Shown: positions 1 through 64,000 of the stretch, in pieces
Layout of the letters: the number at the start of each line of letters is the position of its first letter
Numbering within the stretch: the stretch's first letter is position 1
Assembly: GCF_020084865.1 (NCBI RefSeq)
Contig: NZ_CP071953.1
Coordinates: 2,170,001-2,234,000, forward strand
Length of the DNA: 64,000 nt
Direction: 5' to 3'
Origin: Candidatus Kaistella beijingensis
GTDB lineage: Bacteria; Bacteroidota; Bacteroidia; Flavobacteriales; Weeksellaceae
Made by a program: the position numbers and the translations under genes
Notes under the pieces: generated by a model
Told to the model about the DNA's origin: nothing
What the model saw: only the letters and a program-made list of their open reading frames with translations
Databases searched by the model: none

Positions 1-645
1 TAAATGGAATTTCACCCAAACCCTTTCGTTTGCAGCATTAATCATAGAAAAAGTATGAGAGCCAAATCCGTGCATGTGTCTGTAACCATGCGGCGTTCCG
101 CGATCCGACATGAGAATTAAAACCTGATGAAGCGATTCCGGATTCAAACTCCAAAAATCCCACATCATGGTTGCGCTTTTCAAGTTTGTTTTTGGAACAC
201 GTTTTTGGGTATGGATAAAATCGGGAAATTTTTTGGCGTCTTTAATGAAAAAAACAGGCGTGTTGTTTCCAACCAAATCCCAATTTCCGTCTTCGGTGTA
301 AAATTTCAGAGCAAAACCTCGTGGATCGCGCTCTGTATCGGCACTTCCTTTTTCGCCGCCAACGGTGGAAAATCTTGCAAACATTTTACAGGAATTTCCA
401 ACTTTGGAAAAAAGTTTCGCTTTGGTGTATTTTGAAATATCGTGAGTTACGGTAAAAGTTCCGTAAGCGCCGGTTCCTTTGGCGTGAACGATTCTTTCCG
501 GAATTCTTTCACGGACAAAATGCGCAAGATTTTCCTGTAAAATAAAATCCTGCAACAAAACCGGACCTCTCGCTCCAACAGTTTGCGAATCTTGATGGTC
601 GAAATAGGGGATTCCGGCTGAATTGGTGAGTTTTTTATCACTCAT
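1..645 (-). CDS. katA: Catalase, N-terminal part (runs off the left edge)
   Basis: Heme catalase that dismutates hydrogen peroxide to water and oxygen in the cytoplasm. The 215 visible codons begin [19 protein letters not shown]. They show the distal catalytic histidine (about residue 54, in [12 protein letters not shown]), the [20 protein letters not shown] block and the catalytic asparagine near residue 127 ([11 protein letters not shown]), all hallmarks of small-subunit (clade 3) catalases. The heme-ligand tyrosine and the C-terminus lie outside the window. The start at 645 is the only ATG that gives the full family N-terminus. The gene is divergent from oxyR, with 90 bp between them, and has its own TAAATTTG box, which suggests OxyR control (inference). 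Identification is very secure. Confidence 0.96.
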
Positions 646-666
646 AATTTTTAATTTTTAGAACAT

Positions 667-715
667 CAAATTTATTCAAAAATTATCAGAATCCCGCAAA
701 TAGTCATTATCTTTG
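667..715. promoter_or_regulatory. Divergent katA/oxyR promoters
   Basis: On the minus strand a TAAATTTG box (667-674) with a TTTG 22 bp upstream (697-700) fits the flavobacterial TTTG-N17-23-TAnnTTTG promoter and faces katA. On the plus strand TATCTTTG (708-715) lies 21 bp before the oxyR ATG. The two promoters sit nearly back to back, so an OxyR dimer bound here could act on both. No operator could be read with certainty. Confidence 0.6.
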
Positions 716-735
716 TCATAGACATTATTAATAAC

Positions 736-1686
736 ATGAACATTCAACAACTTGAATATCTGATCGCTGTAGATAAATACAAACATTTTGGTAATGCAGC
801 TCAAGCGTGTTTTATTACGCAGCCAACTTTAAGTGCAATGATCCAAAAGTTTGAGGACGAACTTGATGTGAAGATTTTTGACCGTACAACGCACCCTATT
901 CGAACGACGGATGTAGGTTCCCAAATCATCGTTGAAGCCAAAAAAGTAATAGATACTATAAATGAGCTCAAGAACAAGGCGAGTCTTCTGAACAACGTTT
1001 TGGCGGGAAAATTAAACCTTGGGATTATTCCGACCGTTTCCGGATTTATTTTGCCGGTGGAAATTTTTGAATTCTTAAAACTGAATCCAAAAATTGAGTT
1101 GCACGTAAAGGAAATGACGACAGACAACATCATCAAAGCTTTGAAAAGCGGCGAACTTGATGCGGGAATTATTTCCACCCCTTATTCTGCTGCGAATGAA
1201 TTTTATAGTGATTTTCTCTTTAATGAAGAATTGATGATTTATTCTGCCGATGAAAATGAATCTGAAAAAGACAGTTATGTGGTTCCGGAAGAAATCGATG
1301 TGCAGAAAGTTTGGCTTTTAGAAGAAGGAAATTGTTTGAGAACACAGTTTGAAAATATTTGCCAACTCCGTGAAAATACCATGAAGCCTAAAAATTTAGA
1401 GTTTCTTGCTTCCAATATTTCCACTTTGGTTCAAATGGTCGACAAATTGGGCGGAATCAGTATTTTACCTGAATTGGCGATTGAGCAACTTGCTGAAAAT
1501 CAGAAAAAAATGGTGAAGCGTTTCAGAAAACCTTTTCCTTACCGTGAGATTTCGGTGATTTATTACAAGCCTACCTATAAACAAAAAATTTTAGACGAAC
1601 TCATTGCCTTCATCAAGGAATCTTTGAGTAAAAAACTGAATTACAATAAAGATCCGGAAAATTTTGTGGGCATTAAACCCCAATAA
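736..1686 (+). CDS. oxyR: Hydrogen peroxide-sensing LysR regulator OxyR
   Basis: LysR-type transcription factor of 316 residues. An N-terminal winged helix-turn-helix (about residues 1-60, starting MNIQQLEYLIAVDKYKHFGN) is followed by the LysR substrate-binding domain (about 90-300). It can be named OxyR because two cysteines nine residues apart, C200 and C209 in EEGNCLRTQFENICQL, sit where E. coli OxyR has the redox pair Cys199/Cys208. Oxidation of that pair switches the protein into an activator. Its position divergent from katA fits a direct peroxide-response circuit. The product follows the family length closely and shows no defect. Confidence 0.95.
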   Translation: MNIQQLEYLIAVDKYKHFGNAAQACFITQPTLSAMIQKFEDELDVKIFDRTTHPIRTTDVGSQIIVEAKKVIDTINELKNKASLLNNVLAGKLNLGIIPTVSGFILPVEIFEFLKLNPKIELHVKEMTTDNIIKALKSGELDAGIISTPYSAANEFYSDFLFNEELMIYSADENESEKDSYVVPEEIDVQKVWLLEEGNCLRTQFENICQLRENTMKPKNLEFLASNISTLVQMVDKLGGISILPELAIEQLAENQKKMVKRFRKPFPYREISVIYYKPTYKQKILDELIAFIKESLSKKLNYNKDPENFVGIKPQ

Positions 1687-1704
1687 TTTAATTAATAAAT
1701 AAAT

Positions 1705-1735
1705 TTTGCGATTCCACAAATACTCAGTAAATTTG
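1705..1735 (+). promoter_or_regulatory. metK promoter
   Basis: TTTG at 1705-1708, 19 bp, then TAAATTTG at 1728-1735 is a full match to the Bacteroidota -33/-7 consensus. Transcription should start near 1741, just upstream of the riboswitch-like sequence, and leave a leader of about 130 nt. Confidence 0.65.
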
Positions 1736-1747
1736 CAACCGATAATT

Positions 1748-1815
1748 TCAAGAGGAAAAATTTGAACTGATTGCAACCTCCATAAAAAATGCTAAAACAG
1801 ATTTTCTATTTTAGT
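1748..1815 (+). promoter_or_regulatory. Probable SAM-II-like riboswitch in the metK leader
   Basis: A short stem GAGG (1752-1755)/CCTC (1777-1780) encloses a loop containing ATTTGAACTG and TTGCAA. It is followed by CATAAAAAATGCTAAAAC. This order (4-bp P1, UUUGA, UUGCARCC, an A-rich joining strand and then a GCUAAA motif) matches what is known of the SAM-II aptamer. The gene downstream makes SAM, so feedback control makes sense. The CTAAAA of the aptamer can also pair with TTTTAG (1809-1814), followed by TTTCTTTT, giving a possible alternative hairpin. This is read by eye; no covariance search was run. Confidence 0.6.
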
Positions 1816-1871
1816 TTCTTTTGTAATCGTTCCCTTTTTCTTTAAATTTTAATTTAAAAAACAAAAGAAAT

Positions 1872-3152
1872 ATGTCATATTTATTTACGTCCGAATCCGT
1901 TTCAGAAGGACATCCGGACAAAGTTGCCGATCAGATTTCCGATGCGTTAATCGACCACTTTTTAGCGGCAGATCCAAGTTCAAAAGTAGCTTGTGAAACT
2001 TTGGTTACTACAGGGCAGGTTGTTTTAGCGGGTGAGGTGAAATCCACCGCTTATCTTGATGTTCAGGATATTGCAAGAAAAGTAATCAACGGAATTGGTT
2101 ACACGAAAGGCGAATACATGTTCAATGGCGATTCTTGTGGAGTAATTTCTGCCATTCACGAACAATCACCCGACATCAATCAGGGAGTTGATCGAGTAGG
2201 AGAAGAAGCTGATTTTGAAACCCGTGCAAACGCACAAGGAGCGGGAGATCAAGGAATGATGTTCGGTTACGCAACCAACGAAACCGAAAATTATATGCCG
2301 CTTGCTTTGGATTTGGCGCACACGATTTTGAGAGAGCTTTCTGATTTAAGGAGAGAAAATAACGCGATTCAATATCTCCGTCCTGATGCAAAATCACAGG
2401 TGACAATTGAATATTCTGATGATCACAAACCAATCAGGATTGATTCTATCGTTGTTTCTACGCAGCATGACGATTTTGGAAGTGAGGAAGCGATGTTGGC
2501 AAAAATCAGAAAAGATATCGTGGAAATTTTGATTCCAAAAGTGAAGGCAAAACAGAAAAGAGAAATCCAAGAACTCTTCAACGACCAAATTAAATATCAC
2601 GTGAATCCGACAGGGAAATTCGTGATCGGCGGTCCCCATGGAGATACAGGTTTAACAGGAAGAAAAATTATTGTTGATACGTACGGTGGAAAAGGTGCAC
2701 ATGGAGGTGGAGCATTTTCAGGGAAAGATCCTTCAAAAGTAGATAGAAGTGCAGCTTATGCAGTTCGCCACATTGCAAAAAATTTGGTAGCAGCAGGAGT
2801 TGCGGATGAAGTTTTGGTTCAGGTTTCTTACGCCATTGGTGTTGCAGAACCATGTGGTTTGTACATCAACACTTACGGAACTGCAAAAGTAGATTTACAT
2901 GATGGGGATATCGCAGAAAAAGTTCAGAAAATTTTCGATTTGAGACCTTTTGCCATCGAACAAAACTTGAAGCTGAGAAATCCGATCTATCAGGAAACCG
3001 CTTCTTACGGACACATGGGAAGAGATTATTATGTTGCTGATAAAACCTTTAATAAAGGAACAAAGAACGAAATCACCCTTAAAGATCTAGAATTCTTTAC
3101 CTGGGAAAAATTAGATAAAGTGGACGAAATCAAAAAAGAGTTCGGACTTTAA
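1872..3152 (+). CDS. metK: S-adenosylmethionine synthase
   Basis: Converts ATP and methionine to S-adenosylmethionine in the cytoplasm, the universal methyl donor. The 426-residue protein carries the family blocks in order: [15 protein letters not shown] near residue 10 (ATP and metal binding), [15 protein letters not shown] near 120, [20 protein letters not shown] near 253 (the phosphate-binding loop region) and [19 protein letters not shown] just after it. It is slightly longer than the E. coli enzyme (384), as is usual in Bacteroidota because of an insertion in the middle domain. It is a single-gene unit with its own promoter, leader structure and terminator. Confidence 0.98.
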
Positions 3153-3167
3153 TCAAAAATCAAAGTT

Positions 3168-3203
3168 AAAACTGCTTTTTCAGAAATGGGAAGCAGTTTT
3201 TTA
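3168..3203 (+). terminator. Intrinsic terminator after metK
   Basis: AAAACTGCTT (3168-3177) pairs perfectly with AAGCAGTTTT (3191-3200) around a 13-nt loop and runs into T residues. It separates metK from the next gene. Confidence 0.85.
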
Positions 3204-3235
3204 TTTAACTTTAACGCATCAAACCAATCTATTCC

Positions 3236-3724
3236 ATGACCAAGAAAAAGTTTCTTTCACTTCTTATTGTATTAATTTTTAGTGGTTTATGTAAATCGCA
3301 GATCACCATGCATAAAATGATTCATGTGGGCTACGTATATCAAAATCAGAGTTTTGGAGAATTGGGAGGAAGGTTGTTATTCTTGGAAAATGACGATATG
3401 ATTTACAGAATCGGAGCATCTGCTTTAATGGGAAGTGTGAATTCTAAATTTGCAGTGATGCCGAAAGTTCAGGGAGATATTTTACTGAATTTTCAAAGAA
3501 ATGTAGATATTTATCATGCTTATTATTTTTTGGCAGGAGCAGAAGCTACAACGAAATATGTTGCGCCCAAGATTGGAGCTACCCTGTTCGGAATCATCGA
3601 TTTAACAGGAGGCTACGCTTTCCCGATCGACAAAAACGGCATCAATGGTAAGGAATTGAAAGGTCTGAATATTAATTTCACAGTGAATTTACCCATTCCA
3701 ATGCTGCATGATTTGTTGAAATAA
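3236..3724 (+). CDS. Secreted or outer-membrane protein of unknown function
   Basis: I do not recognise this 162-residue protein. Residues 1-22 (MTKKKFLSLLIVLIFSGLCKSQ) form a clear Sec signal peptide ending at a typical flavobacterial SQ cleavage site. The mature part is short and has alternating hydrophobic and polar residues with aromatic ends (HVGYVYQNQSFGELGGRLLF, YYFLAGAEATTKYVAPKIGA), which suggests a small beta-barrel or beta-rich envelope protein. It has no cysteine pattern and no lipobox. It lies between the metK terminator and the sigma-factor gene and looks monocistronic. Confidence 0.7.
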   Translation: MTKKKFLSLLIVLIFSGLCKSQITMHKMIHVGYVYQNQSFGELGGRLLFLENDDMIYRIGASALMGSVNSKFAVMPKVQGDILLNFQRNVDIYHAYYFLAGAEATTKYVAPKIGATLFGIIDLTGGYAFPIDKNGINGKELKGLNINFTVNLPIPMLHDLLK

Positions 3725-3874
3725 AGTTTTTTTAAAATTTTTTAAAAATTTTTAACAAAGTATTAACTTTTTTGCTATTTTAGCCACTCCATAAAACAAC
3801 AGCTATCGACATCAACAACTCTACTCATTTTTAATTCTGTAAAAATTAAAACCCTATGTAAAAGAGGGCTTAAT

Positions 3875-3904
3875 ATGCAGGTAATTACTGAGAAAGAGTT
3901 ATGA
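3875..3904 (+). CDS. Possible nine-codon upstream ORF before the sigma factor
   Basis: ATG at 3875 opens a tiny frame (MQVITEKEL) whose TGA stop (3902-3904) overlaps the start codon of the sigma-factor gene as ATGA. The overlap would allow translational coupling. The frame could equally be chance in the AT-rich leader; nothing but the geometry supports it. Confidence 0.25.
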   Translation: MQVITEKEL

Positions 3905-4491
3905 ACACAAAGACAGATAGTTGGTTGATTTCAAGCTTCAAAAACGGCGACGAAAACGCACTTGCCGTCCTCATCGAAAGACACCAAAAAGACTTATTCT
4001 CCTTCATTTTCTATAAATTGATGGATGAAGATTTGGCAAACGACATTTTCCAAGATACATTTATGAAAATTATTGTGACCTTGAAAGAGGGGCGTTACAA
4101 TGAAGAAGGTAAATTTATTCTTTGGGCGAAAAGAATTGCACATAATTTAATAATTGATCATTTCCGTTTAAGGGCGAAACACAACAAGGTTTCTGATTCT
4201 TCTTATGATAACGACGAATTCTCCATTTTTGACTTATTGGCAAATCAGGAAGAAAACATTGAGGAGCAGTTAATCAGTCGTCAAATTCAGGAGGATCTGA
4301 TGAAAATGTTGAAGTTTTTGCCCGAAAATCAGCAGGAAGTCATCAAGCTAAGATTTTTTGATGGATTAAGTTTTAAGGAAATTGCCGATCAAACCGACAC
4401 CAGTATCAACACAACACTTGGTAGAGTGCGGTATGCGCTGATTAATCTGCGAAAAATTATGGAGGAACACCATATTATTTTAACCAGATAA
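3901..4491 (+). CDS. RNA polymerase sigma-70 family (ECF-like) factor
   Basis: A 196-residue sigma factor with only regions 2 and 4, as in ECF (group 4) sigma factors. Region 2 is seen near residues 25-100 (LFSFIFYKLMDEDLANDIFQ, FILWAKRIAHNLIIDHFR). Region 4 is at about 135-190 (LPENQQEVIKLRFFDGLSF, then a helix-turn-helix EIADQTDTSINTTLGRVRYA). No anti-sigma gene with a membrane segment follows; instead a 44-residue ORF does. This type of sigma factor without an anti-sigma partner is widespread in flavobacteria. The regulon cannot be told from sequence. Confidence 0.9.
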   Translation: MNTKTDSWLISSFKNGDENALAVLIERHQKDLFSFIFYKLMDEDLANDIFQDTFMKIIVTLKEGRYNEEGKFILWAKRIAHNLIIDHFRLRAKHNKVSDSSYDNDEFSIFDLLANQEENIEEQLISRQIQEDLMKMLKFLPENQQEVIKLRFFDGLSFKEIADQTDTSINTTLGRVRYALINLRKIMEEHHIILTR

Positions 4492-4537
4492 TAATATTTT
4501 AAAAAAACTTTCGTTTTTAAGTCAAATACATTCGCCT

Positions 4538-4672
4538 ATGAAAAAATTTGACACTTTAAACGAAAAACTTTTGAAACCAAAAAAGCAGACAATCGATTTT
4601 CTATTAAGCTATTCACGAAGCGTAGGAGTTTTAAAAACACCAACTAAAACTCTCGTAATTTCGAAGAACTAA
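4538..4672 (+). CDS. Small basic protein, 44 residues, unknown function
   Basis: ATG at 4538 to TAA at 4670-4672 encodes MKKFDTLNEKLLKPKKQTID followed by FLLSYSRSVGVLKTPTKTLV and ISKN. It has a sensible start, lysine-rich composition and no signal peptide, and its use of frame looks coding rather than random. It starts 46 bp after the sigma-factor stop and may be cotranscribed with it. I do not know a function. The size and context would suit a small regulator or structural peptide, but that is a guess. Confidence 0.6.
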   Translation: MKKFDTLNEKLLKPKKQTIDFLLSYSRSVGVLKTPTKTLVISKN

Positions 4673-4684
4673 TCTTAAATTACT

Positions 4685-4692
4685 TATTTTTG
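4685..4692 (+). promoter_or_regulatory. -7 box directly before the HAD hydrolase
   Basis: TATTTTTG (4685-4692) matches TAnnTTTG and ends only 6 bp before the ATG at 4699, so the transcript would have almost no leader. It also shows that the in-frame TTG at 4690 cannot be the start codon. Confidence 0.45.
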
Positions 4693-4698
4693 TGCCTT

Positions 4699-5397
4699 AT
4701 GAAAAACATAAGGCACATTTTTTTTGACCTCGACAACACCCTTTGGGATCATCGCAATAATGCGTACCTCACTCTGAAAGAAATCTACAAAAGAGAAAAC
4801 GTACAAGAAAAATACAACCTCGGTTTCGAGGATTTTCACCGCGAATATTTTACCATCAACGAAAGACTTTGGGCACAAATCCGTGATGGAGAAATTGACA
4901 AGGACTATTTAAGGAAGCATCGTTTCTACGATTCTTTCCTGTTTTTCGGGATCGATGATTTTGACCTCGCGCAAGTTTTCGAACATAATTTTTTGGATGA
5001 AATTCTAAATTATAATGATTTGGTGGAAGGCGCTTTCGAACTTTTAGAATATCTTTCTGAAAAAGGTTACACGTTACATATCCTCTCCAATGGTTTCAAA
5101 GAGGTAACTTACAGAAAATGTGAACTTTCGGGAATTCAAAATTATTTTCAGACCATCACTTCTGCGGATGAACTCAATGTCAGAAAACCACAACCTGAAA
5201 TTTACGAGTATGCTTTGAAAAAAGCCAACGCAAAAAAAGAAGAATCCATCATGATTGGCGACGATTGGATTGCCGATGTAGAAGGTGCTTTAAGTTTTGG
5301 GATTGATGCGGTTTTCTTCGATGTTTTCAAAGACAATTTTGGAAATGATGAGGTGAAAGTGATTCGGGAACTAAAAGAACTTCAAAAATTTCTATAA
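4699..5397 (+). CDS. HAD-superfamily hydrolase, YjjG-like
   Basis: A 232-residue haloacid-dehalogenase-type phosphatase. Motif I is FFDLDNTLWD near the N-terminus, with the nucleophile Asp and the acid/base Asp two residues on. Motif II is the LSNG stretch near 135. The lysine of motif III lies before motif IV, GDDWIADVEGA, near 190. An alpha-helical cap domain sits between motifs I and II. This arrangement is that of the YjjG/PynA group, which dephosphorylates nucleotides and similar metabolites; the substrate here is not predictable. The start at 4699 (MKNIRHIFFDLDN) is preferred to the upstream TTG, which lies in the promoter. Confidence 0.88.
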   Translation: MKNIRHIFFDLDNTLWDHRNNAYLTLKEIYKRENVQEKYNLGFEDFHREYFTINERLWAQIRDGEIDKDYLRKHRFYDSFLFFGIDDFDLAQVFEHNFLDEILNYNDLVEGAFELLEYLSEKGYTLHILSNGFKEVTYRKCELSGIQNYFQTITSADELNVRKPQPEIYEYALKKANAKKEESIMIGDDWIADVEGALSFGIDAVFFDVFKDNFGNDEVKVIRELKELQKFL

Positions 5398-5441
5398 AAA
5401 TTGCCACGAATGCACTAATAAAATTGGTGTTTTCGTGGCAA
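5394..5441 (-). terminator. Terminator between convergent HAD and trpS genes
   Basis: TTGCCACGAA (5401-5410) and TTCGTGGCAA (5432-5441) are perfect inverse complements, and the inner bases are partly complementary too. Read on the minus strand the stem is followed by TTTTTATA, so it is best placed to end trpS. It may stop both converging transcripts. Confidence 0.8.
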
Positions 5442-5493
5442 AAAATAGGTATTTCAAACTTCGTAATTCAAATTTCGTAATTCGTACTTCAAA

Positions 5494-6462
5494 TTACATT
5501 CCCAAACTCGCTCTCGCTCTTTTCAAAGTTTCTGCCGCAATTTTTCGGGTTTTTTCTGCACCCTCTTCTAATTTCGCGTCGAGCTCAGAAAGATTGTTCA
5601 TATAATAATCAAACTTTTCTCTTTCGGTTTTGAATCTTTCTAAAATTAAATTCAACAATTCGGTTTTGGCGTGTCCGTAACCAAAATTTCCTGCGAGATA
5701 TTTTTCTCTTAAAACTTCGGTTTGTTCAGGTGTTGCAATCAGTTGATACAAAGCAAAAACTTTATCGGTTTCAGGGTCTTTCGGTTCTTCCAAAGTTTTA
5801 GAATCGGTTTCAATTCCCATTACTTGCTTTTTTAAATTCTTTTCAGGAAGAAAAATATTGATGATGTTTCCACGGGATTTCGACATTTTTTGTCCGTCGG
5901 TTCCCGGAACGTATTTCGTATCTTGTTGCAATTCCGCTTGTGGAAGCACGAAAACTTCACCCATTTGGTGATTGAATCTCGCACCCACATCTCGCGCCAT
6001 TTCCAAATGTTGCAACTGGTCTTTTCCAACCGGAACAATTTCTGCATCATACAGCAAAATATCTGCAGCCATCAACATTGGATAGGTGAAAAGTCCTGCG
6101 TTCACATCTTCCAAACGGTCGGCTTTATCTTTGAAAGAATGCGCCAACTGCAACCTCGTGTAAGGAAAAAAGCACGATAAATACCACGACAATTCGCAAA
6201 CTTCGGGAATGTCGCTTTGCCTGTAGAAATAAGTTTTTTCGGTATCCAAACCACACGCTAACCAAGCCGCCGCGATTTCGTAGGTGTTTTGTTTCAGTTC
6301 TTCAGCATTTTTAATTTGCGTTAAAGAATGCATGTTTGCAATAAACAAAAACGATTCGTTTTCAGGATTTTTGGAAAGTTCAATCGCGGGAATGATTGCT
6401 CCCAAAAGATTTCCGAGGTGCGGCGTTCCTGTTGCCTGTATTCCGGTGAGGATTCGTGACAT
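5494..6462 (-). CDS. trpS: Tryptophanyl-tRNA synthetase
   Basis: Class I aminoacyl-tRNA synthetase of 322 residues that charges tRNA-Trp. The HIGH-type ATP signature appears as GTPHLGNLLGA near residue 12 and the KMSKS loop as GQKMSKSRGN near 190. The length and the C-terminal helical anticodon-binding part (ending LKRARASLGM) are normal for bacterial TrpRS. The gene is monocistronic. A TAAATTTG box on the minus strand (6510-6517) lies about 48 bp upstream of the ATG. Confidence 0.97.
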   Translation of the reverse strand: MSRILTGIQATGTPHLGNLLGAIIPAIELSKNPENESFLFIANMHSLTQIKNAEELKQNTYEIAAAWLACGLDTEKTYFYRQSDIPEVCELSWYLSCFFPYTRLQLAHSFKDKADRLEDVNAGLFTYPMLMAADILLYDAEIVPVGKDQLQHLEMARDVGARFNHQMGEVFVLPQAELQQDTKYVPGTDGQKMSKSRGNIINIFLPEKNLKKQVMGIETDSKTLEEPKDPETDKVFALYQLIATPEQTEVLREKYLAGNFGYGHAKTELLNLILERFKTEREKFDYYMNNLSELDAKLEEGAEKTRKIAAETLKRARASLGM

Positions 6463-6637
6463 TTTTATAAATGATAATTGATGAGTGATTAATGATTTTT
6501 AAAGCCGAGCAAATTTAGGGAAAAGTGTCTGTTTCTGAAAATTTAAACCACTTCTCTACCGAAATAAGGAGGTTAATTTTGAAAACAAAAATAATTTCCT
6601 TTTTGGCTTTTATCGCCTGAAAGAATAGTCAAATATT

Positions 6638-7642
6638 TCAATATTTGGGCAGGAGTTCTTTCTTGAGGTAATTGGTAAATCTTTTCTCTAAAATTTCATA
6701 CAATATTTTAGAAATGATGATGACGACTGCCAATTTCAGAACAAAAAGTAAAATCAACATTAATGGAGATTCGACATGAATTCGCTTGAAAATTATTTCT
6801 ACAAAAGGATGTGATAAATAAATGGAATAGGAAATATCACCAAGCATTACCAAGAATTTGCTGGATTTTACCTTTAGAAAAAAATCAAAAATAAGAAATG
6901 CCAATACAAACAATGATACAGAAACGACCGTAATAAATTGATTCTCAAAATTGAAAAAATTAAAAAAGAAGGCCGCAAAAAGTACGATAAATAAAATAGA
7001 TATGATCTGAAGAATTTTGTTATCCAGGCGAATTTTAGATAAATACAACCCAAACAAAACCCCTATGATAAAGTAAATATTCTTGAAATCTGTAACCATA
7101 TTGAGGTAACTGCTTTCAAAATGATACCATTTTCCCAAAACCATTGCAGTTAGAAAAAATAGAATCAGGAAGAGATATCTTTTAGTTTTGAAGAACAGAG
7201 AAACTGCAAAAATAAGGTAGAAAAGCATCTCGTAATTGAGTGACCAACCAAGAAATAATACAGGAAATTGGTCTTTTTGAGGAAGAAATAGAAGCGAACT
7301 GATTACTCTTTGCAGTCCTTCGGCTTTAAAATACAGCAGGAAGCTCCCTCCCAAAATCATCCACGCGAAAGTGAGCAGATAATATAGTGGAATGATTCTG
7401 ATCACTCTTTTTTTCAGGAAGGAAATTACGTTTTTTGCGGAATGTTCACCCTTAAATTTTGTGGTGGTATAAACCATGATGAATCCGCTGATAACGAAAA
7501 ATATTGGAACTCCTATACTGCCTTTGCCAAATAGTAAATCACCCCATTTTTGCGCCCCAAAATTGAGGTCACCCCTAAAATGAAAGCAGCAAACCAAAAG
7601 TGCTGAAATCCCGCGTAGAATTTGAAGATTATTGAGTCTCAT
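6638..7642 (-). CDS. Acyltransferase family 3 membrane protein (O-acetyltransferase)
   Basis: A 334-residue integral membrane protein with roughly ten hydrophobic segments. It begins MRLNNLQILRGISALLVCCF HFRG (spaced here), the first helix with the conserved R and H typical of acyltransferase family 3 (OafA/NodX/ExoZ). Such proteins move acetyl groups across the inner membrane to O-antigen or exopolysaccharide sugars. It is the last gene of the minus-strand polysaccharide cluster, 2 bp after the preceding glycosyltransferase, so it probably decorates the same polymer. Confidence 0.88.
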   Translation of the reverse strand: MRLNNLQILRGISALLVCCFHFRGDLNFGAQKWGDLLFGKGSIGVPIFFVISGFIMVYTTTKFKGEHSAKNVISFLKKRVIRIIPLYYLLTFAWMILGGSFLLYFKAEGLQRVISSLLFLPQKDQFPVLFLGWSLNYEMLFYLIFAVSLFFKTKRYLFLILFFLTAMVLGKWYHFESSYLNMVTDFKNIYFIIGVLFGLYLSKIRLDNKILQIISILFIVLFAAFFFNFFNFENQFITVVSVSLFVLAFLIFDFFLKVKSSKFLVMLGDISYSIYLSHPFVEIIFKRIHVESPLMLILLFVLKLAVVIIISKILYEILEKRFTNYLKKELLPKY

Positions 7643-7644
7643 GA

Positions 7645-8613
7645 TTACCTGTTCAAATAACTGAATCGGTAGCGGGTTTTTAAGATTTTGGGATGGGCAA
7701 ATACGGTTCTTGCCAATCCAAAATATTTCCGCATTCCCTTTTTCGTTGCCAATTCAAAAGACTTTTTCTGCAAAAAAATATGTTCCTTAAAATTTTCTCT
7801 CATGCATTTGTTTCTTGACCATTCAAAAATGGAATTCCAAAGCAGAGCCTGCCTTTGATTATATTTTTCCGAGTAGAGTTTAATTTTCGTAATCCTGTTG
7901 TCATCGTGAACCCCGCGAATCGAAACCGCTTCTGCAATATTTCCCGATGCGAGGTTGCAGTGATAAGAAAGTTTGATAATGAAATCTGAATCCTGATGAA
8001 CCCGTAAATGTTCGTTGAATTTCAAATTGTTTTTGCGGATGCTTTCCGTTCTGACGGTTAAAGCAATCAGCGAAAAGAAACTTCCAAAACTATGATCCAA
8101 ACCAAGTAGTCCGTAAAAAACATCTTTGCCTTCTGCTGTTTTTTTTACCGTAGTCAGTTCAATTTCTTTAAATTTTTCTTTGAATTCTTTCTTACCTTTT
8201 TCCGAAAGAAATTCTGTTCCAATTGCACCGAAAACACCTTCAATGCTGTCGTTTTTGAAGAGTTCTTTTTCCTTCTCAAAACGGTTTGGAAGGTAATAGT
8301 CATCTGCGTCTAAAAATGCGATAAAATCTCCTGTAGCCTTTTCTAAACCTAGATTTCTTGTGGCTCCTGCTCCATGATTTCCTTTGTCGGGATGTTGAAA
8401 TAGTTTTACAGCTCCAAATTCATTTTCCAGAATTTCACAGACTTGTAATGAATGGTCTGTGGAACCATCTTCAACTAAAATAATCTCTTTTACTTCCTCA
8501 AACTGGATCGCAGATTCTACTGCTTTCCTGAGGAAAGCTGAAGCATTATAAACAGGGATGATAACGGAAATATTCAAGGGTGGTTGTACGGGTTTAATTT
8601 TTATTTTATCCAT
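7645..8613 (-). CDS. Glycosyltransferase family 2
   Basis: A 322-residue GT-A-fold glycosyltransferase. The N-terminal NISVIIPVYNASAFLRKAVE is the classical family 2 nucleotide-sugar binding start. VEDGSTDHS follows, and FLDADDYYLPNRF supplies the DxD metal site near residue 100. No membrane segments are evident, so it acts on the cytoplasmic side of the inner membrane. Its ATG overlaps the asnB stop by one base (TGATG), which shows translational coupling within the cluster. Donor and acceptor sugars are unknown. Confidence 0.9.
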   Translation of the reverse strand: MDKIKIKPVQPPLNISVIIPVYNASAFLRKAVESAIQFEEVKEIILVEDGSTDHSLQVCEILENEFGAVKLFQHPDKGNHGAGATRNLGLEKATGDFIAFLDADDYYLPNRFEKEKELFKNDSIEGVFGAIGTEFLSEKGKKEFKEKFKEIELTTVKKTAEGKDVFYGLLGLDHSFGSFFSLIALTVRTESIRKNNLKFNEHLRVHQDSDFIIKLSYHCNLASGNIAEAVSIRGVHDDNRITKIKLYSEKYNQRQALLWNSIFEWSRNKCMRENFKEHIFLQKKSFELATKKGMRKYFGLARTVFAHPKILKTRYRFSYLNR

Positions 8614-10400
8614 CAGGAATTATTGTTTGCCCACAAAGCTAGCTGCAACAAATTCCAATGCTTTTTATCTTTACCTAAAAACTTTTGTGTTTGGTGAAAA
8701 TCAACGAATTCAAAAATTTTTGAATGTTTATTTTTCAGTAAGTCGTCGGACAATTCCATTAAGCTTTTTTCTTCAAACCAATTTTCAACGGACGAACCAA
8801 ATCCCTGTTTGTGGCGATTTCTGATGGTTTCGGTCCAATAATTTCGCATCGATTCACGAAGAATGATTTTATCATTTTCAGAATCCAGCTTTAAGTTTTC
8901 CGGTAACTGTACGCAAAACTCTGCGAAATCTTGATCTAGAAATGGTGTTCGAACTTCAAGAGAATTTGCCATCGCCATTCGGTCCGATTTTACCAACATA
9001 TTTCCTGGGACGTATTTTTCCAAATCGGTCCGCATAATATCGTTCAAAGAATCAGGATTTGCCGCAAAACTGTATTCCTGGTGGTACTTGGACGAGATTC
9101 CCAGTTCTGCCATTTCCCTCGGAAGGAAGTAATTCCGCACTTTATTTTGATGAAAATCCAAAATATTTTGATGACCGATAATTTCTTTGGTGATATAGGA
9201 AGTTTCACGAAATTTCCCAAATTGTTTTAAACCAAACTTATACAGCATATTATTATAACTGAAATGGTTTTTCATTTGGTTTTCGATCGTGTAAAACTGA
9301 TATCCGCCAAAAAGTTCATCACCTACATCGCCCGCCAAAACCACCTTTAAATGTCTTGCAGCCGCCTCGCAGATTTTAAACTGCGGGATGTAACTCATAT
9401 CTGCGAAGGGTTCGTCAAAAAATGGTGAAACTTTTAAAAGCTCTACGGCAATATTTCCACGGTTTTCGTGAATTTCGATGTGATTGGTTTCATATTTTTG
9501 AGCGATTTTTTCTGCAAATTTCAGTTCGCTGTGTTCGCCGGAATAACCAAAACTGATGGTGGTTTGCTTAGGCTTGAACTCATTCACCATCGCAACAATA
9601 GTTGAAGAATCTAAACCGCCGCTTAAAAAACTTCCCACCTCAACATCAGCGATCAACTGTTTCTGAACCGCATTCTTCAGCAAATGAACGAATTCTTCCT
9701 TCGCATCGGAAAGCGAAATTTGGATGTCGTTTTTTGGAATCGAATAATATCTTTCAATGCTAATATTTCCATTAGAATATACTAGAAAATGAGCGGGAGG
9801 AAGTGCAAAAATATTGGAATAAATACTTTGATAAGCACTAACATAACCGTACTGCAAGAAGTGGTAAAGCGCTTCGTTATTGATTTTCGGCACGATCAGT
9901 CCGCTTGCCAAAATTGCCTTGATTTCAGAAGCAAAAACAAATTCGCCATTTTTTCCCGTGGCGTAGTACAATGGTTTCTCACCAAAGCGGTCTCTCGCGC
10001 AAAAAAGTTCCTGTTTCTCCTCATTCCAGATTGCGAAGGCAAACATTCCGGGAAGTTCATTCAACAACTCTTTGCCTTTCTCCTGATACATCGCCAAAAT
10101 TACTTCGGTATCGGAAGTTCCACGATAAGGATAATCGGCATATTTTTTCTTTAAATCCTGATAGCCATAGATTTCGCCGTTCAGCACGATACATTCATTT
10201 TTGGTATTCGAAAACATGGGCTGTTTTCCGGTTTCAGATAGATCGATAATGGACAATCTTCTGTGACCAAGTGCTGCATTTTCATAGAATTCATGATGTT
10301 CCGAATCAGGACCACGATGCGCAATCGAATGGGTCATTTTCTGAAGATTTTCAGAATAATTTCTAGCTTTTGGTGATATGATTCCTGCGATTCCGCACAT
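8613..10400 (-). CDS. asnB: Glutamine-hydrolysing asparagine synthase-like amidotransferase
   Basis: A 595-residue two-domain enzyme. The N-terminal class II glutaminase domain begins MCGIAGI with the catalytic Cys2, and the C-terminal synthetase domain carries the ATP pyrophosphatase loop SGGLDSSTIVA. The family makes asparagine from aspartate and glutamine. Homologues inside O-antigen clusters, such as WbpS of Pseudomonas aeruginosa, instead amidate sugar uronates. Here it is embedded among glycosyltransferases and the cluster also has a UDP-glucose 6-dehydrogenase, so sugar amidation is the better guess (inference). A 198-bp gap separates it from the upstream gene; nothing coding was seen there. 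Confidence 0.9.
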   Translation of the reverse strand: MCGIAGIISPKARNYSENLQKMTHSIAHRGPDSEHHEFYENAALGHRRLSIIDLSETGKQPMFSNTKNECIVLNGEIYGYQDLKKKYADYPYRGTSDTEVILAMYQEKGKELLNELPGMFAFAIWNEEKQELFCARDRFGEKPLYYATGKNGEFVFASEIKAILASGLIVPKINNEALYHFLQYGYVSAYQSIYSNIFALPPAHFLVYSNGNISIERYYSIPKNDIQISLSDAKEEFVHLLKNAVQKQLIADVEVGSFLSGGLDSSTIVAMVNEFKPKQTTISFGYSGEHSELKFAEKIAQKYETNHIEIHENRGNIAVELLKVSPFFDEPFADMSYIPQFKICEAAARHLKVVLAGDVGDELFGGYQFYTIENQMKNHFSYNNMLYKFGLKQFGKFRETSYITKEIIGHQNILDFHQNKVRNYFLPREMAELGISSKYHQEYSFAANPDSLNDIMRTDLEKYVPGNMLVKSDRMAMANSLEVRTPFLDQDFAEFCVQLPENLKLDSENDKIILRESMRNYWTETIRNRHKQGFGSSVENWFEEKSLMELSDDLLKNKHSKIFEFVDFHQTQKFLGKDKKHWNLLQLALWANNNS

Positions 10401-10598
10401 GGTTTATATTTTTTATTAAATGTGTTTTGAATTTAATGATATCAGAATATTATTTTACTTTATTAATTACAAATTCATTTCTACTTCATTTTTGCCAAGA
10501 TTTAAGAAGCAAGAACAATCCTAATGGAGAAAAATACTCACATGTGGATTTCCGTCTAACATTAAAATCCTAAAAAAACCAGCTAAGTCATACTAAAT

Positions 10599-11519
10599 TT
10601 ACAGATTTAAAAATGGATGCGGGCTTGTTGAAAGAATTTTTTTCAGCTTTTTTAGTTCATTACTGTTGCTTTGTATTCTTTTCAGAGCGGTTCGCTGATT
10701 TTTTGCTTGTTGAAAATTTCCCGTCAAAGCGTTTTTTAAAATTGCTTTCTTCAAAGATTTTGCAAATTCTTCCGGCGTAAAATGGTGATTGGGATCCAGA
10801 ATATTTGTGTCAATGGATGTATCGGTATATCTCGAGTAGTCAACTTTTCCAAGTTCCTGCTTTCCGTCGTGCACAGCAAAACAGTCTTTTATTAAAAATG
10901 TCTTTTTCTCTTTATATCTCAATCGATTTACATACTCGTTATCCTCGCCATAATGAAAAAAATAAGGATTAAAGCCTCCCACTTTTTCCACGGTATCTTT
11001 AGGCAAAAACCAGTGTGCGGCATTAATGAAATCGAGTTCGAAGTATTTTCGGTTTTGGTTTAAAAGCAAATCTGTGAAAATCCTGTCTTTAAAGGCGTTT
11101 GTGCCCAAATATTTTTCGACAAAAATTTCCAGTTTTTTTTCAGAGCCGTCTAAATGGATTGGGCTTAAAATGCCGATTTCGACTTTATTGTGATAATTTT
11201 CGTAGAAATTGATCAGTTTCTGAACGGTGTCTTCAAAAATCCACGCATCCTGATTCATCAGATAAAAAAATTCTGCGCCATTTTTGTAGGCGAGCTCTAT
11301 ACCTAAATTATTGGCTTTCCCAAAACCCAAATTTTCCGGTGACTGAATGAGTTCTACTTCCGGAAAATTGCTTTTGATGAATTCTTGTGTGCCATCTGTA
11401 GAACCGTTATCTACAACTATTACCTGAAGAGGAGTTGATGATTTTCGCAAACTGGAAAAACATCTTTCCGCCCATTTCATGGCGTTGTAGGTGACGATGA
11501 TGAAGTAGATTCTAGGCAT
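10599..11519 (-). CDS. Glycosyltransferase family 2 (rhamnosyltransferase-like)
   Basis: A 306-residue GT2 protein starting MPRIYFIIVTYNAMKWAERC, with VIVVDNGSTDGTQEFI near residue 35 and MNQDAWIFEDTV near 95 in place of the DxD motif. GGFNPYFFHYGEDNEYVNRL near 180 is the acceptor-site block seen in WcaE/RfbN-like rhamnosyltransferases. It belongs to the polysaccharide cluster, 10 bp downstream of the acetyltransferase gene. The linkage it makes cannot be assigned from sequence. Confidence 0.88.
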   Translation of the reverse strand: MPRIYFIIVTYNAMKWAERCFSSLRKSSTPLQVIVVDNGSTDGTQEFIKSNFPEVELIQSPENLGFGKANNLGIELAYKNGAEFFYLMNQDAWIFEDTVQKLINFYENYHNKVEIGILSPIHLDGSEKKLEIFVEKYLGTNAFKDRIFTDLLLNQNRKYFELDFINAAHWFLPKDTVEKVGGFNPYFFHYGEDNEYVNRLRYKEKKTFLIKDCFAVHDGKQELGKVDYSRYTDTSIDTNILDPNHHFTPEEFAKSLKKAILKNALTGNFQQAKNQRTALKRIQSNSNELKKLKKILSTSPHPFLNL

Positions 11520-11529
11520 TTCAATGTGT

Positions 11530-12141
11530 TCAAATTTTTGCTTCTAATTCCTTGATTATTTTTGCAGGAACTCCAGCCGCGATACAGTTCGCGGGAATGT
11601 CCTTTGTTACCACGCTATTGGCGCCAATGATTGCATTTTCGCCGATGGTTATATTGGGTAAAATCGCTACACCTTCACCAATCCAAACATTGTTTTTAAT
11701 AATTACTGGACCTTTAGAAATTAACGGTCTTTCGTTTGGTGCGATCTTCAACATTTCTTTGGAAAATTCGCCATGATTATGATCAGAGATATAGATTCTA
11801 CTTGCCAAAAGACAATTGTCTCCAATTTCAATGTGGTTTATACACCCGATGTGCACATCGTTGTTGATTTTTACATTGTTTCCAATCTGTAGTCGTGGTG
11901 AAAACTTTTCTTCATTGAACTTGTCGATAGCTTCAATGCGCAACCGGTTTAAAGCAAAGAAATCATTTCCAATCTCGATATATTTTTCTCCACTAATCCG
12001 ATAATCTGAACCAATATTGAAGTTTTTCCCAACCGATTTAAACCCGATTGACTGCATTGCCAAATAATCCTGTTTTCTTCTGTATTTTTCCAATACCCTA
12101 AATAACTTGACCACTATTTTTTCTTTGATTCTATTTAACAT
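11530..12141 (-). CDS. Hexapeptide-repeat O-acetyltransferase
   Basis: A 203-residue left-handed beta-helix acyltransferase. The imperfect hexapeptide repeats (IEIGDN, VIIKNN, VWIGEG, ITIGEN, AIIGAN) fill residues 95-190. The catalytic-type histidine block IYISDHNHG is near 118. The C-terminal NCIAAGVPAKIIKEL is the usual maltose/galactoside acetyltransferase ending. It uses acetyl-CoA in the cytoplasm to acetylate a sugar or sugar nucleotide. Its position between GT2 and Wzt suggests modification of the exported polysaccharide. Confidence 0.88.
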   Translation of the reverse strand: MLNRIKEKIVVKLFRVLEKYRRKQDYLAMQSIGFKSVGKNFNIGSDYRISGEKYIEIGNDFFALNRLRIEAIDKFNEEKFSPRLQIGNNVKINNDVHIGCINHIEIGDNCLLASRIYISDHNHGEFSKEMLKIAPNERPLISKGPVIIKNNVWIGEGVAILPNITIGENAIIGANSVVTKDIPANCIAAGVPAKIIKELEAKI

Positions 12142-12168
12142 GAAACAAATTTAGGAAAATGTGTAAGC

Positions 12169-13383
12169 TTAGTGCCAAATAGTTGGTGAATAAACCTTTC
12201 CAATGTTGAAGTTTTCCAGATGTGCAAATTCGTCATTATTGTTAATTACCGAAAAATCACAGCATTTTTCAACTACGTCAAATGGTGAACTTCCTGGCTT
12301 GTATAAATAAATACTCAACGAATAATTTCCTTTCACCAAAGTGTTTTGAGGAATCGTTATCGAGAATGAATTCTTGTCTTCAATAGGCTGCTCTGCAGAG
12401 AAAATTGGTTGTTCGTCACCATCCATTATTCGGATTAGGATAAAGAAATGTGAGTTTTTCGGCAAATGGTTTTCAATTTTAAAATGAAATGAAATATTTT
12501 CATTGCTGTAAAATTCTGCACTGTCGCCTAATATCTCTGCTACTGAAACATATAAATCCTTTTGTTTTTTTGCGATGTATTTTTCGTATGTGTCTATTCG
12601 CAATTGTTTATACGCATAACTCACCTCTTCTATATTTCCATTTTTCAAGAGTAAGCCTTTGTCCAACAAAATTCCAGATTTACATAAATTGTTGACCGCC
12701 GCCATATTATGACTCACAAACAGCACCGTCCTTCCTTCACCCTTACTCACATCTCCCATCTTCCCCAAACATTTCTTCTGAAACTCCGCATCTCCCACAG
12801 CCAAAACTTCATCCACAATCAAAATCTCAGATTCCAAATGAGCGGCAACAGCAAACGCAAGACGAACGTACATTCCGGATGAATATCTTTTTACAGGTGT
12901 ATCGATATATCTCTCCACTCCAGAGAAATCTACAATCTCATCAAATTTTCGGTTGATTTCCTTTCTGGTCATTCCAAGGATTGCTCCATTGAGGTATATG
13001 TTTTCTCTGCCTGTCATTTCGGGGTGAAATCCGGTTCCAACTTCGAGCAGCGAGGCAATTCTTCCGTTGCTATAAATTTTTCCGGTTGTTGGTTTTGTTA
13101 CTTTGCTTAAAAGTTTTAGCAAAGTTGATTTTCCGGCCCCGTTTCTTCCGATAATTCCTACCGCGTCCCCTTGTTCTACTTCAAAATTGATGTCCCGCAG
13201 AGACCATACGTATTCAGATTCGCCTTTTGATGTTCTGTCATTGGTTTCCCCAATTCTCAAATAAGGGTCTTCTTTTCCGCGGATTTGCGCCCATAATCTG
13301 TTCAGGTCATGCGAAAGCGTTCCCGTTCCCACTTGTCCGAGTCGGTATTGTTTTGATATGTTTTCTGCTTTTAGTGCGAGCAT
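12169..13383 (-). CDS. wzt: Polysaccharide ABC exporter ATPase with C-terminal glycan-binding domain
   Basis: A 404-residue ATP-binding subunit of an ABC-2 polysaccharide exporter. Walker A is GRNGAGKST near residue 79, the signature is YSSGM and Walker B is ILIVDEVLAVGD. After about residue 265 there is an extra beta-rich domain of some 140 residues. This matches the Wzt C-terminal domain, which recognises the finished, end-modified O-polysaccharide. It works with the Wzm permease encoded 7.5 kb upstream in the same cluster. The extra domain suggests that the chain carries a terminal modification, for instance methylation. Confidence 0.93.
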   Translation of the reverse strand: MLALKAENISKQYRLGQVGTGTLSHDLNRLWAQIRGKEDPYLRIGETNDRTSKGESEYVWSLRDINFEVEQGDAVGIIGRNGAGKSTLLKLLSKVTKPTTGKIYSNGRIASLLEVGTGFHPEMTGRENIYLNGAILGMTRKEINRKFDEIVDFSGVERYIDTPVKRYSSGMYVRLAFAVAAHLESEILIVDEVLAVGDAEFQKKCLGKMGDVSKGEGRTVLFVSHNMAAVNNLCKSGILLDKGLLLKNGNIEEVSYAYKQLRIDTYEKYIAKKQKDLYVSVAEILGDSAEFYSNENISFHFKIENHLPKNSHFFILIRIMDGDEQPIFSAEQPIEDKNSFSITIPQNTLVKGNYSLSIYLYKPGSSPFDVVEKCCDFSVINNNDEFAHLENFNIGKVYSPTIWH

Positions 13384-13451
13384 TTTTTAAGATTTGGCGA
13401 GTGAATATAAATGCAATTTTTTTTGGTCTTTATTTTAAAAGGATGTTCTAT

Positions 13452-14534
13452 TTATTTTTGATTTTCTTTTATTACTTTCACGAAGGCATCTCCCCATTTT
13501 TGGCAGGGTTCAATGTGATTTCCTTCCGCCCATTCATTCCATGATTTAATAATTACAAATTTGTTCTTATCGAGGTTATTATTAGCAAATGTCACTGCCT
13601 TTTTTACCTCATGAGCAAAATTTTCTGGAGAAGAATTGGTAAAGAGGAATCCCTTTTCTTTGCTTCGTGGGCTGTTGTCCCAATTCGGCAACAACATAGG
13701 ATAAGTTTCCACATTCGAGTTGGTATAAACCAATGATTTAAAGAATTTTGCGTAATCGATTTTCCTGATTGATTTTTTGCCAATCACCTTTTCCTTGATC
13801 AGGTTTTTCAATTTTACTATTCTTGAATCATCGAGTTCTTCATTCAACAACATATTGTAATCGCCCGAAATTTTGGCATCAAAATTCTTTGCGGCATAAT
13901 CGATGTGGTTTCCTGATCTGTTGCTTGCTACGAAGTACATTCCATCAAATCCATTCTCTTTTGCCAGTTTTTCAAAAATCTCCATAAACTCTTGCGGAAC
14001 TGCAACCGGATCGTAGATTACGAAAAATGGCTTGTTATCAATTTTGATATATCGGTCGTCTTTAAAGAATGGTAGTACATAATTGAAATAGTTGGTATAA
14101 TCTCTTTTTCCTAAATATTTTTGTTCTGCCAATATTTTTTTTGCATCATCTATTCCGTGCCAAATTCCCCGCCAAGTTTCGTTTGCCCAACAAAAACAGA
14201 ATGGTAAATCAATGTCTTTATTTTCAAACATGTTTTCCGCAGGTTTCTCCAAAAGCATTTTACCGTCACCAAACCAATACTGATAATAGATGAATCCGTA
14301 AATGCCGTTTTCCTTTGCTAATTCTGCCTGTTTTTGTTGGATTCCTTCAGTTTTCAGTAAGTCATAATATCCCAGTTCACCCGGTATTACAGGCTGGTTG
14401 TGATTTTTAAATAAAGGTTTCGCTTTCTTCACGTTCGTCCATTCCGTAAATCCTTCTCCCCACCATTCATCATTTTCAGGGATTTGGTGGTATTGCGGAA
14501 GGTAAAATGCGAGATATTTTATGTTTTGCGACAT
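13452..14534 (-). CDS. WbsX-like (GH99-like) glycosyltransferase-associated protein
   Basis: A 360-residue protein starting MSQNIKYLAFYLPQYHQIPE and then WWGEGFTEWTNVKKAKPLF. This is the signature of the WbsX family, whose fold resembles glycoside hydrolase family 99. WbsX proteins occur in O-antigen and rhamnan clusters, often joined to glycosyltransferases, and are thought to act in chain assembly. The C-terminal SWNEWAEGNHIEP is also characteristic. It sits between gmd and wzt. The exact reaction is unproven for the family as far as I know. Confidence 0.88.
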   Translation of the reverse strand: MSQNIKYLAFYLPQYHQIPENDEWWGEGFTEWTNVKKAKPLFKNHNQPVIPGELGYYDLLKTEGIQQKQAELAKENGIYGFIYYQYWFGDGKMLLEKPAENMFENKDIDLPFCFCWANETWRGIWHGIDDAKKILAEQKYLGKRDYTNYFNYVLPFFKDDRYIKIDNKPFFVIYDPVAVPQEFMEIFEKLAKENGFDGMYFVASNRSGNHIDYAAKNFDAKISGDYNMLLNEELDDSRIVKLKNLIKEKVIGKKSIRKIDYAKFFKSLVYTNSNVETYPMLLPNWDNSPRSKEKGFLFTNSSPENFAHEVKKAVTFANNNLDKNKFVIIKSWNEWAEGNHIEPCQKWGDAFVKVIKENQK

Positions 14535-14552
14535 GATAGGGCTGCGTCTTAT

Positions 14553-15632
14553 TTAAATCTTAATATTTTCTCGTTTCACATATTTCACATCTTCGGCTAC
14601 CATTTCTTTTACTAGCATAGCTAAATTATATTTTGGCGTCCATCCTAATTTTTCTTTTGCTTTGGTGGCATCGCCCACAAGCAAATCTACTTCTGCGGGG
14701 CGGAAATATCTTTGGTGAACCTTCACCACCACGTCTCCAACTTTGATGTTGCCGCTTTTTTCTCCCGTTTTCGTTACAATCGCTTTCTCATCTTCTCCAT
14801 TTCCATCAAATGAAAGCTCCACATCAACTTCCTTAAAAGCTAACACAATAAAATCTCTGATCGAAGTGGTGACTCCAGTTGCAATTACAAAATCTTCTGG
14901 TTCTTCTTGTTGCAACATCAACCACATTGCTTCAACATAATCTTTTGCGTGTCCCCAATCTCTTTTCGCGTCGAAATTTCCTAATTCCAGGCAATAATCT
15001 ATTCCGTTCACCATTTTTGCGATTCCGTAGGTGATTTTTCTGGTCACAAAATTTTCACCACGCATCGGACTTTCATGATTAAAGAGAATTCCGTTGCAAG
15101 CATATAAATTGTAAGCTTCCCTATAATTCACGGTAATCCAGTAACCATACAATTTTGCAACTCCATACGGTGAACGTGGATAAAAAGGTGTTTTTTCAGT
15201 TTGTGGAACTTCCTGAACTTTTCCGTACAATTCAGAAGTTGAGGCCTGATAAATTCTGGTTTTATTTTGCAGTCCCAATATTCTTACGGCCTCTAATAAT
15301 CGTAATGTACCTATTGCATCTGCGTTTGCAGTATATTCCGGAGTTTCGAAACTTACCTGAACATGGCTTTGTGCTGCTAAGTTATAAATTTCGTCGGGTT
15401 GTGTTTGTTGGATGATTCGGATAATGTTGGAACTGTCCGTCATATCGCCATAATGCAAATGGAAATTTGGGTGATGTTTTTCAATCACATGATCGATACG
15501 ATCGGTGTTTATAAGAGATGTTCTTCTTTTGATTCCGTGTACAGTATACCCTTTTCCGAGAAGGAAATCGGTGAGATAAGCGCCGTCTTGTCCAGTAATT
15601 CCTGTGATTAACGCTGTTTTATTTTCCATCAT
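14553..15632 (-). CDS. gmd: GDP-mannose 4,6-dehydratase
   Basis: Converts GDP-D-mannose to GDP-4-keto-6-deoxy-D-mannose, the branch point to fucose, rhamnose, perosamine and related sugars. The 359-residue extended SDR has the NADP-binding [12 protein letters not shown] at about 9-20. The catalytic set is Thr132 and Glu134 in STSELYG, then Tyr156 and Lys160 in [30 protein letters not shown] is the family C-terminal signature. It overlaps the downstream GT9 gene by 14 bp, with a choice of ATG at 15632 or 15629. No classical fcl gene was seen, so the product sugar is open. Confidence 0.96.
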
Positions 15633-16746
15633 TTTTGTTTATTTTTTTCATGAAGTCGTTCTTCTTATTTTGCAAATTAGTAATTTTAAATGCAATTTTT
15701 AGTATTTCTGCAAAATCTAAATGCGGATTTCTCTTATGGTAAGATTTTGCAAAGCGGTATAATTTGAAAGGTCCATACTTTTGTTTCAGATAGCCATTTC
15801 TAACCATATAAAAATGTTGTAGAGAAGGTCTGTAAATTTCATGAAATTTTGATTTGACGTTCTGGATATCTGACGAAAAATAATTTTCGAGGCAGGATAT
15901 AATTTTTTCTTTGTTGGGATTTAGAAGCTCAACGACCTCTAATGATTTGCCACACTTTTCCGAATCATAGCTTACTCCGGCAAAAATATAAAACTCATCG
16001 TTTAGAACCTGTATTGTGGGTAGTTTCTTTGCCCAGTCTGAAGTTGAAAGCCATGTAATTCCACTGCTGCAACCTAATAACAGTGTGCAATATTTTGTTA
16101 ACTCTGCATTTTCCCGAAAACTTAGGGCTTTTGCACTGATAATTTGTGGATTATGTTCTTCAATTTCATTAAGCGTTGAAAGTACAAAACATACATCGGA
16201 ATTGTTCTTGGTAATCTCCTTCGAAATTTCTAGTGCGAGATCGAAATTCATGTTCGACTGTCCGCTTCCGGGGCTGCATTCGAAAAGTACAACATGTTTA
16301 TATTTAGATAAATTGTTTCTTTCGGCAAAAATTTTTACGGTTTCAACCTCTTTATCGCTCAGCCTTATTACAGGAGAAGCATCAACCGTAATCTTATTTT
16401 TATAAGCATTTAAAATTGTTGAGCGAATTGTGCCATCAAACCTTATAAAGTTGTAAGAACCAATTTGTGAAAAAATAACTTCATCGAATATTCCCTGTTT
16501 TTTTCTTCTCAGAGCTTCATTTTCAAACTCCAACCAACCGTCGTCATACAAATCTGGATTTTCGATGATCCAAAATTCATCAATGTGCGGATTAAGTTCA
16601 AGTATGCTTTTATATTTTTTGTGAACAGCCCAGGTTACATGACTGTTTGGATAGTCGTGCTTAATTTGTTTGGCAATCGTCGTCGCATAGAGACAGTCGC
16701 CAAAACAACCGAGTTGTCCTATTAAAAACTTTTTTGGTTTATCCAT
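15619..16746 (-). CDS. Glycosyltransferase family 9 (heptosyltransferase-like)
   Basis: A 375-residue protein. Its N-terminus, [20 protein letters not shown], and [23 protein letters not shown] (spaced: near residues 35-57) resemble the GT-B fold of ADP-heptose:LPS heptosyltransferases. A second-domain block [20 protein letters not shown] near 155 corresponds to the nucleotide-binding region. It could transfer a core sugar or a non-heptose sugar. Its start overlaps the gene before it by 8 bp and its end overlaps gmd by 14 bp, showing tight coupling. Assignment to GT9 is moderate. Confidence 0.72.
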
Positions 16747-17185
16747 TATTTTTTAAGGTTAAGCTTTCCTTAAAACCATTGTCAATCAAGTCGATACAGT
16801 TGTTTCTTTCCAAGTTTAAAATCGCCAATCTATTGATGACATGATTTTTTTCATCTGCATTTACGTTTTCAAAATCATAAACTTTTTCCTGCTCATGCCA
16901 CAGTTCGCAATTAATTTCCGCCAGTTTTGCAAACACTTCGCCAATACTTCCTGAAATTGCTGAAGTTTCATTTCCTTCTTTTTTAAAGACTTTATTAGCT
17001 TTGAAAGTTAGTTTGTTCAGTGGAATTAAACCATTAATTGCATCGCTCACAAAATCCTGTATTTCTTCCTGAAGTTGTAGCTGCTGTTCGTTTAGAGAAG
17101 ATAATCTTACAGGATCTTCCGTATGGTATTGTTTTAATTTTACGATGGTGAGTTTATCGCAAAGCGATCCTAATGTTTCTGCCAT
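16739..17185 (-). CDS. Small polysaccharide-cluster protein, DUF4254/DUF6165-like
   Basis: A 148-residue helical soluble protein. It starts MAETLGSLCDKLTIVKLKQY and later reads AKLAEINCELWHEQEKVYDF and VINRLAILNLERNNCIDLID. The L-x-DKL-T/S-I pattern near the N-terminus and the NRLAILN-ERN ending recall the small uncharacterised families DUF4254 and DUF6165, found beside glycosyltransferases. No catalytic motif is visible. It overlaps the GT9 gene by 8 bp and follows the SDR gene by 3 bp, so it is probably a partner of the glycosyltransferase. The function is unknown. Confidence 0.6.
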   Translation of the reverse strand: MAETLGSLCDKLTIVKLKQYHTEDPVRLSSLNEQQLQLQEEIQDFVSDAINGLIPLNKLTFKANKVFKKEGNETSAISGSIGEVFAKLAEINCELWHEQEKVYDFENVNADEKNHVINRLAILNLERNNCIDLIDNGFKESLTLKNNG

Positions 17186-17188
17186 TTC

Positions 17189-18067
17189 TTAATTTTTTAA
17201 CATCAATTCTGCTAATTGCTTCATGTTTACTTTAGGTTTCCAACCTAGGTTTTTAATTTTTGTAGGATCAGAAACCAATTTTTTGTAGGGAGATTTATAG
17301 CTTTCATTTTTTTTGATATAGTTGAAAACATCTTCTACACCTGTAATTTCTGCACAGATTTTAATCCAATCTTTAACAGGATAACTTTTCCCGCTTCCCA
17401 AAACAGCTTCGGTTACACTGTCTTGATTTACCAAAACCCAAACCGCTTCCATCATATCACCTGCAAAGTTGAACTCCTTTTCTGCATCAAGGTCTCCAAT
17501 TTCAACAGTTTCAGAAATCCCGCTTTTTATTTTGTTGATGGCGTTTGTAATCTTTTTGTTAATATGGTGCTCATTTCGCAGGGGACTGTCGTGGTTGAAG
17601 AAATAACCCACATAAACTTGTAAGCCGAGTTTTCGATAATATCTCGCCGTATAAACCGACTGAATTCGTGCAAGAGAATAAGCAGATGAAGCTTCGAAAT
17701 CTGTTTCTTCATTAATGGGACCGCCTTCATTTTTAAACTGAATTGCACTGCCCGATATAAAAACTTTGCAGTGTAAGTTGTTTCTGTAAACCGATTCTAA
17801 AATATTCAAGGTTCCCGTAGAAATACTTTCATAATTTTCGAACAATGCATTGTGGTGCGTTACCGAATTTGCGGCAAGATGAAAAATATATTCTGGCTGA
17901 ATTTCTTTGATGAGGTTTTCCACGAATGTGAAATCAGAAAGATTGCCCGTAATAAATTCTTCATTGTTTCTGGAAACACCAATAACTTCGATATGCTCTC
18001 TCTCAAGTATTTGAGTGAGATAAAAACCGTCTTGTCCAGTAATTCCAAAAACGAGCGCTCTTGCCAT
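17189..18067 (-). CDS. NAD(P)-dependent sugar-nucleotide SDR, GDP-mannose dehydratase/Rmd-like
   Basis: A 292-residue extended short-chain dehydrogenase with the cofactor loop GITGQDGFYL (8-17), which is the same signature as in Gmd and GDP-6-deoxymannose reductases. NHDSPLRNEHHINKKI near 158 parallels the Gmd block [16 protein letters not shown] natural role is reduction or epimerisation of the Gmd product. One oddity: the catalytic Tyr130 is followed by SLAR, so the canonical YxxxK reads YxxxR (Arg134). It overlaps the FkbM gene by one base. The precise reaction is unassigned. Confidence 0.8.
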   Translation of the reverse strand: MARALVFGITGQDGFYLTQILEREHIEVIGVSRNNEEFITGNLSDFTFVENLIKEIQPEYIFHLAANSVTHHNALFENYESISTGTLNILESVYRNNLHCKVFISGSAIQFKNEGGPINEETDFEASSAYSLARIQSVYTARYYRKLGLQVYVGYFFNHDSPLRNEHHINKKITNAINKIKSGISETVEIGDLDAEKEFNFAGDMMEAVWVLVNQDSVTEAVLGSGKSYPVKDWIKICAEITGVEDVFNYIKKNESYKSPYKKLVSDPTKIKNLGWKPKVNMKQLAELMLKN

Positions 18068-18798
18068 TATTTATTATAAAACCAATTTTTATTTACAAAA
18101 ATCGTGTTGATATAGGTGTCTGCATATACTTCGTAACCTCTTGTTTCCATGTAATCCTTGATTGAGGAATCCTTCGGTCGGATATGATTTTCGCTATAGG
18201 TGCAGGTTTCGACACAAATTGCGGGAATCGGATATTTCTCAAAATCAAGGGTCTTCAACACCATAAGATCCAAACCTTCAATATCCACCGAAAGAAAATG
18301 GGGATAGGTTTCAAAATTATCCTCAATGATCTTGTTGATGGTAATCAAAGGCACTTTAACAACTCTTTCTATCTTGTAATTACCCTGTCCTTCACGGAAC
18401 TGTGCTTCTTCTTTATCAAATGTGCTAATTGCGGGCTCATTGAACACATAAAAATCTGCTTCGCCGTTTTCGGGAGCAACACCTGCATTGATGACCTTGT
18501 CTCTGGAACGAATTTTTTTGATGTTTTCAATCAGCGAGGCATCCGCTTCTACACAAACTCCAGTGGAACCGCGCTTATAAAAAGCATAAGTGTTGTTTCC
18601 GAAGTTGGGTATATTTGTTCCTAAATCTAAATATTTTATATTTCTGATTCCATAGTCCGAAAACAGAAAATTCACGACCGCATCTTCTCCTGCTTGCGAA
18701 TAAGAGTTTTGCTTCGATCTTTCCAAAACAGTAATCTGTAATTGGGGATATATACTGTAAAGTATCTTTCCAACGAAATCTTTAATCTTACGTTTCAT
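18067..18798 (-). CDS. FkbM-family methyltransferase
   Basis: A 243-residue SAM-dependent methyltransferase. The AdoMet site is at about residues 50-65 (NIKYLDLGTNIPNFGNNTYA). CVEADASLIENIKKI follows as the ribose-binding strand, and HFLSVDIEGLDLMVLKTLDF near 165 is the FkbM domain signature. FkbM enzymes O-methylate sugars or polyketides. Together with the second FkbM gene in this cluster it predicts an O-methylated polysaccharide. It lies 3 bp after the C-methyltransferase gene. Confidence 0.85.
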   Translation of the reverse strand: MKRKIKDFVGKILYSIYPQLQITVLERSKQNSYSQAGEDAVVNFLFSDYGIRNIKYLDLGTNIPNFGNNTYAFYKRGSTGVCVEADASLIENIKKIRSRDKVINAGVAPENGEADFYVFNEPAISTFDKEEAQFREGQGNYKIERVVKVPLITINKIIEDNFETYPHFLSVDIEGLDLMVLKTLDFEKYPIPAICVETCTYSENHIRPKDSSIKDYMETRGYEVYADTYINTIFVNKNWFYNK

Positions 18799-18801
18799 AA
18801 G

Positions 18802-20031
18802 TTAGATGATTTCAATTTCAGGTAACGGGAAAATAAATTTGCCTCCGTTTTTGCGAAACTCCTTCTCGCGTTCCAAAATACTGTGGCGGAAATGCCATGG
18901 AAGCACCAGAAAATAGTCTGGGTTCATTTCCTTGGCGTCTTTTTCAGAAATAATCGGAATATGTGTTGCAGGAGTGAGGCTGCCAAACTTTTGTTCATTT
19001 ACTTCTGCAATGCAGGTAATTTGTTCTGGGGTAAAATCGCAATACTGCAGCAGAACGTTCCCTTTTGTTGAAGCACCATATCCAAAAACTTTTTTCCCGT
19101 CGGCAACTAATGCGTTGATCAAAGAAACCAGTTGCTCTTTGTGGTTTTTCATTCGCTCCGCAAAGGCGAGATAAGGTTCAACAGTATCAAGTTTCATGTT
19201 TTTTTCCTGTTGCAGCATCCAGTTGATTACAGCGGAATTTGGAGTATATGATGATTCCTTTTTTGCTGCCGTAATTGCAAAACTTCCACCGTTGATGTCA
19301 TTGGTCTGCACGTCAACGATCTTCATTTCGTTATTTTCAAGTAGATTTTTTACCACTTTCAGGGAATAAAATTCTAAGTGTTCGTGGCAAAGTGTGTCGT
19401 ACGAATTTGCACGCAACATCGACGGCATGTAGCTTTGCTCAAAATGCCAAATTCCTTCATCATCCAAAACCTCATGAATGTCTTTCACGAATGCATTCGG
19501 ATCCTCCAAATCGTAGAACATGGCGATCGAGGTAATGATTTTCGCTTTTTTTTCACCGAATTCGTTTTTAAAGGCTTCAGCAGTAAAGAAATCTGGAATT
19601 AAGCGAATGTTTTCTGGATAGTATTCGATAAACTTTTTCCCCGTTGGATCAATTCCCACTTTCTCGCAATCGGTTTCATAAGCTTTCAAGGAAGTTGCGT
19701 CGTTACTGCCGATATCAATAACCAAATCTTCAGTTTTTAATTGAGCCAAAGTTTCCAGTGTCTTAATTTTTTGGGTTAGGTGATTTACCATGAACGCGTT
19801 AAGACCTGATCTATAGCCGTAATTATCACCATACATTTCATCCAGACTGTAGCTTTGTTCTAACTGAAGCAGCCCGCAATCAGAACACCAAACCATATCA
19901 ACCGGACCTGTGGTTATTTTTTCTTCTTTAGTTTTTGGAAAAACACCAGTTAGTTGCTGTTCGCCTAAAGACAGGGTATGTTGTAAGTTATTGCTTTTGC
20001 AAATACGGCACTGTGTAATTTTATTGTACAT
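18802..20031 (-). CDS. NDP-sugar C-methyltransferase (NovU/TylC3-like)
   Basis: A 409-residue three-part methyltransferase. The N-terminal zinc-binding domain has paired cysteines (CRIC at 8-11 and CSDC at 49-52). The AdoMet domain contains DLVIDIGSNDATSLKAYE near 102, and the C-terminal domain has FGYGASTKGNVLLQYC near 300. HEHLEFYSL near 215 is the conserved catalytic histidine block. Relatives such as NovU and TylC3 put a methyl group on carbon of 4-keto-6-deoxy sugar nucleotides. With gmd in the cluster, a GDP-linked branched-chain 6-deoxyhexose is a reasonable product (inference). Confidence 0.85.
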   Translation of the reverse strand: MYNKITQCRICKSNNLQHTLSLGEQQLTGVFPKTKEEKITTGPVDMVWCSDCGLLQLEQSYSLDEMYGDNYGYRSGLNAFMVNHLTQKIKTLETLAQLKTEDLVIDIGSNDATSLKAYETDCEKVGIDPTGKKFIEYYPENIRLIPDFFTAEAFKNEFGEKKAKIITSIAMFYDLEDPNAFVKDIHEVLDDEGIWHFEQSYMPSMLRANSYDTLCHEHLEFYSLKVVKNLLENNEMKIVDVQTNDINGGSFAITAAKKESSYTPNSAVINWMLQQEKNMKLDTVEPYLAFAERMKNHKEQLVSLINALVADGKKVFGYGASTKGNVLLQYCDFTPEQITCIAEVNEQKFGSLTPATHIPIISEKDAKEMNPDYFLVLPWHFRHSILEREKEFRKNGGKFIFPLPEIEII

Positions 20032-20819
20032 TATTTAGGTAATATTAAATAGTTTTGACCCATTGAAACTTTTGAGAATTTGTAGCCAATTTCGTTTACA
20101 AAATCAACATAATCTTGGAAGCATAAATTTAGATCGTCTTCAAAAGAATATTCGTACTCAAAAATGATAGGCATCTTATATTTTTTTATTGTTTGAACGG
20201 CTCCTTTAAGTGCAAATAAATCACCTCCCTGCACATCAATTTTCATAAAACTCACTGGCTTTTCAAATTCGATATCATCAATTTTTATGGTTTTTACTGG
20301 TCGTCCTTTACCATTTACATAGTCGATCCCATAGGAACCATAAGTTCCAAATTTCTCAAAATCCTGAACGGGAAAATATAGGGTTTCATTGCTTTTGTCG
20401 TGAACCGCTCCAAATACTGCTTTAACTTTTGCGGAATTCTCAGCAACGTTCTTTTCAAGAATATCAAAGACAAAATCATCGGCTTCGAATGCATAAACAT
20501 ATCCCTCATTTCCTACAAACTGCGACATAAGAATCGCCATCTGTCCAAAGTTAGAGCCAACATCCAAAACAATAGTGTTAGATTTGATGTATTTTTTCGC
20601 AATTTCTAAAATAGGTTCATCAAAAATTTTATCTTGTTTTATGGCGATTGCAATAACATCTTGATGAGCGTGCGTCGGTAAAAAATATTTCCCAGTTTTT
20701 GTTTCAAATAAAGAGAGGGCATTACTTTTAAATGATTTCTTTAACGAAGTGTTTTTATCAAACTTTGAAATTTTATATCCCAAACTGTTAACGATTTTTT
20801 GTAGACCTTCTTTAATCAT
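20031..20819 (-). CDS. FkbM-family methyltransferase
   Basis: A 262-residue protein with a basic N-terminal 90 residues of unclear role, then an FkbM methyltransferase domain. TIVLDVGSNFGQMAILMSQF near 95 is the AdoMet loop, VYAFEADDFVFDILEKNV follows it, and PVSFMKIDVQGGDLFALKGA near 200 is the family signature. It overlaps the C-methyltransferase gene by one base. It most likely O-methylates a sugar residue of the exported chain, perhaps as the end cap read by the Wzt C-terminal domain (inference). Confidence 0.84.
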   Translation of the reverse strand: MIKEGLQKIVNSLGYKISKFDKNTSLKKSFKSNALSLFETKTGKYFLPTHAHQDVIAIAIKQDKIFDEPILEIAKKYIKSNTIVLDVGSNFGQMAILMSQFVGNEGYVYAFEADDFVFDILEKNVAENSAKVKAVFGAVHDKSNETLYFPVQDFEKFGTYGSYGIDYVNGKGRPVKTIKIDDIEFEKPVSFMKIDVQGGDLFALKGAVQTIKKYKMPIIFEYEYSFEDDLNLCFQDYVDFVNEIGYKFSKVSMGQNYLILPK

Positions 20820-20892
20820 GATGTTTTAAGTATTATTAGTTTATAAATGTAAGAGTAAGGTGATTTGATTTTTTTAATTGTTTTAAATAAAT

Positions 20893-21741
20893 CTAAACTG
20901 TATCCATAAAACTTTTTTCCACTTTATTGAAAATAAGTATTCCTAAAGCAAGTATGAAAAAAATAATTGCAGAACTCACAATCAACATCAAGGGTGAAAA
21001 GTCTCCGGATCCCATCCAACCGTATTTGAAACATTCAAAAATTCCCGATAAAGGGTTATAAAAAGCAAGCTTCTTCCAAATTCCCGATAAAACAGAAAGC
21101 GGATAAACCACCGGTGTTGCATACATATACAAACTCACCCCGAATGTTAAAAGCATCTGTAAGTCACGGTATTTTGTCGTCATCGCCGAGAAAATCATTC
21201 CTGCGCCTAATGCAAAAGCAGCCATTAGAATAATTAAAAACGGCGTGGCCAAAATCCAAATATTTGGCTGTATTTCTCCCTTAAAAAGGTAGAAAAAGAA
21301 AACCAGAAGAAAAAGAAGGAACTGCACGCCGAAACGCATCAAATTTGAAATTACCACCGTTAAAGGCATCACCAAACGTGGGAAATACACCTTGCCAAAA
21401 ATTCCTGCATTGGATGTAAAAACATTAGATGCTCCGGTTAAACAGCTCGCAAAATAATTCCACAACGTTACTCCGGAAAGATAGAATAGAACTTTCGGAA
21501 CGCCGTCCGTAGAAAGTCCTGCGATATTTCCGAAAATTACGAGGTAAACAATCGTAGTTAAAATGGGGTTGATGAAAAACCAAACGGGACCAAGAACAGT
21601 CTGCTTAAAACTGGAGACAAAATCGCGCTTCACAAACATAAACACCAAATCTTTGTAACGCCAAACTTCACCAAGTTTTAGGTCGAAAAGAGAGTGCTTG
21701 GATTCGATGGTTTCTGTCCACTGCTGTTGAGGTTCGGTCAT
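20893..21741 (-). CDS. wzm: Polysaccharide ABC exporter permease
   Basis: A 282-residue ABC-2-type membrane subunit. A cytoplasmic N-terminus (TIESKHSLFDLKLGEVWRYK) leads to six hydrophobic segments beginning near residue 35. VKRDFVSSFKQTVLGPVWFF is the conserved coupling and first-helix region of O-antigen and teichoic acid exporters. It pairs with the Wzt ATPase in the same cluster to move the finished undecaprenyl-linked polysaccharide to the periplasm. This means the chain is built entirely on the cytoplasmic side rather than by a Wzx/Wzy route. Confidence 0.93.
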   Translation of the reverse strand: MTEPQQQWTETIESKHSLFDLKLGEVWRYKDLVFMFVKRDFVSSFKQTVLGPVWFFINPILTTIVYLVIFGNIAGLSTDGVPKVLFYLSGVTLWNYFASCLTGASNVFTSNAGIFGKVYFPRLVMPLTVVISNLMRFGVQFLLFLLVFFFYLFKGEIQPNIWILATPFLIILMAAFALGAGMIFSAMTTKYRDLQMLLTFGVSLYMYATPVVYPLSVLSGIWKKLAFYNPLSGIFECFKYGWMGSGDFSPLMLIVSSAIIFFILALGILIFNKVEKSFMDTV

Positions 21742-21785
21742 TTGTATGTGTAAATTTTCAGCAAAAATAAGGTAAATTAATCAAT

Positions 21786-22754
21786 CTATGAAAATTGTAC
21801 TCTCGCTAAAAGCAGAGAAGTGATAAATAATGGGACGTAAAGTCGAATTTCGTACAAAATTCCAGTGTAAATACACATAAAAATATAGGGGAGCGCAAAA
21901 AGATGAAACATCAAAATATTTTTTTTCGAAGTTCGGTCTTTAGCCAAAATGAGGGTGAAGAGAAAAAATACCAACCAGAACAAAATTCCCAGAATGTTTT
22001 TTGGCTGCGTAAGGTTTTGAATAAAGAGATTTCCGTCGTTGGTTGAAAAACTTTCAGTAAAAAATCGCATTCCCAGATAAACCGCTATAAAGGTAATGCC
22101 TAAAACCGCAACCGGTAAAATTGCTTCCTTTTTTAAACCAAATTTTCCATACAGCAAAGTGGCCGCCAAAGAAATTGAAAGTGCGGAAGACTCCCTGTTT
22201 AAAGTTGAAATCACGATGATCAAACTAAGCAAAATCAAGCTTCTGGTGGAATGAGTTCCGACATATTGAATTAAAACATAAAAAAACAGCAACAAGAAGA
22301 AATAACTGGAAACGTCGTAAGGAACTATCACAAATTGCGTGAAGCCAACCACAAAAATTCCTGCCGCTGTCATCAACAACTTCTCTGAACTGGTGGCGAC
22401 AAAATTTTTCGTTTCGGTGATTAAAACCATTAAAGTGGAACTTAAAATCAGAAAAAGGGTATTTAAAATGTAAAAAGAGATAAACATTTTCGGTTCAGAG
22501 TCTTTGTCGAAAAATTTTAACTTAAAGATTTGATAATCAATATTTAAATTTGAAATAAAATCATAAATCCATACTAGAAAATAACCACTTAAAATCCGGT
22601 ACTTATAAATTCCCGAATGAAACTGCTCCTGAAAATCTTCATCATTCAGGATTTTTGAGGAATAAATATTCCCAAAAGCAAAATACACGAAACTACTGAT
22701 GACAAAAGCCAAAAGTGCTACGAAAATCAGTTTGGAAAATAAATTTAAGTTCAA
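21786..22754 (-). CDS. Multi-spanning membrane protein of unknown function
   Basis: A 322-residue integral membrane protein with eight to ten hydrophobic segments, beginning MNLNLFSKLIFVALLAFVIS. I recognise no family motif. It resembles EpsG-like or hydrophobic polysaccharide-cluster proteins in layout only. The start codon is TTG at 22754: no ATG is available, and an in-frame TAG lies four codons upstream. It is 20 bp downstream of the UDP-sugar dehydrogenase gene and 44 bp upstream of wzm, so it belongs to the cluster. A role as a lipid-linked sugar transferase or flippase is possible but unsupported. Confidence 0.65.
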   Translation of the reverse strand: MNLNLFSKLIFVALLAFVISSFVYFAFGNIYSSKILNDEDFQEQFHSGIYKYRILSGYFLVWIYDFISNLNIDYQIFKLKFFDKDSEPKMFISFYILNTLFLILSSTLMVLITETKNFVATSSEKLLMTAAGIFVVGFTQFVIVPYDVSSYFFLLLFFYVLIQYVGTHSTRSLILLSLIIVISTLNRESSALSISLAATLLYGKFGLKKEAILPVAVLGITFIAVYLGMRFFTESFSTNDGNLFIQNLTQPKNILGILFWLVFFLFTLILAKDRTSKKNILMFHLFALPYIFMCIYTGILYEIRLYVPLFITSLLLARVQFS

Positions 22755-22774
22755 GGTAATTAACTAAAAAAGGA

Positions 22775-24085
22775 TTATTTCACCGTTTTTCTTCCTATCG
22801 ATTTGTAATAAAATCCTGAATTCTCCACCTGTTCCAAAGCAAACATATTTCGTCCGTCGAAAATGGCTTTGTTGTTCATTTTTGCAGCCATTATCTTGAA
22901 ATTAGGATTTTTAAATTCGCTCCATTCCGTTGCAATTAAAAGGCAGTCAGCGTTTTCAAGAGCGGAATACATGTCTTTAGCATAAGAAATTTTATCACCA
23001 AGAATTCTACGAACATTTTCTTCTGCAATGGAATCATACGCAGTAATTTCTGCGCCTTTTTCCAATAAAATTTTAATATTGTCTAAAGACGAAGCTTCCC
23101 GAATATCATCGGTATTCGCTTTGAAAGCAAGTCCCCACAAAGCGATTTTTTTACCTTGAAGATTTCCGCCAAAATACTTTTCGATTTCCGAAACAAGAAT
23201 CACTTTTTGGTTTTGGTTCACATTTTCAGTCGCTTCAAGAATCTGAAAATCAAAGCCTGATTGTTTACCAGATTTAATTAATGCTTTCACGTCTTTCGGG
23301 AAACAGCTTCCGCCATAACCAATTCCAGGAAAAAGAAAACGATGACCAATTCTGTCGTCACTTCCCATTCCGAGGCGAACTTTGTCCACATCTGCACCCA
23401 CTTTTTCGCAATAATTTGCGATTTCGTTCATGAACGTAATTTTCACGGCAAGGAAGGAGTTTGCAGCATATTTGGTCAACTCCGAAGATTTTTCATCCAT
23501 GAAAATAATCGGGACACCCGTATTGGTAAACGGTTGATAAATCTGAGACATGATTTCACGCGCTTTTTCAGATTCTGTTCCCACCACAACTCTTGCTGGA
23601 TTCATAGAATCTTCCACGGCAAAACCTTCGCGCAGAAATTCAGGATTAGAAACTACGTCGAAAGGAATTTGTGTTTTTGAAGAAATGGTCTCACGAACTT
23701 TATCTGCAGTTCCAACAGGAACGGTGGATTTGTTTACTACCACTTTGTAATCCGTCATCATTTCGCCAATATCATTGGCAACTTTCAAAACGTAGGATAA
23801 ATCGGCAGAACCGTCTTCTCCGGGTGGAGTTGGTAATGCCAAGTAAATGACTTCGCTTTTATCTAAAGCCTCCTTTAAATCGGTGGTAAAAAATAAGCGC
23901 TGCGCCTGAATATTTCGGAGAAACATTTCTTCAAGACCTGGTTCGTAAATAGGGACGATGCCGTTTTTCATGGCTTCCACTTTCTTTGCATCGATATCAA
24001 CGCAATAAACGTTGTTTCCCAACTCCGCCAAAGTTGTTCCTGTAACCAAACCTACGTAACCTGTTCCGACAATAGTGATATTCAA
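22775..24085 (-). CDS. ugd: UDP-glucose 6-dehydrogenase
   Basis: A 436-residue NAD-dependent dehydrogenase that oxidises UDP-glucose to UDP-glucuronate. The Rossmann motif is at the very N-terminus (MNITIVGTGYVGLVTGTTLA). TSTVPVGTAD-like NKSTVPVGTADKV is near 118, and the catalytic cysteine block GIGYGGSCFPKDVKAL near 253. GDP-mannose 6-dehydrogenase is the main alternative. The start codon is TTG at 24085, fixed by the family N-terminus. It is the first gene of the minus-strand cluster, with a TATCTTTG box just upstream, so it probably leads the operon. Confidence 0.92.
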   Translation of the reverse strand: MNITIVGTGYVGLVTGTTLAELGNNVYCVDIDAKKVEAMKNGIVPIYEPGLEEMFLRNIQAQRLFFTTDLKEALDKSEVIYLALPTPPGEDGSADLSYVLKVANDIGEMMTDYKVVVNKSTVPVGTADKVRETISSKTQIPFDVVSNPEFLREGFAVEDSMNPARVVVGTESEKAREIMSQIYQPFTNTGVPIIFMDEKSSELTKYAANSFLAVKITFMNEIANYCEKVGADVDKVRLGMGSDDRIGHRFLFPGIGYGGSCFPKDVKALIKSGKQSGFDFQILEATENVNQNQKVILVSEIEKYFGGNLQGKKIALWGLAFKANTDDIREASSLDNIKILLEKGAEITAYDSIAEENVRRILGDKISYAKDMYSALENADCLLIATEWSEFKNPNFKIMAAKMNNKAIFDGRNMFALEQVENSGFYYKSIGRKTVK

Positions 24086-24113
24086 AATTTGGGTTTTTTA
24101 AAAAAATATTTTG

Positions 24114-24121
24114 CAAAGATA
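24114..24121 (-). promoter_or_regulatory. -7 box of the polysaccharide operon
   Basis: On the minus strand TATCTTTG (24114-24121) lies 28 bp upstream of the ugd TTG start. It matches TAnnTTTG; no good -33 box was seen. It is the natural promoter for the whole minus-strand cluster. Confidence 0.5.
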
Positions 24122-24262
24122 ATTATAAAATGTGGAAATTTTTCTAGTTACGAGTTGCCTGATTCCAGGGTTAAATTTTCAGTTAATGAGTTTTTGTTTT
24201 TTAAGTTTTAAGGTACAATTTTAATATCTTACATCCAGCTTCTATCACCCAGCTCAAAACAA

Positions 24263-24293
24263 TTTGCATTTTCCCAAGTTTTTTGTATCTTTG
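24263..24293 (+). promoter_or_regulatory. rimP-nusA-infB promoter
   Basis: TTTG (24263-24266), 19 bp, then TATCTTTG (24286-24293) is a textbook flavobacterial promoter. Transcription should start near 24300, giving a leader of about 150 nt that contains a terminator-like hairpin. Confidence 0.7.
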
Positions 24294-24318
24294 CACTCGG
24301 ATTTACGGAATAAAAATG

Positions 24319-24346
24319 AAAAGGCCTTCGGAAGAAAGCCTTTTTT
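24319..24346 (+). terminator. Terminator-like hairpin in the rimP leader (possible attenuator)
   Basis: AAAAGGC (24319-24325) pairs with GCCTTTT (24338-24344), with an inner CTTCGGAAG hairpin, and runs into Ts. It starts about 20 nt after the predicted transcription start and lies well before rimP, so it would stop most transcripts unless read-through is controlled. Confidence 0.6.
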
Positions 24347-24360
24347 CGTAGAAGAAATTC

Positions 24361-24396
24361 CCCTGTCATTACGAGGTACGAAGCAATCTAGGGGCG
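24361..24396. repeat. REP-like intergenic repeat in the rimP leader
   Basis: TGTCATTACGAGGTACGAAG followed by CAATCT, enclosed by CCCCT and AGGGG, resembles the widespread short palindromic repeat family with the core GTCATTRCGAGCGAAGCGAA. It lies between the leader hairpin and the rimP start. The rest of the 24086-24451 gap holds the two divergent promoters and a degenerate CATCCAGC repeat near 24232. Confidence 0.5.
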
Positions 24397-24451
24397 AAAT
24401 TTCCGAAAGAAAATTTTGACGGGGTGGTTTCTAGAATCAATCACAATCAAC

Positions 24452-24919
24452 ATGGAATTCAGAAAAAAAATAGAAGAACTTTTAAACAACTTTCTCGAAG
24501 AAAGAAAAGACCTGTTTCTCATCGACCTGAAATTTTCAGCAGGGGATGATATTACGGTAATTCTTGATGGGGACAACGGAGTTTCGCTTCAGGATTGTTT
24601 GGATGCAAGTCGTGCGATTGAGTTCAATATGGACCGTGAAGATCACGATTTTTCTTTACAGGTGATGAGCGCAGGTTTAAGCGAACCTTTAAGTTCAGAA
24701 AGACAATTTAGAAAAAACATCGGTCGAGATTTGGATATCTTAATGAACGATTCCACAAAAATTGAAGGCGAGTTGGCAAAAGTGGATGACGAAAAAATCA
24801 CTTTAATTCTCCGATACCGAAAACCAAAAGAAGTAGGAAAAGGAAAAGTAGATGTAGAAGAAGAAAAGGAAATCCCTTATTCAGAAATAAAAAAAGCATT
24901 AGTAGCAATAAAGTTTTGA
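24452..24919 (+). CDS. rimP: Ribosome maturation factor RimP
   Basis: A 155-residue assembly factor for the 30S ribosomal subunit. The N-terminal alpha/beta domain (EELLNNFLEERKDLFLIDLK) carries SLQDCLDASRAIEFNMDRE, the RimP signature in which the cysteine replaces the usual small residue. It is followed by LQVMSAGLSEPLSSERQFRK and a C-terminal SH3-like barrel ending at 155. ATG at 24452 gives the family N-terminus; the open frame upstream has no support. It heads the rimP-nusA-infB cluster conserved across bacteria. Confidence 0.93.
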   Translation: MEFRKKIEELLNNFLEERKDLFLIDLKFSAGDDITVILDGDNGVSLQDCLDASRAIEFNMDREDHDFSLQVMSAGLSEPLSSERQFRKNIGRDLDILMNDSTKIEGELAKVDDEKITLILRYRKPKEVGKGKVDVEEEKEIPYSEIKKALVAIKF

Positions 24920-25126
24920 TGCGGGATGATGGATGCTGGATGACTATTAGGAAGCAGTTTCAAGCATCTCAAACCTTATCAAGATTATAGAAATTTAGAA
25001 AAAGAATTATTAATCATTTTAGAAAAAACTGGAAGACGGAGAATAGAAGGTAAATACGGCAAGTGTTGTCACCCCGCATCCATCACCCAACATCCAGCAA
25101 AATATTTAAACAAACATATTTATATA
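24920..25126. repeat. rimP-nusA spacer with inverted GGATG-rich repeats
   Basis: The 207-bp spacer begins with GATGCGGGATGATGGATGCT and ends with an inverse copy, CGCATCCATCACCCAACATC, near 25076-25095. A related CATCCAGC...ATCACCC sequence occurs upstream of the operon at 24232-24252. The copies are imperfect. The region between them is AT-rich and has no convincing gene. Confidence 0.5.
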
Positions 25127-26374
25127 ATGGACGGTTTAGCATTGATTGAAGCATTTGGCGATTTCAAAGAAGACAAAAACATCAGCAAAATCGATTTGAT
25201 GGCGATTATCGAGGATTCATTGAAGACTTTGTTGAGAAAAAGATTCGATTCTGATGATCATTTTGACGTGATTGTAAACCCTGATAAAGGTGACTTTCAA
25301 ATATTTTTGAACAAAACCATCGTGGAAGACGAGATGTCTGAAGACGACGATTTAGAAATTGAAATTTCCGAGGCGAAGAAAATTGACCCAACTTTTGAGG
25401 TGGGAGAGGATTTCACCGTGGAAATTCCAATCGAGCAATTGGGAAGAAGAAGTATTTTGACGTTGAAGCAAATTTTGGCGACCAAACTTCAGGAGCACAA
25501 TAACGCAGTTCTTTACGATCAATTCCGTGACAGAATCGGGGAAATTGTAACGGGAGAGGTTCACCACATTCGTCACAAACACGTGATTTTGTTGGATGAT
25601 GAAGACAATGAATTCATCTTGCCGAAAGAAAATCAAATTCCTTCCGACTTCTTTAAAAAAGGAGAAAATATTCGTGCAATAGTAGAAAGTGTTGATTTTA
25701 AAGGTGCAAAACCACAAATCATCGTTTCAAGAACGGCTCCAAAATTCTTGGAAAAACTTCTTGAACTTGAAATTCCTGAAATCCAGGACGGAACGATTAT
25801 TCTTAAAAAAGTAGTAAGAATTCCTGGTGAAAAAGCGAAAATCGCAGTGGATGCTTATGACGACAGAATCGATCCTGTTGGAGCTTGTGTTGGAGTGAAA
25901 GGATCTAGAATTCATGGCGTTGTGCGTGAGTTGAAGAATGAAAATATTGACGTGATTCAGTGGTCGAAAAACCCTGAAATTATGGTGAAAAGAGCTTTAG
26001 GAAACATCACCATCAACAAAATCGAAATCAATCCTGAAACCGAGTATGCATTGGTTTACACGCCGGTGGAAGAAATTTCCAGAGTAATCGGAAAACAGGG
26101 ACAAAACATTCGTCTTGCTTCTTGGTTAAGCGGTTACGAAATCGATGTTTACAGAGAAACAAGCGAAGATGATGACGTAGAATTGAAAGAATTTGCCGGA
26201 ACTGAAGAAGGCGATATCGAACAGTGGATCATCGATGAATTCCAAAAAGTGGGATTGAATACGGCGAGAAGTATTCTCGATAAAGACACCGACGCACTTT
26301 TGAAAATGGTAGATTTGGAAGAAGAAACCATCGAAGAAGTGAAACAGATTTTGAAGGAGGAATTAGAGGGGTAA
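25127..26374 (+). CDS. nusA: Transcription termination/antitermination factor NusA
   Basis: A 415-residue RNA polymerase accessory factor. An N-terminal domain (about 1-130) is followed by an S1 domain (GEIVTGEVHHIRHKHVILLD near 140) and two KH domains. KH1 contains GACVGVKGSRIHGVV near 250 and KH2 VIGKQGQNIRLASWLSGYEI near 320. The C-terminal acidic repeats of E. coli NusA are absent, as is normal for the phylum. A helix-hairpin-like end (NTARSILDKDTDALLKMVDL) closes the protein. The gene is part of the rimP-nusA-infB cluster. Confidence 0.96.
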   Translation: MDGLALIEAFGDFKEDKNISKIDLMAIIEDSLKTLLRKRFDSDDHFDVIVNPDKGDFQIFLNKTIVEDEMSEDDDLEIEISEAKKIDPTFEVGEDFTVEIPIEQLGRRSILTLKQILATKLQEHNNAVLYDQFRDRIGEIVTGEVHHIRHKHVILLDDEDNEFILPKENQIPSDFFKKGENIRAIVESVDFKGAKPQIIVSRTAPKFLEKLLELEIPEIQDGTIILKKVVRIPGEKAKIAVDAYDDRIDPVGACVGVKGSRIHGVVRELKNENIDVIQWSKNPEIMVKRALGNITINKIEINPETEYALVYTPVEEISRVIGKQGQNIRLASWLSGYEIDVYRETSEDDDVELKEFAGTEEGDIEQWIIDEFQKVGLNTARSILDKDTDALLKMVDLEEETIEEVKQILKEELEG

Positions 26375-26615
26375 TTTATTCTCGCTGATTAAGCAGATGA
26401 CGCAGATTTTGATTTTAATAAAGTAGAATGTAAAGTAATTAATAATGCAGCGTAATCAGCAAAACCTGCAAGAGAACATCAAAATATTTTGTTTAGAATC
26501 AAACAAAATGGAAGTTAGAATGATTTTAAATTATCCTTAAAACTTCAAAAACAAAGCTGTAAAGTTAAAATAGGTTAACTTTGCCAAAAATTTTTTAAAA
26601 AAGTATAAAATATAC
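26375..26615. repeat. nusA-infB spacer with a CGCAGAT-type repeat and an infB promoter
   Basis: The spacer opens with ATTCTCGCTGATTAAGCAGA and TGACGCAGATTTT, and has a degenerate inverse near 26443 (ATGCAGCGTAATCAGC). Similar words recur in the mobile element at 59612-59800. TAACTTTG (26576-26583), 32 bp before the infB ATG, is a likely -7 box giving infB its own promoter. Confidence 0.5.
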
Positions 26616-29426
26616 ATGCCCAAAATTAGATTAAACAAAGCGGTAAAGGAATTTAATATTTCGATGACGAGACTTGTAGAATTTCTGCAGTCTAAAGGAA
26701 TCGAGGTAGAAAGCAACCCGAACGCGCAATTGGAAGAATCGGCATATTCTGCATTGGAAGCTGAGTTTCGTAAAGATTCGGAACAAAGAAAAGCTTCCCA
26801 TGAGGTGGTGATGACTAAAGTTCCGGAAGAAAAATTGGAAATCGAGCCGTCAAAACCTGAGGTGATAAGAGCCAAAGCAAGTTTGAGACCTGAAACAAAA
26901 GTTTTAGGTAAAATCGACTTGGATCCTAAAAAACCTGAAGCAGAAGAAGTAAAACAACCGGGACCCGTAAAAGAACCGGAAGTGGAAACCCCTGCAACTC
27001 CTGAAAAACAGGAATTTAAAGTTTTGGATAAGATCGACTTGTCCCAAATTGAAGGTCACAAACCAAAACCTTCCAAAAAAGAACAGCCTAAACAAGAAGA
27101 GGAAAAATCCGCTGAAAAGCCGGCTCCAACTCCTGAAATGAAGGCTGCAGCTCCTGTCGCAGAAACTCCAGCAGAAGTTGAAAGCACAGAGCCTGAAAAA
27201 ATCGAAACGGTTTATCAGAAACTCGACGGTCCAAAAATTTTGAAGCAAACTGTTGATTTATCGCAGTTTAACAAACCAAAACCACAAGGAGCGGGAGCAA
27301 AGAAGAAAAGAAAACGTATCGAAAAACCTGGAACTCCTGGAACAGGAACGCAACAAGGTCAAGGCGGAAATCAATCGCAAGGAAACCGTCCTCAAGGACA
27401 AGGCGGAAACCGACCTCCACATCAAGGCGGAAACCGACCTCCTTTCCAAGGTGGTGGAAATAACAACGCCAACAAACGCGGTGGAAGCAGAAGAGGAGCT
27501 CCAACAATGCCTGTAGAATTGACCGACGAACAGGTTAAAAACCAAATTAAAGAAACCCTTGAAAAACTAACAAGCAAAGGCGGAAGAAACAAGGGTGCAA
27601 AACATAGAAAGGAAAAGAGGATTTTCCGAAGAGAGCAAGACGAACTTCAACAGGAACTCGATGCAGCGGACAGAACTTTAAAAGTAACCGAATTTATTAC
27701 CGTAGGTGAATTGGCAAGTTTGATGAACGTGAGTCCAACCGAAGTAATTTCTGCATGTTTCTCATTGGGTGTGATGGTGACGATGAATCAACGTTTAGAA
27801 GCTGATACACTGTTACTTGTAGCAGATGAGTTCGGGTATAAAATTGAATTTTCTGATGCCGATTTGGAAGAATCTGTACTTGAAGAGGATACCGATACCG
27901 AAGAGGATCTATTACCAAGAGCACCGATTGTTACCGTAATGGGACACGTTGACCACGGTAAAACTTCTTTGCTCGACTATATTAGAAAAACCAACGTAAT
28001 CGCCGGTGAATCCGGAGGAATTACGCAGCACATCGGTGCATATAACGTGAAATTGGAGAATGGTCAAAGAATTACTTTCCTTGATACTCCTGGTCACGAA
28101 GCGTTTACGGCGATGAGAGCGAGAGGTGCGCAAATCACCGACATCGCAATTATCGTAATTGCAGCGGATGATGATGTGATGCCACAAACGAAGGAGGCGA
28201 TTTCTCACGCACAAGCAGCGGGAGTTCCGATGATTATTGCTTTAAATAAAGTGGATAAGCCGAATTCCAATCCTGATAATATTCGTCAGCAACTTTCATC
28301 CATGAATATTTTGGTGGAAGAATGGGGCGGAAATGTTCAGTCACAGGAAGTTTCTGCAAAGTTTGGTAACAATATGGATCAGCTTTTAGAAAAAGTTCTT
28401 CTTCAGGCAGAAATGCTTGAGCTGAAGGCGAATCCAGATAAAAATGCAAACGGGGTTGTCATCGAGGCATCTTTAGATAAAGGTAGAGGTTATGTAACCA
28501 CACTTCTTGTACAAACCGGAACTTTGAAAGTTGGAGATTACCTTCTTGCAGGGAAAAATCACGGTAAAGTGAAAGCGATGCTCGATGAAAGAGGAAAACC
28601 GATGCAAAAAGCGGGTCCTTCAATTCCGGTAACGATTTTAGGTTTAGATGGAGCGCCAACTGCGGGTGACAAATTCAGAGTTTTTGATGACGAAAGAGAA
28701 GCGAAAACTATTGCGACAAAAAGAGAGCAATTGCAGCGTGAACAATCCATCAGAACGAAGAAACACCTTACTTTGGACGAACTTGGAAGACGTATCGCAC
28801 TTGGAGATTTCAAAGAACTCAATATTATCCTTAAAGGAGACGTGGATGGTTCTGTGGAAGCGCTTTCCGATCAGTTGCAAGGTTTGTCAACGGAAGAAAT
28901 CAGCGTAAATATTATTCACCAAGGAGTTGGACAAATTACAGAATCCGACGTTTTATTGGCTGCAGCTTCAGACGCGATCATTATTGGATTTAATGTTCGT
29001 GCAGGAGTAATGGCAAGAGATTTAGCAGATAAAGAAGAAATCGACATCAGAACATATTCTGTAATTTATGCAGCAATTGATGAGGTAAAAGAGGCGATGG
29101 AAGGAATGCTTTCACCGGAAATTAAAGAGCAGGTAATCGGTAATGTTGAAATCCGTGAAGTGTTTAAAATTTCTAAAGTTGGTTCCATTGCAGGATGTAT
29201 GGTTCTTACCGGAAAAGTGACGAGAAACTCTAAAATCAGATTACTTCGAGACGGAATCGTAAAATTCGATGGTGAACTTGAAAGTTTAAAACGTTTCAAA
29301 GACGATGTGAAAGAAGTAACCAAAGGTTATGAATGTGGTTTGAACATCAAAGGATACAACGACATTGAAGTTGGTGATATTCTTGAGGTTTATGAAGAGG
29401 TTGCGGTGAAGAAGAAGTTGAAATAA
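26616..29426 (+). CDS. infB: Translation initiation factor IF-2
   Basis: A 936-residue GTPase that places initiator tRNA on the 30S subunit. A small N-terminal helical domain (about 1-55) is followed by a long charged linker rich in K, E, P and G (about 60-320; [20 protein letters not shown] near 250 is a G/Q/P-rich tract). The GTPase domain has G1 [10 protein letters not shown]3 DTPGHEAFT and G4 NKVDK. Domain II and the C-terminal IF-2 domains follow. Length and order are typical of Bacteroidota. Two strong terminators follow. Confidence 0.98.
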
Positions 29427-29446
29427 TATCTCAAAATTATTATGCT

Positions 29447-29470
29447 AAACCTGCTTTTAAAGCAGGTTTT
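29447..29470 (+). terminator. infB terminator, first copy
   Basis: AAACCTGCTTT pairs with AAGCAGGTTT around a 2-3-nt loop and ends in TTTT. It lies about 20 bp after the infB stop. Confidence 0.85.
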
Positions 29471-29503
29471 CTATTTTATAACTTCTTAATCAATAATTTT
29501 TTC

Positions 29504-29534
29504 AAACCAGAATAGCTATCTATTCTGGTTTTTT
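29504..29534 (+). terminator. infB terminator, second copy
   Basis: AAACCAGAATA (29504-29514) pairs with TATTCTGGTTT (29521-29531) around GCTATC, followed by TTT. It is a second, independent terminator, so the strongly expressed infB operon is insulated from susC. Confidence 0.85.
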
Positions 29535-29641
29535 GATTCATTAACTTTTGTGAATTTTGATTCATTAAGCAATATCTAATATTTGTGACGAAGTCGCAAC
29601 TATTTTATGAAATTTGAAATTAATTCAAAATATTAATTTGT

Positions 29642-29665
29642 ATATGTTAAATTTTTTTAACATAT
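29642..29665 (+). promoter_or_regulatory. Palindromic operator-like site upstream of susC
   Basis: ATATGTTAAA (29642-29651), 4 bp, TTTAACATAT (29656-29665) is a perfect 10-bp inverted repeat. Its right arm touches CATATTTG, a near match to the -7 box, 31 bp before the susC ATG. A dimeric regulator could bind here. It may also be a plain AT-rich palindrome. Confidence 0.4.
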
Positions 29666-29695
29666 TTGTCCTCTAAAATATTAAATAGTGTTAAT

Positions 29696-32635
29696 ATGAA
29701 TGTAAAATTACGAGTTTTAAGTATCGGTGTTTTGTTCTTTGCAGGGCATTCACTTGTTGCTCAAAAAGCAAAAGCTGATACCACAACTAAAACAAAAGAC
29801 ATCGCAGAAGTTGTTTTGATTGGGGGTATCAAACTTGATCCCGCTCAAAAGGTGGGGGCATATAATACCGTTTCAAAAGCGAATTTTGAATCTACGCCGT
29901 TTTCTACCGTTGATGAAGTATTAAATGGTAGAGTTGCAGGATTGAATTTCTCCGCAGCCAGCGGTGATCCGGGATCTTCAAGTATGGTGACCGTACGTGG
30001 TGTAAGTTCGTTGCTTGGTACACCAAACCCCCTGTATGTTATTGACGGTGTAGTGGTAGGAAAAGGTTCAGATAACGCTTCATTGATGGAATCATGGAAT
30101 CCATTGTCATCGATCGATCCAAATGCAATCGAAAAAGTTGACGTTTTGAAGGATGCATCCGCTACCGCATTGTACGGATCCAGAGGAGCAAACGGCGTAA
30201 TCTTGATTACTACGAAGAAAGGTAAATATAACCAAAAGACCCGATTCGAGTTTTCTACAGAAACCGGTGTTCAGGATAGAGCTTTCGATAAGATGCAGCT
30301 TATGACCGCCGATGAATATATCAAGTACGGAGGAATCTTGATGTGGAACAGCCAGACTCAGTTAGGAACTACTTTCAGCAATCTTGAGCAGGCCACCAAT
30401 TATTTCCTTAACAGTTATGAGCCTGGATACAAAAATCAGGGTACAACAGATTGGGTAAAAGCCGTGAACAGAACTTCATCCGTTGTTAACACTTACAACT
30501 TTGGAGTTTCGGGAGGTGGTGAAAATACATCATTTAGAATTGGGGGATCTTATTATGAAAACCTACCACTAATTAAAACTTCAGAATTTGATAGACTAAG
30601 TGTTAATGCAGCTATTGATCATAAAGCTTCGGATAAGTTAAAATTTGGTTTGAATTTGAATTATTCAAATATTAAGAGGAGTACCTATTTCGGAGGAAGA
30701 GCTTCAGCAAACCCTGTAACTTCCTCTATTATGATTTCTCCTTTAAGAACAGTTTATAATGAAGATGGAAGCTATAACCAAAATTTGGGAGAGGGCTCAC
30801 CAACGCCAGGTTTTAACCCAGTGTCAATCCTTAATGAGACCAGTCAGAATTCCACCATTAATACCATCATTGCATCGGCAAATGCTGATTATCAGTTTGC
30901 TAAAAATTTCTATTTTAATTCTCTCTTTGGTGCGCAGGCGCAGTTTATGAAAGAGATGCAAGTGGTTCTTGCTGGTCACCCTGTATACACAATCATGTCT
31001 ACAACTCAGGGTTTCTTAGGTGATTTCCGAAGCACTATGCTTGATTGGAACTGGGTGAATACTTTCAGCTATCGTAACATTTTTGCTGGAAAACATAATC
31101 TTCAGGTTTATGTAGGAACAGAATATCAGGATCATACCTATAACAACCTAAGTTTGCAAACTTTTTCCATGAATGATCCGCGTCCTTATTTCATTTTTTC
31201 AGATGAAGTATTGGGAGATAACACTGATTTAAGATGGAGACAGATTTCTTATTTTAGCCGTTTAAATTATACCCTTAATAATAAATACACCCTTTCCGGA
31301 CAGTTCCGAAGAGACGGTAATTCAACTTTGGGAGACAAGAAATTTGGTAACTTCTGGTCTGTAGGTGGTTCATGGGCGGTTCATAACGAGCCTTTTCTGC
31401 CGGATTTATTTTCTTCTCTTACTTTAAGGGCAAGTTACGGTATTTTGGGGAACATTCCTTATGCAGATCAATGGGGAAGCCAATACAACCAATTTGCAAC
31501 ATTAGGTTATAACTCAACCATTGGTTGGGGTGGTTATGGTGGTTACGGAGGTATTTCAACACCAGGTAATAAAAATTTGGTTTGGGAAGAATCAGGACAT
31601 TTTGATGTTGGTGCAGATATCGGATTCTTTAACGACCGTTTGAAATTTAATCTAGATTACTACAATAAAATTACAGATAAAGCAATTTTCTTCGCAAATC
31701 CGGCACTTGAAGCAGGTGGTCCCGACTCATTTTATGCAAATGTTGGAACCATCCGTAACAGAGGTTTTGAAATGGTGATTGACGCATCTCCAGTAAGAAA
31801 TGAAAACTTTAGCTGGAATATTAATGCAAACGGATCATATGGTAAATCAATTGTAACTGATTTAAACGTTGATTTAAAGCAGTTTAAAGGAGATACTTCC
31901 GACGGTAGCAACGAACTTGTTGCCTTGGCTCCAGGACATCTTTTAGGCGAATATTACACTTGGTTATGGGCAGGTGTTGCACAACAGGACGATCCGTCTA
32001 AAGGAATTAAAGCTGGTGACGCGCTTTGGTACACCGATGGAACTCAAACGGATGTGACAAACAAAAAAACAGATGCTAAAGAAGCATGGATAGGTAAAAA
32101 CGCATTCCCGACCTATAACGTAGGGCTCACCAATGAATTTAAGTATAAAAACTTCTCGTTAAGTTTCATGCTTTCGGGTCAGTTCGATTTTCTTGTTCAA
32201 AACGGAGTGCATTCATACACCATCCATGATGGTAGATTCCCATCAAGAAATCAGATCGTAGATGCATTGTATGACAGTTGGACAGATGCTCCTGGTGCTG
32301 AAAACTACAGTACTACTAATCCAAAAGCAATTGTTGGTAACCCATCTAACTCTAGACTTGAATCCAGCAGATTTTTGAACAAAGGAGATCATATCAGATT
32401 AAAAGAAATGAAAGTTTCCTATTCCTTCGGTGAAATGTTTAAAAACTCTACAGGTATTAATAATTTAACAATTTACGCAAGAGGTACAAACCTTTTGACT
32501 TATGTGTTTGATAAAGATCTGAATTACGACCCAGAGTCAACATCCAATTCATGGTCTTGGTTGGGCAAAGGTAGATATTGGTACGCATCACCGGTAATCA
32601 GAACGATATCAATGGGTATTCAACTCGGTTTCTAA
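29696..32635 (+). CDS. SusC/RagA-type TonB-linked outer membrane transporter
   Basis: A 979-residue TonB-dependent barrel that imports large substrates through the outer membrane together with a SusD lipoprotein. A signal peptide ([23 protein letters not shown], spaced) is followed at once by the plug domain. [20 protein letters not shown] and [14 protein letters not shown] are the SusC plug signatures, and [19 protein letters not shown] is the plug-barrel junction. The usual N-terminal carboxypeptidase-like domain is missing. ATG at 29696 is preferred to the TTG at 29666 because it gives a clean signal peptide. The substrate is unknown; no carbohydrate-active enzyme is nearby. Confidence 0.93.
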
Positions 32636-32653
32636 CAAAAAATTTAATTTAAA

Positions 32654-34186
32654 ATGAAAAAATATTTTTTAATATTATCAACACTGCTCTTTCTTTTTGT
32701 GCATAATTCCTGCAGCGAAAGAGATTTGGACTTATTTCCGCCGGATAAAGATGAGATCGATGCAGTAAACACAGAAGCAAAGCTTCAACAACTTCTTAAC
32801 GGTTCTTATTTAACTATGGCCTCATCTAACGTATTTGGCACAGAGGTTATGCTATTTGGTGACCTTATGGGTGATAAGCTTTTCGTTTCCAACTCCAACT
32901 CCTCTTATTTGAATACGTATAACTTCAACTATAATGGAGGCCAGAACGATTTCGGCTTTTACGGAAGTTTGTACGATGCCATCATGAAATGTAACATCGT
33001 TATTAACAGCACAAAAGTTCCTGCTAGTTCAAACTTGACAAGAATTAAAGGAGAGGCAAAAATTCTTAGAGCTTTTGCGTACTTTACTTTGGTAAACTAT
33101 TACTCACCAACGCCAACTTCTGGAATCAACCAGGAGTACGGAGTTCCTTTGGTTTTGGATGATTATGAAGTAAATATTCAGCCTGCAAGAGCAACAGTTG
33201 CACAGGTTTACGACCAAATTATTAAAGATTTGAAAGATGGTGCAGTGCAGGCCGATGCTTCGGCGCTCAATCCTGCAACTAATGCCAGTAGTAAAGTTCG
33301 TTTTACGCAAACTGCTGCAAAACTTCTACTTTCAAGGGTTTATTTGACAAGAAGAGCTCCCGGAGACGCTGAGTTAGCTTTGCAGTATGCAACAGAAATT
33401 GTAAACAATTCCAATGCATCATTTGCTAAGATTGACGCACTTGCCCCAACTATTCCAAAGGATCTTAATAATCCTGATGCTCCTTTTGATCTCACTCCAA
33501 AATATGTAAGCTATTTTTCAGGTGCAAAAGAGGAATTCGCTGAAGGACAGCCTGAAACGATTTGGGAGCTTGATCTAAATAATAATACCAATTTAGTAAC
33601 TGGAATCGGATCTAATATTTCGCTCCCATGTTATTATAACAGAACAGATTCTAGAAAATGTTTGTTGTTTAACCAAGCTTTTTATCAAAGTTTTCCAGCA
33701 ACGGATGTTAGAAGAGGAAGTTCCACAACTGGCTTGTTGACGAGCTTGGGAGTTCCGGTACAGGATAACCCACGTGGTTATTGGACCAACAAGTATCCAA
33801 GATTCACGCAAGAAGGAAACTATTTCAGAAATATTAAGGTATTAAGATTTGCTGAGGCTCAGCTAAACAGAATTGAAGCGCTTCACTTAACAGGTCAAAA
33901 CGCACTTGCTTTAACCGAATTAAATGCGTTTGCCGCATCCAGAGGTGGTTCCACGTATACGGGAACAAATCTCCTGAACGATATCCTCACTGAAAAGGCA
34001 AAAGAATTTTATGGTGAAGGACAAAGATTTTTAGATTTAAAACGTTACAATTTGCCTGTTGTTAAAACATCCAACTGTACAGTGAACTGTAACATTCCGG
34101 CAAATGACAAACTGTTCGTATTGCCGATCGACCAAACTGTATTAAATGCAAATGCTAACTTGACTCAATATCCAGGTTACAATTAA
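32654..34186 (+). CDS. SusD/RagB-type nutrient-binding lipoprotein
   Basis: A 510-residue surface lipoprotein that forms the lid of the SusC transporter. The lipobox is FVHNSC with Cys20. The TPR-rich SusD fold is recognisable from AKLQQLLNGSYLTMASSNVF near 45, RIKGEAKILRAFAYFTLVNY near 130 and the C-terminal LTEKAKEFYGEGQRFLDLKR near 460. It follows susC by 18 bp and is clearly its partner. A terminator follows directly. Confidence 0.93.
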   Translation: MKKYFLILSTLLFLFVHNSCSERDLDLFPPDKDEIDAVNTEAKLQQLLNGSYLTMASSNVFGTEVMLFGDLMGDKLFVSNSNSSYLNTYNFNYNGGQNDFGFYGSLYDAIMKCNIVINSTKVPASSNLTRIKGEAKILRAFAYFTLVNYYSPTPTSGINQEYGVPLVLDDYEVNIQPARATVAQVYDQIIKDLKDGAVQADASALNPATNASSKVRFTQTAAKLLLSRVYLTRRAPGDAELALQYATEIVNNSNASFAKIDALAPTIPKDLNNPDAPFDLTPKYVSYFSGAKEEFAEGQPETIWELDLNNNTNLVTGIGSNISLPCYYNRTDSRKCLLFNQAFYQSFPATDVRRGSSTTGLLTSLGVPVQDNPRGYWTNKYPRFTQEGNYFRNIKVLRFAEAQLNRIEALHLTGQNALALTELNAFAASRGGSTYTGTNLLNDILTEKAKEFYGEGQRFLDLKRYNLPVVKTSNCTVNCNIPANDKLFVLPIDQTVLNANANLTQYPGYN

Positions 34187-34208
34187 TACTTATTTTCTTG
34201 GAAATTTT

Positions 34209-34245
34209 AAGAGCGGGATTTATAAAAAATCCGGCTCTTTTTTAT
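34209..34245 (+). terminator. Terminator after susD
   Basis: AAGAGCGGGATT (34209-34220) pairs with AATCCGGCTCTT (34228-34239) except for one G-G pair, followed by TTTTT. It ends the susCD unit and excludes any start for the next gene upstream of it. Confidence 0.8.
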
Positions 34246-34259
34246 TTATTCAGATTTCT

Positions 34260-34267
34260 TACATTTG
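34260..34267 (+). promoter_or_regulatory. -7 box of the porin-like gene
   Basis: TACATTTG matches TAnnTTTG and lies 17 bp before the ATG at 34285. Confidence 0.5.
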
Positions 34268-34284
34268 TACACCAAAGAAAAATA

Positions 34285-36213
34285 ATGAAGTATTTGCTGC
34301 TCTGTTTTATGTTTTTCAGCTTTTGCGCAAGGTCGCAAGTGGTCAACAAAACCGACTCAAACCGAGTCAAACCTCAAGATACACTGGTCATTGATTCCGG
34401 ACGTAAAGATTCATTGAAAATCTTTAAGCCGACTATTTACGACTATAAATATCAAACAAGATTTTCAGGAAAGAAAATTTTCGACACAGTCTTCACTCAA
34501 GACAAAACCTTCATTTTTACGCAATATAACAATCGGGACAATTTCGGGAATATTCAGTTTGAGAATATTGGTTCAGGATTTAATCCGTTGGTTTATAGCG
34601 TAAATACAGAAAAAAATTTATCACTTCTTCCTAAAAGGAAATCGTTCTTTATCCTCGGGATTAATGACATCAAATATTATGATGTGAAAACTCCCACAAC
34701 CGCCTTCATTTATCATAATTCTGTGAGCAGTGGTGCAGCTTTGCAATCCACTTACACCCAAAACATTGGGAAAAATTTCAACTTTGCGGTTGAGTATATG
34801 GGGCTTCGCTCGCTTGGAAAATATCAGTACGATTTGGCTTCCAACAACAATATCATTTTTTCGGGACATTTTACTTCAAAAAATAACAAGTACGAAGTGT
34901 TTGCTCATTACCTTCACCAAAACGTAAACAATCAGGAAAATGGCGGTGTTGCAGACATCAGCTTATTTCTTAGCGATAACACCAATTTCAATAACCGACT
35001 CAACCTTCCCGTAAATCTTTCTCATTCAGATTCCCGTTTTTCTTACAGGAGGTATTATTTCAGTCACGAGTTCCGTCCTTTTGCTTCCGAAAAATTTCCG
35101 TTCAAAATTCGCCACACGATTTTTCATCAGGGAAATAAATATTACTACAACCAATCACAATTGGAGCCGTATTATTTAACGCAACAATCTGATTTAATTG
35201 ATTATCCGCTTTCCTCGAAGAAATATTCAGAAAATTTAAGCAACACGGTAAGTGTACTTTTCGATAAGGAGAACTTCAAACTCGATGCAGGAGTTCGCCA
35301 TCAATTAATTAAGTTTGGAATTGGAACCGCACTTCCAACATCGTTCAACATTCCACAAGAATTGTCTGAAAACAGAATTGGCGCAGTTGGAAATCTTTTA
35401 GTAAAACTTTGGGACAAAGTAGAAGTCAATTCCAACCTCGAATTTTCAAACGGGAATGAATTTGGAAGTTTTCTACGTTCTCAAAACTTACTAAAGTTTG
35501 AGCCTATTAAAGACTATTTCGTCAATGCGAAGGTGAATTTCCAAACCGCTTCACCCACTTTTAATTTGTTAATTAATCCTTCCGTTTACAAGAAATTCAA
35601 TTATTATTTGGAAAATCCAAAGAACGAAACCATTACCGAAATTGGCGGGGATGTCAATCTAAAATGGTTTAAAAGTTCTGTTTTTGCAAACTATTTTAGA
35701 ATCGATAATTATACTTATTTAGATTCAAATGCCCTTCCACAACAAAGCAGTTCGTCATTAAATATTTCTCAAATCGGCGGTGAAGCCACATTTTCTTACG
35801 GCAAATTTCATCTGAATCCCAGAGTGCTTTTTCAAAGTGCTTTAAGCAACAAAGATTTATATCCGATGCCGAATTTTGTAGGACGAGTCAACTTTTTTTG
35901 GCAATCGAAAGCCTTTAAAGATGCAGCAGAAATTCAGGCAGGAATCAAAGTTTATTATTTCACAAAATATCCATCCAACGAATATTTCCCGATTTTGAAC
36001 GAGTTTATCTCATCAAACCCGAGTTCCTATTCCATCGGCGGACAACCAATTGGCGACGTTTATTTTAACTTGAAGGTGAAAAGAATGTTCTTCTTCATTG
36101 AAGGACAACACCTGAACCAAACCTTCATGAAAAACAAATCTTTCACCGCTCCCAATTATCCGATATCCGATTTTAGGTTGAATTTGGGCATTGTTTGGTA
36201 TCTTTTCAGTTAG
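34285..36213 (+). CDS. Putative outer membrane porin
   Basis: A 642-residue protein with signal peptide MKYLLLCFMFFSFCARSQ and a long beta-strand-rich body. Aromatic residues alternate along predicted strands (for example FNFAVEYMGLRSLGKYQYDL, KYEVFAHYLHQNVNNQENGG, RFSYRRYYFSHEF). It ends in a typical barrel terminus, FRLNLGIVWYLFS, with a near-terminal aromatic. It fits the Bacteroidota putative porin family that follows or precedes translation and lipid genes. ATG at 34285 is chosen because the longer frame runs through the susD terminator. Substrate unknown. Confidence 0.8.
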   Translation: MKYLLLCFMFFSFCARSQVVNKTDSNRVKPQDTLVIDSGRKDSLKIFKPTIYDYKYQTRFSGKKIFDTVFTQDKTFIFTQYNNRDNFGNIQFENIGSGFNPLVYSVNTEKNLSLLPKRKSFFILGINDIKYYDVKTPTTAFIYHNSVSSGAALQSTYTQNIGKNFNFAVEYMGLRSLGKYQYDLASNNNIIFSGHFTSKNNKYEVFAHYLHQNVNNQENGGVADISLFLSDNTNFNNRLNLPVNLSHSDSRFSYRRYYFSHEFRPFASEKFPFKIRHTIFHQGNKYYYNQSQLEPYYLTQQSDLIDYPLSSKKYSENLSNTVSVLFDKENFKLDAGVRHQLIKFGIGTALPTSFNIPQELSENRIGAVGNLLVKLWDKVEVNSNLEFSNGNEFGSFLRSQNLLKFEPIKDYFVNAKVNFQTASPTFNLLINPSVYKKFNYYLENPKNETITEIGGDVNLKWFKSSVFANYFRIDNYTYLDSNALPQQSSSSLNISQIGGEATFSYGKFHLNPRVLFQSALSNKDLYPMPNFVGRVNFFWQSKAFKDAAEIQAGIKVYYFTKYPSNEYFPILNEFISSNPSSYSIGGQPIGDVYFNLKVKRMFFFIEGQHLNQTFMKNKSFTAPNYPISDFRLNLGIVWYLFS

Positions 36214-36221
36214 AATTTTAC

Positions 36222-36565
36222 ATGAAAAAATTCAAGCCGAATTATGATGACGGAATCTGGAAAGGAGCTCCCGAAATTCTTTCGGAAAAGCGTGGGACTT
36301 GTGAAACAGGGAAACAGTAGCAGAAAAATTAAAGTGGGAAAATGTGCGGGGAAACAGAATTTTAGGTTTGAAATTTAGAAGACAAGATCCAATAAGCCTT
36401 TAAATTGCAGATTTTTATTGCCATAAATTAAAACTTATTATCGAAATTGACGGCGGCTATCATTTTACAAAAAAACAAATTATCAAAGATGAGGAAAGAA
36501 CAGAAATTCTGAACTCAAATGCACTTGAAATAATTAGATTTAAAAATGAAGAAAGAAATTTTTGA
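36222..36565 (+). pseudogene. Decayed DUF559 (PD-(D/E)XK-like endonuclease) gene
   Basis: Pieces of one DUF559 protein appear in different frames. Frame one from ATG 36222 reads MKKFKPNYDDGIWKGAPEIL and stops. A second frame reads AEKLKWENVRGNRILGLKFR then RQDPISL and stops. A third reads IADFYCHKLKLIIEIDGGYH, FTKKQIIKDEERTEILN and IIRFKNEERNF, ending at TGA 36563-36565. Joined, they give the normal order of the family, so at least two frameshifts and some in-frame stops have killed the gene. The IEIDGG block holds the nuclease-like acidic residues. Confidence 0.88.
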
Positions 36566-36598
36566 GACGAAATAGGTTTAAAAAAAATATATTTTAAA

Positions 36599-38185
36599 TT
36601 GAAAAAACTCCTCAACATACCATTTACAGAAATTGAAAGCATTCCGCTTTTAATCAAAGATTTTTTAGAAAAAAGAATTATTGGTTTTGAGAACAATGTT
36701 TTTAATGAAGAAAATATTGAAAAACAATTTCAATTAAAGAGAAATTCATTCAGCCAGGAAGAAAGAAAAATTTTAACTAAAGTTTTAGTTCAACAATATT
36801 CCGGTTTTCAATTATCTGTGAAACAACAGGAAAATTTGAAGTTTTTAGAAAACGAAAACACCTTTACCGTAACGACCGGGCATCAATTAAACCTCTTCAC
36901 AGGTCCCGTTTTTTTCGTTTACAAAATCTTACAGACCATAAAATTTTCAGCTTATCTAAACCAAAAGTTTCCCGAAAAGAATGTAGTTCCTATTTTTTGG
37001 ATGGCTTCAGAAGACCACGATTTTGCCGAAATCAACCACTTTAAAACCGAAAATCATTACTACGAAACCAAGGCGAAATCAGGTGGAGTGGTAGGAAAAA
37101 TTTTGGTGGAAGATGATTTTTTCATTTCCGAATTTGAGAATGAATTTAAAGATTCTGTTTTCGGTACCGAATTGATTTTGTTGATGAGGAAAGCCTACAA
37201 AAAAGGAAATTCTTTATCAGAAGCGACAAGAATTCTGGTTCAAGAACTTTTTGCCGATTACGGTTTAATCGTGATTGATGGTGATGACGTTTATTTAAAA
37301 AGTGAAATGAAAAAAGTTTTCAAAAACGAACTTCTCCACCATGAATTATTCGAAACCACGAAAGAGACGGTAGATTTTCTAACCGAAAAATACGGAAAAG
37401 TCCAGGTCAATCCACGTGAAATCAACTTGTTTTATTTAACCGAGACCCGAAATCGAATTGAATTTAAAAACGATAAATTCCACGTTATAGACACCGTTAT
37501 TTCCTTTTCTAAAGACGAAATTTTAAAAGAACTTGAAAATCACCCTGAAAAGTTTAGTCCAAACGCGTTGATGCGTCCCGTATATCAGGAAACGGTTTTG
37601 CCCAATCTTGCCTACATTGGTGGAAATGCGGAAATCATGTATTGGTTGGAATTGAAAAATTATTTCGAATCAATAAATCTTCCCTTTCCGATTTTAATTC
37701 CTAGAAATTCGATGTTATTCATTTCAGAAAAAACACTCGATAAAACTAAAAATTTAAGTTTAAAATTAACGGACTTTTTCAGAAACTTCGCTTCAGTGAC
37801 CAAAGAAGTTTTAATGGAAAACAATGAAATTCTTCCTCTTTTAGAGGCGAAAGAAAAAACATTGAAAACTCACTTTGATGAAATTTCAGCGAAAGCAGAA
37901 CTCACCGATAAAACTTTCGGAAACCTTGTGAATGCTGAAAAAACTCGACAGTTGAAATCGTTTGAACGAATGAAAAAGCGACTTCTTCGTGCAGAAAGAA
38001 TCAAACAGAAAGAAAAACTGGAGCGTCTGGAAAATTTATTTCTAAAAATTCATCCCGGAAAAAATTGGCAGGAAAGAGTCTTTAATTTCGCGGTGTTTTA
38101 TTCGGAATTAGGACGAGAATGGCTTCAATATTGTTACGAGGAAATGGATGTGGAAAGATCGGAATTAATAATTCTTTCGATTTAA
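36599..38185 (+). CDS. bshC: Bacillithiol biosynthesis cysteine-adding enzyme BshC
   Basis: A 528-residue enzyme thought to add cysteine to glucosaminyl-malate in the last step of bacillithiol synthesis. Family blocks include TVTTGHQLNLFTGPVFFVYK near 92, VVPIFWMASEDHDFAEINHF near 127 and NLAYIGGNAEIMYWLELKNY near 338. A coiled-coil part lies in the last third (KTRQLKSFERMKKRLLRAER). The start codon is TTG at 36599: no ATG precedes it after the in-frame TGA at 36563, and MKKLLNIPFTEIESIPLLIK aligns with family N-termini. The decayed DUF559 gene ends 34 bp upstream. Confidence 0.92.
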   Translation: MKKLLNIPFTEIESIPLLIKDFLEKRIIGFENNVFNEENIEKQFQLKRNSFSQEERKILTKVLVQQYSGFQLSVKQQENLKFLENENTFTVTTGHQLNLFTGPVFFVYKILQTIKFSAYLNQKFPEKNVVPIFWMASEDHDFAEINHFKTENHYYETKAKSGGVVGKILVEDDFFISEFENEFKDSVFGTELILLMRKAYKKGNSLSEATRILVQELFADYGLIVIDGDDVYLKSEMKKVFKNELLHHELFETTKETVDFLTEKYGKVQVNPREINLFYLTETRNRIEFKNDKFHVIDTVISFSKDEILKELENHPEKFSPNALMRPVYQETVLPNLAYIGGNAEIMYWLELKNYFESINLPFPILIPRNSMLFISEKTLDKTKNLSLKLTDFFRNFASVTKEVLMENNEILPLLEAKEKTLKTHFDEISAKAELTDKTFGNLVNAEKTRQLKSFERMKKRLLRAERIKQKEKLERLENLFLKIHPGKNWQERVFNFAVFYSELGREWLQYCYEEMDVERSELIILSI

Positions 38186-38196
38186 TTTTAAAGCAC

Positions 38197-38204
38197 TATT
38201 TTTG
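38197..38204 (+). promoter_or_regulatory. -7 box of the LysM protein gene
   Basis: TATTTTTG matches TAnnTTTG and lies 18 bp before the ATG at 38223. Confidence 0.45.
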
Positions 38205-38222
38205 TAAATTATTATACAAAAG

Positions 38223-40190
38223 ATGATTAGGAAAATCTTCATTTTATCAAGTTTAATCACGTTCTCTGCAGTTTTTGCACAGAAAACCCATACGGTTGTA
38301 AAAGGCGACAATCCATACAATATTTCCAAAAAATACGGGATGAGTTTGGACGAGTTGTTTAAACTTAACCCCAAATTCAAAGACGGAAAATTGGCGATTG
38401 GCGATGTTCTTACGGTTAACAAATCTGTAAAAACGTCGGCAATAAAAACTGCAGCTACTCAAAAACCAAAAGAAGTTTCTACAAAACCTGTTGTTACTGC
38501 AACGGGAACTTTAGGTAAAATAGTTTTGCAGCCAAAGCAAACGATTTATGGCATTACCAAACAATATCAAATTTCTGAAACCGAATTAAGGAGGCTTAAT
38601 CCTGATTTGGATTCACACATGAAAATTGGTGAAGAAATCGTTTTGCCTTTAGAAAATATCAAAAAATTTGGAGGAACTCAAGTCGTTGTAAAAGAAACGG
38701 TTAACGAAATAAAAGCAGAAACCAAAACCGAAACTGCGGTTGTTTCTAGTAAATCAGCAGATGAAAATTCGTATGTAGTTGAAGCAAAGGATAATTACTA
38801 CAAACTCACGAGAAAATTCAACCTTACCCAAAAAGAGCTTTTCGCGATGAATCCGGGATTGGAAGCGAAAGGTTTGCAACCGGGTGATGTAATTAAGGTG
38901 AAAAATGACGGTTCAGTTATTGTAAAAAATGAAGAACCGAAACCGACACCTGTTTCTCAAACTTCTTCCCAAAACACATCCACAAATACATATTCATCTG
39001 CTTCAACATCCGATGATTACGTTACTTACACAGTTCAAGATGGTGACACTGTTTTTGGTCTTTTAAATAAATTCGGAATTACGTTGGATGAATTATTAAG
39101 TTTAAATCCAAATCTTTCCAACGGATTAAAAACCGGAATGGTTTTGAAAATCAAAAAATTGGATTCAGCTTATGTAAAAAAATCAGGAGATGCGCTGAAT
39201 GTGGTTTTGATGCTTCCTTTTGGTTTTGACAGTAATGATTCCAAATACAGAACCCTTGCTTTAGATTTTCTTTCCGGAGCAAAATTGGCAATTGAAAGAA
39301 GTGCAAAAAGCGGACAGAAATTAGATGTAAAAGTTGTTGATGCAGGAAACGAAGAGAGTTTCAGAAACTCTTTAACTCAAATTAATAAAGACAATACGGA
39401 TTTAATCATTGGCCCCTTCTTCAAATCAAACGTTTTGGAAGTTTTGAATTTTGTGAAAGACCAAAAAATTCCGGTTGTTTCGCCATTTGCAAATTCTGAA
39501 GATTTGTTGGGTTATAGCAATTTGGTGATTGTCGAGACGAATGATATGGTTTATGCAGACCGAATTGTGAAGGAAGTAAAAGACGCTTACTCCGACCAAA
39601 AAATCTACATCGTTGCAGATGCCGACAAATCGAAAGCAAACTATTTGAAGACCAATCTTGAAAAAGAGTTGAAAAATGCCAATGTAATTATTGTAAATTC
39701 ACCATTGGATATTCAGGAGGATAAAAATATGATGACTGGTCAATCAGCACCTGTTATTGGAATTTTGGCCAATAATTCTGATGCTGTTGGTGATTCTTTC
39801 GCAACAAGAATGATTGCCTTAAGTAAGGAAGTTTCCGGAATCAAATCGTTTAGTTTGTATTATTCACCTGTTTTTGAGAAAAAAGTGGATGAGTTAAGCC
39901 AAGCGAATTTGGTTTATCTAATGGATAGAAAAATCAATACCGATGGTGATTTCGAGAAAGAAATTCTATCAGATTACCGACAAAAATATTGTAAAACGCC
40001 ATCAAAATATTCGGTAATTGGTTTCGATGTGGTAAACGATATGTTGAGCCGTGAGAATAAAAAAGGTGAGCTGTTCAAGCAAATGAACAAAGTTCAGACG
40101 CAACTCGCCACGAAATTTGAATTTGAAAAAACCAAAACCGGCGCATACGTCAACAAAGGTTACCGCGTTGTACGTTTGGTACCAAACTAA
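38223..40190 (+). CDS. LysM-repeat protein fused to a periplasmic-binding-like domain
   Basis: A 655-residue exported protein. The signal peptide (MIRKIFILSSLITFSAVFAQ) is followed by four LysM peptidoglycan-binding repeats at roughly 22-67, 97-140, 184-226 and 268-313 (for example HTVVKGDNPYNISKKYGMSL and YTVQDGDTVFGLLNKFGITL). Low-complexity T/S/K linkers join them. From about 325 a type 1 periplasmic-binding fold follows (NVVLMLPFGFDSNDSKYRTL, DLIIGPFFKSNVLEVLNFVK), like the ligand domain of amino-acid receptors or LpoA. A role in cell-wall synthesis or remodelling at the peptidoglycan is likely; a ligand cannot be named. Confidence 0.86.
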   Translation: MIRKIFILSSLITFSAVFAQKTHTVVKGDNPYNISKKYGMSLDELFKLNPKFKDGKLAIGDVLTVNKSVKTSAIKTAATQKPKEVSTKPVVTATGTLGKIVLQPKQTIYGITKQYQISETELRRLNPDLDSHMKIGEEIVLPLENIKKFGGTQVVVKETVNEIKAETKTETAVVSSKSADENSYVVEAKDNYYKLTRKFNLTQKELFAMNPGLEAKGLQPGDVIKVKNDGSVIVKNEEPKPTPVSQTSSQNTSTNTYSSASTSDDYVTYTVQDGDTVFGLLNKFGITLDELLSLNPNLSNGLKTGMVLKIKKLDSAYVKKSGDALNVVLMLPFGFDSNDSKYRTLALDFLSGAKLAIERSAKSGQKLDVKVVDAGNEESFRNSLTQINKDNTDLIIGPFFKSNVLEVLNFVKDQKIPVVSPFANSEDLLGYSNLVIVETNDMVYADRIVKEVKDAYSDQKIYIVADADKSKANYLKTNLEKELKNANVIIVNSPLDIQEDKNMMTGQSAPVIGILANNSDAVGDSFATRMIALSKEVSGIKSFSLYYSPVFEKKVDELSQANLVYLMDRKINTDGDFEKEILSDYRQKYCKTPSKYSVIGFDVVNDMLSRENKKGELFKQMNKVQTQLATKFEFEKTKTGAYVNKGYRVVRLVPN

Positions 40191-40327
40191 AAACATAAAT
40201 GAGGAGTGATCAATGATGATTGATTAGCCGAAACTTGTCAATTATCAAGTATCGATCTGAGGAGGAAGTGAATTTGGAAAAGTCGCTTTAACTGTCGTTT
40301 ATCAATTATCAATCATCAAACATAAAT
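40191..40327. repeat. AT-rich intergenic repeat tract before fabD
   Basis: The spacer is built from variants of TCAATTATCAATCATCA and its inverse (TGATCAATGATGATTGATTA near 40207, GTCAATTATCAAG near 40238, TATCAATTATCAATCATC near 40299). A similar word (ATGATAATTGATGAGTGATT) lies upstream of trpS at 6470-6490. It looks like a member of a dispersed degenerate family. Confidence 0.5.
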
Positions 40328-41203
40328 ATGAAAGCACTTGTATTTCCTGGGCAGGGTTCCCAATTTGTCGGGATGGGAAAAGAATTGTTTGATTCCCGGA
40401 AAGATATCAAAGATTTAATGGAATCTGCCAATGAAATTTTAGGTTTCGACATCCTTTCCATCATGTTCAAAGGAACTGATGAAGACCTAAAAAAAACAGA
40501 GGTGACTCAACCTGCCATCTTCATCCATTCTGTAGCGGCTTTGAAGGCAGTGAACGGATTCGGAGCAGGAATGGTTGCAGGACATTCTCTCGGAGAATTT
40601 TCAGCTTTGGTTGCAAACGGAGTTCTTACTTTCGAGGATGGTTTAAAACTGGTTTCCGCGCGCGCAAAAGCAATGCAGGAAGCTTGTGACGCCAATCCAA
40701 GTTCCATGGCGGCAATTTTGAATCTTCCCGATGAAGTGGTTGAGCAAATTTGTGCAGAAACTCCCGGAATTGTAGTTCCTGCAAATTACAATTGTCCCGG
40801 TCAATTGGTGATTTCAGGTGAAACTGAAGCTGTTCAAACGGCTTGTGAGAAAATGAAGGAAGCGGGAGCAAAACGTGCACTGATTCTTCCCGTAAATGGT
40901 GCTTTTCACTCGCCTTTAATGCAGCCTGCGCAAGAAAAATTAGCGGAAGCCATCAACAAAACCAAATTCTATAAACCAACTATGGATGTTTATCAAAACA
41001 TTACCACTGTTGCGGTTTCTGATCCCGAAGAAATCAAAAAGAATCTGATTGCGCAATTGACAGGTCCTGTAAAATGGACTCAATCCGTTCAAAACATGAT
41101 TAAAAAAGGGGCGACAACCTTCGTGGAAGTTGGTCCCGGAAAAACTTTGCAGGGATTGATTAAGAAAATCGATGCGGAAGTGGCGGTTTCTTCTGCGGTT
41201 TAA
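40328..41203 (+). CDS. fabD: Malonyl-CoA:ACP S-malonyltransferase
   Basis: A 291-residue enzyme that loads malonyl groups from CoA onto acyl carrier protein for fatty-acid synthesis. The N-terminal FPGQGSQFVGMGKELFD is the family signature. The nucleophile serine sits in AGHSLGEFSALVANG near residue 83, and the catalytic histidine in NGAFHSPLMQPAQEKL near 194. The ACP-binding C-terminal GPGKTLQGLIKKI is complete. The gene is single and ends in a strong terminator. Confidence 0.96.
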   Translation: MKALVFPGQGSQFVGMGKELFDSRKDIKDLMESANEILGFDILSIMFKGTDEDLKKTEVTQPAIFIHSVAALKAVNGFGAGMVAGHSLGEFSALVANGVLTFEDGLKLVSARAKAMQEACDANPSSMAAILNLPDEVVEQICAETPGIVVPANYNCPGQLVISGETEAVQTACEKMKEAGAKRALILPVNGAFHSPLMQPAQEKLAEAINKTKFYKPTMDVYQNITTVAVSDPEEIKKNLIAQLTGPVKWTQSVQNMIKKGATTFVEVGPGKTLQGLIKKIDAEVAVSSAV

Positions 41204-41234
41204 ATTTTTGCTTGAAATTTATAATATCAATAGG

Positions 41235-41258
41235 AACGGACTTTAGTCCGTTTTTTTT
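41235..41258 (+). terminator. Terminator after fabD
   Basis: AACGGAC (41235-41241), loop TTTA, GTCCGTT (41246-41252), followed by a run of T. A compact and perfect intrinsic terminator. Confidence 0.88.
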
Positions 41259-41272
41259 GAATCAACCATTCA

Positions 41273-41307
41273 TTTGGTTTTAGCCAAAATTTATTTTAAT
41301 ACTTTTG
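41273..41307 (+). promoter_or_regulatory. Promoter of the GHMP kinase gene
   Basis: TTTG (41273-41276), 23 bp, TACTTTTG (41300-41307) fits the flavobacterial consensus. It lies inside the longer open frame that begins at 41274, which supports the ATG at 41340 as the true start. Confidence 0.55.
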
Positions 41308-41339
41308 AAATAAATATATTCCATTCAAACCTTGTTGCC

Positions 41340-42260
41340 ATGGATTTCGAATCTTCAAATAAAATCTTTTCGCCAGGAAAATTATTGCTCACGTCAGAAT
41401 ATGTTGTTCTTGATGGAGCTTTAGCTTTCGCTGTACCAACAAAATTGGGGCAGGAATTTTTTTTCGAGGAAATTGAGGATGAAAAATCATTAATTTCCTG
41501 GTACGCATTTCATCAGGAAAAACCTTGGTTGAATGCTGAAATTGATTATCAAAATTGGCGAATTTTAGATGCCAACATTCCCGATGCGGCGGAATTTATT
41601 CTCAAAGTTTTTAAGCAAATTCAGCAATTGTCTTCAATAAAGTTTAAGGAAAATCATTCTTATTATTTAAGAACAAATCTTCAGTTTCCGTCCAATTTTG
41701 GTTTGGGAAGCAGCTCCACTTTAATGACGAATCTTGCAGAATGGGCAGAAATTGACGCTTTTCAACTCAACGAACTTTGTCTCGGCGGAAGTGGTTATGA
41801 CATTGCGGTTGCTAAAGAAAAGGCGGCAATTCTTTACCAAAATTCAAACTCCAAAAGAAAGATTGAGAAAATTTACTTTAATCCTGTTTTCAAAAACGAA
41901 CTGATTTTCATTCATTTGAACCAAAAACAAGACAGCCGTGAAGGAATAAACCTTTATCGCTCCAAAACAAAATCACCTGAATTAATTAGTGATTTCTCTG
42001 AACTGACAAAAGAAGTTATTCAATGTAATGAATTAGAAAAATTTTCAGAATTAATCCAAATTCACGAACAAAAACTTTCCCATTTTCTTGGAATTCAAAC
42101 TTCCAAAGAAAAATGTTTTGAAGAATGTCCTGTTTTCATCAAAAGTCTTGGAGCGTGGGGCGGAGATTTTGTGATGAGCCGTAAATTTGCCGGTTTTCAA
42201 GAGTATTTTTTGGGGAAAGGTTTCTCCACGGTTTTTGAATGGAGTGATTTAATTGATTGA
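41340..42260 (+). CDS. GYDIA-family GHMP kinase
   Basis: A 306-residue member of the galactokinase/homoserine kinase/mevalonate kinase/phosphomevalonate kinase superfamily. The start (KIFSPGKLLLTSEYVVLDGA) is the substrate-binding motif 1. PSNFGLGSSSTLMTNLAEWA near 121 is the ATP-binding glycine-serine loop. GGSGYDIAVAKEKAAI near 150 gives the GYDIA signature. In flavobacteria this type is thought to serve the mevalonate route to isoprenoids, probably as mevalonate or phosphomevalonate kinase, but the substrate is not certain. ATG at 41340 is chosen because a promoter box precedes it. Confidence 0.85.
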   Translation: MDFESSNKIFSPGKLLLTSEYVVLDGALAFAVPTKLGQEFFFEEIEDEKSLISWYAFHQEKPWLNAEIDYQNWRILDANIPDAAEFILKVFKQIQQLSSIKFKENHSYYLRTNLQFPSNFGLGSSSTLMTNLAEWAEIDAFQLNELCLGGSGYDIAVAKEKAAILYQNSNSKRKIEKIYFNPVFKNELIFIHLNQKQDSREGINLYRSKTKSPELISDFSELTKEVIQCNELEKFSELIQIHEQKLSHFLGIQTSKEKCFEECPVFIKSLGAWGGDFVMSRKFAGFQEYFLGKGFSTVFEWSDLID

Positions 42261-42347
42261 TTTTCAATCATTAACAACTTTTCTTTTTTCTTGCAAATTC
42301 TGACCAATATCAGTAATTTTAAGACTGCTTTAATGACCATTATTGCT

Positions 42348-42355
42348 TAAATTTG
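42348..42355 (+). promoter_or_regulatory. -7 box of pckA
   Basis: TAAATTTG matches TAnnTTTG and lies 31 bp before the pckA ATG. Confidence 0.5.
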
Positions 42356-42386
42356 TTTTTTAAAAATCAGAAATAAAATAGTCGTT

Positions 42387-43988
42387 ATGAAGAACATCAA
42401 AATCATTCAGCAGTTACATGATTTAGGAATAACCGGTTATCAGGAAGTGGTTTACAATCCTACTTACGAAGAACTTTACAAAGCGGAAATGTCCACCAAA
42501 AATCAAGGTTTCGAAAAAGGTGCTGTTACCGAATCGGGTGCAGTTGCCGTAAAAACAGGGATTTTTACAGGTCGTTCGCCAAAAGACAGATTCATTGTAA
42601 AAGATGACATCACCAAAGATACTATCGATTGGGGAAGCGTGAACTTGCCGACAACTCCTGAAATTTTTGAAAGCTGTAAAAAATTGGTTTTGAAACAACT
42701 TTCTTCATCAAAAAAGTTATATGTTGTTGATGCGTTTTGTGGAACCAATCCGGATACAAGATTGAAAGTGAGATTCGTGATGGAAGTTGCGTGGCAAGCA
42801 CATTTTGTAACGAACATGTTCATTCGTCCATCAATTTATGAATTAGAGCATTTTGGAGAGCCTGATTTCATCGTGATGAACGGTTCAAAAACCACAAATC
42901 CTGATTGGAAGGAGCAAGGTCTCAATTCTGAAAACTTTGTGATGTTCAACCTTACCGAAAAAATGCAGATTATTGGCGGAACTTGGTACGGTGGAGAAAT
43001 GAAGAAAGGAATGTTTGCCATGATGAATTATTATCTTCCGTTGAAAGGAATGGCTTCGATGCACTGTTCTGCAAACGTAGGTGAAGACGGTGACGTTGCG
43101 TTATTTTTCGGACTTTCAGGAACGGGCAAGACAACACTTTCAGCCGATCCAAAAAGATACTTAATCGGCGACGACGAACACGGATGGGACGAACACGGAG
43201 TTTTCAATTATGAAGGTGGATGTTACGCAAAAGTAATCGACTTGACGGAAGAAAAAGAACCGGATATTTACAGAGCAATCCGTAGAGATTCACTTCTTGA
43301 AAATGTTGTTGTAAACGAATACGGAGAAGCTGATTACAAAGACAATTCCATCACAGAGAACACTAGAGTTTCTTATCCTATTTATCATATCAGCAAAATT
43401 GTGTTGCCTTCAAAAGCAGGACACGCGAAAAAAATCGTTTATCTTTCCGCAGATGCATTCGGAGTTTTGCCACCGGTTTCAATCTTAAATGAAGATCAAG
43501 CACAATATCACTTCCTTTGCGGATATACTTCAAAATTAGCAGGAACTGAAAGAGGAATTACAGAACCACAACCATCATTCTCACCGGCTTTTGGTGAAGC
43601 GTTCTTAACTCTGCATCCAACCATGTACTCTAAAACTTTGATTGGAAAAATGAAAGAACACGGTGCAAAAGCTTATTTGGTAAACACTGGATGGAATGGA
43701 ACTGGAAAAAGAATCTCTTTGAAAGATACTCGTGCAATCATCGATGCTATTATTGATGGTTCAATCGATACCGCTGAAAGAACAACCATCCCAATCTTGA
43801 ATTTGGAAGTTCCAACTGTATTGCCAAATGTTTCCGAAGGAATTCTTGACCCACGTCAAACTTACAAAGACGCTTCAGAATGGGAGACAAAAGCAAGAGA
43901 TTTGGGAGCAAGATATGTAGAAAACTTTAAGCAATATTGCGATACAGAAGAAGGTAAGAGATTGGTTGCAGCAGGACCTCAATTGTAA
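42387..43988 (+). CDS. pckA: Phosphoenolpyruvate carboxykinase (ATP)
   Basis: A 533-residue enzyme that makes phosphoenolpyruvate from oxaloacetate with ATP, the first committed step of gluconeogenesis. [15 protein letters not shown] near 62 binds oxaloacetate. The P-loop is [16 protein letters not shown] near 245, followed by the metal and kinase-2 block [26 protein letters not shown] near 330 is the adenine-site block. Length is normal and the protein is complete. An insertion sequence begins only 34 bp after its stop codon and its end hairpin probably acts as the terminator. Confidence 0.97.
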
Positions 43989-44022
43989 GACGAAATACGA
44001 ATTACGAAATTTGTTATACTAT

Positions 44023-45744
44023 AAGAATCTGTCTCACAATAAAAATTGAGGCGGATTTTTTATTGCAGTTCCAATCTTCAATGTTTTGGAAAAAGAAAAA
44101 GTTGTCTTCTTTAGGCAACTTTCTTTCTTAAATTGTGTGCTAATGCGTGCAATCCGAACTCCAATTCTACTTTTTTCAGACCTTTCAGGGTAAACCGCTT
44201 AAAATTGTTGCAATGTTTCAGATGTGCAAACACAGGTTCTACTTCAACCGAGCGTTGTCTGCGTTTTTTAATGCCTTCTTGGCTGTTTAATAGTTCCCTG
44301 ATTTTCTCTTTGTACTGTTCCAGATGATGGTTTCGCTCTACACTGCGATTTTCTTTGGAACTGTGACAAACGCCTCTGATTGGGCATCCATCACAGTTTT
44401 TAGCCTGATAATGCGAGAGTTTTTGAGGGTAACCGGTCTTGGTTTTCCGAGTGCTTTCGTGTGTTTTTTCCATCTTTTGACCCATCGCACAGACGTAATA
44501 ATCTTTTTCCTGATTGTAGTGCAGATTTTCTTTGCTGAATGTTTTGTGTTTCGCCTGATAATGGGCATCCTGCTCTTTGTCGAAGGTGTTGTATTTTACA
44601 TAAGGTGTAATATTGTTCTGTTCCAGCAATTCATAGTTCTGCTCGCTCCCATAACCTGCATCGGCAGTGAGTTCTTCTAATTCCGCCAATCTTTTTTCCC
44701 CATAGAGTTTCTCAAAATTTTTAAGATGATGCTCTAGGGTATTGAAGTCATTGGTCTGCTGGTGAATGGTATAATTGACGATGATTTGATTCTCCGTAGA
44801 AATTTGTGCATTGTAGGCGGGTTTAAGCTGTCCGTTCTGCATGTGATCATCCTTCATTCTCATAAAAGTGGCGTCTTCATCCGTCTTGCTGTAAGAGTTC
44901 CTTTCTTTTAAAATCGCTTCCTGAGCTTCGTATTTATCGAGGTTTTTCTCAAAATTATTTTTAATGTAATTCAGCTTGGCTTTAGCTTTTTTGTCGGAAT
45001 CGGTCTTGCGGTCGCTGCCTTTCAATTTGGCATTGATATTTTCTACGGTTTGCTGGATCTTTTCTTTGCTGATTTCTTTAAACTCAGGCGGTTCAGGGTC
45101 TTTGTCTTCCTCTCTTGCCACGTTTTGAGCGTATTTCCAAAGATCTTCCAATTGGCGGAGCATTTTTTCTTTATTGGTTTTAATGGCATTTGCCCAAACA
45201 AAAGTGTAGCGGTTTGCCTGTGCTTCGATTTTCGTTCCATCCACAAAAACCTGTTTCAAACTCACCAAGCCTTCATCTGCCAAAAGCAAAACTACTTGCG
45301 AGAAAATATCCTTGAAAGCCGCTTCCAGCTTATTGCTCCGGAAGCGGTTCACGGTATTGTGATCCACAATGCTCATGTTGGAAAGCCACATAAAATTGAT
45401 ATTTTCCCGAAGCGCTTTTTCTATCTTCCGGGAGGAATAAATATTATTCATGTACGCAAAAACCATCACTTTGAGCATCATCCCGGGATGATAACTGGGA
45501 TTTCCTTCTCTGCTGTAGGCTTTTAGAAGCGGATCTATATTAATTCTCTCCAAAATATCATTGACAATCCGAACAGGGTGATTTTCGGGAATCAATTCCT
45601 CAAAACTATAAGGAAACAGCACCAGCTGATTTTGGTTATAATGCTTGAAATTCATAAACAACTATCTGATTATCAATGATAAATATACAAAAATCCTAAA
45701 TAATAACCAAAAAAAATCCGCCTCAGTTGTGAGACGGATTCTTT
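44023..45744 (-). mobile_element. IS1182-family insertion sequence
   Basis: A 1.7-kb insertion sequence with one transposase gene. The terminal inverted repeats read AAGAATCTGTCTCACAA at the left (44023-44039) and, on the opposite strand, AAGAATCCGTCTCACAA at the right (45744-45728), 16 of 17 identical. A second inverted block TGAGGCGGATTTTTT follows on both sides. Read inward, each end folds into a hairpin with a T run and would stop outside transcripts. No target-site duplication was seen. It sits between pckA and the former 3' flank of ssrA. Confidence 0.9.
44111..45661 (-). CDS. IS1182-family DDE transposase
   Basis: A 516-residue transposase with the IS1182/IS5-group layout. The N-terminal DUF772-like domain reads NQLVLFPYSFEELIPENHPV then ILERINIDPLLKAYSREGNP. 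The catalytic triad can be read as D in VFVDGTKIEAQANRYTFVWA, D in LTADAGYGSEQNYELLE and E in RRQRSVEVEPVFAHLKHCNN. A cysteine cluster (CAMGQK, CDGCPIRGVC) lies between the last two. The frame is intact, so the element may still be active. Length is normal for the family. Confidence 0.94.
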   Translation of the reverse strand: MFMNFKHYNQNQLVLFPYSFEELIPENHPVRIVNDILERINIDPLLKAYSREGNPSYHPGMMLKVMVFAYMNNIYSSRKIEKALRENINFMWLSNMSIVDHNTVNRFRSNKLEAAFKDIFSQVVLLLADEGLVSLKQVFVDGTKIEAQANRYTFVWANAIKTNKEKMLRQLEDLWKYAQNVAREEDKDPEPPEFKEISKEKIQQTVENINAKLKGSDRKTDSDKKAKAKLNYIKNNFEKNLDKYEAQEAILKERNSYSKTDEDATFMRMKDDHMQNGQLKPAYNAQISTENQIIVNYTIHQQTNDFNTLEHHLKNFEKLYGEKRLAELEELTADAGYGSEQNYELLEQNNITPYVKYNTFDKEQDAHYQAKHKTFSKENLHYNQEKDYYVCAMGQKMEKTHESTRKTKTGYPQKLSHYQAKNCDGCPIRGVCHSSKENRSVERNHHLEQYKEKIRELLNSQEGIKKRRQRSVEVEPVFAHLKHCNNFKRFTLKGLKKVELEFGLHALAHNLRKKVA

Positions 45745-45822
45745 TTTGTGAGTTTGGGAGAATCCTAAGAATTCAATTTGCACTGCCGTAAATGAATCTC
45801 ACGGAAAAGGAGCGAAATTTTG

Positions 45823-45860
45823 CGCAAAAAAAATAATCTCCTGATTTACGGAAGATTATT
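45823..45860 (-). terminator. Former ssrA terminator, now stranded outside the integrated element
   Basis: On the minus strand AATAATCTTCC and GGAGATTATT form a stem around GTAAATCA, followed by a run of eight T. It lies 7 bp outside the left copy of the ssrA 3' end, exactly where the original ssrA terminator would have been before the element came in. Confidence 0.65.
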
Positions 45861-45867
45861 TAAATTG

Positions 45868-45882
45868 TTGTGGAGCAGGAGG
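45868..45882. repeat. attL: 15-bp copy of the ssrA 3' end
   Basis: TTGTGGAGCAGGAGG is identical to 61871-61885, where it forms the last 12 bases of ssrA plus three trailer bases. Identity ends sharply on both sides. Together the two copies bound a 16.0-kb segment with an integrase just inside this one. Confidence 0.85.
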
Positions 45883-45949
45883 AAAATGAACCTTATTAAA
45901 TTCATTATATCTAATTTTATGTAAATATGCTATTTACCAATATTTTATA

Positions 45950-45957
45950 TATATTTG
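45950..45957 (+). promoter_or_regulatory. -7 box of the integrase gene
   Basis: TATATTTG matches TAnnTTTG, 65 bp before the integrase ATG. The twin TTAGCACCTA repeats lie between this box and the start codon, so a protein bound to them could repress the gene. Confidence 0.45.
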
Positions 45958-46000
45958 TATAAATAAAAATATATTGTTTTTATGCTTAATTATATAAATA

Positions 46001-46022
46001 TTAGCACCTATTTTAGCACCTA
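46001..46022 (+). repeat. Left twin repeats, probable integrase arm sites
   Basis: TTAGCACCTA occurs at 46001-46010 and again at 46013-46022, a 12-bp period. The second copy touches the integrase ATG. The same pair, in the same orientation and spacing, lies at the right end of the element. Confidence 0.75.
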
Positions 46023-47264
46023 ATGAATTCAACGTTTAAACTCAAAGAACCTAACAGCGAAAAGCAAACCCTTATTTATTTCCGCTCTTATTTTGGGAAT
46101 GAAAATAAGAATTTCATCTACTCTACTGGAGAAAAAATAAAACCATCTGAATGGGATTTTGAAAATAGACAGCCAAATGATTTGAATGGAAGAACTCAAA
46201 AAGCAGAAAATCACAGAAGTATTAAAAAGCAATTAGATAGATATAGTGGTTTTTTCACTGAGATAGTTAATCGTTATAAGAATATTAATGAAGAACTGAC
46301 CACGGACGTAATTAAACAAAGATTTGATGAACATTTTAAGAAGGTAACTGTCAAAAGTGATTTTTTTAGAGTTTATCAGGATTTTTTAAATGAAAAAGAA
46401 AACGATTATACAGGAAATGCAATCTCTATTTCGACACTAAAAAGGTATAAATGTAACAAGACTTTGCTTGAAGATTTCCAAAAAGATTATAAAGTTAAAA
46501 TTACACTCGGAAATTTTGATGAAAAACTTTATAACAAATTTCTTAAATACTGTATTGAAGAAAAGAAGCATTCGGCAAATACTGTTCATCGTAATGTTGG
46601 ACTGTTAAAAACCTTTTTAGGATGGTCTTTTGAAAAGAAATATACATACAATAATAGTTTTCTCAATTTCAAAAAGCCATCAAAATTCAGGACAGATGAA
46701 ATTGCATTAAACTATCAGCAAGTGGAAGAGATTTACAATTACGATTTCAACAAAAATAAACGATTAGAAAGAGTAAGAGATTTATTTGTTTTGGGTTGTG
46801 TTACAGGGATGCGTTTTGGAAATTACAGTAGTATTTCAAAAGAAGATATTCAAGGAGATTTTATTCGTGTAGTCGATTTGAAAAGCAAAACTAAAAATCT
46901 CTCAATTCCATTGAACAGTATCTCACGAGCGATTTTAGAAAAGTATGATTATGCACTTCCAAGTATTTCCAATCAAAAAATGAACAAATTTATAAAGGAA
47001 GTTTTTCAGGAAATGGCGTTTACGGATGAAATAAAAAAGACAATGAGATATGGCGATGAATTGATAGATAAAAAATCTGAGTTTTGGGAAAGAATATCCA
47101 GCCATACCGCCAGAAGAAGTTTTATTACAATAATGAAAAACAAAAGAGTTCCAGACAAAGTGATTATGAGTTATACAGGGCATAGAAGCTTAGAAGTTTT
47201 CAATAATTATTATCGTCCTAGCGAAGAAGATAAAGTGAATTATATGAATGAAGTTTTCAAATAA
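46023..47264 (+). CDS. int: Tyrosine-type site-specific integrase
   Basis: A 413-residue tyrosine recombinase that inserts and excises the element. An N-terminal arm-binding domain (about 10-105, IYFRSYFGNENKNFIYSTGE) is followed by a SAM-like core-binding domain (about 112-210) and the catalytic domain. The catalytic residues are Arg264 in TGMRFGNYSS, Lys289 or Lys291 in DLKSKTKNLSI, His361 and Arg364 in SSHTARRSF, His387 in GHRSLEV and a tyrosine at 396-397 in NNYY. All are present, so it should be active. It starts directly after the twin TTAGCACCTA repeats and 140 bp from attL. Confidence 0.95.
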   Translation: MNSTFKLKEPNSEKQTLIYFRSYFGNENKNFIYSTGEKIKPSEWDFENRQPNDLNGRTQKAENHRSIKKQLDRYSGFFTEIVNRYKNINEELTTDVIKQRFDEHFKKVTVKSDFFRVYQDFLNEKENDYTGNAISISTLKRYKCNKTLLEDFQKDYKVKITLGNFDEKLYNKFLKYCIEEKKHSANTVHRNVGLLKTFLGWSFEKKYTYNNSFLNFKKPSKFRTDEIALNYQQVEEIYNYDFNKNKRLERVRDLFVLGCVTGMRFGNYSSISKEDIQGDFIRVVDLKSKTKNLSIPLNSISRAILEKYDYALPSISNQKMNKFIKEVFQEMAFTDEIKKTMRYGDELIDKKSEFWERISSHTARRSFITIMKNKRVPDKVIMSYTGHRSLEVFNNYYRPSEEDKVNYMNEVFK

Positions 47265-47266
47265 CT

Positions 47267-47995
47267 ATGGATAAAAAGAAATTATACGGACACTGGTATA
47301 TATGGGAAGAACTTGTTAGTTATCCAATGATGCTTTATTATTGGATCAAAGGAGATAAAATTCAAAAGATGCTTTCTGAAAGAATAGAAAAAGCAAGACG
47401 GAAAGCCGAGCAAATGACACTGACAGAAAAGAATAAAAACGAGTTTCTTATCGAATATGAAAAACTGGATAATTTTTTCAGCTACCATTTCAAGGAAATT
47501 GATAAATTCAACAGTCATAATTTTCAGGATAAGATTAACTATTGTTTGAAACAATACAGGAAGGAATCATCACAAAAATTGACTTCCTCAAATCTAATGA
47601 AATTGCAGGGCAACTTTTTGGCAGGAGCAGAGAAAACGCTATTCCTTTATTTCCTTTTATACAGGGAAAGAAAACCCAACAATTCTTTTGTGTCGATATT
47701 TTCAAGTGAGGAAAATTATAACAAATTCATTTTCGTAATGAAAAATAATTCTTATTTAGACGAAAATAACAAATTTGACATATCCGTTATTTTCTTTTCT
47801 GGAGTACTGACGTTTCTCAAAAAAAAGGGGGTAATAAAAAATGTAAAAAATATTAACATTATAAAATTATTAAAAGACGATTTTGATTTTGAAATTTCCC
47901 CATCTTCCTTTTCAAGCGGAATGCCATATCCTACTAAAGACGAAGAGAAAAAATTATTTGATGATTTATCAAAAGAACTTATGGTAAAATATTAA
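47267..47995 (+). CDS. Element protein of unknown function
   Basis: A 242-residue protein I do not recognise. A hydrophobic or aromatic N-terminal stretch (YIWEELVSYPMMLYYWIKGD) leads into a charged helical region rich in K and E (ERIEKARRKAEQMTLTEKNK), then a mixed C-terminal part. It has no signal peptide. It starts 2 bp after the integrase stop, so it is translated with it and probably has a role in integration, excision or their control. Its AT-rich composition matches the rest of the element. Confidence 0.7.
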   Translation: MDKKKLYGHWYIWEELVSYPMMLYYWIKGDKIQKMLSERIEKARRKAEQMTLTEKNKNEFLIEYEKLDNFFSYHFKEIDKFNSHNFQDKINYCLKQYRKESSQKLTSSNLMKLQGNFLAGAEKTLFLYFLLYRERKPNNSFVSIFSSEENYNKFIFVMKNNSYLDENNKFDISVIFFSGVLTFLKKKGVIKNVKNINIIKLLKDDFDFEISPSSFSSGMPYPTKDEEKKLFDDLSKELMVKY

Positions 47996-48075
47996 ATTTC
48001 ATTGAATTTACTATAATTCATAGATTAAAAACACAATCCGTTCATATTTGCATAGAAATTTTAAAAATCAATTCT

Positions 48076-48354
48076 ATGCAAACAACCAATCCATTCCAAA
48101 CCATTTTGGATGAATTAGGAGAAGTAAAAGACTTACTCTATTCCCTAAAGAAAGAACCTGAAATCGAGTTAAAAAAGAAATTCTATTCCATAAAAGAATG
48201 TTCTGATATTTTAAAACTCGATTACCAGACGGTACGCTCACACATTTTAAAAGGCAATATCAAAGCAGAACAAATAGGAAGATTTTACAGAGTCAACCAT
48301 TTGGATTTGATGAATGCTTTAAACGAGGTCAAATCGCTTAAATATAAAAGATAG
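48076..48354 (+). CDS. Helix-turn-helix (excisionase-like) protein
   Basis: A 92-residue DNA-binding protein. The C-terminal half reads FYSIKECSDILKLDYQTVRS then HILKGNIKAEQIGRFYRVNH, the MerR-like HTH_17 fold of excisionases and AlpA-type regulators. The N-terminal part is helical and acidic. In Bacteroidota elements such proteins bend DNA for excision or control replication genes. It lies between the integrase pair and the helicase. A promoter-like CATATTTG is about 20 bp upstream. Confidence 0.82.
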   Translation: MQTTNPFQTILDELGEVKDLLYSLKKEPEIELKKKFYSIKECSDILKLDYQTVRSHILKGNIKAEQIGRFYRVNHLDLMNALNEVKSLKYKR

Positions 48355-48384
48355 GCGAATAAGTTTTAACTAAAACAAAAAAAA

Positions 48385-49623
48385 ATGACCTCAGAAATTC
48401 CTTACCTAAGAGTAGGCACTACCTACTATAAAACCATAGAAAAACCTTTGATTTCAGGCGATAAAATTTCCATCTTGGTTCGCTGGAATCGAGAAACCAT
48501 TATCAGCGACTACGGAAAAACCTATCTTTCACAAATTCCGAAATATGACGGTTTTTGCTGTATCCCCAGTCATTTGAATTATGAAAAAATAATCGAAGGA
48601 TTTTACAACATGTACAATAAAATTCCTTATCAACCGATTGAAGAAAGTTTGAATTCTTATGCTCTCAAAGAAAAAATTCAGTTTTCGCTGAACTTTATGG
48701 AACATATTTTTGGAGAACAGTTTGAGCTGGGTTTGGATTACATCAAAATCTTGCTTGAAAAACCTACCCAAATGCTTCCAATATTATGTTTGGTAAGCAA
48801 AGAGCGTTCTACGGGAAAATCCACTTTTATCAAATGGCTCAAATCCATTTTCGGGTTGAATATGACTTACATTAAAGGAGATTCCTTTAACAGTCAATTT
48901 AATTCAGATTGGGCCTCAATGCTCATTGTAGCTATTGATGAGGTATTTTTCGACAAAAAAGAGATTACTGAGCGCCTTAAGTACCTTTCCACAACAGATA
49001 AAGATAAGAAAGAAGCGAAAGGAAAAGATCGTGAGGAAGTTGAATTTTTTGGAAAATTCATTCTTTGTTCCAACAATGAAGACAATTTTATTCAGATTGA
49101 TGAAGAAGAAATTCGGTTCTGGATTATCAAAGTTAAATCTATAAAAACAGAGAATACTGAATTCCTTCAAAACCTAATTAAAGAAATTCCCTATTTCCTT
49201 CGCTATCTGATTCAAAGATCGTTCTGTAGCCAGAAACAAACCCGAATGTGGTTTACTGATTCTGAGATAAGAACAAAGGCGTTACAAAAATTGGTTTGGA
49301 AAAACAATAACAAACTTGAATCAAAAATTATTGAGCTCTTGTATGAGTTTTTTGAGAGTACCGAAGAAAATGAAATCCAAGTCATTCCGCAGGATATTTT
49401 CAATATGCTCGGAAGAATGTTCAGAAACCATTATTGGACTGTAAACGACATCCGAAAGCTTCTAAAAGAAACATGGAAACTTGAACCACAAAATAATTCT
49501 TTGGCATACATCAAATACGACATTGATTATTCAGGAAGTTTTTATCAAAATAATAAAACTGGACGCTATTTCACTATTAAAAAAGATTTCATTCTTCAAA
49601 AATTTGATGAAATGATGAATTAA
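48385..49623 (+). CDS. SF3-like primase-helicase ATPase
   Basis: A 412-residue ATPase resembling the D5/VirE-type helicases of mobile elements and phages. Walker A is LVSKERSTGKSTF at about 137-148. Walker B is ASMLIVAIDEVFF at about 177-189. The motif C-like ILCSNNEDNF near 229 fits superfamily 3 helicases. A C-terminal winged-helix-like part (VIPQDIFNMLGRMFRNHYWT) may bind DNA. It precedes the TGATGAG array and the primase gene, which together look like a replication module. Confidence 0.85.
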   Translation: MTSEIPYLRVGTTYYKTIEKPLISGDKISILVRWNRETIISDYGKTYLSQIPKYDGFCCIPSHLNYEKIIEGFYNMYNKIPYQPIEESLNSYALKEKIQFSLNFMEHIFGEQFELGLDYIKILLEKPTQMLPILCLVSKERSTGKSTFIKWLKSIFGLNMTYIKGDSFNSQFNSDWASMLIVAIDEVFFDKKEITERLKYLSTTDKDKKEAKGKDREEVEFFGKFILCSNNEDNFIQIDEEEIRFWIIKVKSIKTENTEFLQNLIKEIPYFLRYLIQRSFCSQKQTRMWFTDSEIRTKALQKLVWKNNNKLESKIIELLYEFFESTEENEIQVIPQDIFNMLGRMFRNHYWTVNDIRKLLKETWKLEPQNNSLAYIKYDIDYSGSFYQNNKTGRYFTIKKDFILQKFDEMMN

Positions 49624-49655
49624 TTGATAATGAAAACAAAATCAATGGTTTATAT

Positions 49656-49808
49656 CTCATCAAAACTCTCATCAAAATATAAAAACTTGATTTTTGATGA
49701 GAAACTGATGAGCAAAAAATTTGAAGTTTGATGAGATGATGAGTCTTTGATGAGAATGTAATCTTTTAAAATACAGCAACATATACGGCTGTCTCATCAA
49801 TTCATCAA
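49656..49808. repeat. Iteron-like TGATGAG array (candidate replication origin)
   Basis: The heptamer TGATGAG is repeated in the 222-bp gap between helicase and primase genes. Direct copies are at 49695, 49706, 49729, 49737 and 49748. Inverse copies (CTCATCA) are at 49656, 49668 and 49793, with a one-mismatch copy at 49802. Many extend to TTTGATGAG. Spacing is 8-23 bp in the direct block, and inverse copies flank it on both sides. This arrangement resembles iteron origins bound by a replication initiator. Confidence 0.7.
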
Positions 49809-49845
49809 AATATTTGCGAAAATTAAACCCTAACATTTTTCATCT

Positions 49846-50790
49846 ATGAACTGCAAACAATTCAACTCTGTAAAGTTGGAAGAAATCCTTGTTTCACTCG
49901 GACACCATCCAACAAAACAAAATGAAAAAGAAGCTTGGTTTCTCAATCCTTTTTACACAGAAACACAAGCCTCTTTTAAAATTAATAAAAATCTGAATTA
50001 TTGGTATTTACACTCCGAAGGAATTGGCGGAAACAATGTCGATTTTATGAAAAAATATCTAAACGAATCAGTAAAAGAAGTTTTAGAATGGGCAGAAAAG
50101 CAAAATTTTTCTTCTTTTCAACAGCAGAATGTTATTCATTCAATAAATTCAAAACCAAATTATCAAATCACCGAAATCAAAAAACTCCAAAACGAACATC
50201 TTAAAAGCTATCTTCATCAAAGAGGACTTTCAAAAGTAGTATATCCGTTAGTTAAAGAAATTCATTTTACCATTGGAGAAAAGAAACTCTACGCTATAGG
50301 TTTTGAAAATTTTTCTGGAGGTTGGGAACTTAGAAATTCATTTTACAAAGGTTCATTACAGAAGAAAGATATTTCAATTGTAAATCTCAATAATGAAAAT
50401 CAAAATGAAACAGGGAAAAGAATTGTCGTTTTTGAAGGATTTATGGATGCTTTGTCTTTTGTGGAGATGAAACCATTCTTCATTGGCGATTTGTTGGTAA
50501 TGAATTCTATTTCATTGTTGAATAGAACCAAAGAACATTTAAAAATTTATTCCGAAATCCATTTGTTTTTAGACAATGATAAAGCAGGCGAAACTTGTAA
50601 AAATGAAATTCTGAAATCATTTCCCGAAGCCAAAAATCATTCTGAAATTTATGCTCTTCATAAAGATTTGAACGACTATTTACAATTCAAAAACAACACT
50701 GAAATCGAAAAAAAACAGCAGATAGACTTGAAATCAAAACAAGAACAAGAAGAAAGTGAAATATATCAAACTTACAAAAGAAAACGCTGA
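49846..50790 (+). CDS. TOPRIM-domain DNA primase of a mobile element
   Basis: A 314-residue primase-like protein. The N-terminal 90 residues (KLEEILVSLGHHPTKQNEKE, YWYLHSEGIGGNNVDFMKKY) resemble a DnaG zinc-binding region in layout but lack the CHC2 zinc ligands. The TOPRIM domain is clear: IVVFEGFMDALSFVEM near 203 holds the catalytic glutamate, and EIHLFLDNDKAGETC near 247 the DxD-type acidic pair. Such proteins prime replication of Bacteroidota plasmids and elements. It follows the TGATGAG array. Confidence 0.87.
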   Translation: MNCKQFNSVKLEEILVSLGHHPTKQNEKEAWFLNPFYTETQASFKINKNLNYWYLHSEGIGGNNVDFMKKYLNESVKEVLEWAEKQNFSSFQQQNVIHSINSKPNYQITEIKKLQNEHLKSYLHQRGLSKVVYPLVKEIHFTIGEKKLYAIGFENFSGGWELRNSFYKGSLQKKDISIVNLNNENQNETGKRIVVFEGFMDALSFVEMKPFFIGDLLVMNSISLLNRTKEHLKIYSEIHLFLDNDKAGETCKNEILKSFPEAKNHSEIYALHKDLNDYLQFKNNTEIEKKQQIDLKSKQEQEESEIYQTYKRKR

Positions 50791-50900
50791 TACTGCGTGC
50801 GGTTATTTTTCACCAACTATCGGCAAAAGTTAGGAGCTCATTCGCAACTTTGAAGGTCGATTCTCTCCCAACAAAGTTTCTTCTTCGCTCTGCGAGGCTT

Positions 50901-50959
50901 TAACCTGTATAAAATAGATACAGGTTATTAGGTAACATGAGTAAAAAAGACACAGGTTA
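50901..50959. promoter_or_regulatory. Inverted repeat before the relaxase gene (candidate oriT)
   Basis: TAACCTGTAT (50901-50910), 7 bp, ATACAGGTTA (50918-50927) is a perfect 10-bp inverted repeat. A third copy, ACACAGGTTA, lies at 50950-50959, 23 bp before the mob start. An inverted repeat just upstream of a relaxase gene is the usual design of oriT. The rest of the 50791-50982 gap has no visible gene. Confidence 0.55.
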
Positions 50960-50982
50960 CATCATTATCAAATTTAATAAAA

Positions 50983-52152
50983 ATGAAGACATCAATCAAT
51001 TTCAAAGCGTCAAAATCTGATTCCGAAATTCATAATTTTAGAAAAAAATCATTTGATTATATCCGCAAAGATTTAACTCCTAAAAATGAATATTGGATGG
51101 AACAAAAAATTGCAGACCGACTGTTAAAAATAGAAGCCTACTGTAAAGAAAAATCAGGCAGAAAATTACAAAAAAATGCAATGCCAATTCGGGAAGCTGT
51201 GGTTGTGATTAAAGAAAATAACACAATGCAGGATTTGCACAACCTTTCAAAAAGATTGGAAGAAGAACTTAAAATCCGAATTTTTCAGATTGCCATTCAC
51301 AAAGATGAAGGACATTATGATAAAGACACCAAAGAATGGAAATCTAATTACCACGCTCATTTGGTGGCAGATTGGCAGGATTTGGATACAGGCAAAACGC
51401 TGAAACATCAATCTTTTCATTATTCCAAAATGCAGGATTTAGCGGCGGAATGTTTGGAAATGGAAAGAGGTATTTCAGGTTCGTTAGCAAGATTAGAAGC
51501 AGTTGAATTTAAAATCAGAAAAAAAGAAGAAGATTTGAAAATTTTGGAAGAACGATACAGCCAAATGCATCAAGAGATGGAATCTAAAAAATCTGAAGAT
51601 TTAATTGTAAAAGAATCCGATTTTCTCGGTTTTCAGAAAATAAAAACAGACAAAACCATTGAAAACTACAAAAAGGCAATCAAAACAAATAACATTCAAC
51701 TTCTCAAAAATAAAACAGAACTGGAATTCAAAGAGAAACAAATTGCAGAACTCAATACCAAAATTGAAAGTCTAAAAAAAGAAGTTTCCTTTTTCAAAAG
51801 CAAAAACTCTGCGCTCTTAACCAGTGAAACTGTTTTTGCTGTTGAAAAGAAAAAATATTTGGAATCGATTGAGAATACGCTTAAAAAAAACATTTTGCAA
51901 GAAAGTATAAAAATTCCGAATATTCACACGTTTTCTAAAGACGAAATACAAGACAAGTTGATAGAAATTGTGGAGAAATGTGCGAAAGAAAATCAAATCC
52001 CAGATTCGGCTTTGGAAGAGGTTTTTAAGGATGCTCAACGCAACAAAATACTATATTCTCTACTGAGTAAAAACATCATCGAAAAGCAAACTCAAAAACT
52101 TGAAAATGAAAAGAAAAACCAAGAGAAACAGAACTTTGGAAGTAGGAGATAG
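50983..52152 (+). CDS. MobV-like mobilization relaxase
   Basis: A 389-residue DNA-nicking protein for plasmid-style transfer. The N-terminal EIHNFRKKSFDYIRKD carries the HNxR motif of MobV/Pre proteins. The metal-binding part is IAIHKDEGHYD (His106 and His111) followed by SNYHAHLVADW (His124 and His126), close to the family HxDExxPHxH. From about 175 to 300 the protein is a long charged coiled coil, and the tail is basic. No separate accessory mob gene is seen. A candidate oriT lies directly upstream. Confidence 0.85.
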   Translation: MKTSINFKASKSDSEIHNFRKKSFDYIRKDLTPKNEYWMEQKIADRLLKIEAYCKEKSGRKLQKNAMPIREAVVVIKENNTMQDLHNLSKRLEEELKIRIFQIAIHKDEGHYDKDTKEWKSNYHAHLVADWQDLDTGKTLKHQSFHYSKMQDLAAECLEMERGISGSLARLEAVEFKIRKKEEDLKILEERYSQMHQEMESKKSEDLIVKESDFLGFQKIKTDKTIENYKKAIKTNNIQLLKNKTELEFKEKQIAELNTKIESLKKEVSFFKSKNSALLTSETVFAVEKKKYLESIENTLKKNILQESIKIPNIHTFSKDEIQDKLIEIVEKCAKENQIPDSALEEVFKDAQRNKILYSLLSKNIIEKQTQKLENEKKNQEKQNFGSRR

Positions 52153-52201
52153 AATAAATATTGTACAATCAATTGAAATAAAACTTCAGCAAAATTATTT
52201 C

Positions 52202-52209
52202 TAAATTTG
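52202..52209 (+). promoter_or_regulatory. -7 box of the truncated DUF1016 gene
   Basis: TAAATTTG lies 18 bp before the ATG at 52228, so the remnant keeps its own promoter. Confidence 0.45.
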
Positions 52210-52227
52210 TAAAACATAGAATTAAGC

Positions 52228-52329
52228 ATGGATTCAAAATTTTTAGACATTCTTCATCTCATACAACAATCCCAAAACAATGCGGTAAAAGCTGTTAATA
52301 TTGAATTAATCAATCTATATTGCTATTGA
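52228..52329 (+). pseudogene. N-terminal remnant of a DUF1016 (YhcG-type nuclease) gene
   Basis: The 33 codons read MDSKFLDILHLIQQSQNNAV then KAVNIELINLYCY and stop. Up to INLY this matches the N-terminus of DUF1016/YhcG PD-(D/E)XK proteins (typically ...AVNxELIxLYWNIGxYI). After that the similarity ends abruptly near 52321. The rest of the gene, about 300 codons in the family, is missing. The break marks the junction between the mobilization backbone and the regulatory/efflux cargo. Confidence 0.72.
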
Positions 52330-52363
52330 TATTCAGCTTCTAATTTCCTTCAAAATTGATTAA

Positions 52364-52371
52364 TAAATTTG
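52364..52371 (+). promoter_or_regulatory. -7 box directly before the response regulator
   Basis: TAAATTTG ends 4 bp before the ATG at 52376, so the mRNA would be leaderless or nearly so. TTTC at 52344-52347 is a weak -33 box, 16 bp upstream. Confidence 0.5.
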
Positions 52372-52375
52372 TACT

Positions 52376-53053
52376 ATGAAGATTCTCATTATTGAAGACG
52401 AAAAAGAATTGGCTAAAAGCATTGCCGAATATCTTTCTACAGAAAATTATTTGTGCGAAAAGGCTGCGACATTTCACGAAGCGATGTATAAAATCGAAAT
52501 TTTTAATTACGATTGCATTTTGTTGGACATTACTTTGCCAGACGGTAATGGTCTTAAAATTTTAGAAGAACTCAAAAAACAACAAAAACAGGATGGTGTT
52601 ATTATCATTTCTGCCAAAAATTCTTTAGAAGATAAAATAAAAGGTTTGCAAATTGGTGCGGATGATTACCTCACAAAACCCTTCCATTTATCAGAATTGG
52701 CAGCCCGAGTGTACTCTATCATCAGAAGAAAGCAATTTGACAATACCAATATCATTCAGCAAAATGAACTAACGATTGACCTATTAGCAAAAACAGCTTC
52801 AGCAAACAATAAGCCTATTATTCTCACAAAAAAGGAATTTGATTTATTGCTTTATTTTATTGGAAATAAAAATCGTGTGCTTTCAAAAAGTACTTTAGCA
52901 GAACATCTTTCAGGGGATTTTGCGGATATGTTGGATAACCACGATTTTGTATATGCCCACGTAAAAAATCTAAAAAAGAAACTGTCCGAAGCAGGGTGCG
53001 AAACTTACTTGAAAACAGTTTACGGAACAGGCTATAAATGGGAGGTTGTTTAA
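52376..53053 (+). CDS. OmpR-family response regulator
   Basis: A 225-residue two-component regulator. The receiver domain (1-115) has the acidic pocket IEDE at 6-9, the phosphoacceptor Asp51 in DCILLDITLPDGNG and the lysine in YLTKPF near 104. A winged-helix domain (about 125-225) ends in AHVKNLKKKLSEAGCETYLK and TVYGTGYKWEVV, as in OmpR/PhoB. It heads the cargo and is followed by its kinase with a short gap. It most likely drives the efflux genes behind it. Confidence 0.94.
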   Translation: MKILIIEDEKELAKSIAEYLSTENYLCEKAATFHEAMYKIEIFNYDCILLDITLPDGNGLKILEELKKQQKQDGVIIISAKNSLEDKIKGLQIGADDYLTKPFHLSELAARVYSIIRRKQFDNTNIIQQNELTIDLLAKTASANNKPIILTKKEFDLLLYFIGNKNRVLSKSTLAEHLSGDFADMLDNHDFVYAHVKNLKKKLSEAGCETYLKTVYGTGYKWEVV

Positions 53054-53063
53054 AATATGTTTT

Positions 53064-54350
53064 ATGAAGCCTTTACTAAATAAAACCATAAAGCCGTTTC
53101 TTATTTATGTACTTATCATTTTTATGGTAAGTGTTCCGGTTTATTATTTTGTGATTGATAATATTTGGAAAAGTGAATTAGACGAACATAATAAAATGGC
53201 TGCCTTTGCCGTACAATATAATTTTAACCGCTTAAAATTATCTGATGTTGAGCTTGAAAAGAACATTGAACTATGGAATCAAGTTCAACCCAACTCAAAA
53301 TTGCAAAAAGTTGGTTCAGACGATGATTTGAAAAATAGAATATATACCGAAACCAATAAAAATATTTTTATCCAATCCCAAGAACCTGACCGTTTCCGCA
53401 TCCTTTCAACAGTTGTTTACATTAACAAAAAGCCGTACCGTCTTACCACACAAACCAATATCGAAGAATCGGGTGAAACCATTGGTGTTATTATCATTAT
53501 GACGGTTTTTTTCTTTATTTTAATCGTTGTTGGATTGTTGTTATTGACCAAAAAATTATCCAACTCTATTTGGAAACCATTTCAAAATACTTTAGCTCAA
53601 TTAAAGAAATTTAACCTCACAAAGCAGACTGAATTAATATTTGAACCAACCGATACTTTAGAGTTTACAGAACTAAATGATTCACTTCAAAAACTGATTG
53701 CTCAAAACGTTAATGTATTCAAATCTCAAAAAGAGTTTACAGAAAATGCCTCACACGAATTGCAAACACCTTTAGCGATTCTAAAAAACAAATTGGATAT
53801 TCTATTGCAAAGCGAAGGATTAACGGAAAAGCAATATCATATTGCAGAAGAAATGCATACTGCCCTCAACAGAAGTTCCAGAATTAATAAAAATCTTTTA
53901 CTTTTAACAAAAATTGAAAGCCATCAATTTGATGATACCGAAATTATTAATCTAACAGAATTAATGAATCAAAGTATCTTGATATTTGAAGAATATTTTG
54001 AGAAAAAAGAAATGAAAATTGACACTCAAATTGACCAAAATATTACAATAAAAGGCAATAATGGTTTAGTAGAAGTTTTGATTAATAATTTACTTTTAAA
54101 CGCCATTCGTTATACTGAATCAAAAGGAAATATTAATATCGAGCTTTCCAAAAATTCATTACAAATATCCAATTCAGGTCATAAATCTTTAAACTCTGAT
54201 TTGGTTTTCAAACGTTTTATCCAGCTTTCACAGGAGAAAAGCGGAAGTGGTTTAGGTTTGTCAATCGTTGAAAAAATTACTCAATTCCATCACTGGAATA
54301 TTTCATATCAATTTGAAAATAATCGCCATATTTTTTCTATAGCATTCTAA
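53064..54350 (+). CDS. Sensor histidine kinase
   Basis: A 428-residue membrane sensor partner of the preceding regulator. Two transmembrane segments (about 8-30 and 139-162) enclose a periplasmic sensor of about 105 residues. The phosphoaccepting His231 is in FTENASHELQTPLA. The N box is VEVLINNLLLNAIRYTES and the G box SGSGLGLSIVEKI. ATG at 53064 is preferred to an in-frame TTG 18 bp upstream. The sensor has no recognised domain, so the signal is unknown. The gene starts 10 bp after the regulator stop. Confidence 0.93.
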   Translation: MKPLLNKTIKPFLIYVLIIFMVSVPVYYFVIDNIWKSELDEHNKMAAFAVQYNFNRLKLSDVELEKNIELWNQVQPNSKLQKVGSDDDLKNRIYTETNKNIFIQSQEPDRFRILSTVVYINKKPYRLTTQTNIEESGETIGVIIIMTVFFFILIVVGLLLLTKKLSNSIWKPFQNTLAQLKKFNLTKQTELIFEPTDTLEFTELNDSLQKLIAQNVNVFKSQKEFTENASHELQTPLAILKNKLDILLQSEGLTEKQYHIAEEMHTALNRSSRINKNLLLLTKIESHQFDDTEIINLTELMNQSILIFEEYFEKKEMKIDTQIDQNITIKGNNGLVEVLINNLLLNAIRYTESKGNINIELSKNSLQISNSGHKSLNSDLVFKRFIQLSQEKSGSGLGLSIVEKITQFHHWNISYQFENNRHIFSIAF

Positions 54351-54392
54351 AAATTCAAAAAGTTTTCAAAGTTCAGTTGCACTTTTGTCCGT

Positions 54393-54417
54393 GAAATGTA
54401 AAAAAATTTTGCATTTC
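54393..54417. promoter_or_regulatory. Hairpin and direct repeats between kinase and efflux genes
   Basis: GAAATG...CATTTC (54393-54417) forms a long AT-rich hairpin 17 bp before the TolC start. Just upstream, TTCAAA-type repeats (near 54354, 54365 and 54371) are spaced like OmpR-family half-sites, and CACTTTTG (54380-54387) is close to a -7 box. This may be the regulator-controlled promoter of the efflux operon. Confidence 0.35.
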
Positions 54418-54433
54418 ATTTAAACAAAGGATT

Positions 54434-55666
54434 ATGCAAAGAATCGTATTCATACTTTGGCTAATGCTTATAAATAGTAGTGTTTTCAGCCAAAACACGC
54501 TTCAAGATTATCAGCAAATTGCGGAGCAAAACAGTCCGCTTCTCAAAACTTCCCAAAACAATATCAAAATTGCAGCTTTAGACAGTTTGATGCTGAAAGC
54601 AAATTATGGTTTCAATGTTAATGTTTTGGGCGATGCTTCGTACACACCTGTTATTAAAGGATGGGGTTATGATAATGCAATTAGAAATGGGCAAAGTCTT
54701 TCGGGGATTGTGCAGGTTACAAAAGATATTATCGGAAAAGACAATCTTAAAACCCGTACTCAGATTTATTCCATCGCAATTGAGCAATTGAAAAATCAAA
54801 GAAAATTGGATGCCTTAACGCTGAAAAGATTAATAACAGAACAGTATTTATTTGCATACAGCAATCAAAAGGAATATGAAGTCCTGAAGGAAATTATTCA
54901 TCTTTTTGAGCAGGAAGATATTATTCTGAAAAAGCTAACGCAAGCATCTGTTTTTAAACAAACGGACTATCTGAATTTCAAAGTGAATTATCAGCAAAAC
55001 AAGTTGGCTTTACAACAAAAGTTAAATGAATGGAACGGCAATTACAGTCAGCTGAATTATTTGGCAGGTATTCAGGATGTTCAGACAAAAAATTTGGAAG
55101 CACCCGATTTCACAACGCTTTTCCCGCCTGATTATGATAATAGTATTTACGCAGACACTTACAAAACTGACAGTCTGAAATTAGTCAACGACAAAAAAAT
55201 TATCGAGTTAGATTACAAACCCAAACTTTCGGCTTATGCTGACGGTGGTTATTCATCTTCACTTATGGTTACACCTTACAAAAACTTTGGGTATAGTGTA
55301 GGTTTGAGTTTGAAAGTGCCTATTTATGATGGCAAGAAGAAAAAAATGTTACTGCAACAAAACGAAATTCAATTGGACAACCAAAAGCAATTTTATAAGT
55401 TTAACAAAACGCAATACCAACAGAAAAAAGCAATGATAGAAAAGCAAATTGCCAATTATGACAAGATGATTACAATGGCAAAAGAACAGCTCTCATATTC
55501 AAAAACATTAATTGAAGCCAACTTGAAACAAGTGCCAACAGGCGATGTAAAAGTAACGGATTTCATTCTTTCTATCAATAATTATTTGATTTTAAAAACA
55601 GGTATTATCCAAAACGAATTACAAAGAAATATTTTACTCAACAATCTTCAAAACTTAATTCTATGA
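54434..55666 (+). CDS. TolC-family outer membrane efflux protein
   Basis: A 410-residue outer membrane channel. The signal peptide MQRIVFILWLMLINSSVFSQ is followed by two long helical repeats typical of TolC/OprM (QDYQQIAEQNSPLLKTSQNN; QKKAMIEKQIANYDKMITMA). It is shorter than E. coli TolC (about 470 mature residues), as in many Bacteroidota efflux operons. Its stop overlaps the adaptor start as ATGA (55663-55666). It forms the exit duct of the RND pump. Confidence 0.9.
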   Translation: MQRIVFILWLMLINSSVFSQNTLQDYQQIAEQNSPLLKTSQNNIKIAALDSLMLKANYGFNVNVLGDASYTPVIKGWGYDNAIRNGQSLSGIVQVTKDIIGKDNLKTRTQIYSIAIEQLKNQRKLDALTLKRLITEQYLFAYSNQKEYEVLKEIIHLFEQEDIILKKLTQASVFKQTDYLNFKVNYQQNKLALQQKLNEWNGNYSQLNYLAGIQDVQTKNLEAPDFTTLFPPDYDNSIYADTYKTDSLKLVNDKKIIELDYKPKLSAYADGGYSSSLMVTPYKNFGYSVGLSLKVPIYDGKKKKMLLQQNEIQLDNQKQFYKFNKTQYQQKKAMIEKQIANYDKMITMAKEQLSYSKTLIEANLKQVPTGDVKVTDFILSINNYLILKTGIIQNELQRNILLNNLQNLIL

Positions 55667-56589
55667 AAATAGTCCCTATAATTTCCATTCTGTTTTTTAT
55701 TGGTTTTATTTCGTGTAAAAACGATAAAGCAGCAACGGAAACTGTTCAAGAACCTGAAGTTGCTTCAAAAACACCTGTAAAAATTGGTTATGCCACAGAT
55801 ACCGTTTCTTTAGACCAAAGTATTACGCTGAATGCAACGGCAGCTTATCTTTTAAAATCCGATGTCAAAGCCAATACAACGGGCTATATCACGCAAGTCA
55901 ACATCAAATTAGCCGACCAAGTTGGGCGTGGTCAAACCTTGTTTATGTTACAGACAAAAGAAGCCCGAGCTTTGGGAAATACCATCAATAAGTTGGACAA
56001 AAGTTTTCGGTTTTCGGGTACAAGCAGCGTACAAAGTCCGAGTAGTGGCTATGTTGATATGCTGAATCACCAGATTGGCGATTACGTGCAGGATGGCGAA
56101 GTCTTGGCAAGTGTTACCGACCAAAGCAGCTTCGGTTTTGTAATGAACGTTCCTTACGAATATAATCAGTTAGTCAATCTTGGTAATCGTTTGGATGTTT
56201 TGCTTCCTGATAACAGAATTTTATCAGGATATGTGGCGAAGATAATGCCCAATGTTGACCCAGTTTCTCAAACCGAAAAAGTATTAGTGAAAGTAAATAA
56301 TGGTGGTAAGATTCCAGAAAATCTTATCGCAAAAATAGCTTTGACCAAAGACCGAAAGAGCGGTATTGCTGTTCCCAAATCATCTGTTTTGACGGATGAT
56401 GTTCAATCGGAATTTTGGGTGATGAAATTAATTAACGATACTACTGCCATAAAAACCGTCATTGAAAAAGGTTTGGAGAATGATAAATGGGTAGAATTAA
56501 AATCAAACAATATCAGTCTGAAAGACAGATTGTTGACTTCAGGAAATTTTGGTTTGTCAGATACCGCTTATGTTAAAATTGAAAAATAA
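55663..56589 (+). CDS. RND efflux periplasmic adaptor lipoprotein
   Basis: A 308-residue membrane-fusion protein. The lipobox GFISC puts lipid on Cys18. A split biotinyl-lipoyl domain is visible (AYLLKSDVKANTTGYITQVN near 60 and SSGYVDMLNHQIGDYVQDGE near 122). The alpha-hairpin between them is very short (about 20 residues), and a beta-barrel and membrane-proximal domain follow. The small hairpin suits the short TolC partner. It is translationally coupled to the TolC gene and lies 7 bp before the pump gene. Confidence 0.9.
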   Translation: MKIVPIISILFFIGFISCKNDKAATETVQEPEVASKTPVKIGYATDTVSLDQSITLNATAAYLLKSDVKANTTGYITQVNIKLADQVGRGQTLFMLQTKEARALGNTINKLDKSFRFSGTSSVQSPSSGYVDMLNHQIGDYVQDGEVLASVTDQSSFGFVMNVPYEYNQLVNLGNRLDVLLPDNRILSGYVAKIMPNVDPVSQTEKVLVKVNNGGKIPENLIAKIALTKDRKSGIAVPKSSVLTDDVQSEFWVMKLINDTTAIKTVIEKGLENDKWVELKSNNISLKDRLLTSGNFGLSDTAYVKIEK

Positions 56590-56596
56590 CTCTGCA

Positions 56597-59500
56597 ATGG
56601 ATAAGAACCCCTTTTATCTAAAATACAAAAATCCGTTATTGGTATTGGTTTTACTAACTATTATGGGCGGCGTTTTTTCGTACACAAAAATCAAATCTGC
56701 ATTATTTCCGCAAATTACTTTTCCTAAAATAAAAGTTATAGCCGATGCAGGTCAGCAACCTGTTGACCAAATGACGGTTATGGTTACACGCCCTTTGGAA
56801 AATGTCATTAAACAAGTTCCCGATCTGGAAGTGATTAAAAGCACGACAAGCCGTGGCAGTTGTGAGATTTCTGCATTTATGAATTGGAAGTCGAATATTG
56901 ATATTAGTCAGCAACAAATTGAAGGCAAAATCAATCAAATCAAGAATCAACTTCCTGCTGATATTAATATCACGGTTGAAAAAATGAATCCTTCTATATT
57001 GCCTGTGATGGGATTTACGCTCACTTCGTCTTCCATTTCTGATATTGAACTAAAGCAAATGGCTTTATACACAATAAAACCTTTTCTTTCGCAAGTAAAA
57101 GGCGTTAGTGATATTCGTGTGATTGGCGGTAAAGACAAAGAGTTTTGGGCGGTGTTAAAGCCCGATATGATGTCGAGTTTAGGCTTGTCACCTGATAAAG
57201 TTTCGCAAGCATTGAACGGCACTAATTTCATCAAATCCAACGGCTATTCTTCCGACTATCGCTACTTGTATTTAACCCTAACGAATACCCAACTAAAAAA
57301 TCTCGACCAACTTCAAAATTTAGTCATTCAGAACGATGGCAACCGTATTATTTATTTTAGGGACATTGCCGATATTAATATTCACGAAGCCAAACAATAC
57401 ATAAAAGTCAACGCCAATGGTCAAGAAAGTATTTTGATTGCAGTGGTGGAACAACCCGATGCCAACGTAGTTGACCTTTCTCAAGCAATGTTGTTGAAGA
57501 TAGATGATTTAAAAAAATCTTTACCCAAAGATGTTGAAATCAAGCCTTACTATAATCAGGCAGATTTTGTAAACGATTCCGTAAAAAGTGTAACCGATGC
57601 CCTTTGGATTGGGCTTTTGTTAGCGATTATTGTTGCCATTATTTTCTTACGTTCTTGGATTGCGAGTGTCACTATTTTACTCACCATTCCGATTACATTG
57701 AGTTTAACGCTATTGGTGTTGTATGCTACAGGTCAAACCTTCAATATTATGACTTTGGGAGCGATTGCAGCAGCCATCGGATTGATTATTGATGATGCTA
57801 TTGTTATCGTTGAACAAATCCACAGAACACACGAAGAACATCCCGAAGTTTCGAGTAAGGAATTGGTGCAAAAGGCAATCAATTATTTGTTGAAAGCAAT
57901 AGTCGGTTCTTCACTCAGCACTATTGTTATTTTTCTTCCCTTTATGTTGATGACAGGTGTTGCAGGTGCTTATTTTAAAGTGATGACTGACACAATGATT
58001 ATTACTTTAATCTGTTCTTTCTTCGCTACTTGGATTTTGTTGCCTGTTGTTTATCTCGCTCTTACGAAAATCATAAAGCAAAATAAGTTTTCTCATCACG
58101 ATGTGAAAGAAAGAAAATGGGTGGGCTTCTTTATCCGAAAACCGATTTTGTCTTATGTTTTTATTCTTGTTTTGATTGTGGCTTCTGCCTTAATTATTCC
58201 GAAAATCAGCACCGGTTTTTTACCCGAAATGGATGAAGGCAGTATTGTTTTAGATTACAATTCGCCACCCGGAACTTCTTTGGAGGAAACCGACCGTGAG
58301 CTTCGGGAAGTTGAAAAAATATTGAAAACAGTTCCTGAAGTGGAAACGTATAGCCGAAGAACAGGTACACAAATGGGATTTTTTATTACCGAACCCAATC
58401 GTGGCGATTATTTAATTCAGTTAAAGAAAAGTAGAAATAAAACTACTGATGAAGTGACCGATGACATCAGAGCTAAAATTGAAAAAACAGGATTGCCTTT
58501 AACGGTCGATTTTGGTCAGGTCATTGGCGATATGTTGGGCGATTTAATGAGTAGTGTACAACCGATTGAAATAAAAATATTCGGTACTGACCAAAAAACC
58601 ATTGAGGATTATTCCAAAAAAGTGGCAGACGTGGTAAGTAAAGTGAATGGTACTGCCGATGTGTTTGACGGGATTGTTATTGCAGGACCATCCATACAAA
58701 TTACACCTAATCTTTCTACTTTGGGGCAATACAATATTACGCCAACCGATTTTCAATATCAGGTGCAAACTTTATTGGAAGGAAATGTGGTGGGGAATAT
58801 TTTCGATAATGTCCAATACACACCCATCCGAATTTTGTACAGCAACAATTCCAATGCTTCGTTAAATGAAATCGAAAATTCGATGATTGCTTTGCCAAGC
58901 GGTATGCGAAAGCCTTTGAAGGAATTTGCGACAGTACAAGTTGCAGGCGGTAGTGCAGAGATAAATCGGGAAGATTTACAGACTTTGGGCATTGTAACCG
59001 CACGTTTGGATAATGGTAATTTAGGTGGAACAATTCAAGAAATTCAAAAGAAAATTGAAGCTCAAATAAAATTACCGCAAGGTTACAGTATTGTCTATGG
59101 CGGTGCGTATGCAGAGCAACAACAATCCTTTAAAGAATTATTGATGATACTCTGCATTTCCTCATTATTGGTATTTAGTGTAATGCTGTTTTTGTTCCGA
59201 AATATAAAAGTAGCGTTGGTTATTCTGTTGGTTTCTATTTTGGGAATTTCGGGTAGTTATTTATTACTATTCTTAACCAATACTCCTTTAAATGTGGGCA
59301 GTTATACAGGACTGATTATGATGGTCGGAATTATCGGTGAGAACGCCATTTTTACCTACTTGCAATTTCACGAAAGCATCAAAGAAAAAGGAAAACAAAA
59401 CGCCATTATTTATGCCATCAGTACAAGATTACGTCCTAAATTAATGACCGCAATTGGAGCAATAATAGCGTTAATGCCATTAGCTTTAGGAATTGGAACG

Positions 59501-59659
59501 GGAGCACAAATGCACCAACCTTTAGCCATTGCAGTTATCGGTGGTTTTATAGTCGCAATTCCGCTCTTGTTGATTGTTTTACCGACCTTACTCAATCAAA
59601 TCAATTTTGATGAAAATATCCCGCTGAATGCGCAGAAACTCGCAGAAAAAGATATTTAA
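56597..59659 (+). CDS. RND-family efflux transporter permease (AcrB/HAE1-like)
   Basis: A 1020-residue inner-membrane proton-driven pump with the usual twelve membrane segments and two periplasmic loops. Segment 4 carries the proton-relay aspartates in AAAIGLIIDDAIVIVEQIHR (near 395), the pattern of the HAE1/AcrB group. The heavy-metal group usually has DAAIVMIEN instead. The N-terminal LFPQITFPKIKVIADAGQQP is a short-loop version of AcrB. The last 15 residues (ENIPLNAQKLAEKDI) are encoded by a 79-bp repeat copied again after the stop. ATG at 56597 replaces an earlier TTG-type frame start that overlaps the adaptor. Confidence 0.93.
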   Translation: MDKNPFYLKYKNPLLVLVLLTIMGGVFSYTKIKSALFPQITFPKIKVIADAGQQPVDQMTVMVTRPLENVIKQVPDLEVIKSTTSRGSCEISAFMNWKSNIDISQQQIEGKINQIKNQLPADINITVEKMNPSILPVMGFTLTSSSISDIELKQMALYTIKPFLSQVKGVSDIRVIGGKDKEFWAVLKPDMMSSLGLSPDKVSQALNGTNFIKSNGYSSDYRYLYLTLTNTQLKNLDQLQNLVIQNDGNRIIYFRDIADINIHEAKQYIKVNANGQESILIAVVEQPDANVVDLSQAMLLKIDDLKKSLPKDVEIKPYYNQADFVNDSVKSVTDALWIGLLLAIIVAIIFLRSWIASVTILLTIPITLSLTLLVLYATGQTFNIMTLGAIAAAIGLIIDDAIVIVEQIHRTHEEHPEVSSKELVQKAINYLLKAIVGSSLSTIVIFLPFMLMTGVAGAYFKVMTDTMIITLICSFFATWILLPVVYLALTKIIKQNKFSHHDVKERKWVGFFIRKPILSYVFILVLIVASALIIPKISTGFLPEMDEGSIVLDYNSPPGTSLEETDRELREVEKILKTVPEVETYSRRTGTQMGFFITEPNRGDYLIQLKKSRNKTTDEVTDDIRAKIEKTGLPLTVDFGQVIGDMLGDLMSSVQPIEIKIFGTDQKTIEDYSKKVADVVSKVNGTADVFDGIVIAGPSIQITPNLSTLGQYNITPTDFQYQVQTLLEGNVVGNIFDNVQYTPIRILYSNNSNASLNEIENSMIALPSGMRKPLKEFATVQVAGGSAEINREDLQTLGIVTARLDNGNLGGTIQEIQKKIEAQIKLPQGYSIVYGGAYAEQQQSFKELLMILCISSLLVFSVMLFLFRNIKVALVILLVSILGISGSYLLLFLTNTPLNVGSYTGLIMMVGIIGENAIFTYLQFHESIKEKGKQNAIIYAISTRLRPKLMTAIGAIIALMPLALGIGTGAQMHQPLAIAVIGGFIVAIPLLLIVLPTLLNQINFDENIPLNAQKLAEKDI

Positions 59660-59769
59660 AATTCTGCGAAAATCGGCGAGTTCAGCGGAGGAAAATATCC
59701 CGCAGAGTACGCAGAGATATGCAGAAAATGCAAATAAACTTCTGCGAAAATCAGCGAGTTCTGCGGGAG
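59612..59769 (+). repeat. 79-bp tandem duplication across the RND stop codon
   Basis: Unit A (59612-59690) and unit B (59691-59769) are adjacent, exactly 79 bp each, and about 80 per cent identical by eye. Both begin GAAAATATCCCGC and end in a CGGCGAGTTCAGCGG or CAGCGAGTTCTGCGG block. Unit A holds the last codons and stop of the pump gene. The CTGCGAAAATCAGCG and CGCAGA words recur in the chromosome at 26380-26410. The rest of the 59660-59870 gap (ATCTGCACAATCAGCGTCAT) is more of the same family. Confidence 0.75.
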
Positions 59770-59870
59770 AGTCCAATCTGCACAATCAGCGTCATCAGCA
59801 TTCCGAAAATTCTAATTTTCTACAAAATCAGATTGCAACTTTGATATTATTAATTTTAAATACCAACAAA

Positions 59871-60461
59871 ATGAATTTAAAAATCACAGCCACAAAATGT
59901 CTATCATTAATGATGGTAGCAGGATTATTGACAATTACTTCTTGTGTAGAAAACAAAAAACACAACGAAGACCAAGACGAAAAAACAGAACAAAAGGACG
60001 AACGTCACGAAAAGGCGGAAACATCGAACGAAGACAACGAGAACGAAACTGAAAATAGTAAAAATGTTGATGTTGCGTCATTGCCTCAAAGCGTGCGAGA
60101 TTATGTCAATACTAATTTTGGCGGATATACGATTGGTTCCGCAGACCACGACCCAATGTGTACAGGAGAAGATGCGATAGAAGTTGTGATAAAAAAAGCA
60201 AATGCAACTGACTACGCCCTGATTTTTTCGCCCGATTGGAAATTTATTCAATTAGAAGAAGATGTAGATTTCTCAGTAGCACCTGCAATAATCAATGATG
60301 TTTTGAAAAAGGATTTCGCAGATTACACCGCATCCAAACAAATCGAAAAACTAACAATGGCAGATAAAAGCACCCATTTTTTAGTGGATGTTACAAAAGG
60401 TAAAACTTCGAAAGAAGTCATTTTTGACGATCAAGGAAAAGTAGTTTGTGTTAGCAAATAA
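59871..60461 (+). CDS. Acidic PepSY-like lipoprotein
   Basis: A 196-residue exported lipoprotein. Lipobox TITSC places the lipid on Cys25. Residues 28-64 form a highly charged Glu/Asp/Lys/Asn tract with several His (NKKHNEDQDEKTEQKDERHE). The mature domain (SLPQSVRDYVNTNFGGYTIG onward, and VLKKDFADYTASKQIEKLTM) has two tandem PepSY-like (DUF2874-type) units, each starting with a P/A-x-V/I and ending in strand pairs. Such proteins in Bacteroidota are periplasmic and often belong to two-component regulons. The charged tract could bind metal or cationic compounds (inference). ATG at 59871 gives the clean signal peptide. Confidence 0.82.
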   Translation: MNLKITATKCLSLMMVAGLLTITSCVENKKHNEDQDEKTEQKDERHEKAETSNEDNENETENSKNVDVASLPQSVRDYVNTNFGGYTIGSADHDPMCTGEDAIEVVIKKANATDYALIFSPDWKFIQLEEDVDFSVAPAIINDVLKKDFADYTASKQIEKLTMADKSTHFLVDVTKGKTSKEVIFDDQGKVVCVSK

Positions 60462-60511
60462 AAGTTGAATCCACCGTATCCTAAAATTATTAATTTCCCG
60501 TTTTGTAGATT

Positions 60512-61300
60512 ATGAAGAATTTATTTGTCGTTATTTTTTTAGTTTTTATTTCTCGTTTCGCTTTCGCTCAGCAAGTTGCAGACAGTATTAATCAGTACAC
60601 TAACGATAGCATTAAGAAGGGTTCATTCGATGTATCAAAAGAGTTGAAATTTTCTTACAAGCAATTAATCATTCCTTCTGCGTTGATTGGCTATGGTCTA
60701 ATTGCATTAGAAAGTGATGACCTAAAATCGCTTAATCTCGAGATTAGAGAAGAAGTCAACGAGCATATTGATGAAAAGTTTACCATTGATGATATTTCGC
60801 AATATACACCGGTTATTTCAGTATATGCCTTGAATGCTTTGGGTGTAAAAGGGAAACATAACTTTAAAGACCGAACCATAATTTTAGGAACAGCTTATGT
60901 GATTATGAGCGGAACTGTTTTCGGTTTGAAAAAATGGACAAAAGTGGAAAGACCTGATGGTTCTTCCAATAATTCCTTTCCTTCAGGACATACCGCAAAT
61001 GCTTTTATGGGAGCTGAATTTTTGTATCAAGAGTACAAAGATGTTTCGCCTTGGTATGGCATTGCAGGATATGTAGTAGCGACAGGAACGGGTTTATTCA
61101 GGATGTACAATAATCGACATTGGTTTTCAGATGTAGTTGCAGGTGCAGGTTTCGGCATTTTGAGTACAAAAGTTGCCTATTGGATTTATCCTTGGATGAA
61201 AGAAAAAATCTTTAAAGATAAAAGCGAAAAGTACAGCGGAATGGCAATGCCATTTTACAACGGAAAACAAGCAGGTGTTGGTTTGGTGTTGAATTTTTAA
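60512..61300 (+). CDS. PAP2-family membrane phosphatase
   Basis: A 262-residue phosphatase with signal sequence MKNLFVVIFLVFISRFAFAQ and a PAP2 domain. The three motifs are complete: KxxxxxRP as KWTKVERP (141-148), PSGH at 157-160, and R197-x5-H203-x3-D207 in RMYNNRHWFSD. PAP2 enzymes remove phosphate from lipids such as undecaprenyl-pyrophosphate, phosphatidylglycerophosphate or lipid A. Beside an efflux pump and a two-component system, a lipid A or undecaprenyl role in drug or peptide resistance is plausible but not shown. It starts 50 bp after the lipoprotein gene. Confidence 0.9.
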   Translation: MKNLFVVIFLVFISRFAFAQQVADSINQYTNDSIKKGSFDVSKELKFSYKQLIIPSALIGYGLIALESDDLKSLNLEIREEVNEHIDEKFTIDDISQYTPVISVYALNALGVKGKHNFKDRTIILGTAYVIMSGTVFGLKKWTKVERPDGSSNNSFPSGHTANAFMGAEFLYQEYKDVSPWYGIAGYVVATGTGLFRMYNNRHWFSDVVAGAGFGILSTKVAYWIYPWMKEKIFKDKSEKYSGMAMPFYNGKQAGVGLVLNF

Positions 61301-61318
61301 AAACTCTTTTGTGCTTCA

Positions 61319-61741
61319 ATGAAACAATATCAAATATTTGCCATTATATCGATGGTATTTGCAGGACTAACCTCTGTTATTGCAAAAGCGGGTTTAAAAA
61401 ATGTGAGTAGCGATACAGGTCTTGCAGTTAGAACAATTTTTGTGTTTGTCTTTGTGTGGCTCAATATTTTTTTGTCCAACAATATGAAAGACTTTTCAAA
61501 CTTAACTAAAAAAGATGTTTTGTTGTTGGGTATTTCCGCTCTAACTACTTCGCTTTCTTGGATATTCTATTACAAAGCCATAAAAGTTGGCAATGTTTCA
61601 GAAGTAGCACTGATTGATAAAGCAAGTATTCTAATGACAATTATTTTATCCGTTATCTTCTTAAACGAGCAGTTTACTTGGAAGATGGCATTGGGTTCTT
61701 GCTTAATTATTGGGGGCTTGTTGGTGCTAACCTTGAAATAA
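61319..61741 (+). CDS. Small EamA/DMT-family transporter
   Basis: A 140-residue protein with four to five transmembrane segments and one EamA repeat (IFAIISMVFAGLTSVIAKAG at the N-terminus; IFYYKAIKVGNVSEVALIDK, then SVIFLNEQFTWKMALGSCLI). It is half the size of usual EamA proteins and so probably works as a dimer, like EmrE or the ArnE/ArnF flippase. It is the last cargo gene, 18 bp after the PAP2 gene. The substrate is unknown. Confidence 0.88.
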   Translation: MKQYQIFAIISMVFAGLTSVIAKAGLKNVSSDTGLAVRTIFVFVFVWLNIFLSNNMKDFSNLTKKDVLLLGISALTTSLSWIFYYKAIKVGNVSEVALIDKASILMTIILSVIFLNEQFTWKMALGSCLIIGGLLVLTLK

Positions 61742-61808
61742 GAAGCAAAAAAAATAATCAAAAATAATTTCTAAATAAATTTTTATAACCTAATGTGAAT
61801 AATTTAAA

Positions 61809-61830
61809 TTAGCACCTAAATTAGCGCCTA
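61809..61830 (+). repeat. Right twin repeats, probable integrase arm sites
   Basis: TTAGCACCTA (61809-61818) and TTAGCGCCTA (61821-61830) repeat with the same 12-bp period and orientation as the pair at 46001-46022. They lie 41 bp inside attR; the left pair is 118 bp inside attL. Confidence 0.75.
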
Positions 61831-61835
61831 TAAAT

Positions 61836-61872
61836 ACAAAACCCTGCAAATCAATAATTTACAGGATTTTTT
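61836..61872. terminator. Bidirectional terminator at the element's right edge
   Basis: CCTGCAAAT (61843-61851) pairs with ATTTACAGG (61857-61865) around CAATA. On the plus strand a T run follows, which would end the cargo operon. On the minus strand GGGTTTTG follows, which would end ssrA. The element thus appears to bring a replacement for the ssrA terminator it displaced. Confidence 0.65.
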
Positions 61873-61885
61873 GTGGAGCAGGAGG
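61871..61885. repeat. attR: ssrA 3' end
   Basis: TTGTGGAGCAGGAGG, identical to 45868-45882. Bases 61874-61885 are the last 12 bases of the tmRNA acceptor and T-arm, so the insertion leaves the gene whole. Confidence 0.85.
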
Positions 61886-62270
61886 GATTCGAACCCTCGT
61901 CCAAACAAGCAACACATAAGATTTCTACATGCTTATTCTGTTCTTGGTTTTCGTCGCAAAGCAGACAACAGACAGCCAACTTTGCGCTTAACTTCTAAAA
62001 TTTTCGTGATTTGGCCGAAGTTTCCAAACCCTTATTTCCGCATTGCTATACCCCGGAATCAGACGTCGCGAAACAGAACTTCTGCGGGATATCTTGCTTC
62101 CTTACTATACTTCGGGAAAACGCTGAATCCTACTATAATTCAGATTAAGCTGCAAGAGCAAACTCTTGGTCGCCAGTTAAAATTGTGTAGCAAGGGATTA
62201 AAGAGATCGCGCCACGGTTCTCTGCATGCTTACTTACCCATTGGTCTTGCTGTCGAAACCAGTCTGCCCC
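61874..62270 (-). ncRNA. ssrA: Transfer-messenger RNA (tmRNA)
   Basis: A 397-nt tmRNA that rescues stalled ribosomes. The 5' end GGGGCAG pairs with CTGCTCC at the 3' end to form the acceptor stem. The T-arm reads GAGGGTTCGAATCCCTC. The tag frame ends GDQEFALAA then TAA (62145-62174), the normal LAA degradation tag. The discriminator A is followed by CAA, so the CCA end is added after transcription. The 3' end is the insertion site of the 16-kb element but the gene is complete. It is transcribed on the minus strand. Confidence 0.95.
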
Positions 62271-62286
62271 GGATTTTGTAAGGGTG

Positions 62287-62294
62287 CAAAGATA
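62287..62294 (-). promoter_or_regulatory. -7 box of ssrA
   Basis: On the minus strand TATCTTTG lies 16 bp upstream of the mature tmRNA 5' end, a good TAnnTTTG match. The rest of the 62295-62579 gap is the divergent upstream region of the next gene; TACTTTTA near 62556 is a possible -7 box. No gene is convincing there. Confidence 0.6.
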
Positions 62295-62579
62295 TGAAAA
62301 ATTTATTCCAATCTGATGCAGATTGCTGCAGAGGTGCAATTGTTACAGATGGCTGCAATTGGTACATTGGTAAAAATTTGTTGCAGAATATTTCGTGGAA
62401 AGAATTATAAGCACAACCCTTTCACACAAACCCTCGAACTCGCAAAAGAACAAATCCTTCCCAAAAAAATTAACAAACTCAAAAAAGCAATTTCTAAAAA
62501 TCTCTTAAAACACGTTAACTCCGGTTAAACTTTGAAAACCAATCCAAAAGAACTCTACTTTTAACAAAAAATATTGCCC

Positions 62580-63389
62580 GTGAAAAGAAAATTACTTTTT
62601 ATAGCTCTTTTGGTGTGCTCTTTTTCAGTATTTTCCCAAGAATATATTTTCGGAAAGGTAAAATCAGAATTTGGTAACGAACTCTTCGAAACCGTTGTCA
62701 TCAATACAAGAACTGATGAAAAAGTCCTTACCGACAAAGATGGGAATTACATGATTTATGCAAAACCAACCGATCAGCTTCGCTTTGTAAAAGGTGGCTA
62801 CGAACGAACCGATGTTAAAATCACCATCCAAAATTATTCATCACCATTAAATGTTTCATTAAGCAAATCTCCTTTCATTATTCCCGAAGTGGAAATTGCA
62901 TTTCATCCTACAGGAAATTTAAAAAAGGATTCGAGAGCATTGGATCAACCAAAAAAAGTAGTTGCGCTGAATTCATCATTAAACTCATATATGATGACTC
63001 CTTTAACGGAAGTTGCCCCAAAACTTTCCACACCATCTGCATTTGCGCCAAGAGATTTAAGAAGCGGACAAATGACTTTGATTGGAATAAATACGGAAAG
63101 TATTGTTTCAACAGTTTCAAAATTATTTGGAAAGAATAGAGAACAATTAACAACCGCCAATTACGCCGAAACGCAAGAATTTTATCGTAGAATAAAAAGC
63201 ACGGTGGATCTAAGTTTCTACACTTCGCAAGGTTGGGACGAGGAAGAAATCGACCGGTTCCTGATTTATGCAGACCAAACTTATTCTTTGGCGAAGAAGT
63301 ACCGAAACAATTTCAACATTTCCGCTATAAGTTTGGATATGAAATTGGCTTATAAAGAATACATCAAAACCAGAAAAGTGAGATCTTAA
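62580..63389 (+). CDS. Secreted protein with carboxypeptidase-regulatory-like domain
   Basis: A 269-residue exported protein of unknown function. The signal peptide is MKRKLLFIALLVCSFSVFSQ. Residues about 21-90 form a carboxypeptidase D regulatory-like beta-sandwich (YIFGKVKSEFGNELFETVVI then TDKDGNYMIYAKPTDQLRF). The rest is basic and unassigned, with a helical C-terminus. The start is GTG at 62580; an in-frame TTG two codons earlier is the alternative, and no ATG is available. Its stop overlaps the next ATG by one base, so the two similar genes are coupled. Confidence 0.8.
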   Translation: MKRKLLFIALLVCSFSVFSQEYIFGKVKSEFGNELFETVVINTRTDEKVLTDKDGNYMIYAKPTDQLRFVKGGYERTDVKITIQNYSSPLNVSLSKSPFIIPEVEIAFHPTGNLKKDSRALDQPKKVVALNSSLNSYMMTPLTEVAPKLSTPSAFAPRDLRSGQMTLIGINTESIVSTVSKLFGKNREQLTTANYAETQEFYRRIKSTVDLSFYTSQGWDEEEIDRFLIYADQTYSLAKKYRNNFNISAISLDMKLAYKEYIKTRKVRS

Positions 63390-64000
63390 TGATTCGGTTG
63401 CTTTTTATTGTTGCCTTTGTTGGAATCTCAATTTCCGCACAGCAAACGGTTTATGGGAAAATCACCGACGAAGAACAACATCCAATTCCTGCAACTTTGG
63501 TGATGAACATGAAAACTGGTTTTCAAGCCTATTCTGATTTGGAAGGAAATTTTTCCATCAATGGAAATTTTGGAGACGAAATAAGATTTGTGAGAAAAGG
63601 CTACGAAAGAGTTTCGCTTTTGTTCAATAATGAAAATCAGCGCTATGTTTCCATTACACTTTATCGATTTGCTGTTGCCATTGAGGAAGTGAAAATTGAG
63701 CAAGTGAAATTAACTGGAAATTTAGAAACCGATTCAAGAAATTTAACAAAAATCGACAAAGCTGAAATTCTAAATGCCGAAATCGGAGTTCCGAAACCTC
63801 CCGAAAAACCTCGTGAAACTCCACCACCAACGGTTAAAGAAGTTGGCGTTTTGCGATATGCTTTAAGCAATGTGATGAATTTTAATAATTTGTATAAAAA
63901 TATTTCTGGAGACGCCCGAAGAATGCGAACTCAATACCGTTACGAAGATTTGCAAAACAATATTCTTTGGATTAGAAAGCGTTTAGACGATGATTATTTC
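63389..64000 (+). CDS. Secreted carboxypeptidase-regulatory-like protein, partial (right edge)
   Basis: The first 204 codons of a homologue of the preceding gene. Signal peptide MIRLLFIVAFVGISISAQ, then the same beta-sandwich (TVYGKITDEEQHPIPATLVM, SDLEGNFSINGNFGDEIRFV). A proline-rich stretch (VPKPPEKPRETPPPTVKEVG) and a basic region follow. ATG at 63389 overlaps the previous stop as TAATG. The pair probably arose by duplication and may work together in the envelope; the function is unknown. The 3' end is outside the window. Confidence 0.82.
   Translation, partial: MIRLLFIVAFVGISISAQQTVYGKITDEEQHPIPATLVMNMKTGFQAYSDLEGNFSINGNFGDEIRFVRKGYERVSLLFNNENQRYVSITLYRFAVAIEEVKIEQVKLTGNLETDSRNLTKIDKAEILNAEIGVPKPPEKPRETPPPTVKEVGVLRYALSNVMNFNNLYKNISGDARRMRTQYRYEDLQNNILWIRKRLDDDYF

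Follow-up and report, generated by a model that had tools for sequence, protein, structure and literature searches.

A repeat array in a 16-kb integrative element

The window, by which we mean the whole 64-kb stretch of DNA that was analysed, contains an element of about 16 kb that is inserted at the 3′ end of ssrA. Its left end is marked by attL, a 15-bp direct repeat (TTGTGGAGCAGGAGG, 45868–45882), and the identical 15 bp recur as attR (61871–61885) at the 3′ end of ssrA, whose tmRNA occupies 61873–62270 on the minus strand. Reading from attL, and always on the plus strand, the element encodes a tyrosine integrase of 413 aa (46023–47264; PF00589, E 6.5e-13), a 242-aa protein of unassigned function (47267–47995; no Pfam or NCBIfam family), a 92-aa HTH_17/excisionase-like protein (48076–48354; PF12728, E 6e-6, just under cut-off, and TIGR01764, E 2.5e-5, under cut-off) and a DUF5906/SF3-like helicase of 412 aa, which we propose as the initiator (48385–49623; PF19263, E 7.4e-19, with 68.9 bits lying above the curated cut-off of 27.6). 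Behind the helicase gene come the repeat array, a DnaG-type primase of 314 aa with Zn-ribbon and Toprim (49846–50790; PF13155, E 5.7e-12; TIGR01391, E 1e-14, below the equivalog cut-off) and a probable relaxase/mobilisation protein of 389 aa (50983–52152; PF03432, E 0.0012, below cut-off). As expected of an integrative mobilizable element, both an integrase and direct-repeat att sites are present.

The same stretch is carried by a second genome (G080, locus L196) with 98.8% identity over 16,452 bp, the match running from window position 45859 to 62301, just beyond ssrA; because the tmRNA tags differ, the hosts of the two copies are different. The 242-aa protein accompanies the integrase at many related loci, and 23 of the 85 distinct loci yielded a homologue of it. 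The cargo of the element (52376–61300) includes genes for a response regulator, a histidine kinase, an outer-membrane efflux protein, and PepSY-like and PAP2 proteins, along with efflux periplasmic and RND-type pump genes that were named from their sequence alone. Just outside attL lies a transposase gene (DUF772/DDE_Tnp_1_6, 44111–45661, minus strand).

Directly behind the helicase gene, we observed an array of eleven 7-bp words that spans 49605–49807 and is ordered as two direct, two inverse, two direct, three direct and two inverse copies. Words 1 and 2 (TGATGAA, 49605–49611 and 49613–49619, plus strand) fall within helicase codons, and they are followed by an inverse pair of exact TGATGAG copies (49656–49662 and 49668–49674, minus strand), by five exact direct copies (49695–49701, 49706–49712, 49729–49735, 49737–49743 and 49748–49754, plus strand) and by a last inverse pair, made up of one exact copy (49793–49799) and one TGATGAA (49801–49807), both on the minus strand. 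A first-pass annotation of this DNA had reported eight exact TGATGAG words and one near copy, which we confirm (five words on the plus strand, three exact ones and the near copy, word 11, on the minus strand), as we do their position between an SF3-like helicase and a TOPRIM primase (PF19263, E 7e-19; Toprim_2, E 6e-12, both rounded). Its description of the array as non-coding holds for words 3–11, which are intergenic, and fails for words 1 and 2, which it had missed and which lie in the last helicase codons.

Within 49656–49808, TGATGAG occurs 8 times, whereas 2000 dinucleotide shuffles gave 0.12 copies on average and never more than 2; when any 7-mer was allowed, the shuffled mean was 2.3 and the maximum 6 (1000 shuffles). 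Over the longer interval 49602–49810 this any-7-mer control was weaker (8 against a mean of 2.9 and a maximum of 8), because the DNA is AT-rich. Across the window the word was found 20 times against 7.5 expected, with 8 of the 20 in the array. A chance repeat is ruled out by the shuffles together with conservation in relatives, and of these the conservation is the stronger argument for the array. An RNA element was likewise ruled out, there being no Rfam match in 49300–50100. The 191 bp of array DNA match their own genome once only, at the array itself. The first inverse pair is preceded on its left by a block like AAAATCAATNNNTTA (49638–49652) and the last inverse pair by a less exact copy of that block (about 49760–49790); both are seen in relatives.

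The array is retained behind the helicase in relatives

The helicase is present in 78 of 296 sampled genomes of the family and was detected by profile in 21 of the 395 genomes sampled at class level and in 13 of the 395 sampled at phylum level, two samples that overlap; from the genome_contigs scan, 80 of 135 relatives were kept. Counting as an array at least five words of the form TG[A/T]TG within 215 bp of the helicase stop, we found one behind the gene at 147 of the 166 loci with a helicase match, corresponding to 117 distinct helicases. The first-pass annotation had set beforehand, as grounds for rejecting an origin, that the array be absent from relatives with the same helicase/primase pair; sought in such relatives, the array is present. 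The 19 loci that lack it, which were left out of the counts as having fewer than five words or as broken or short, hold mostly distant or fused helicases (30–41% identity) and one broken helicase, together with L124 (54% identity), where a different, CTACA-type word was judged by eye to stand behind the helicase. At L129, a locus with a distant fused helicase (36% identity), ten copies of AGTTACA lie behind the gene (shuffle maximum 4), perhaps representing the same kind of putative origin with another word.

The geometry of the array is retained as well. The spacing of its nine intergenic copies (12-27-11-23-8-11-45-8) is identical to the base in 38 of the 117 arrays, 30 of them of TGATGA- and 8 of TGTTGA-type, and each of the nine copies is found in 71–84 of 85 distinct intergenic regions. 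At 100 of the 117 loci, two or more words matching the type of their array are located at or just behind the end of the helicase gene. Because the words of Bacteroidales persist even though the reading frame stops before them, selection acts on the DNA.

Several individual loci deserve mention. At two of them (L013 and L025) the primase frames look interrupted, with helicase and array intact. A contig labelled Streptomyces sp. ISL-12 (L080) and Chryseobacterium sp. ISL-6 (L078) have identical arrays, and the Streptomyces label probably reflects contamination. In Bacteroides uniformis pBUN1 (L114), the helicase-array-primase module sits in a 124-kb plasmid, with a MobV relaxase and a gene annotated as a class A beta-lactamase behind it. 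Helicase relatives with 40–45% identity occur on 4 Bacteroides/Phocaeicola plasmid records, three of which are small circular automated assemblies and one a large plasmid, records that are too weak as support for autonomous replication. The phage collection yielded distant matches only (105 records, 0 covering 80% of the query), and the VBR1 plasmids proved to be unrelated by domain, as far as they are described in the relevant part of PMC12753305.

The repeat word changes together with a predicted winged helix

The majority word of the 117 arrays is TGATGAG in 48, TGATGAA in 13, TGATGCA in 7, TGATGAC in 5, TGTTGAG in 28, TGTTGAA in 11 and some other word in 5. A single third letter is used throughout in 92 of the 117, and most of the others have one stray word, with L115 and L131 as true mixtures of word types. 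In the viral_contigs set, whose arrays are of Bacteroidales type, 12 of 32 arrays keep to a single letter, and the other 20 also include words of the opposite type, frequently at their right end. From one relative to another, nearly all copies of an array change their word together.

We compared how many changes of the third letter are needed on three trees of 107 loci; the 10 of 117 loci without a recognised primase were dropped, and L131 was kept out of the trees. Six changes are needed on the tree of helicase residues 1–285 and five on that of residues 286–404, as against 22 on the primase tree, of which 11 are forced by supported branches. Because 5–6 word changes are needed with the helicase and 22 with the primase, we conclude that array and helicase remain together through exchanges of the primase.

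The C-terminal domain of the helicase is a predicted DNA-binding winged helix. Its AlphaFold2 model (residues 303–412, codons at 49291–49620, plus strand; mean pLDDT 91.8) has a helix at 353–363 and wing strands at 373–380 and 386–393, so placed that codon 353 (49441–49443) marks the start of the predicted recognition helix and codon 372 (49498–49500) the foot of the predicted wing, just before the strand. The model of the whole helicase is weak (pLDDT 72, Foldseek TM 0.34); with it, Foldseek matched the C-terminal region of NrS-1 (6k9c, E 8e-7) and the SaPI5 primase-helicase (7ola_A, E 0.024, probability 0.85). The C-terminal domain alone gave no Foldseek match at E 0.001, and a profile search of the PDB gave no sequence relative of the helicase, the best E being 0.09.

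Outside columns 405–412, the helicase columns most strongly associated with the word are 353, 385, 377 and 372. Columns 405–412 were set aside as readers of the word, including positions 407, 408 and 411, which are among the best associations, because their codons contain the words themselves. Residue 353 (Arg with T-words), which we had first favoured, fails in L158 and in Bacteroidales. Residue 372 is Ser or Thr where the third base of the words is A, and Gly or Ala where it is T, in 111 of the 112 helicases that have the motif; the exception is L105, four distant helicases lack the motif and L131 was left out. Thirteen columns differ in every one of the four contrasts, and 372 alone among them shifts with the same chemical direction in each, as judged from the letters.

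The same rule was then applied to the viral_contigs set, where it holds in all 32 classifiable distinct rows (16/16 with Ser/Thr have A, 16/16 with Gly have T), a set that is not fully independent because one of its rows repeats an earlier helicase C-terminus exactly. These 32 rows are what is left of 42 after removal of 5 duplicate, 3 short and 2 mixed ones; array type was called by a 2:1 majority, and the two mixed rows outside the 32 have Gly and a majority of T-words.

Close relatives show the same co-change on a finer scale. L007 and L004 have 98.6% identity in helicase residues 1–285 and 87.4% in 286–404, and their majority words are TGATGAA and TGATGAG, respectively. L007 and L166 have in common nine of the eleven changes in the winged-helix region that separate L007 from the window, and the word of L166 is that of L007, although the remainder of their helicases differs. 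Independent word switches are few (6–7 on the core-helicase tree), and a pair test with 2–4 supported pairs, 0 of them in the wrong direction, has too few pairs to reach p 0.05. The array may hitch-hike with the adjacent 3′ end of the helicase gene; as the sole cause of the association this is disfavoured, because breaks between array and primase are many and because the change at residue 372 is a repeated one.

A probable origin of replication read by the helicase

The first-pass annotation had likened the array to an origin with iterons and had suggested that the element replicates after excision. Its likeness to an origin is supported by the retention of the array in relatives, by its fixed geometry, by the co-change of word and winged helix and by a layout resembling that of SaPI and SCCmec, as these are presented in part of PMC7581432; replication after excision is put forward here as a proposal. 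We consider it likely that the array is an iteron-type oriV of this 16-kb integrative mobilizable element, read by the helicase whose gene precedes it.

What can be read in the DNA is the array with its fixed geometry, its association with this helicase and the joint change of word and winged helix; from these we infer binding, ring loading, melting, priming and replication after excision in the following form. The winged helix of the DUF5906/SF3 helicase would bind words of the form TTTG[A/T]TGAG, several copies of which, on both strands, would seat helicase rings. The AT-rich spacers would melt, the helicase would load itself and unwind, the neighbouring Toprim primase would prime and a host polymerase would copy the excised circle. 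Two helicase rings facing in opposite directions would be well served by words on both strands, and an array without a DnaA box fits self-loading. No match to the DnaA box TTWTCCACA with at most one mismatch was seen in 49604–49845, and window-wide such matches occur at chance level (65 against 62.8 expected); among the ten proteins encoded in 44111–55666, none matched a Rep_3 initiator. With no DnaA box in the array and no Rep_3 match, a DnaA-dependent or Rep_3-type iteron plasmid origin was ruled out.

In three relatives, the gene that follows the array is not a primase: at L113 the genes behind it have no Toprim match, and at L092 and L151 the next genes encode a small protein and a relaxase-like protein, as read from their sequence, with no primase in the ORF lists. 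Because the array is kept at all three loci, primase control is not its only task, and the operator for the primase promoter that the first-pass annotation had offered as an alternative becomes less likely. An array that is mainly an operator, through which the helicase or the HTH protein controls transcription of the primase and mobilisation genes, with replication elsewhere or not at all, would account for its location upstream of where the primase gene starts; sites in several copies can have a regulatory role, and initiators often repress their own operons. We nevertheless regard such a role as unlikely, since the array begins inside the helicase gene, its word goes with the helicase rather than with the primase, and eleven sites at fixed spacing over 200 bp exceed what a simple operator needs. 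The HTH protein, which we also rejected as the reader of the words, has a homologue at no more than 32 of the 85 distinct loci, a number lowered in part by contig ends that truncate some of them.

Mobilisation genes lie directly behind the array at L092 and L151, and in the present element a relaxase-like gene stands behind the primase, as might be expected if the array were a site for partition, incompatibility or the relaxosome (oriT). We judge this to be improbable, given that a mob homologue occurs at just 18 of 85 distinct loci and that the relaxase varies or is absent by homology at most loci while the array stays; moreover, the word follows the helicase, and no partition gene is found among the annotated neighbours. 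The element also has an integrase and an excisionase-like protein, for which the array might supply arm sites or excisionase sites, but the array is 3.8 kb away from attL and 12 kb away from attR, and it is also kept where integrase homologues are unrelated or lacking; we give this explanation very little credence.

An origin read by the helicase can be extended to a joint claim, which we hold to be about evenly poised between right and wrong: a Bacteroidota-wide family of elements would have its replicon word set by residue 372 (Ser/Thr for A, Gly/Ala for T), the copies changing together at fixed spacing and the origin reaching back into the final helicase codons. If this is true, the excised elements would fall into compatibility groups set by exchange of the word, and they would replicate, even though the name given to several of their Bacteroides relatives is non-replicating units.

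Comparison with known replication modules

The SaPI Rep helicases recognise, through their C-terminal domain, iterons directly downstream of their own gene, and the C-terminal domain (400–538) of SCCmec Cch2 binds a putative origin downstream of the helicase gene, according to the account of these proteins given in PMC7581432. The module described here resembles that of SaPI in combining the initiator helicase of a chromosomal island with iterons directly downstream and, in our case by prediction, a C-terminal reader (as outlined in PMC7581432). It differs from SaPI5 in having a separate Toprim primase where SaPI5 has a fused one, and from SaPI in general in that it belongs to Bacteroidota, that the element carries a relaxase-like gene and no recognised phage-packaging gene, and that its words lie on both strands in a fixed pattern starting inside the helicase gene. 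With SCCmec it shares a helicase of the self-loading type, a separate primase (CCPol-MP in SCCmec), a putative downstream origin and short iterons; SCCmec has three AAGTG iterons as compared to eleven words here, and a primase derived from an A-family polymerase as compared to DnaG/Toprim here (SCCmec features as summarised in that part of PMC7581432).

In SGI1, whose replication after excision has been demonstrated, iterons downstream of rep are needed for this replication, as reported in the pertinent section of PMC7433901. Both SGI1 and the present element are integrative mobilizable elements in which iterons follow closely on a replication gene. In that section its initiator is of RepA type, its iterons are 17 bp long and GC-rich and a DnaA box is present, whereas the present module has an SF3 helicase and 7-bp words and lacks a DnaA box. 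ORF904 of pRN1 is also comparable: this SF3 helicase ends in a winged helix, and an origin lies just downstream of its gene, but that origin is a stem-loop without iterons in the description available from PMC4234260.

Implications and co-resident elements

A 2017 review of integrative mobilizable elements, in the part that deals with the excised form (PMC5704250), calls the maintenance of that form an unexplored world and states that replication of excised elements had never been studied; replication of SGI1 has been shown since then, as set out in a section of PMC7433901. Among the open-licence PMC papers searched, we found no such origin in integrative mobilizable elements of Bacteroidota. 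A conserved helicase-iteron module would provide elements of this phylum with a common replicon whose specificity code can be read, and it makes their replication directly testable, with the residue and the base to test both named.

Sixteen genomes of the family carry two to four elements each. Of the 27 pairs of co-resident elements, 18 differ in word, compared with a mean of 15.1 in shuffles (p 0.17), which is within chance, and the differing words are suggestive at most as a sign of incompatibility. In two of the genomes (G070 and G080), the words of the two A-type elements end in different bases, with 8 copies of TGATGAA in one element and 8 copies of TGATGAG in the other.
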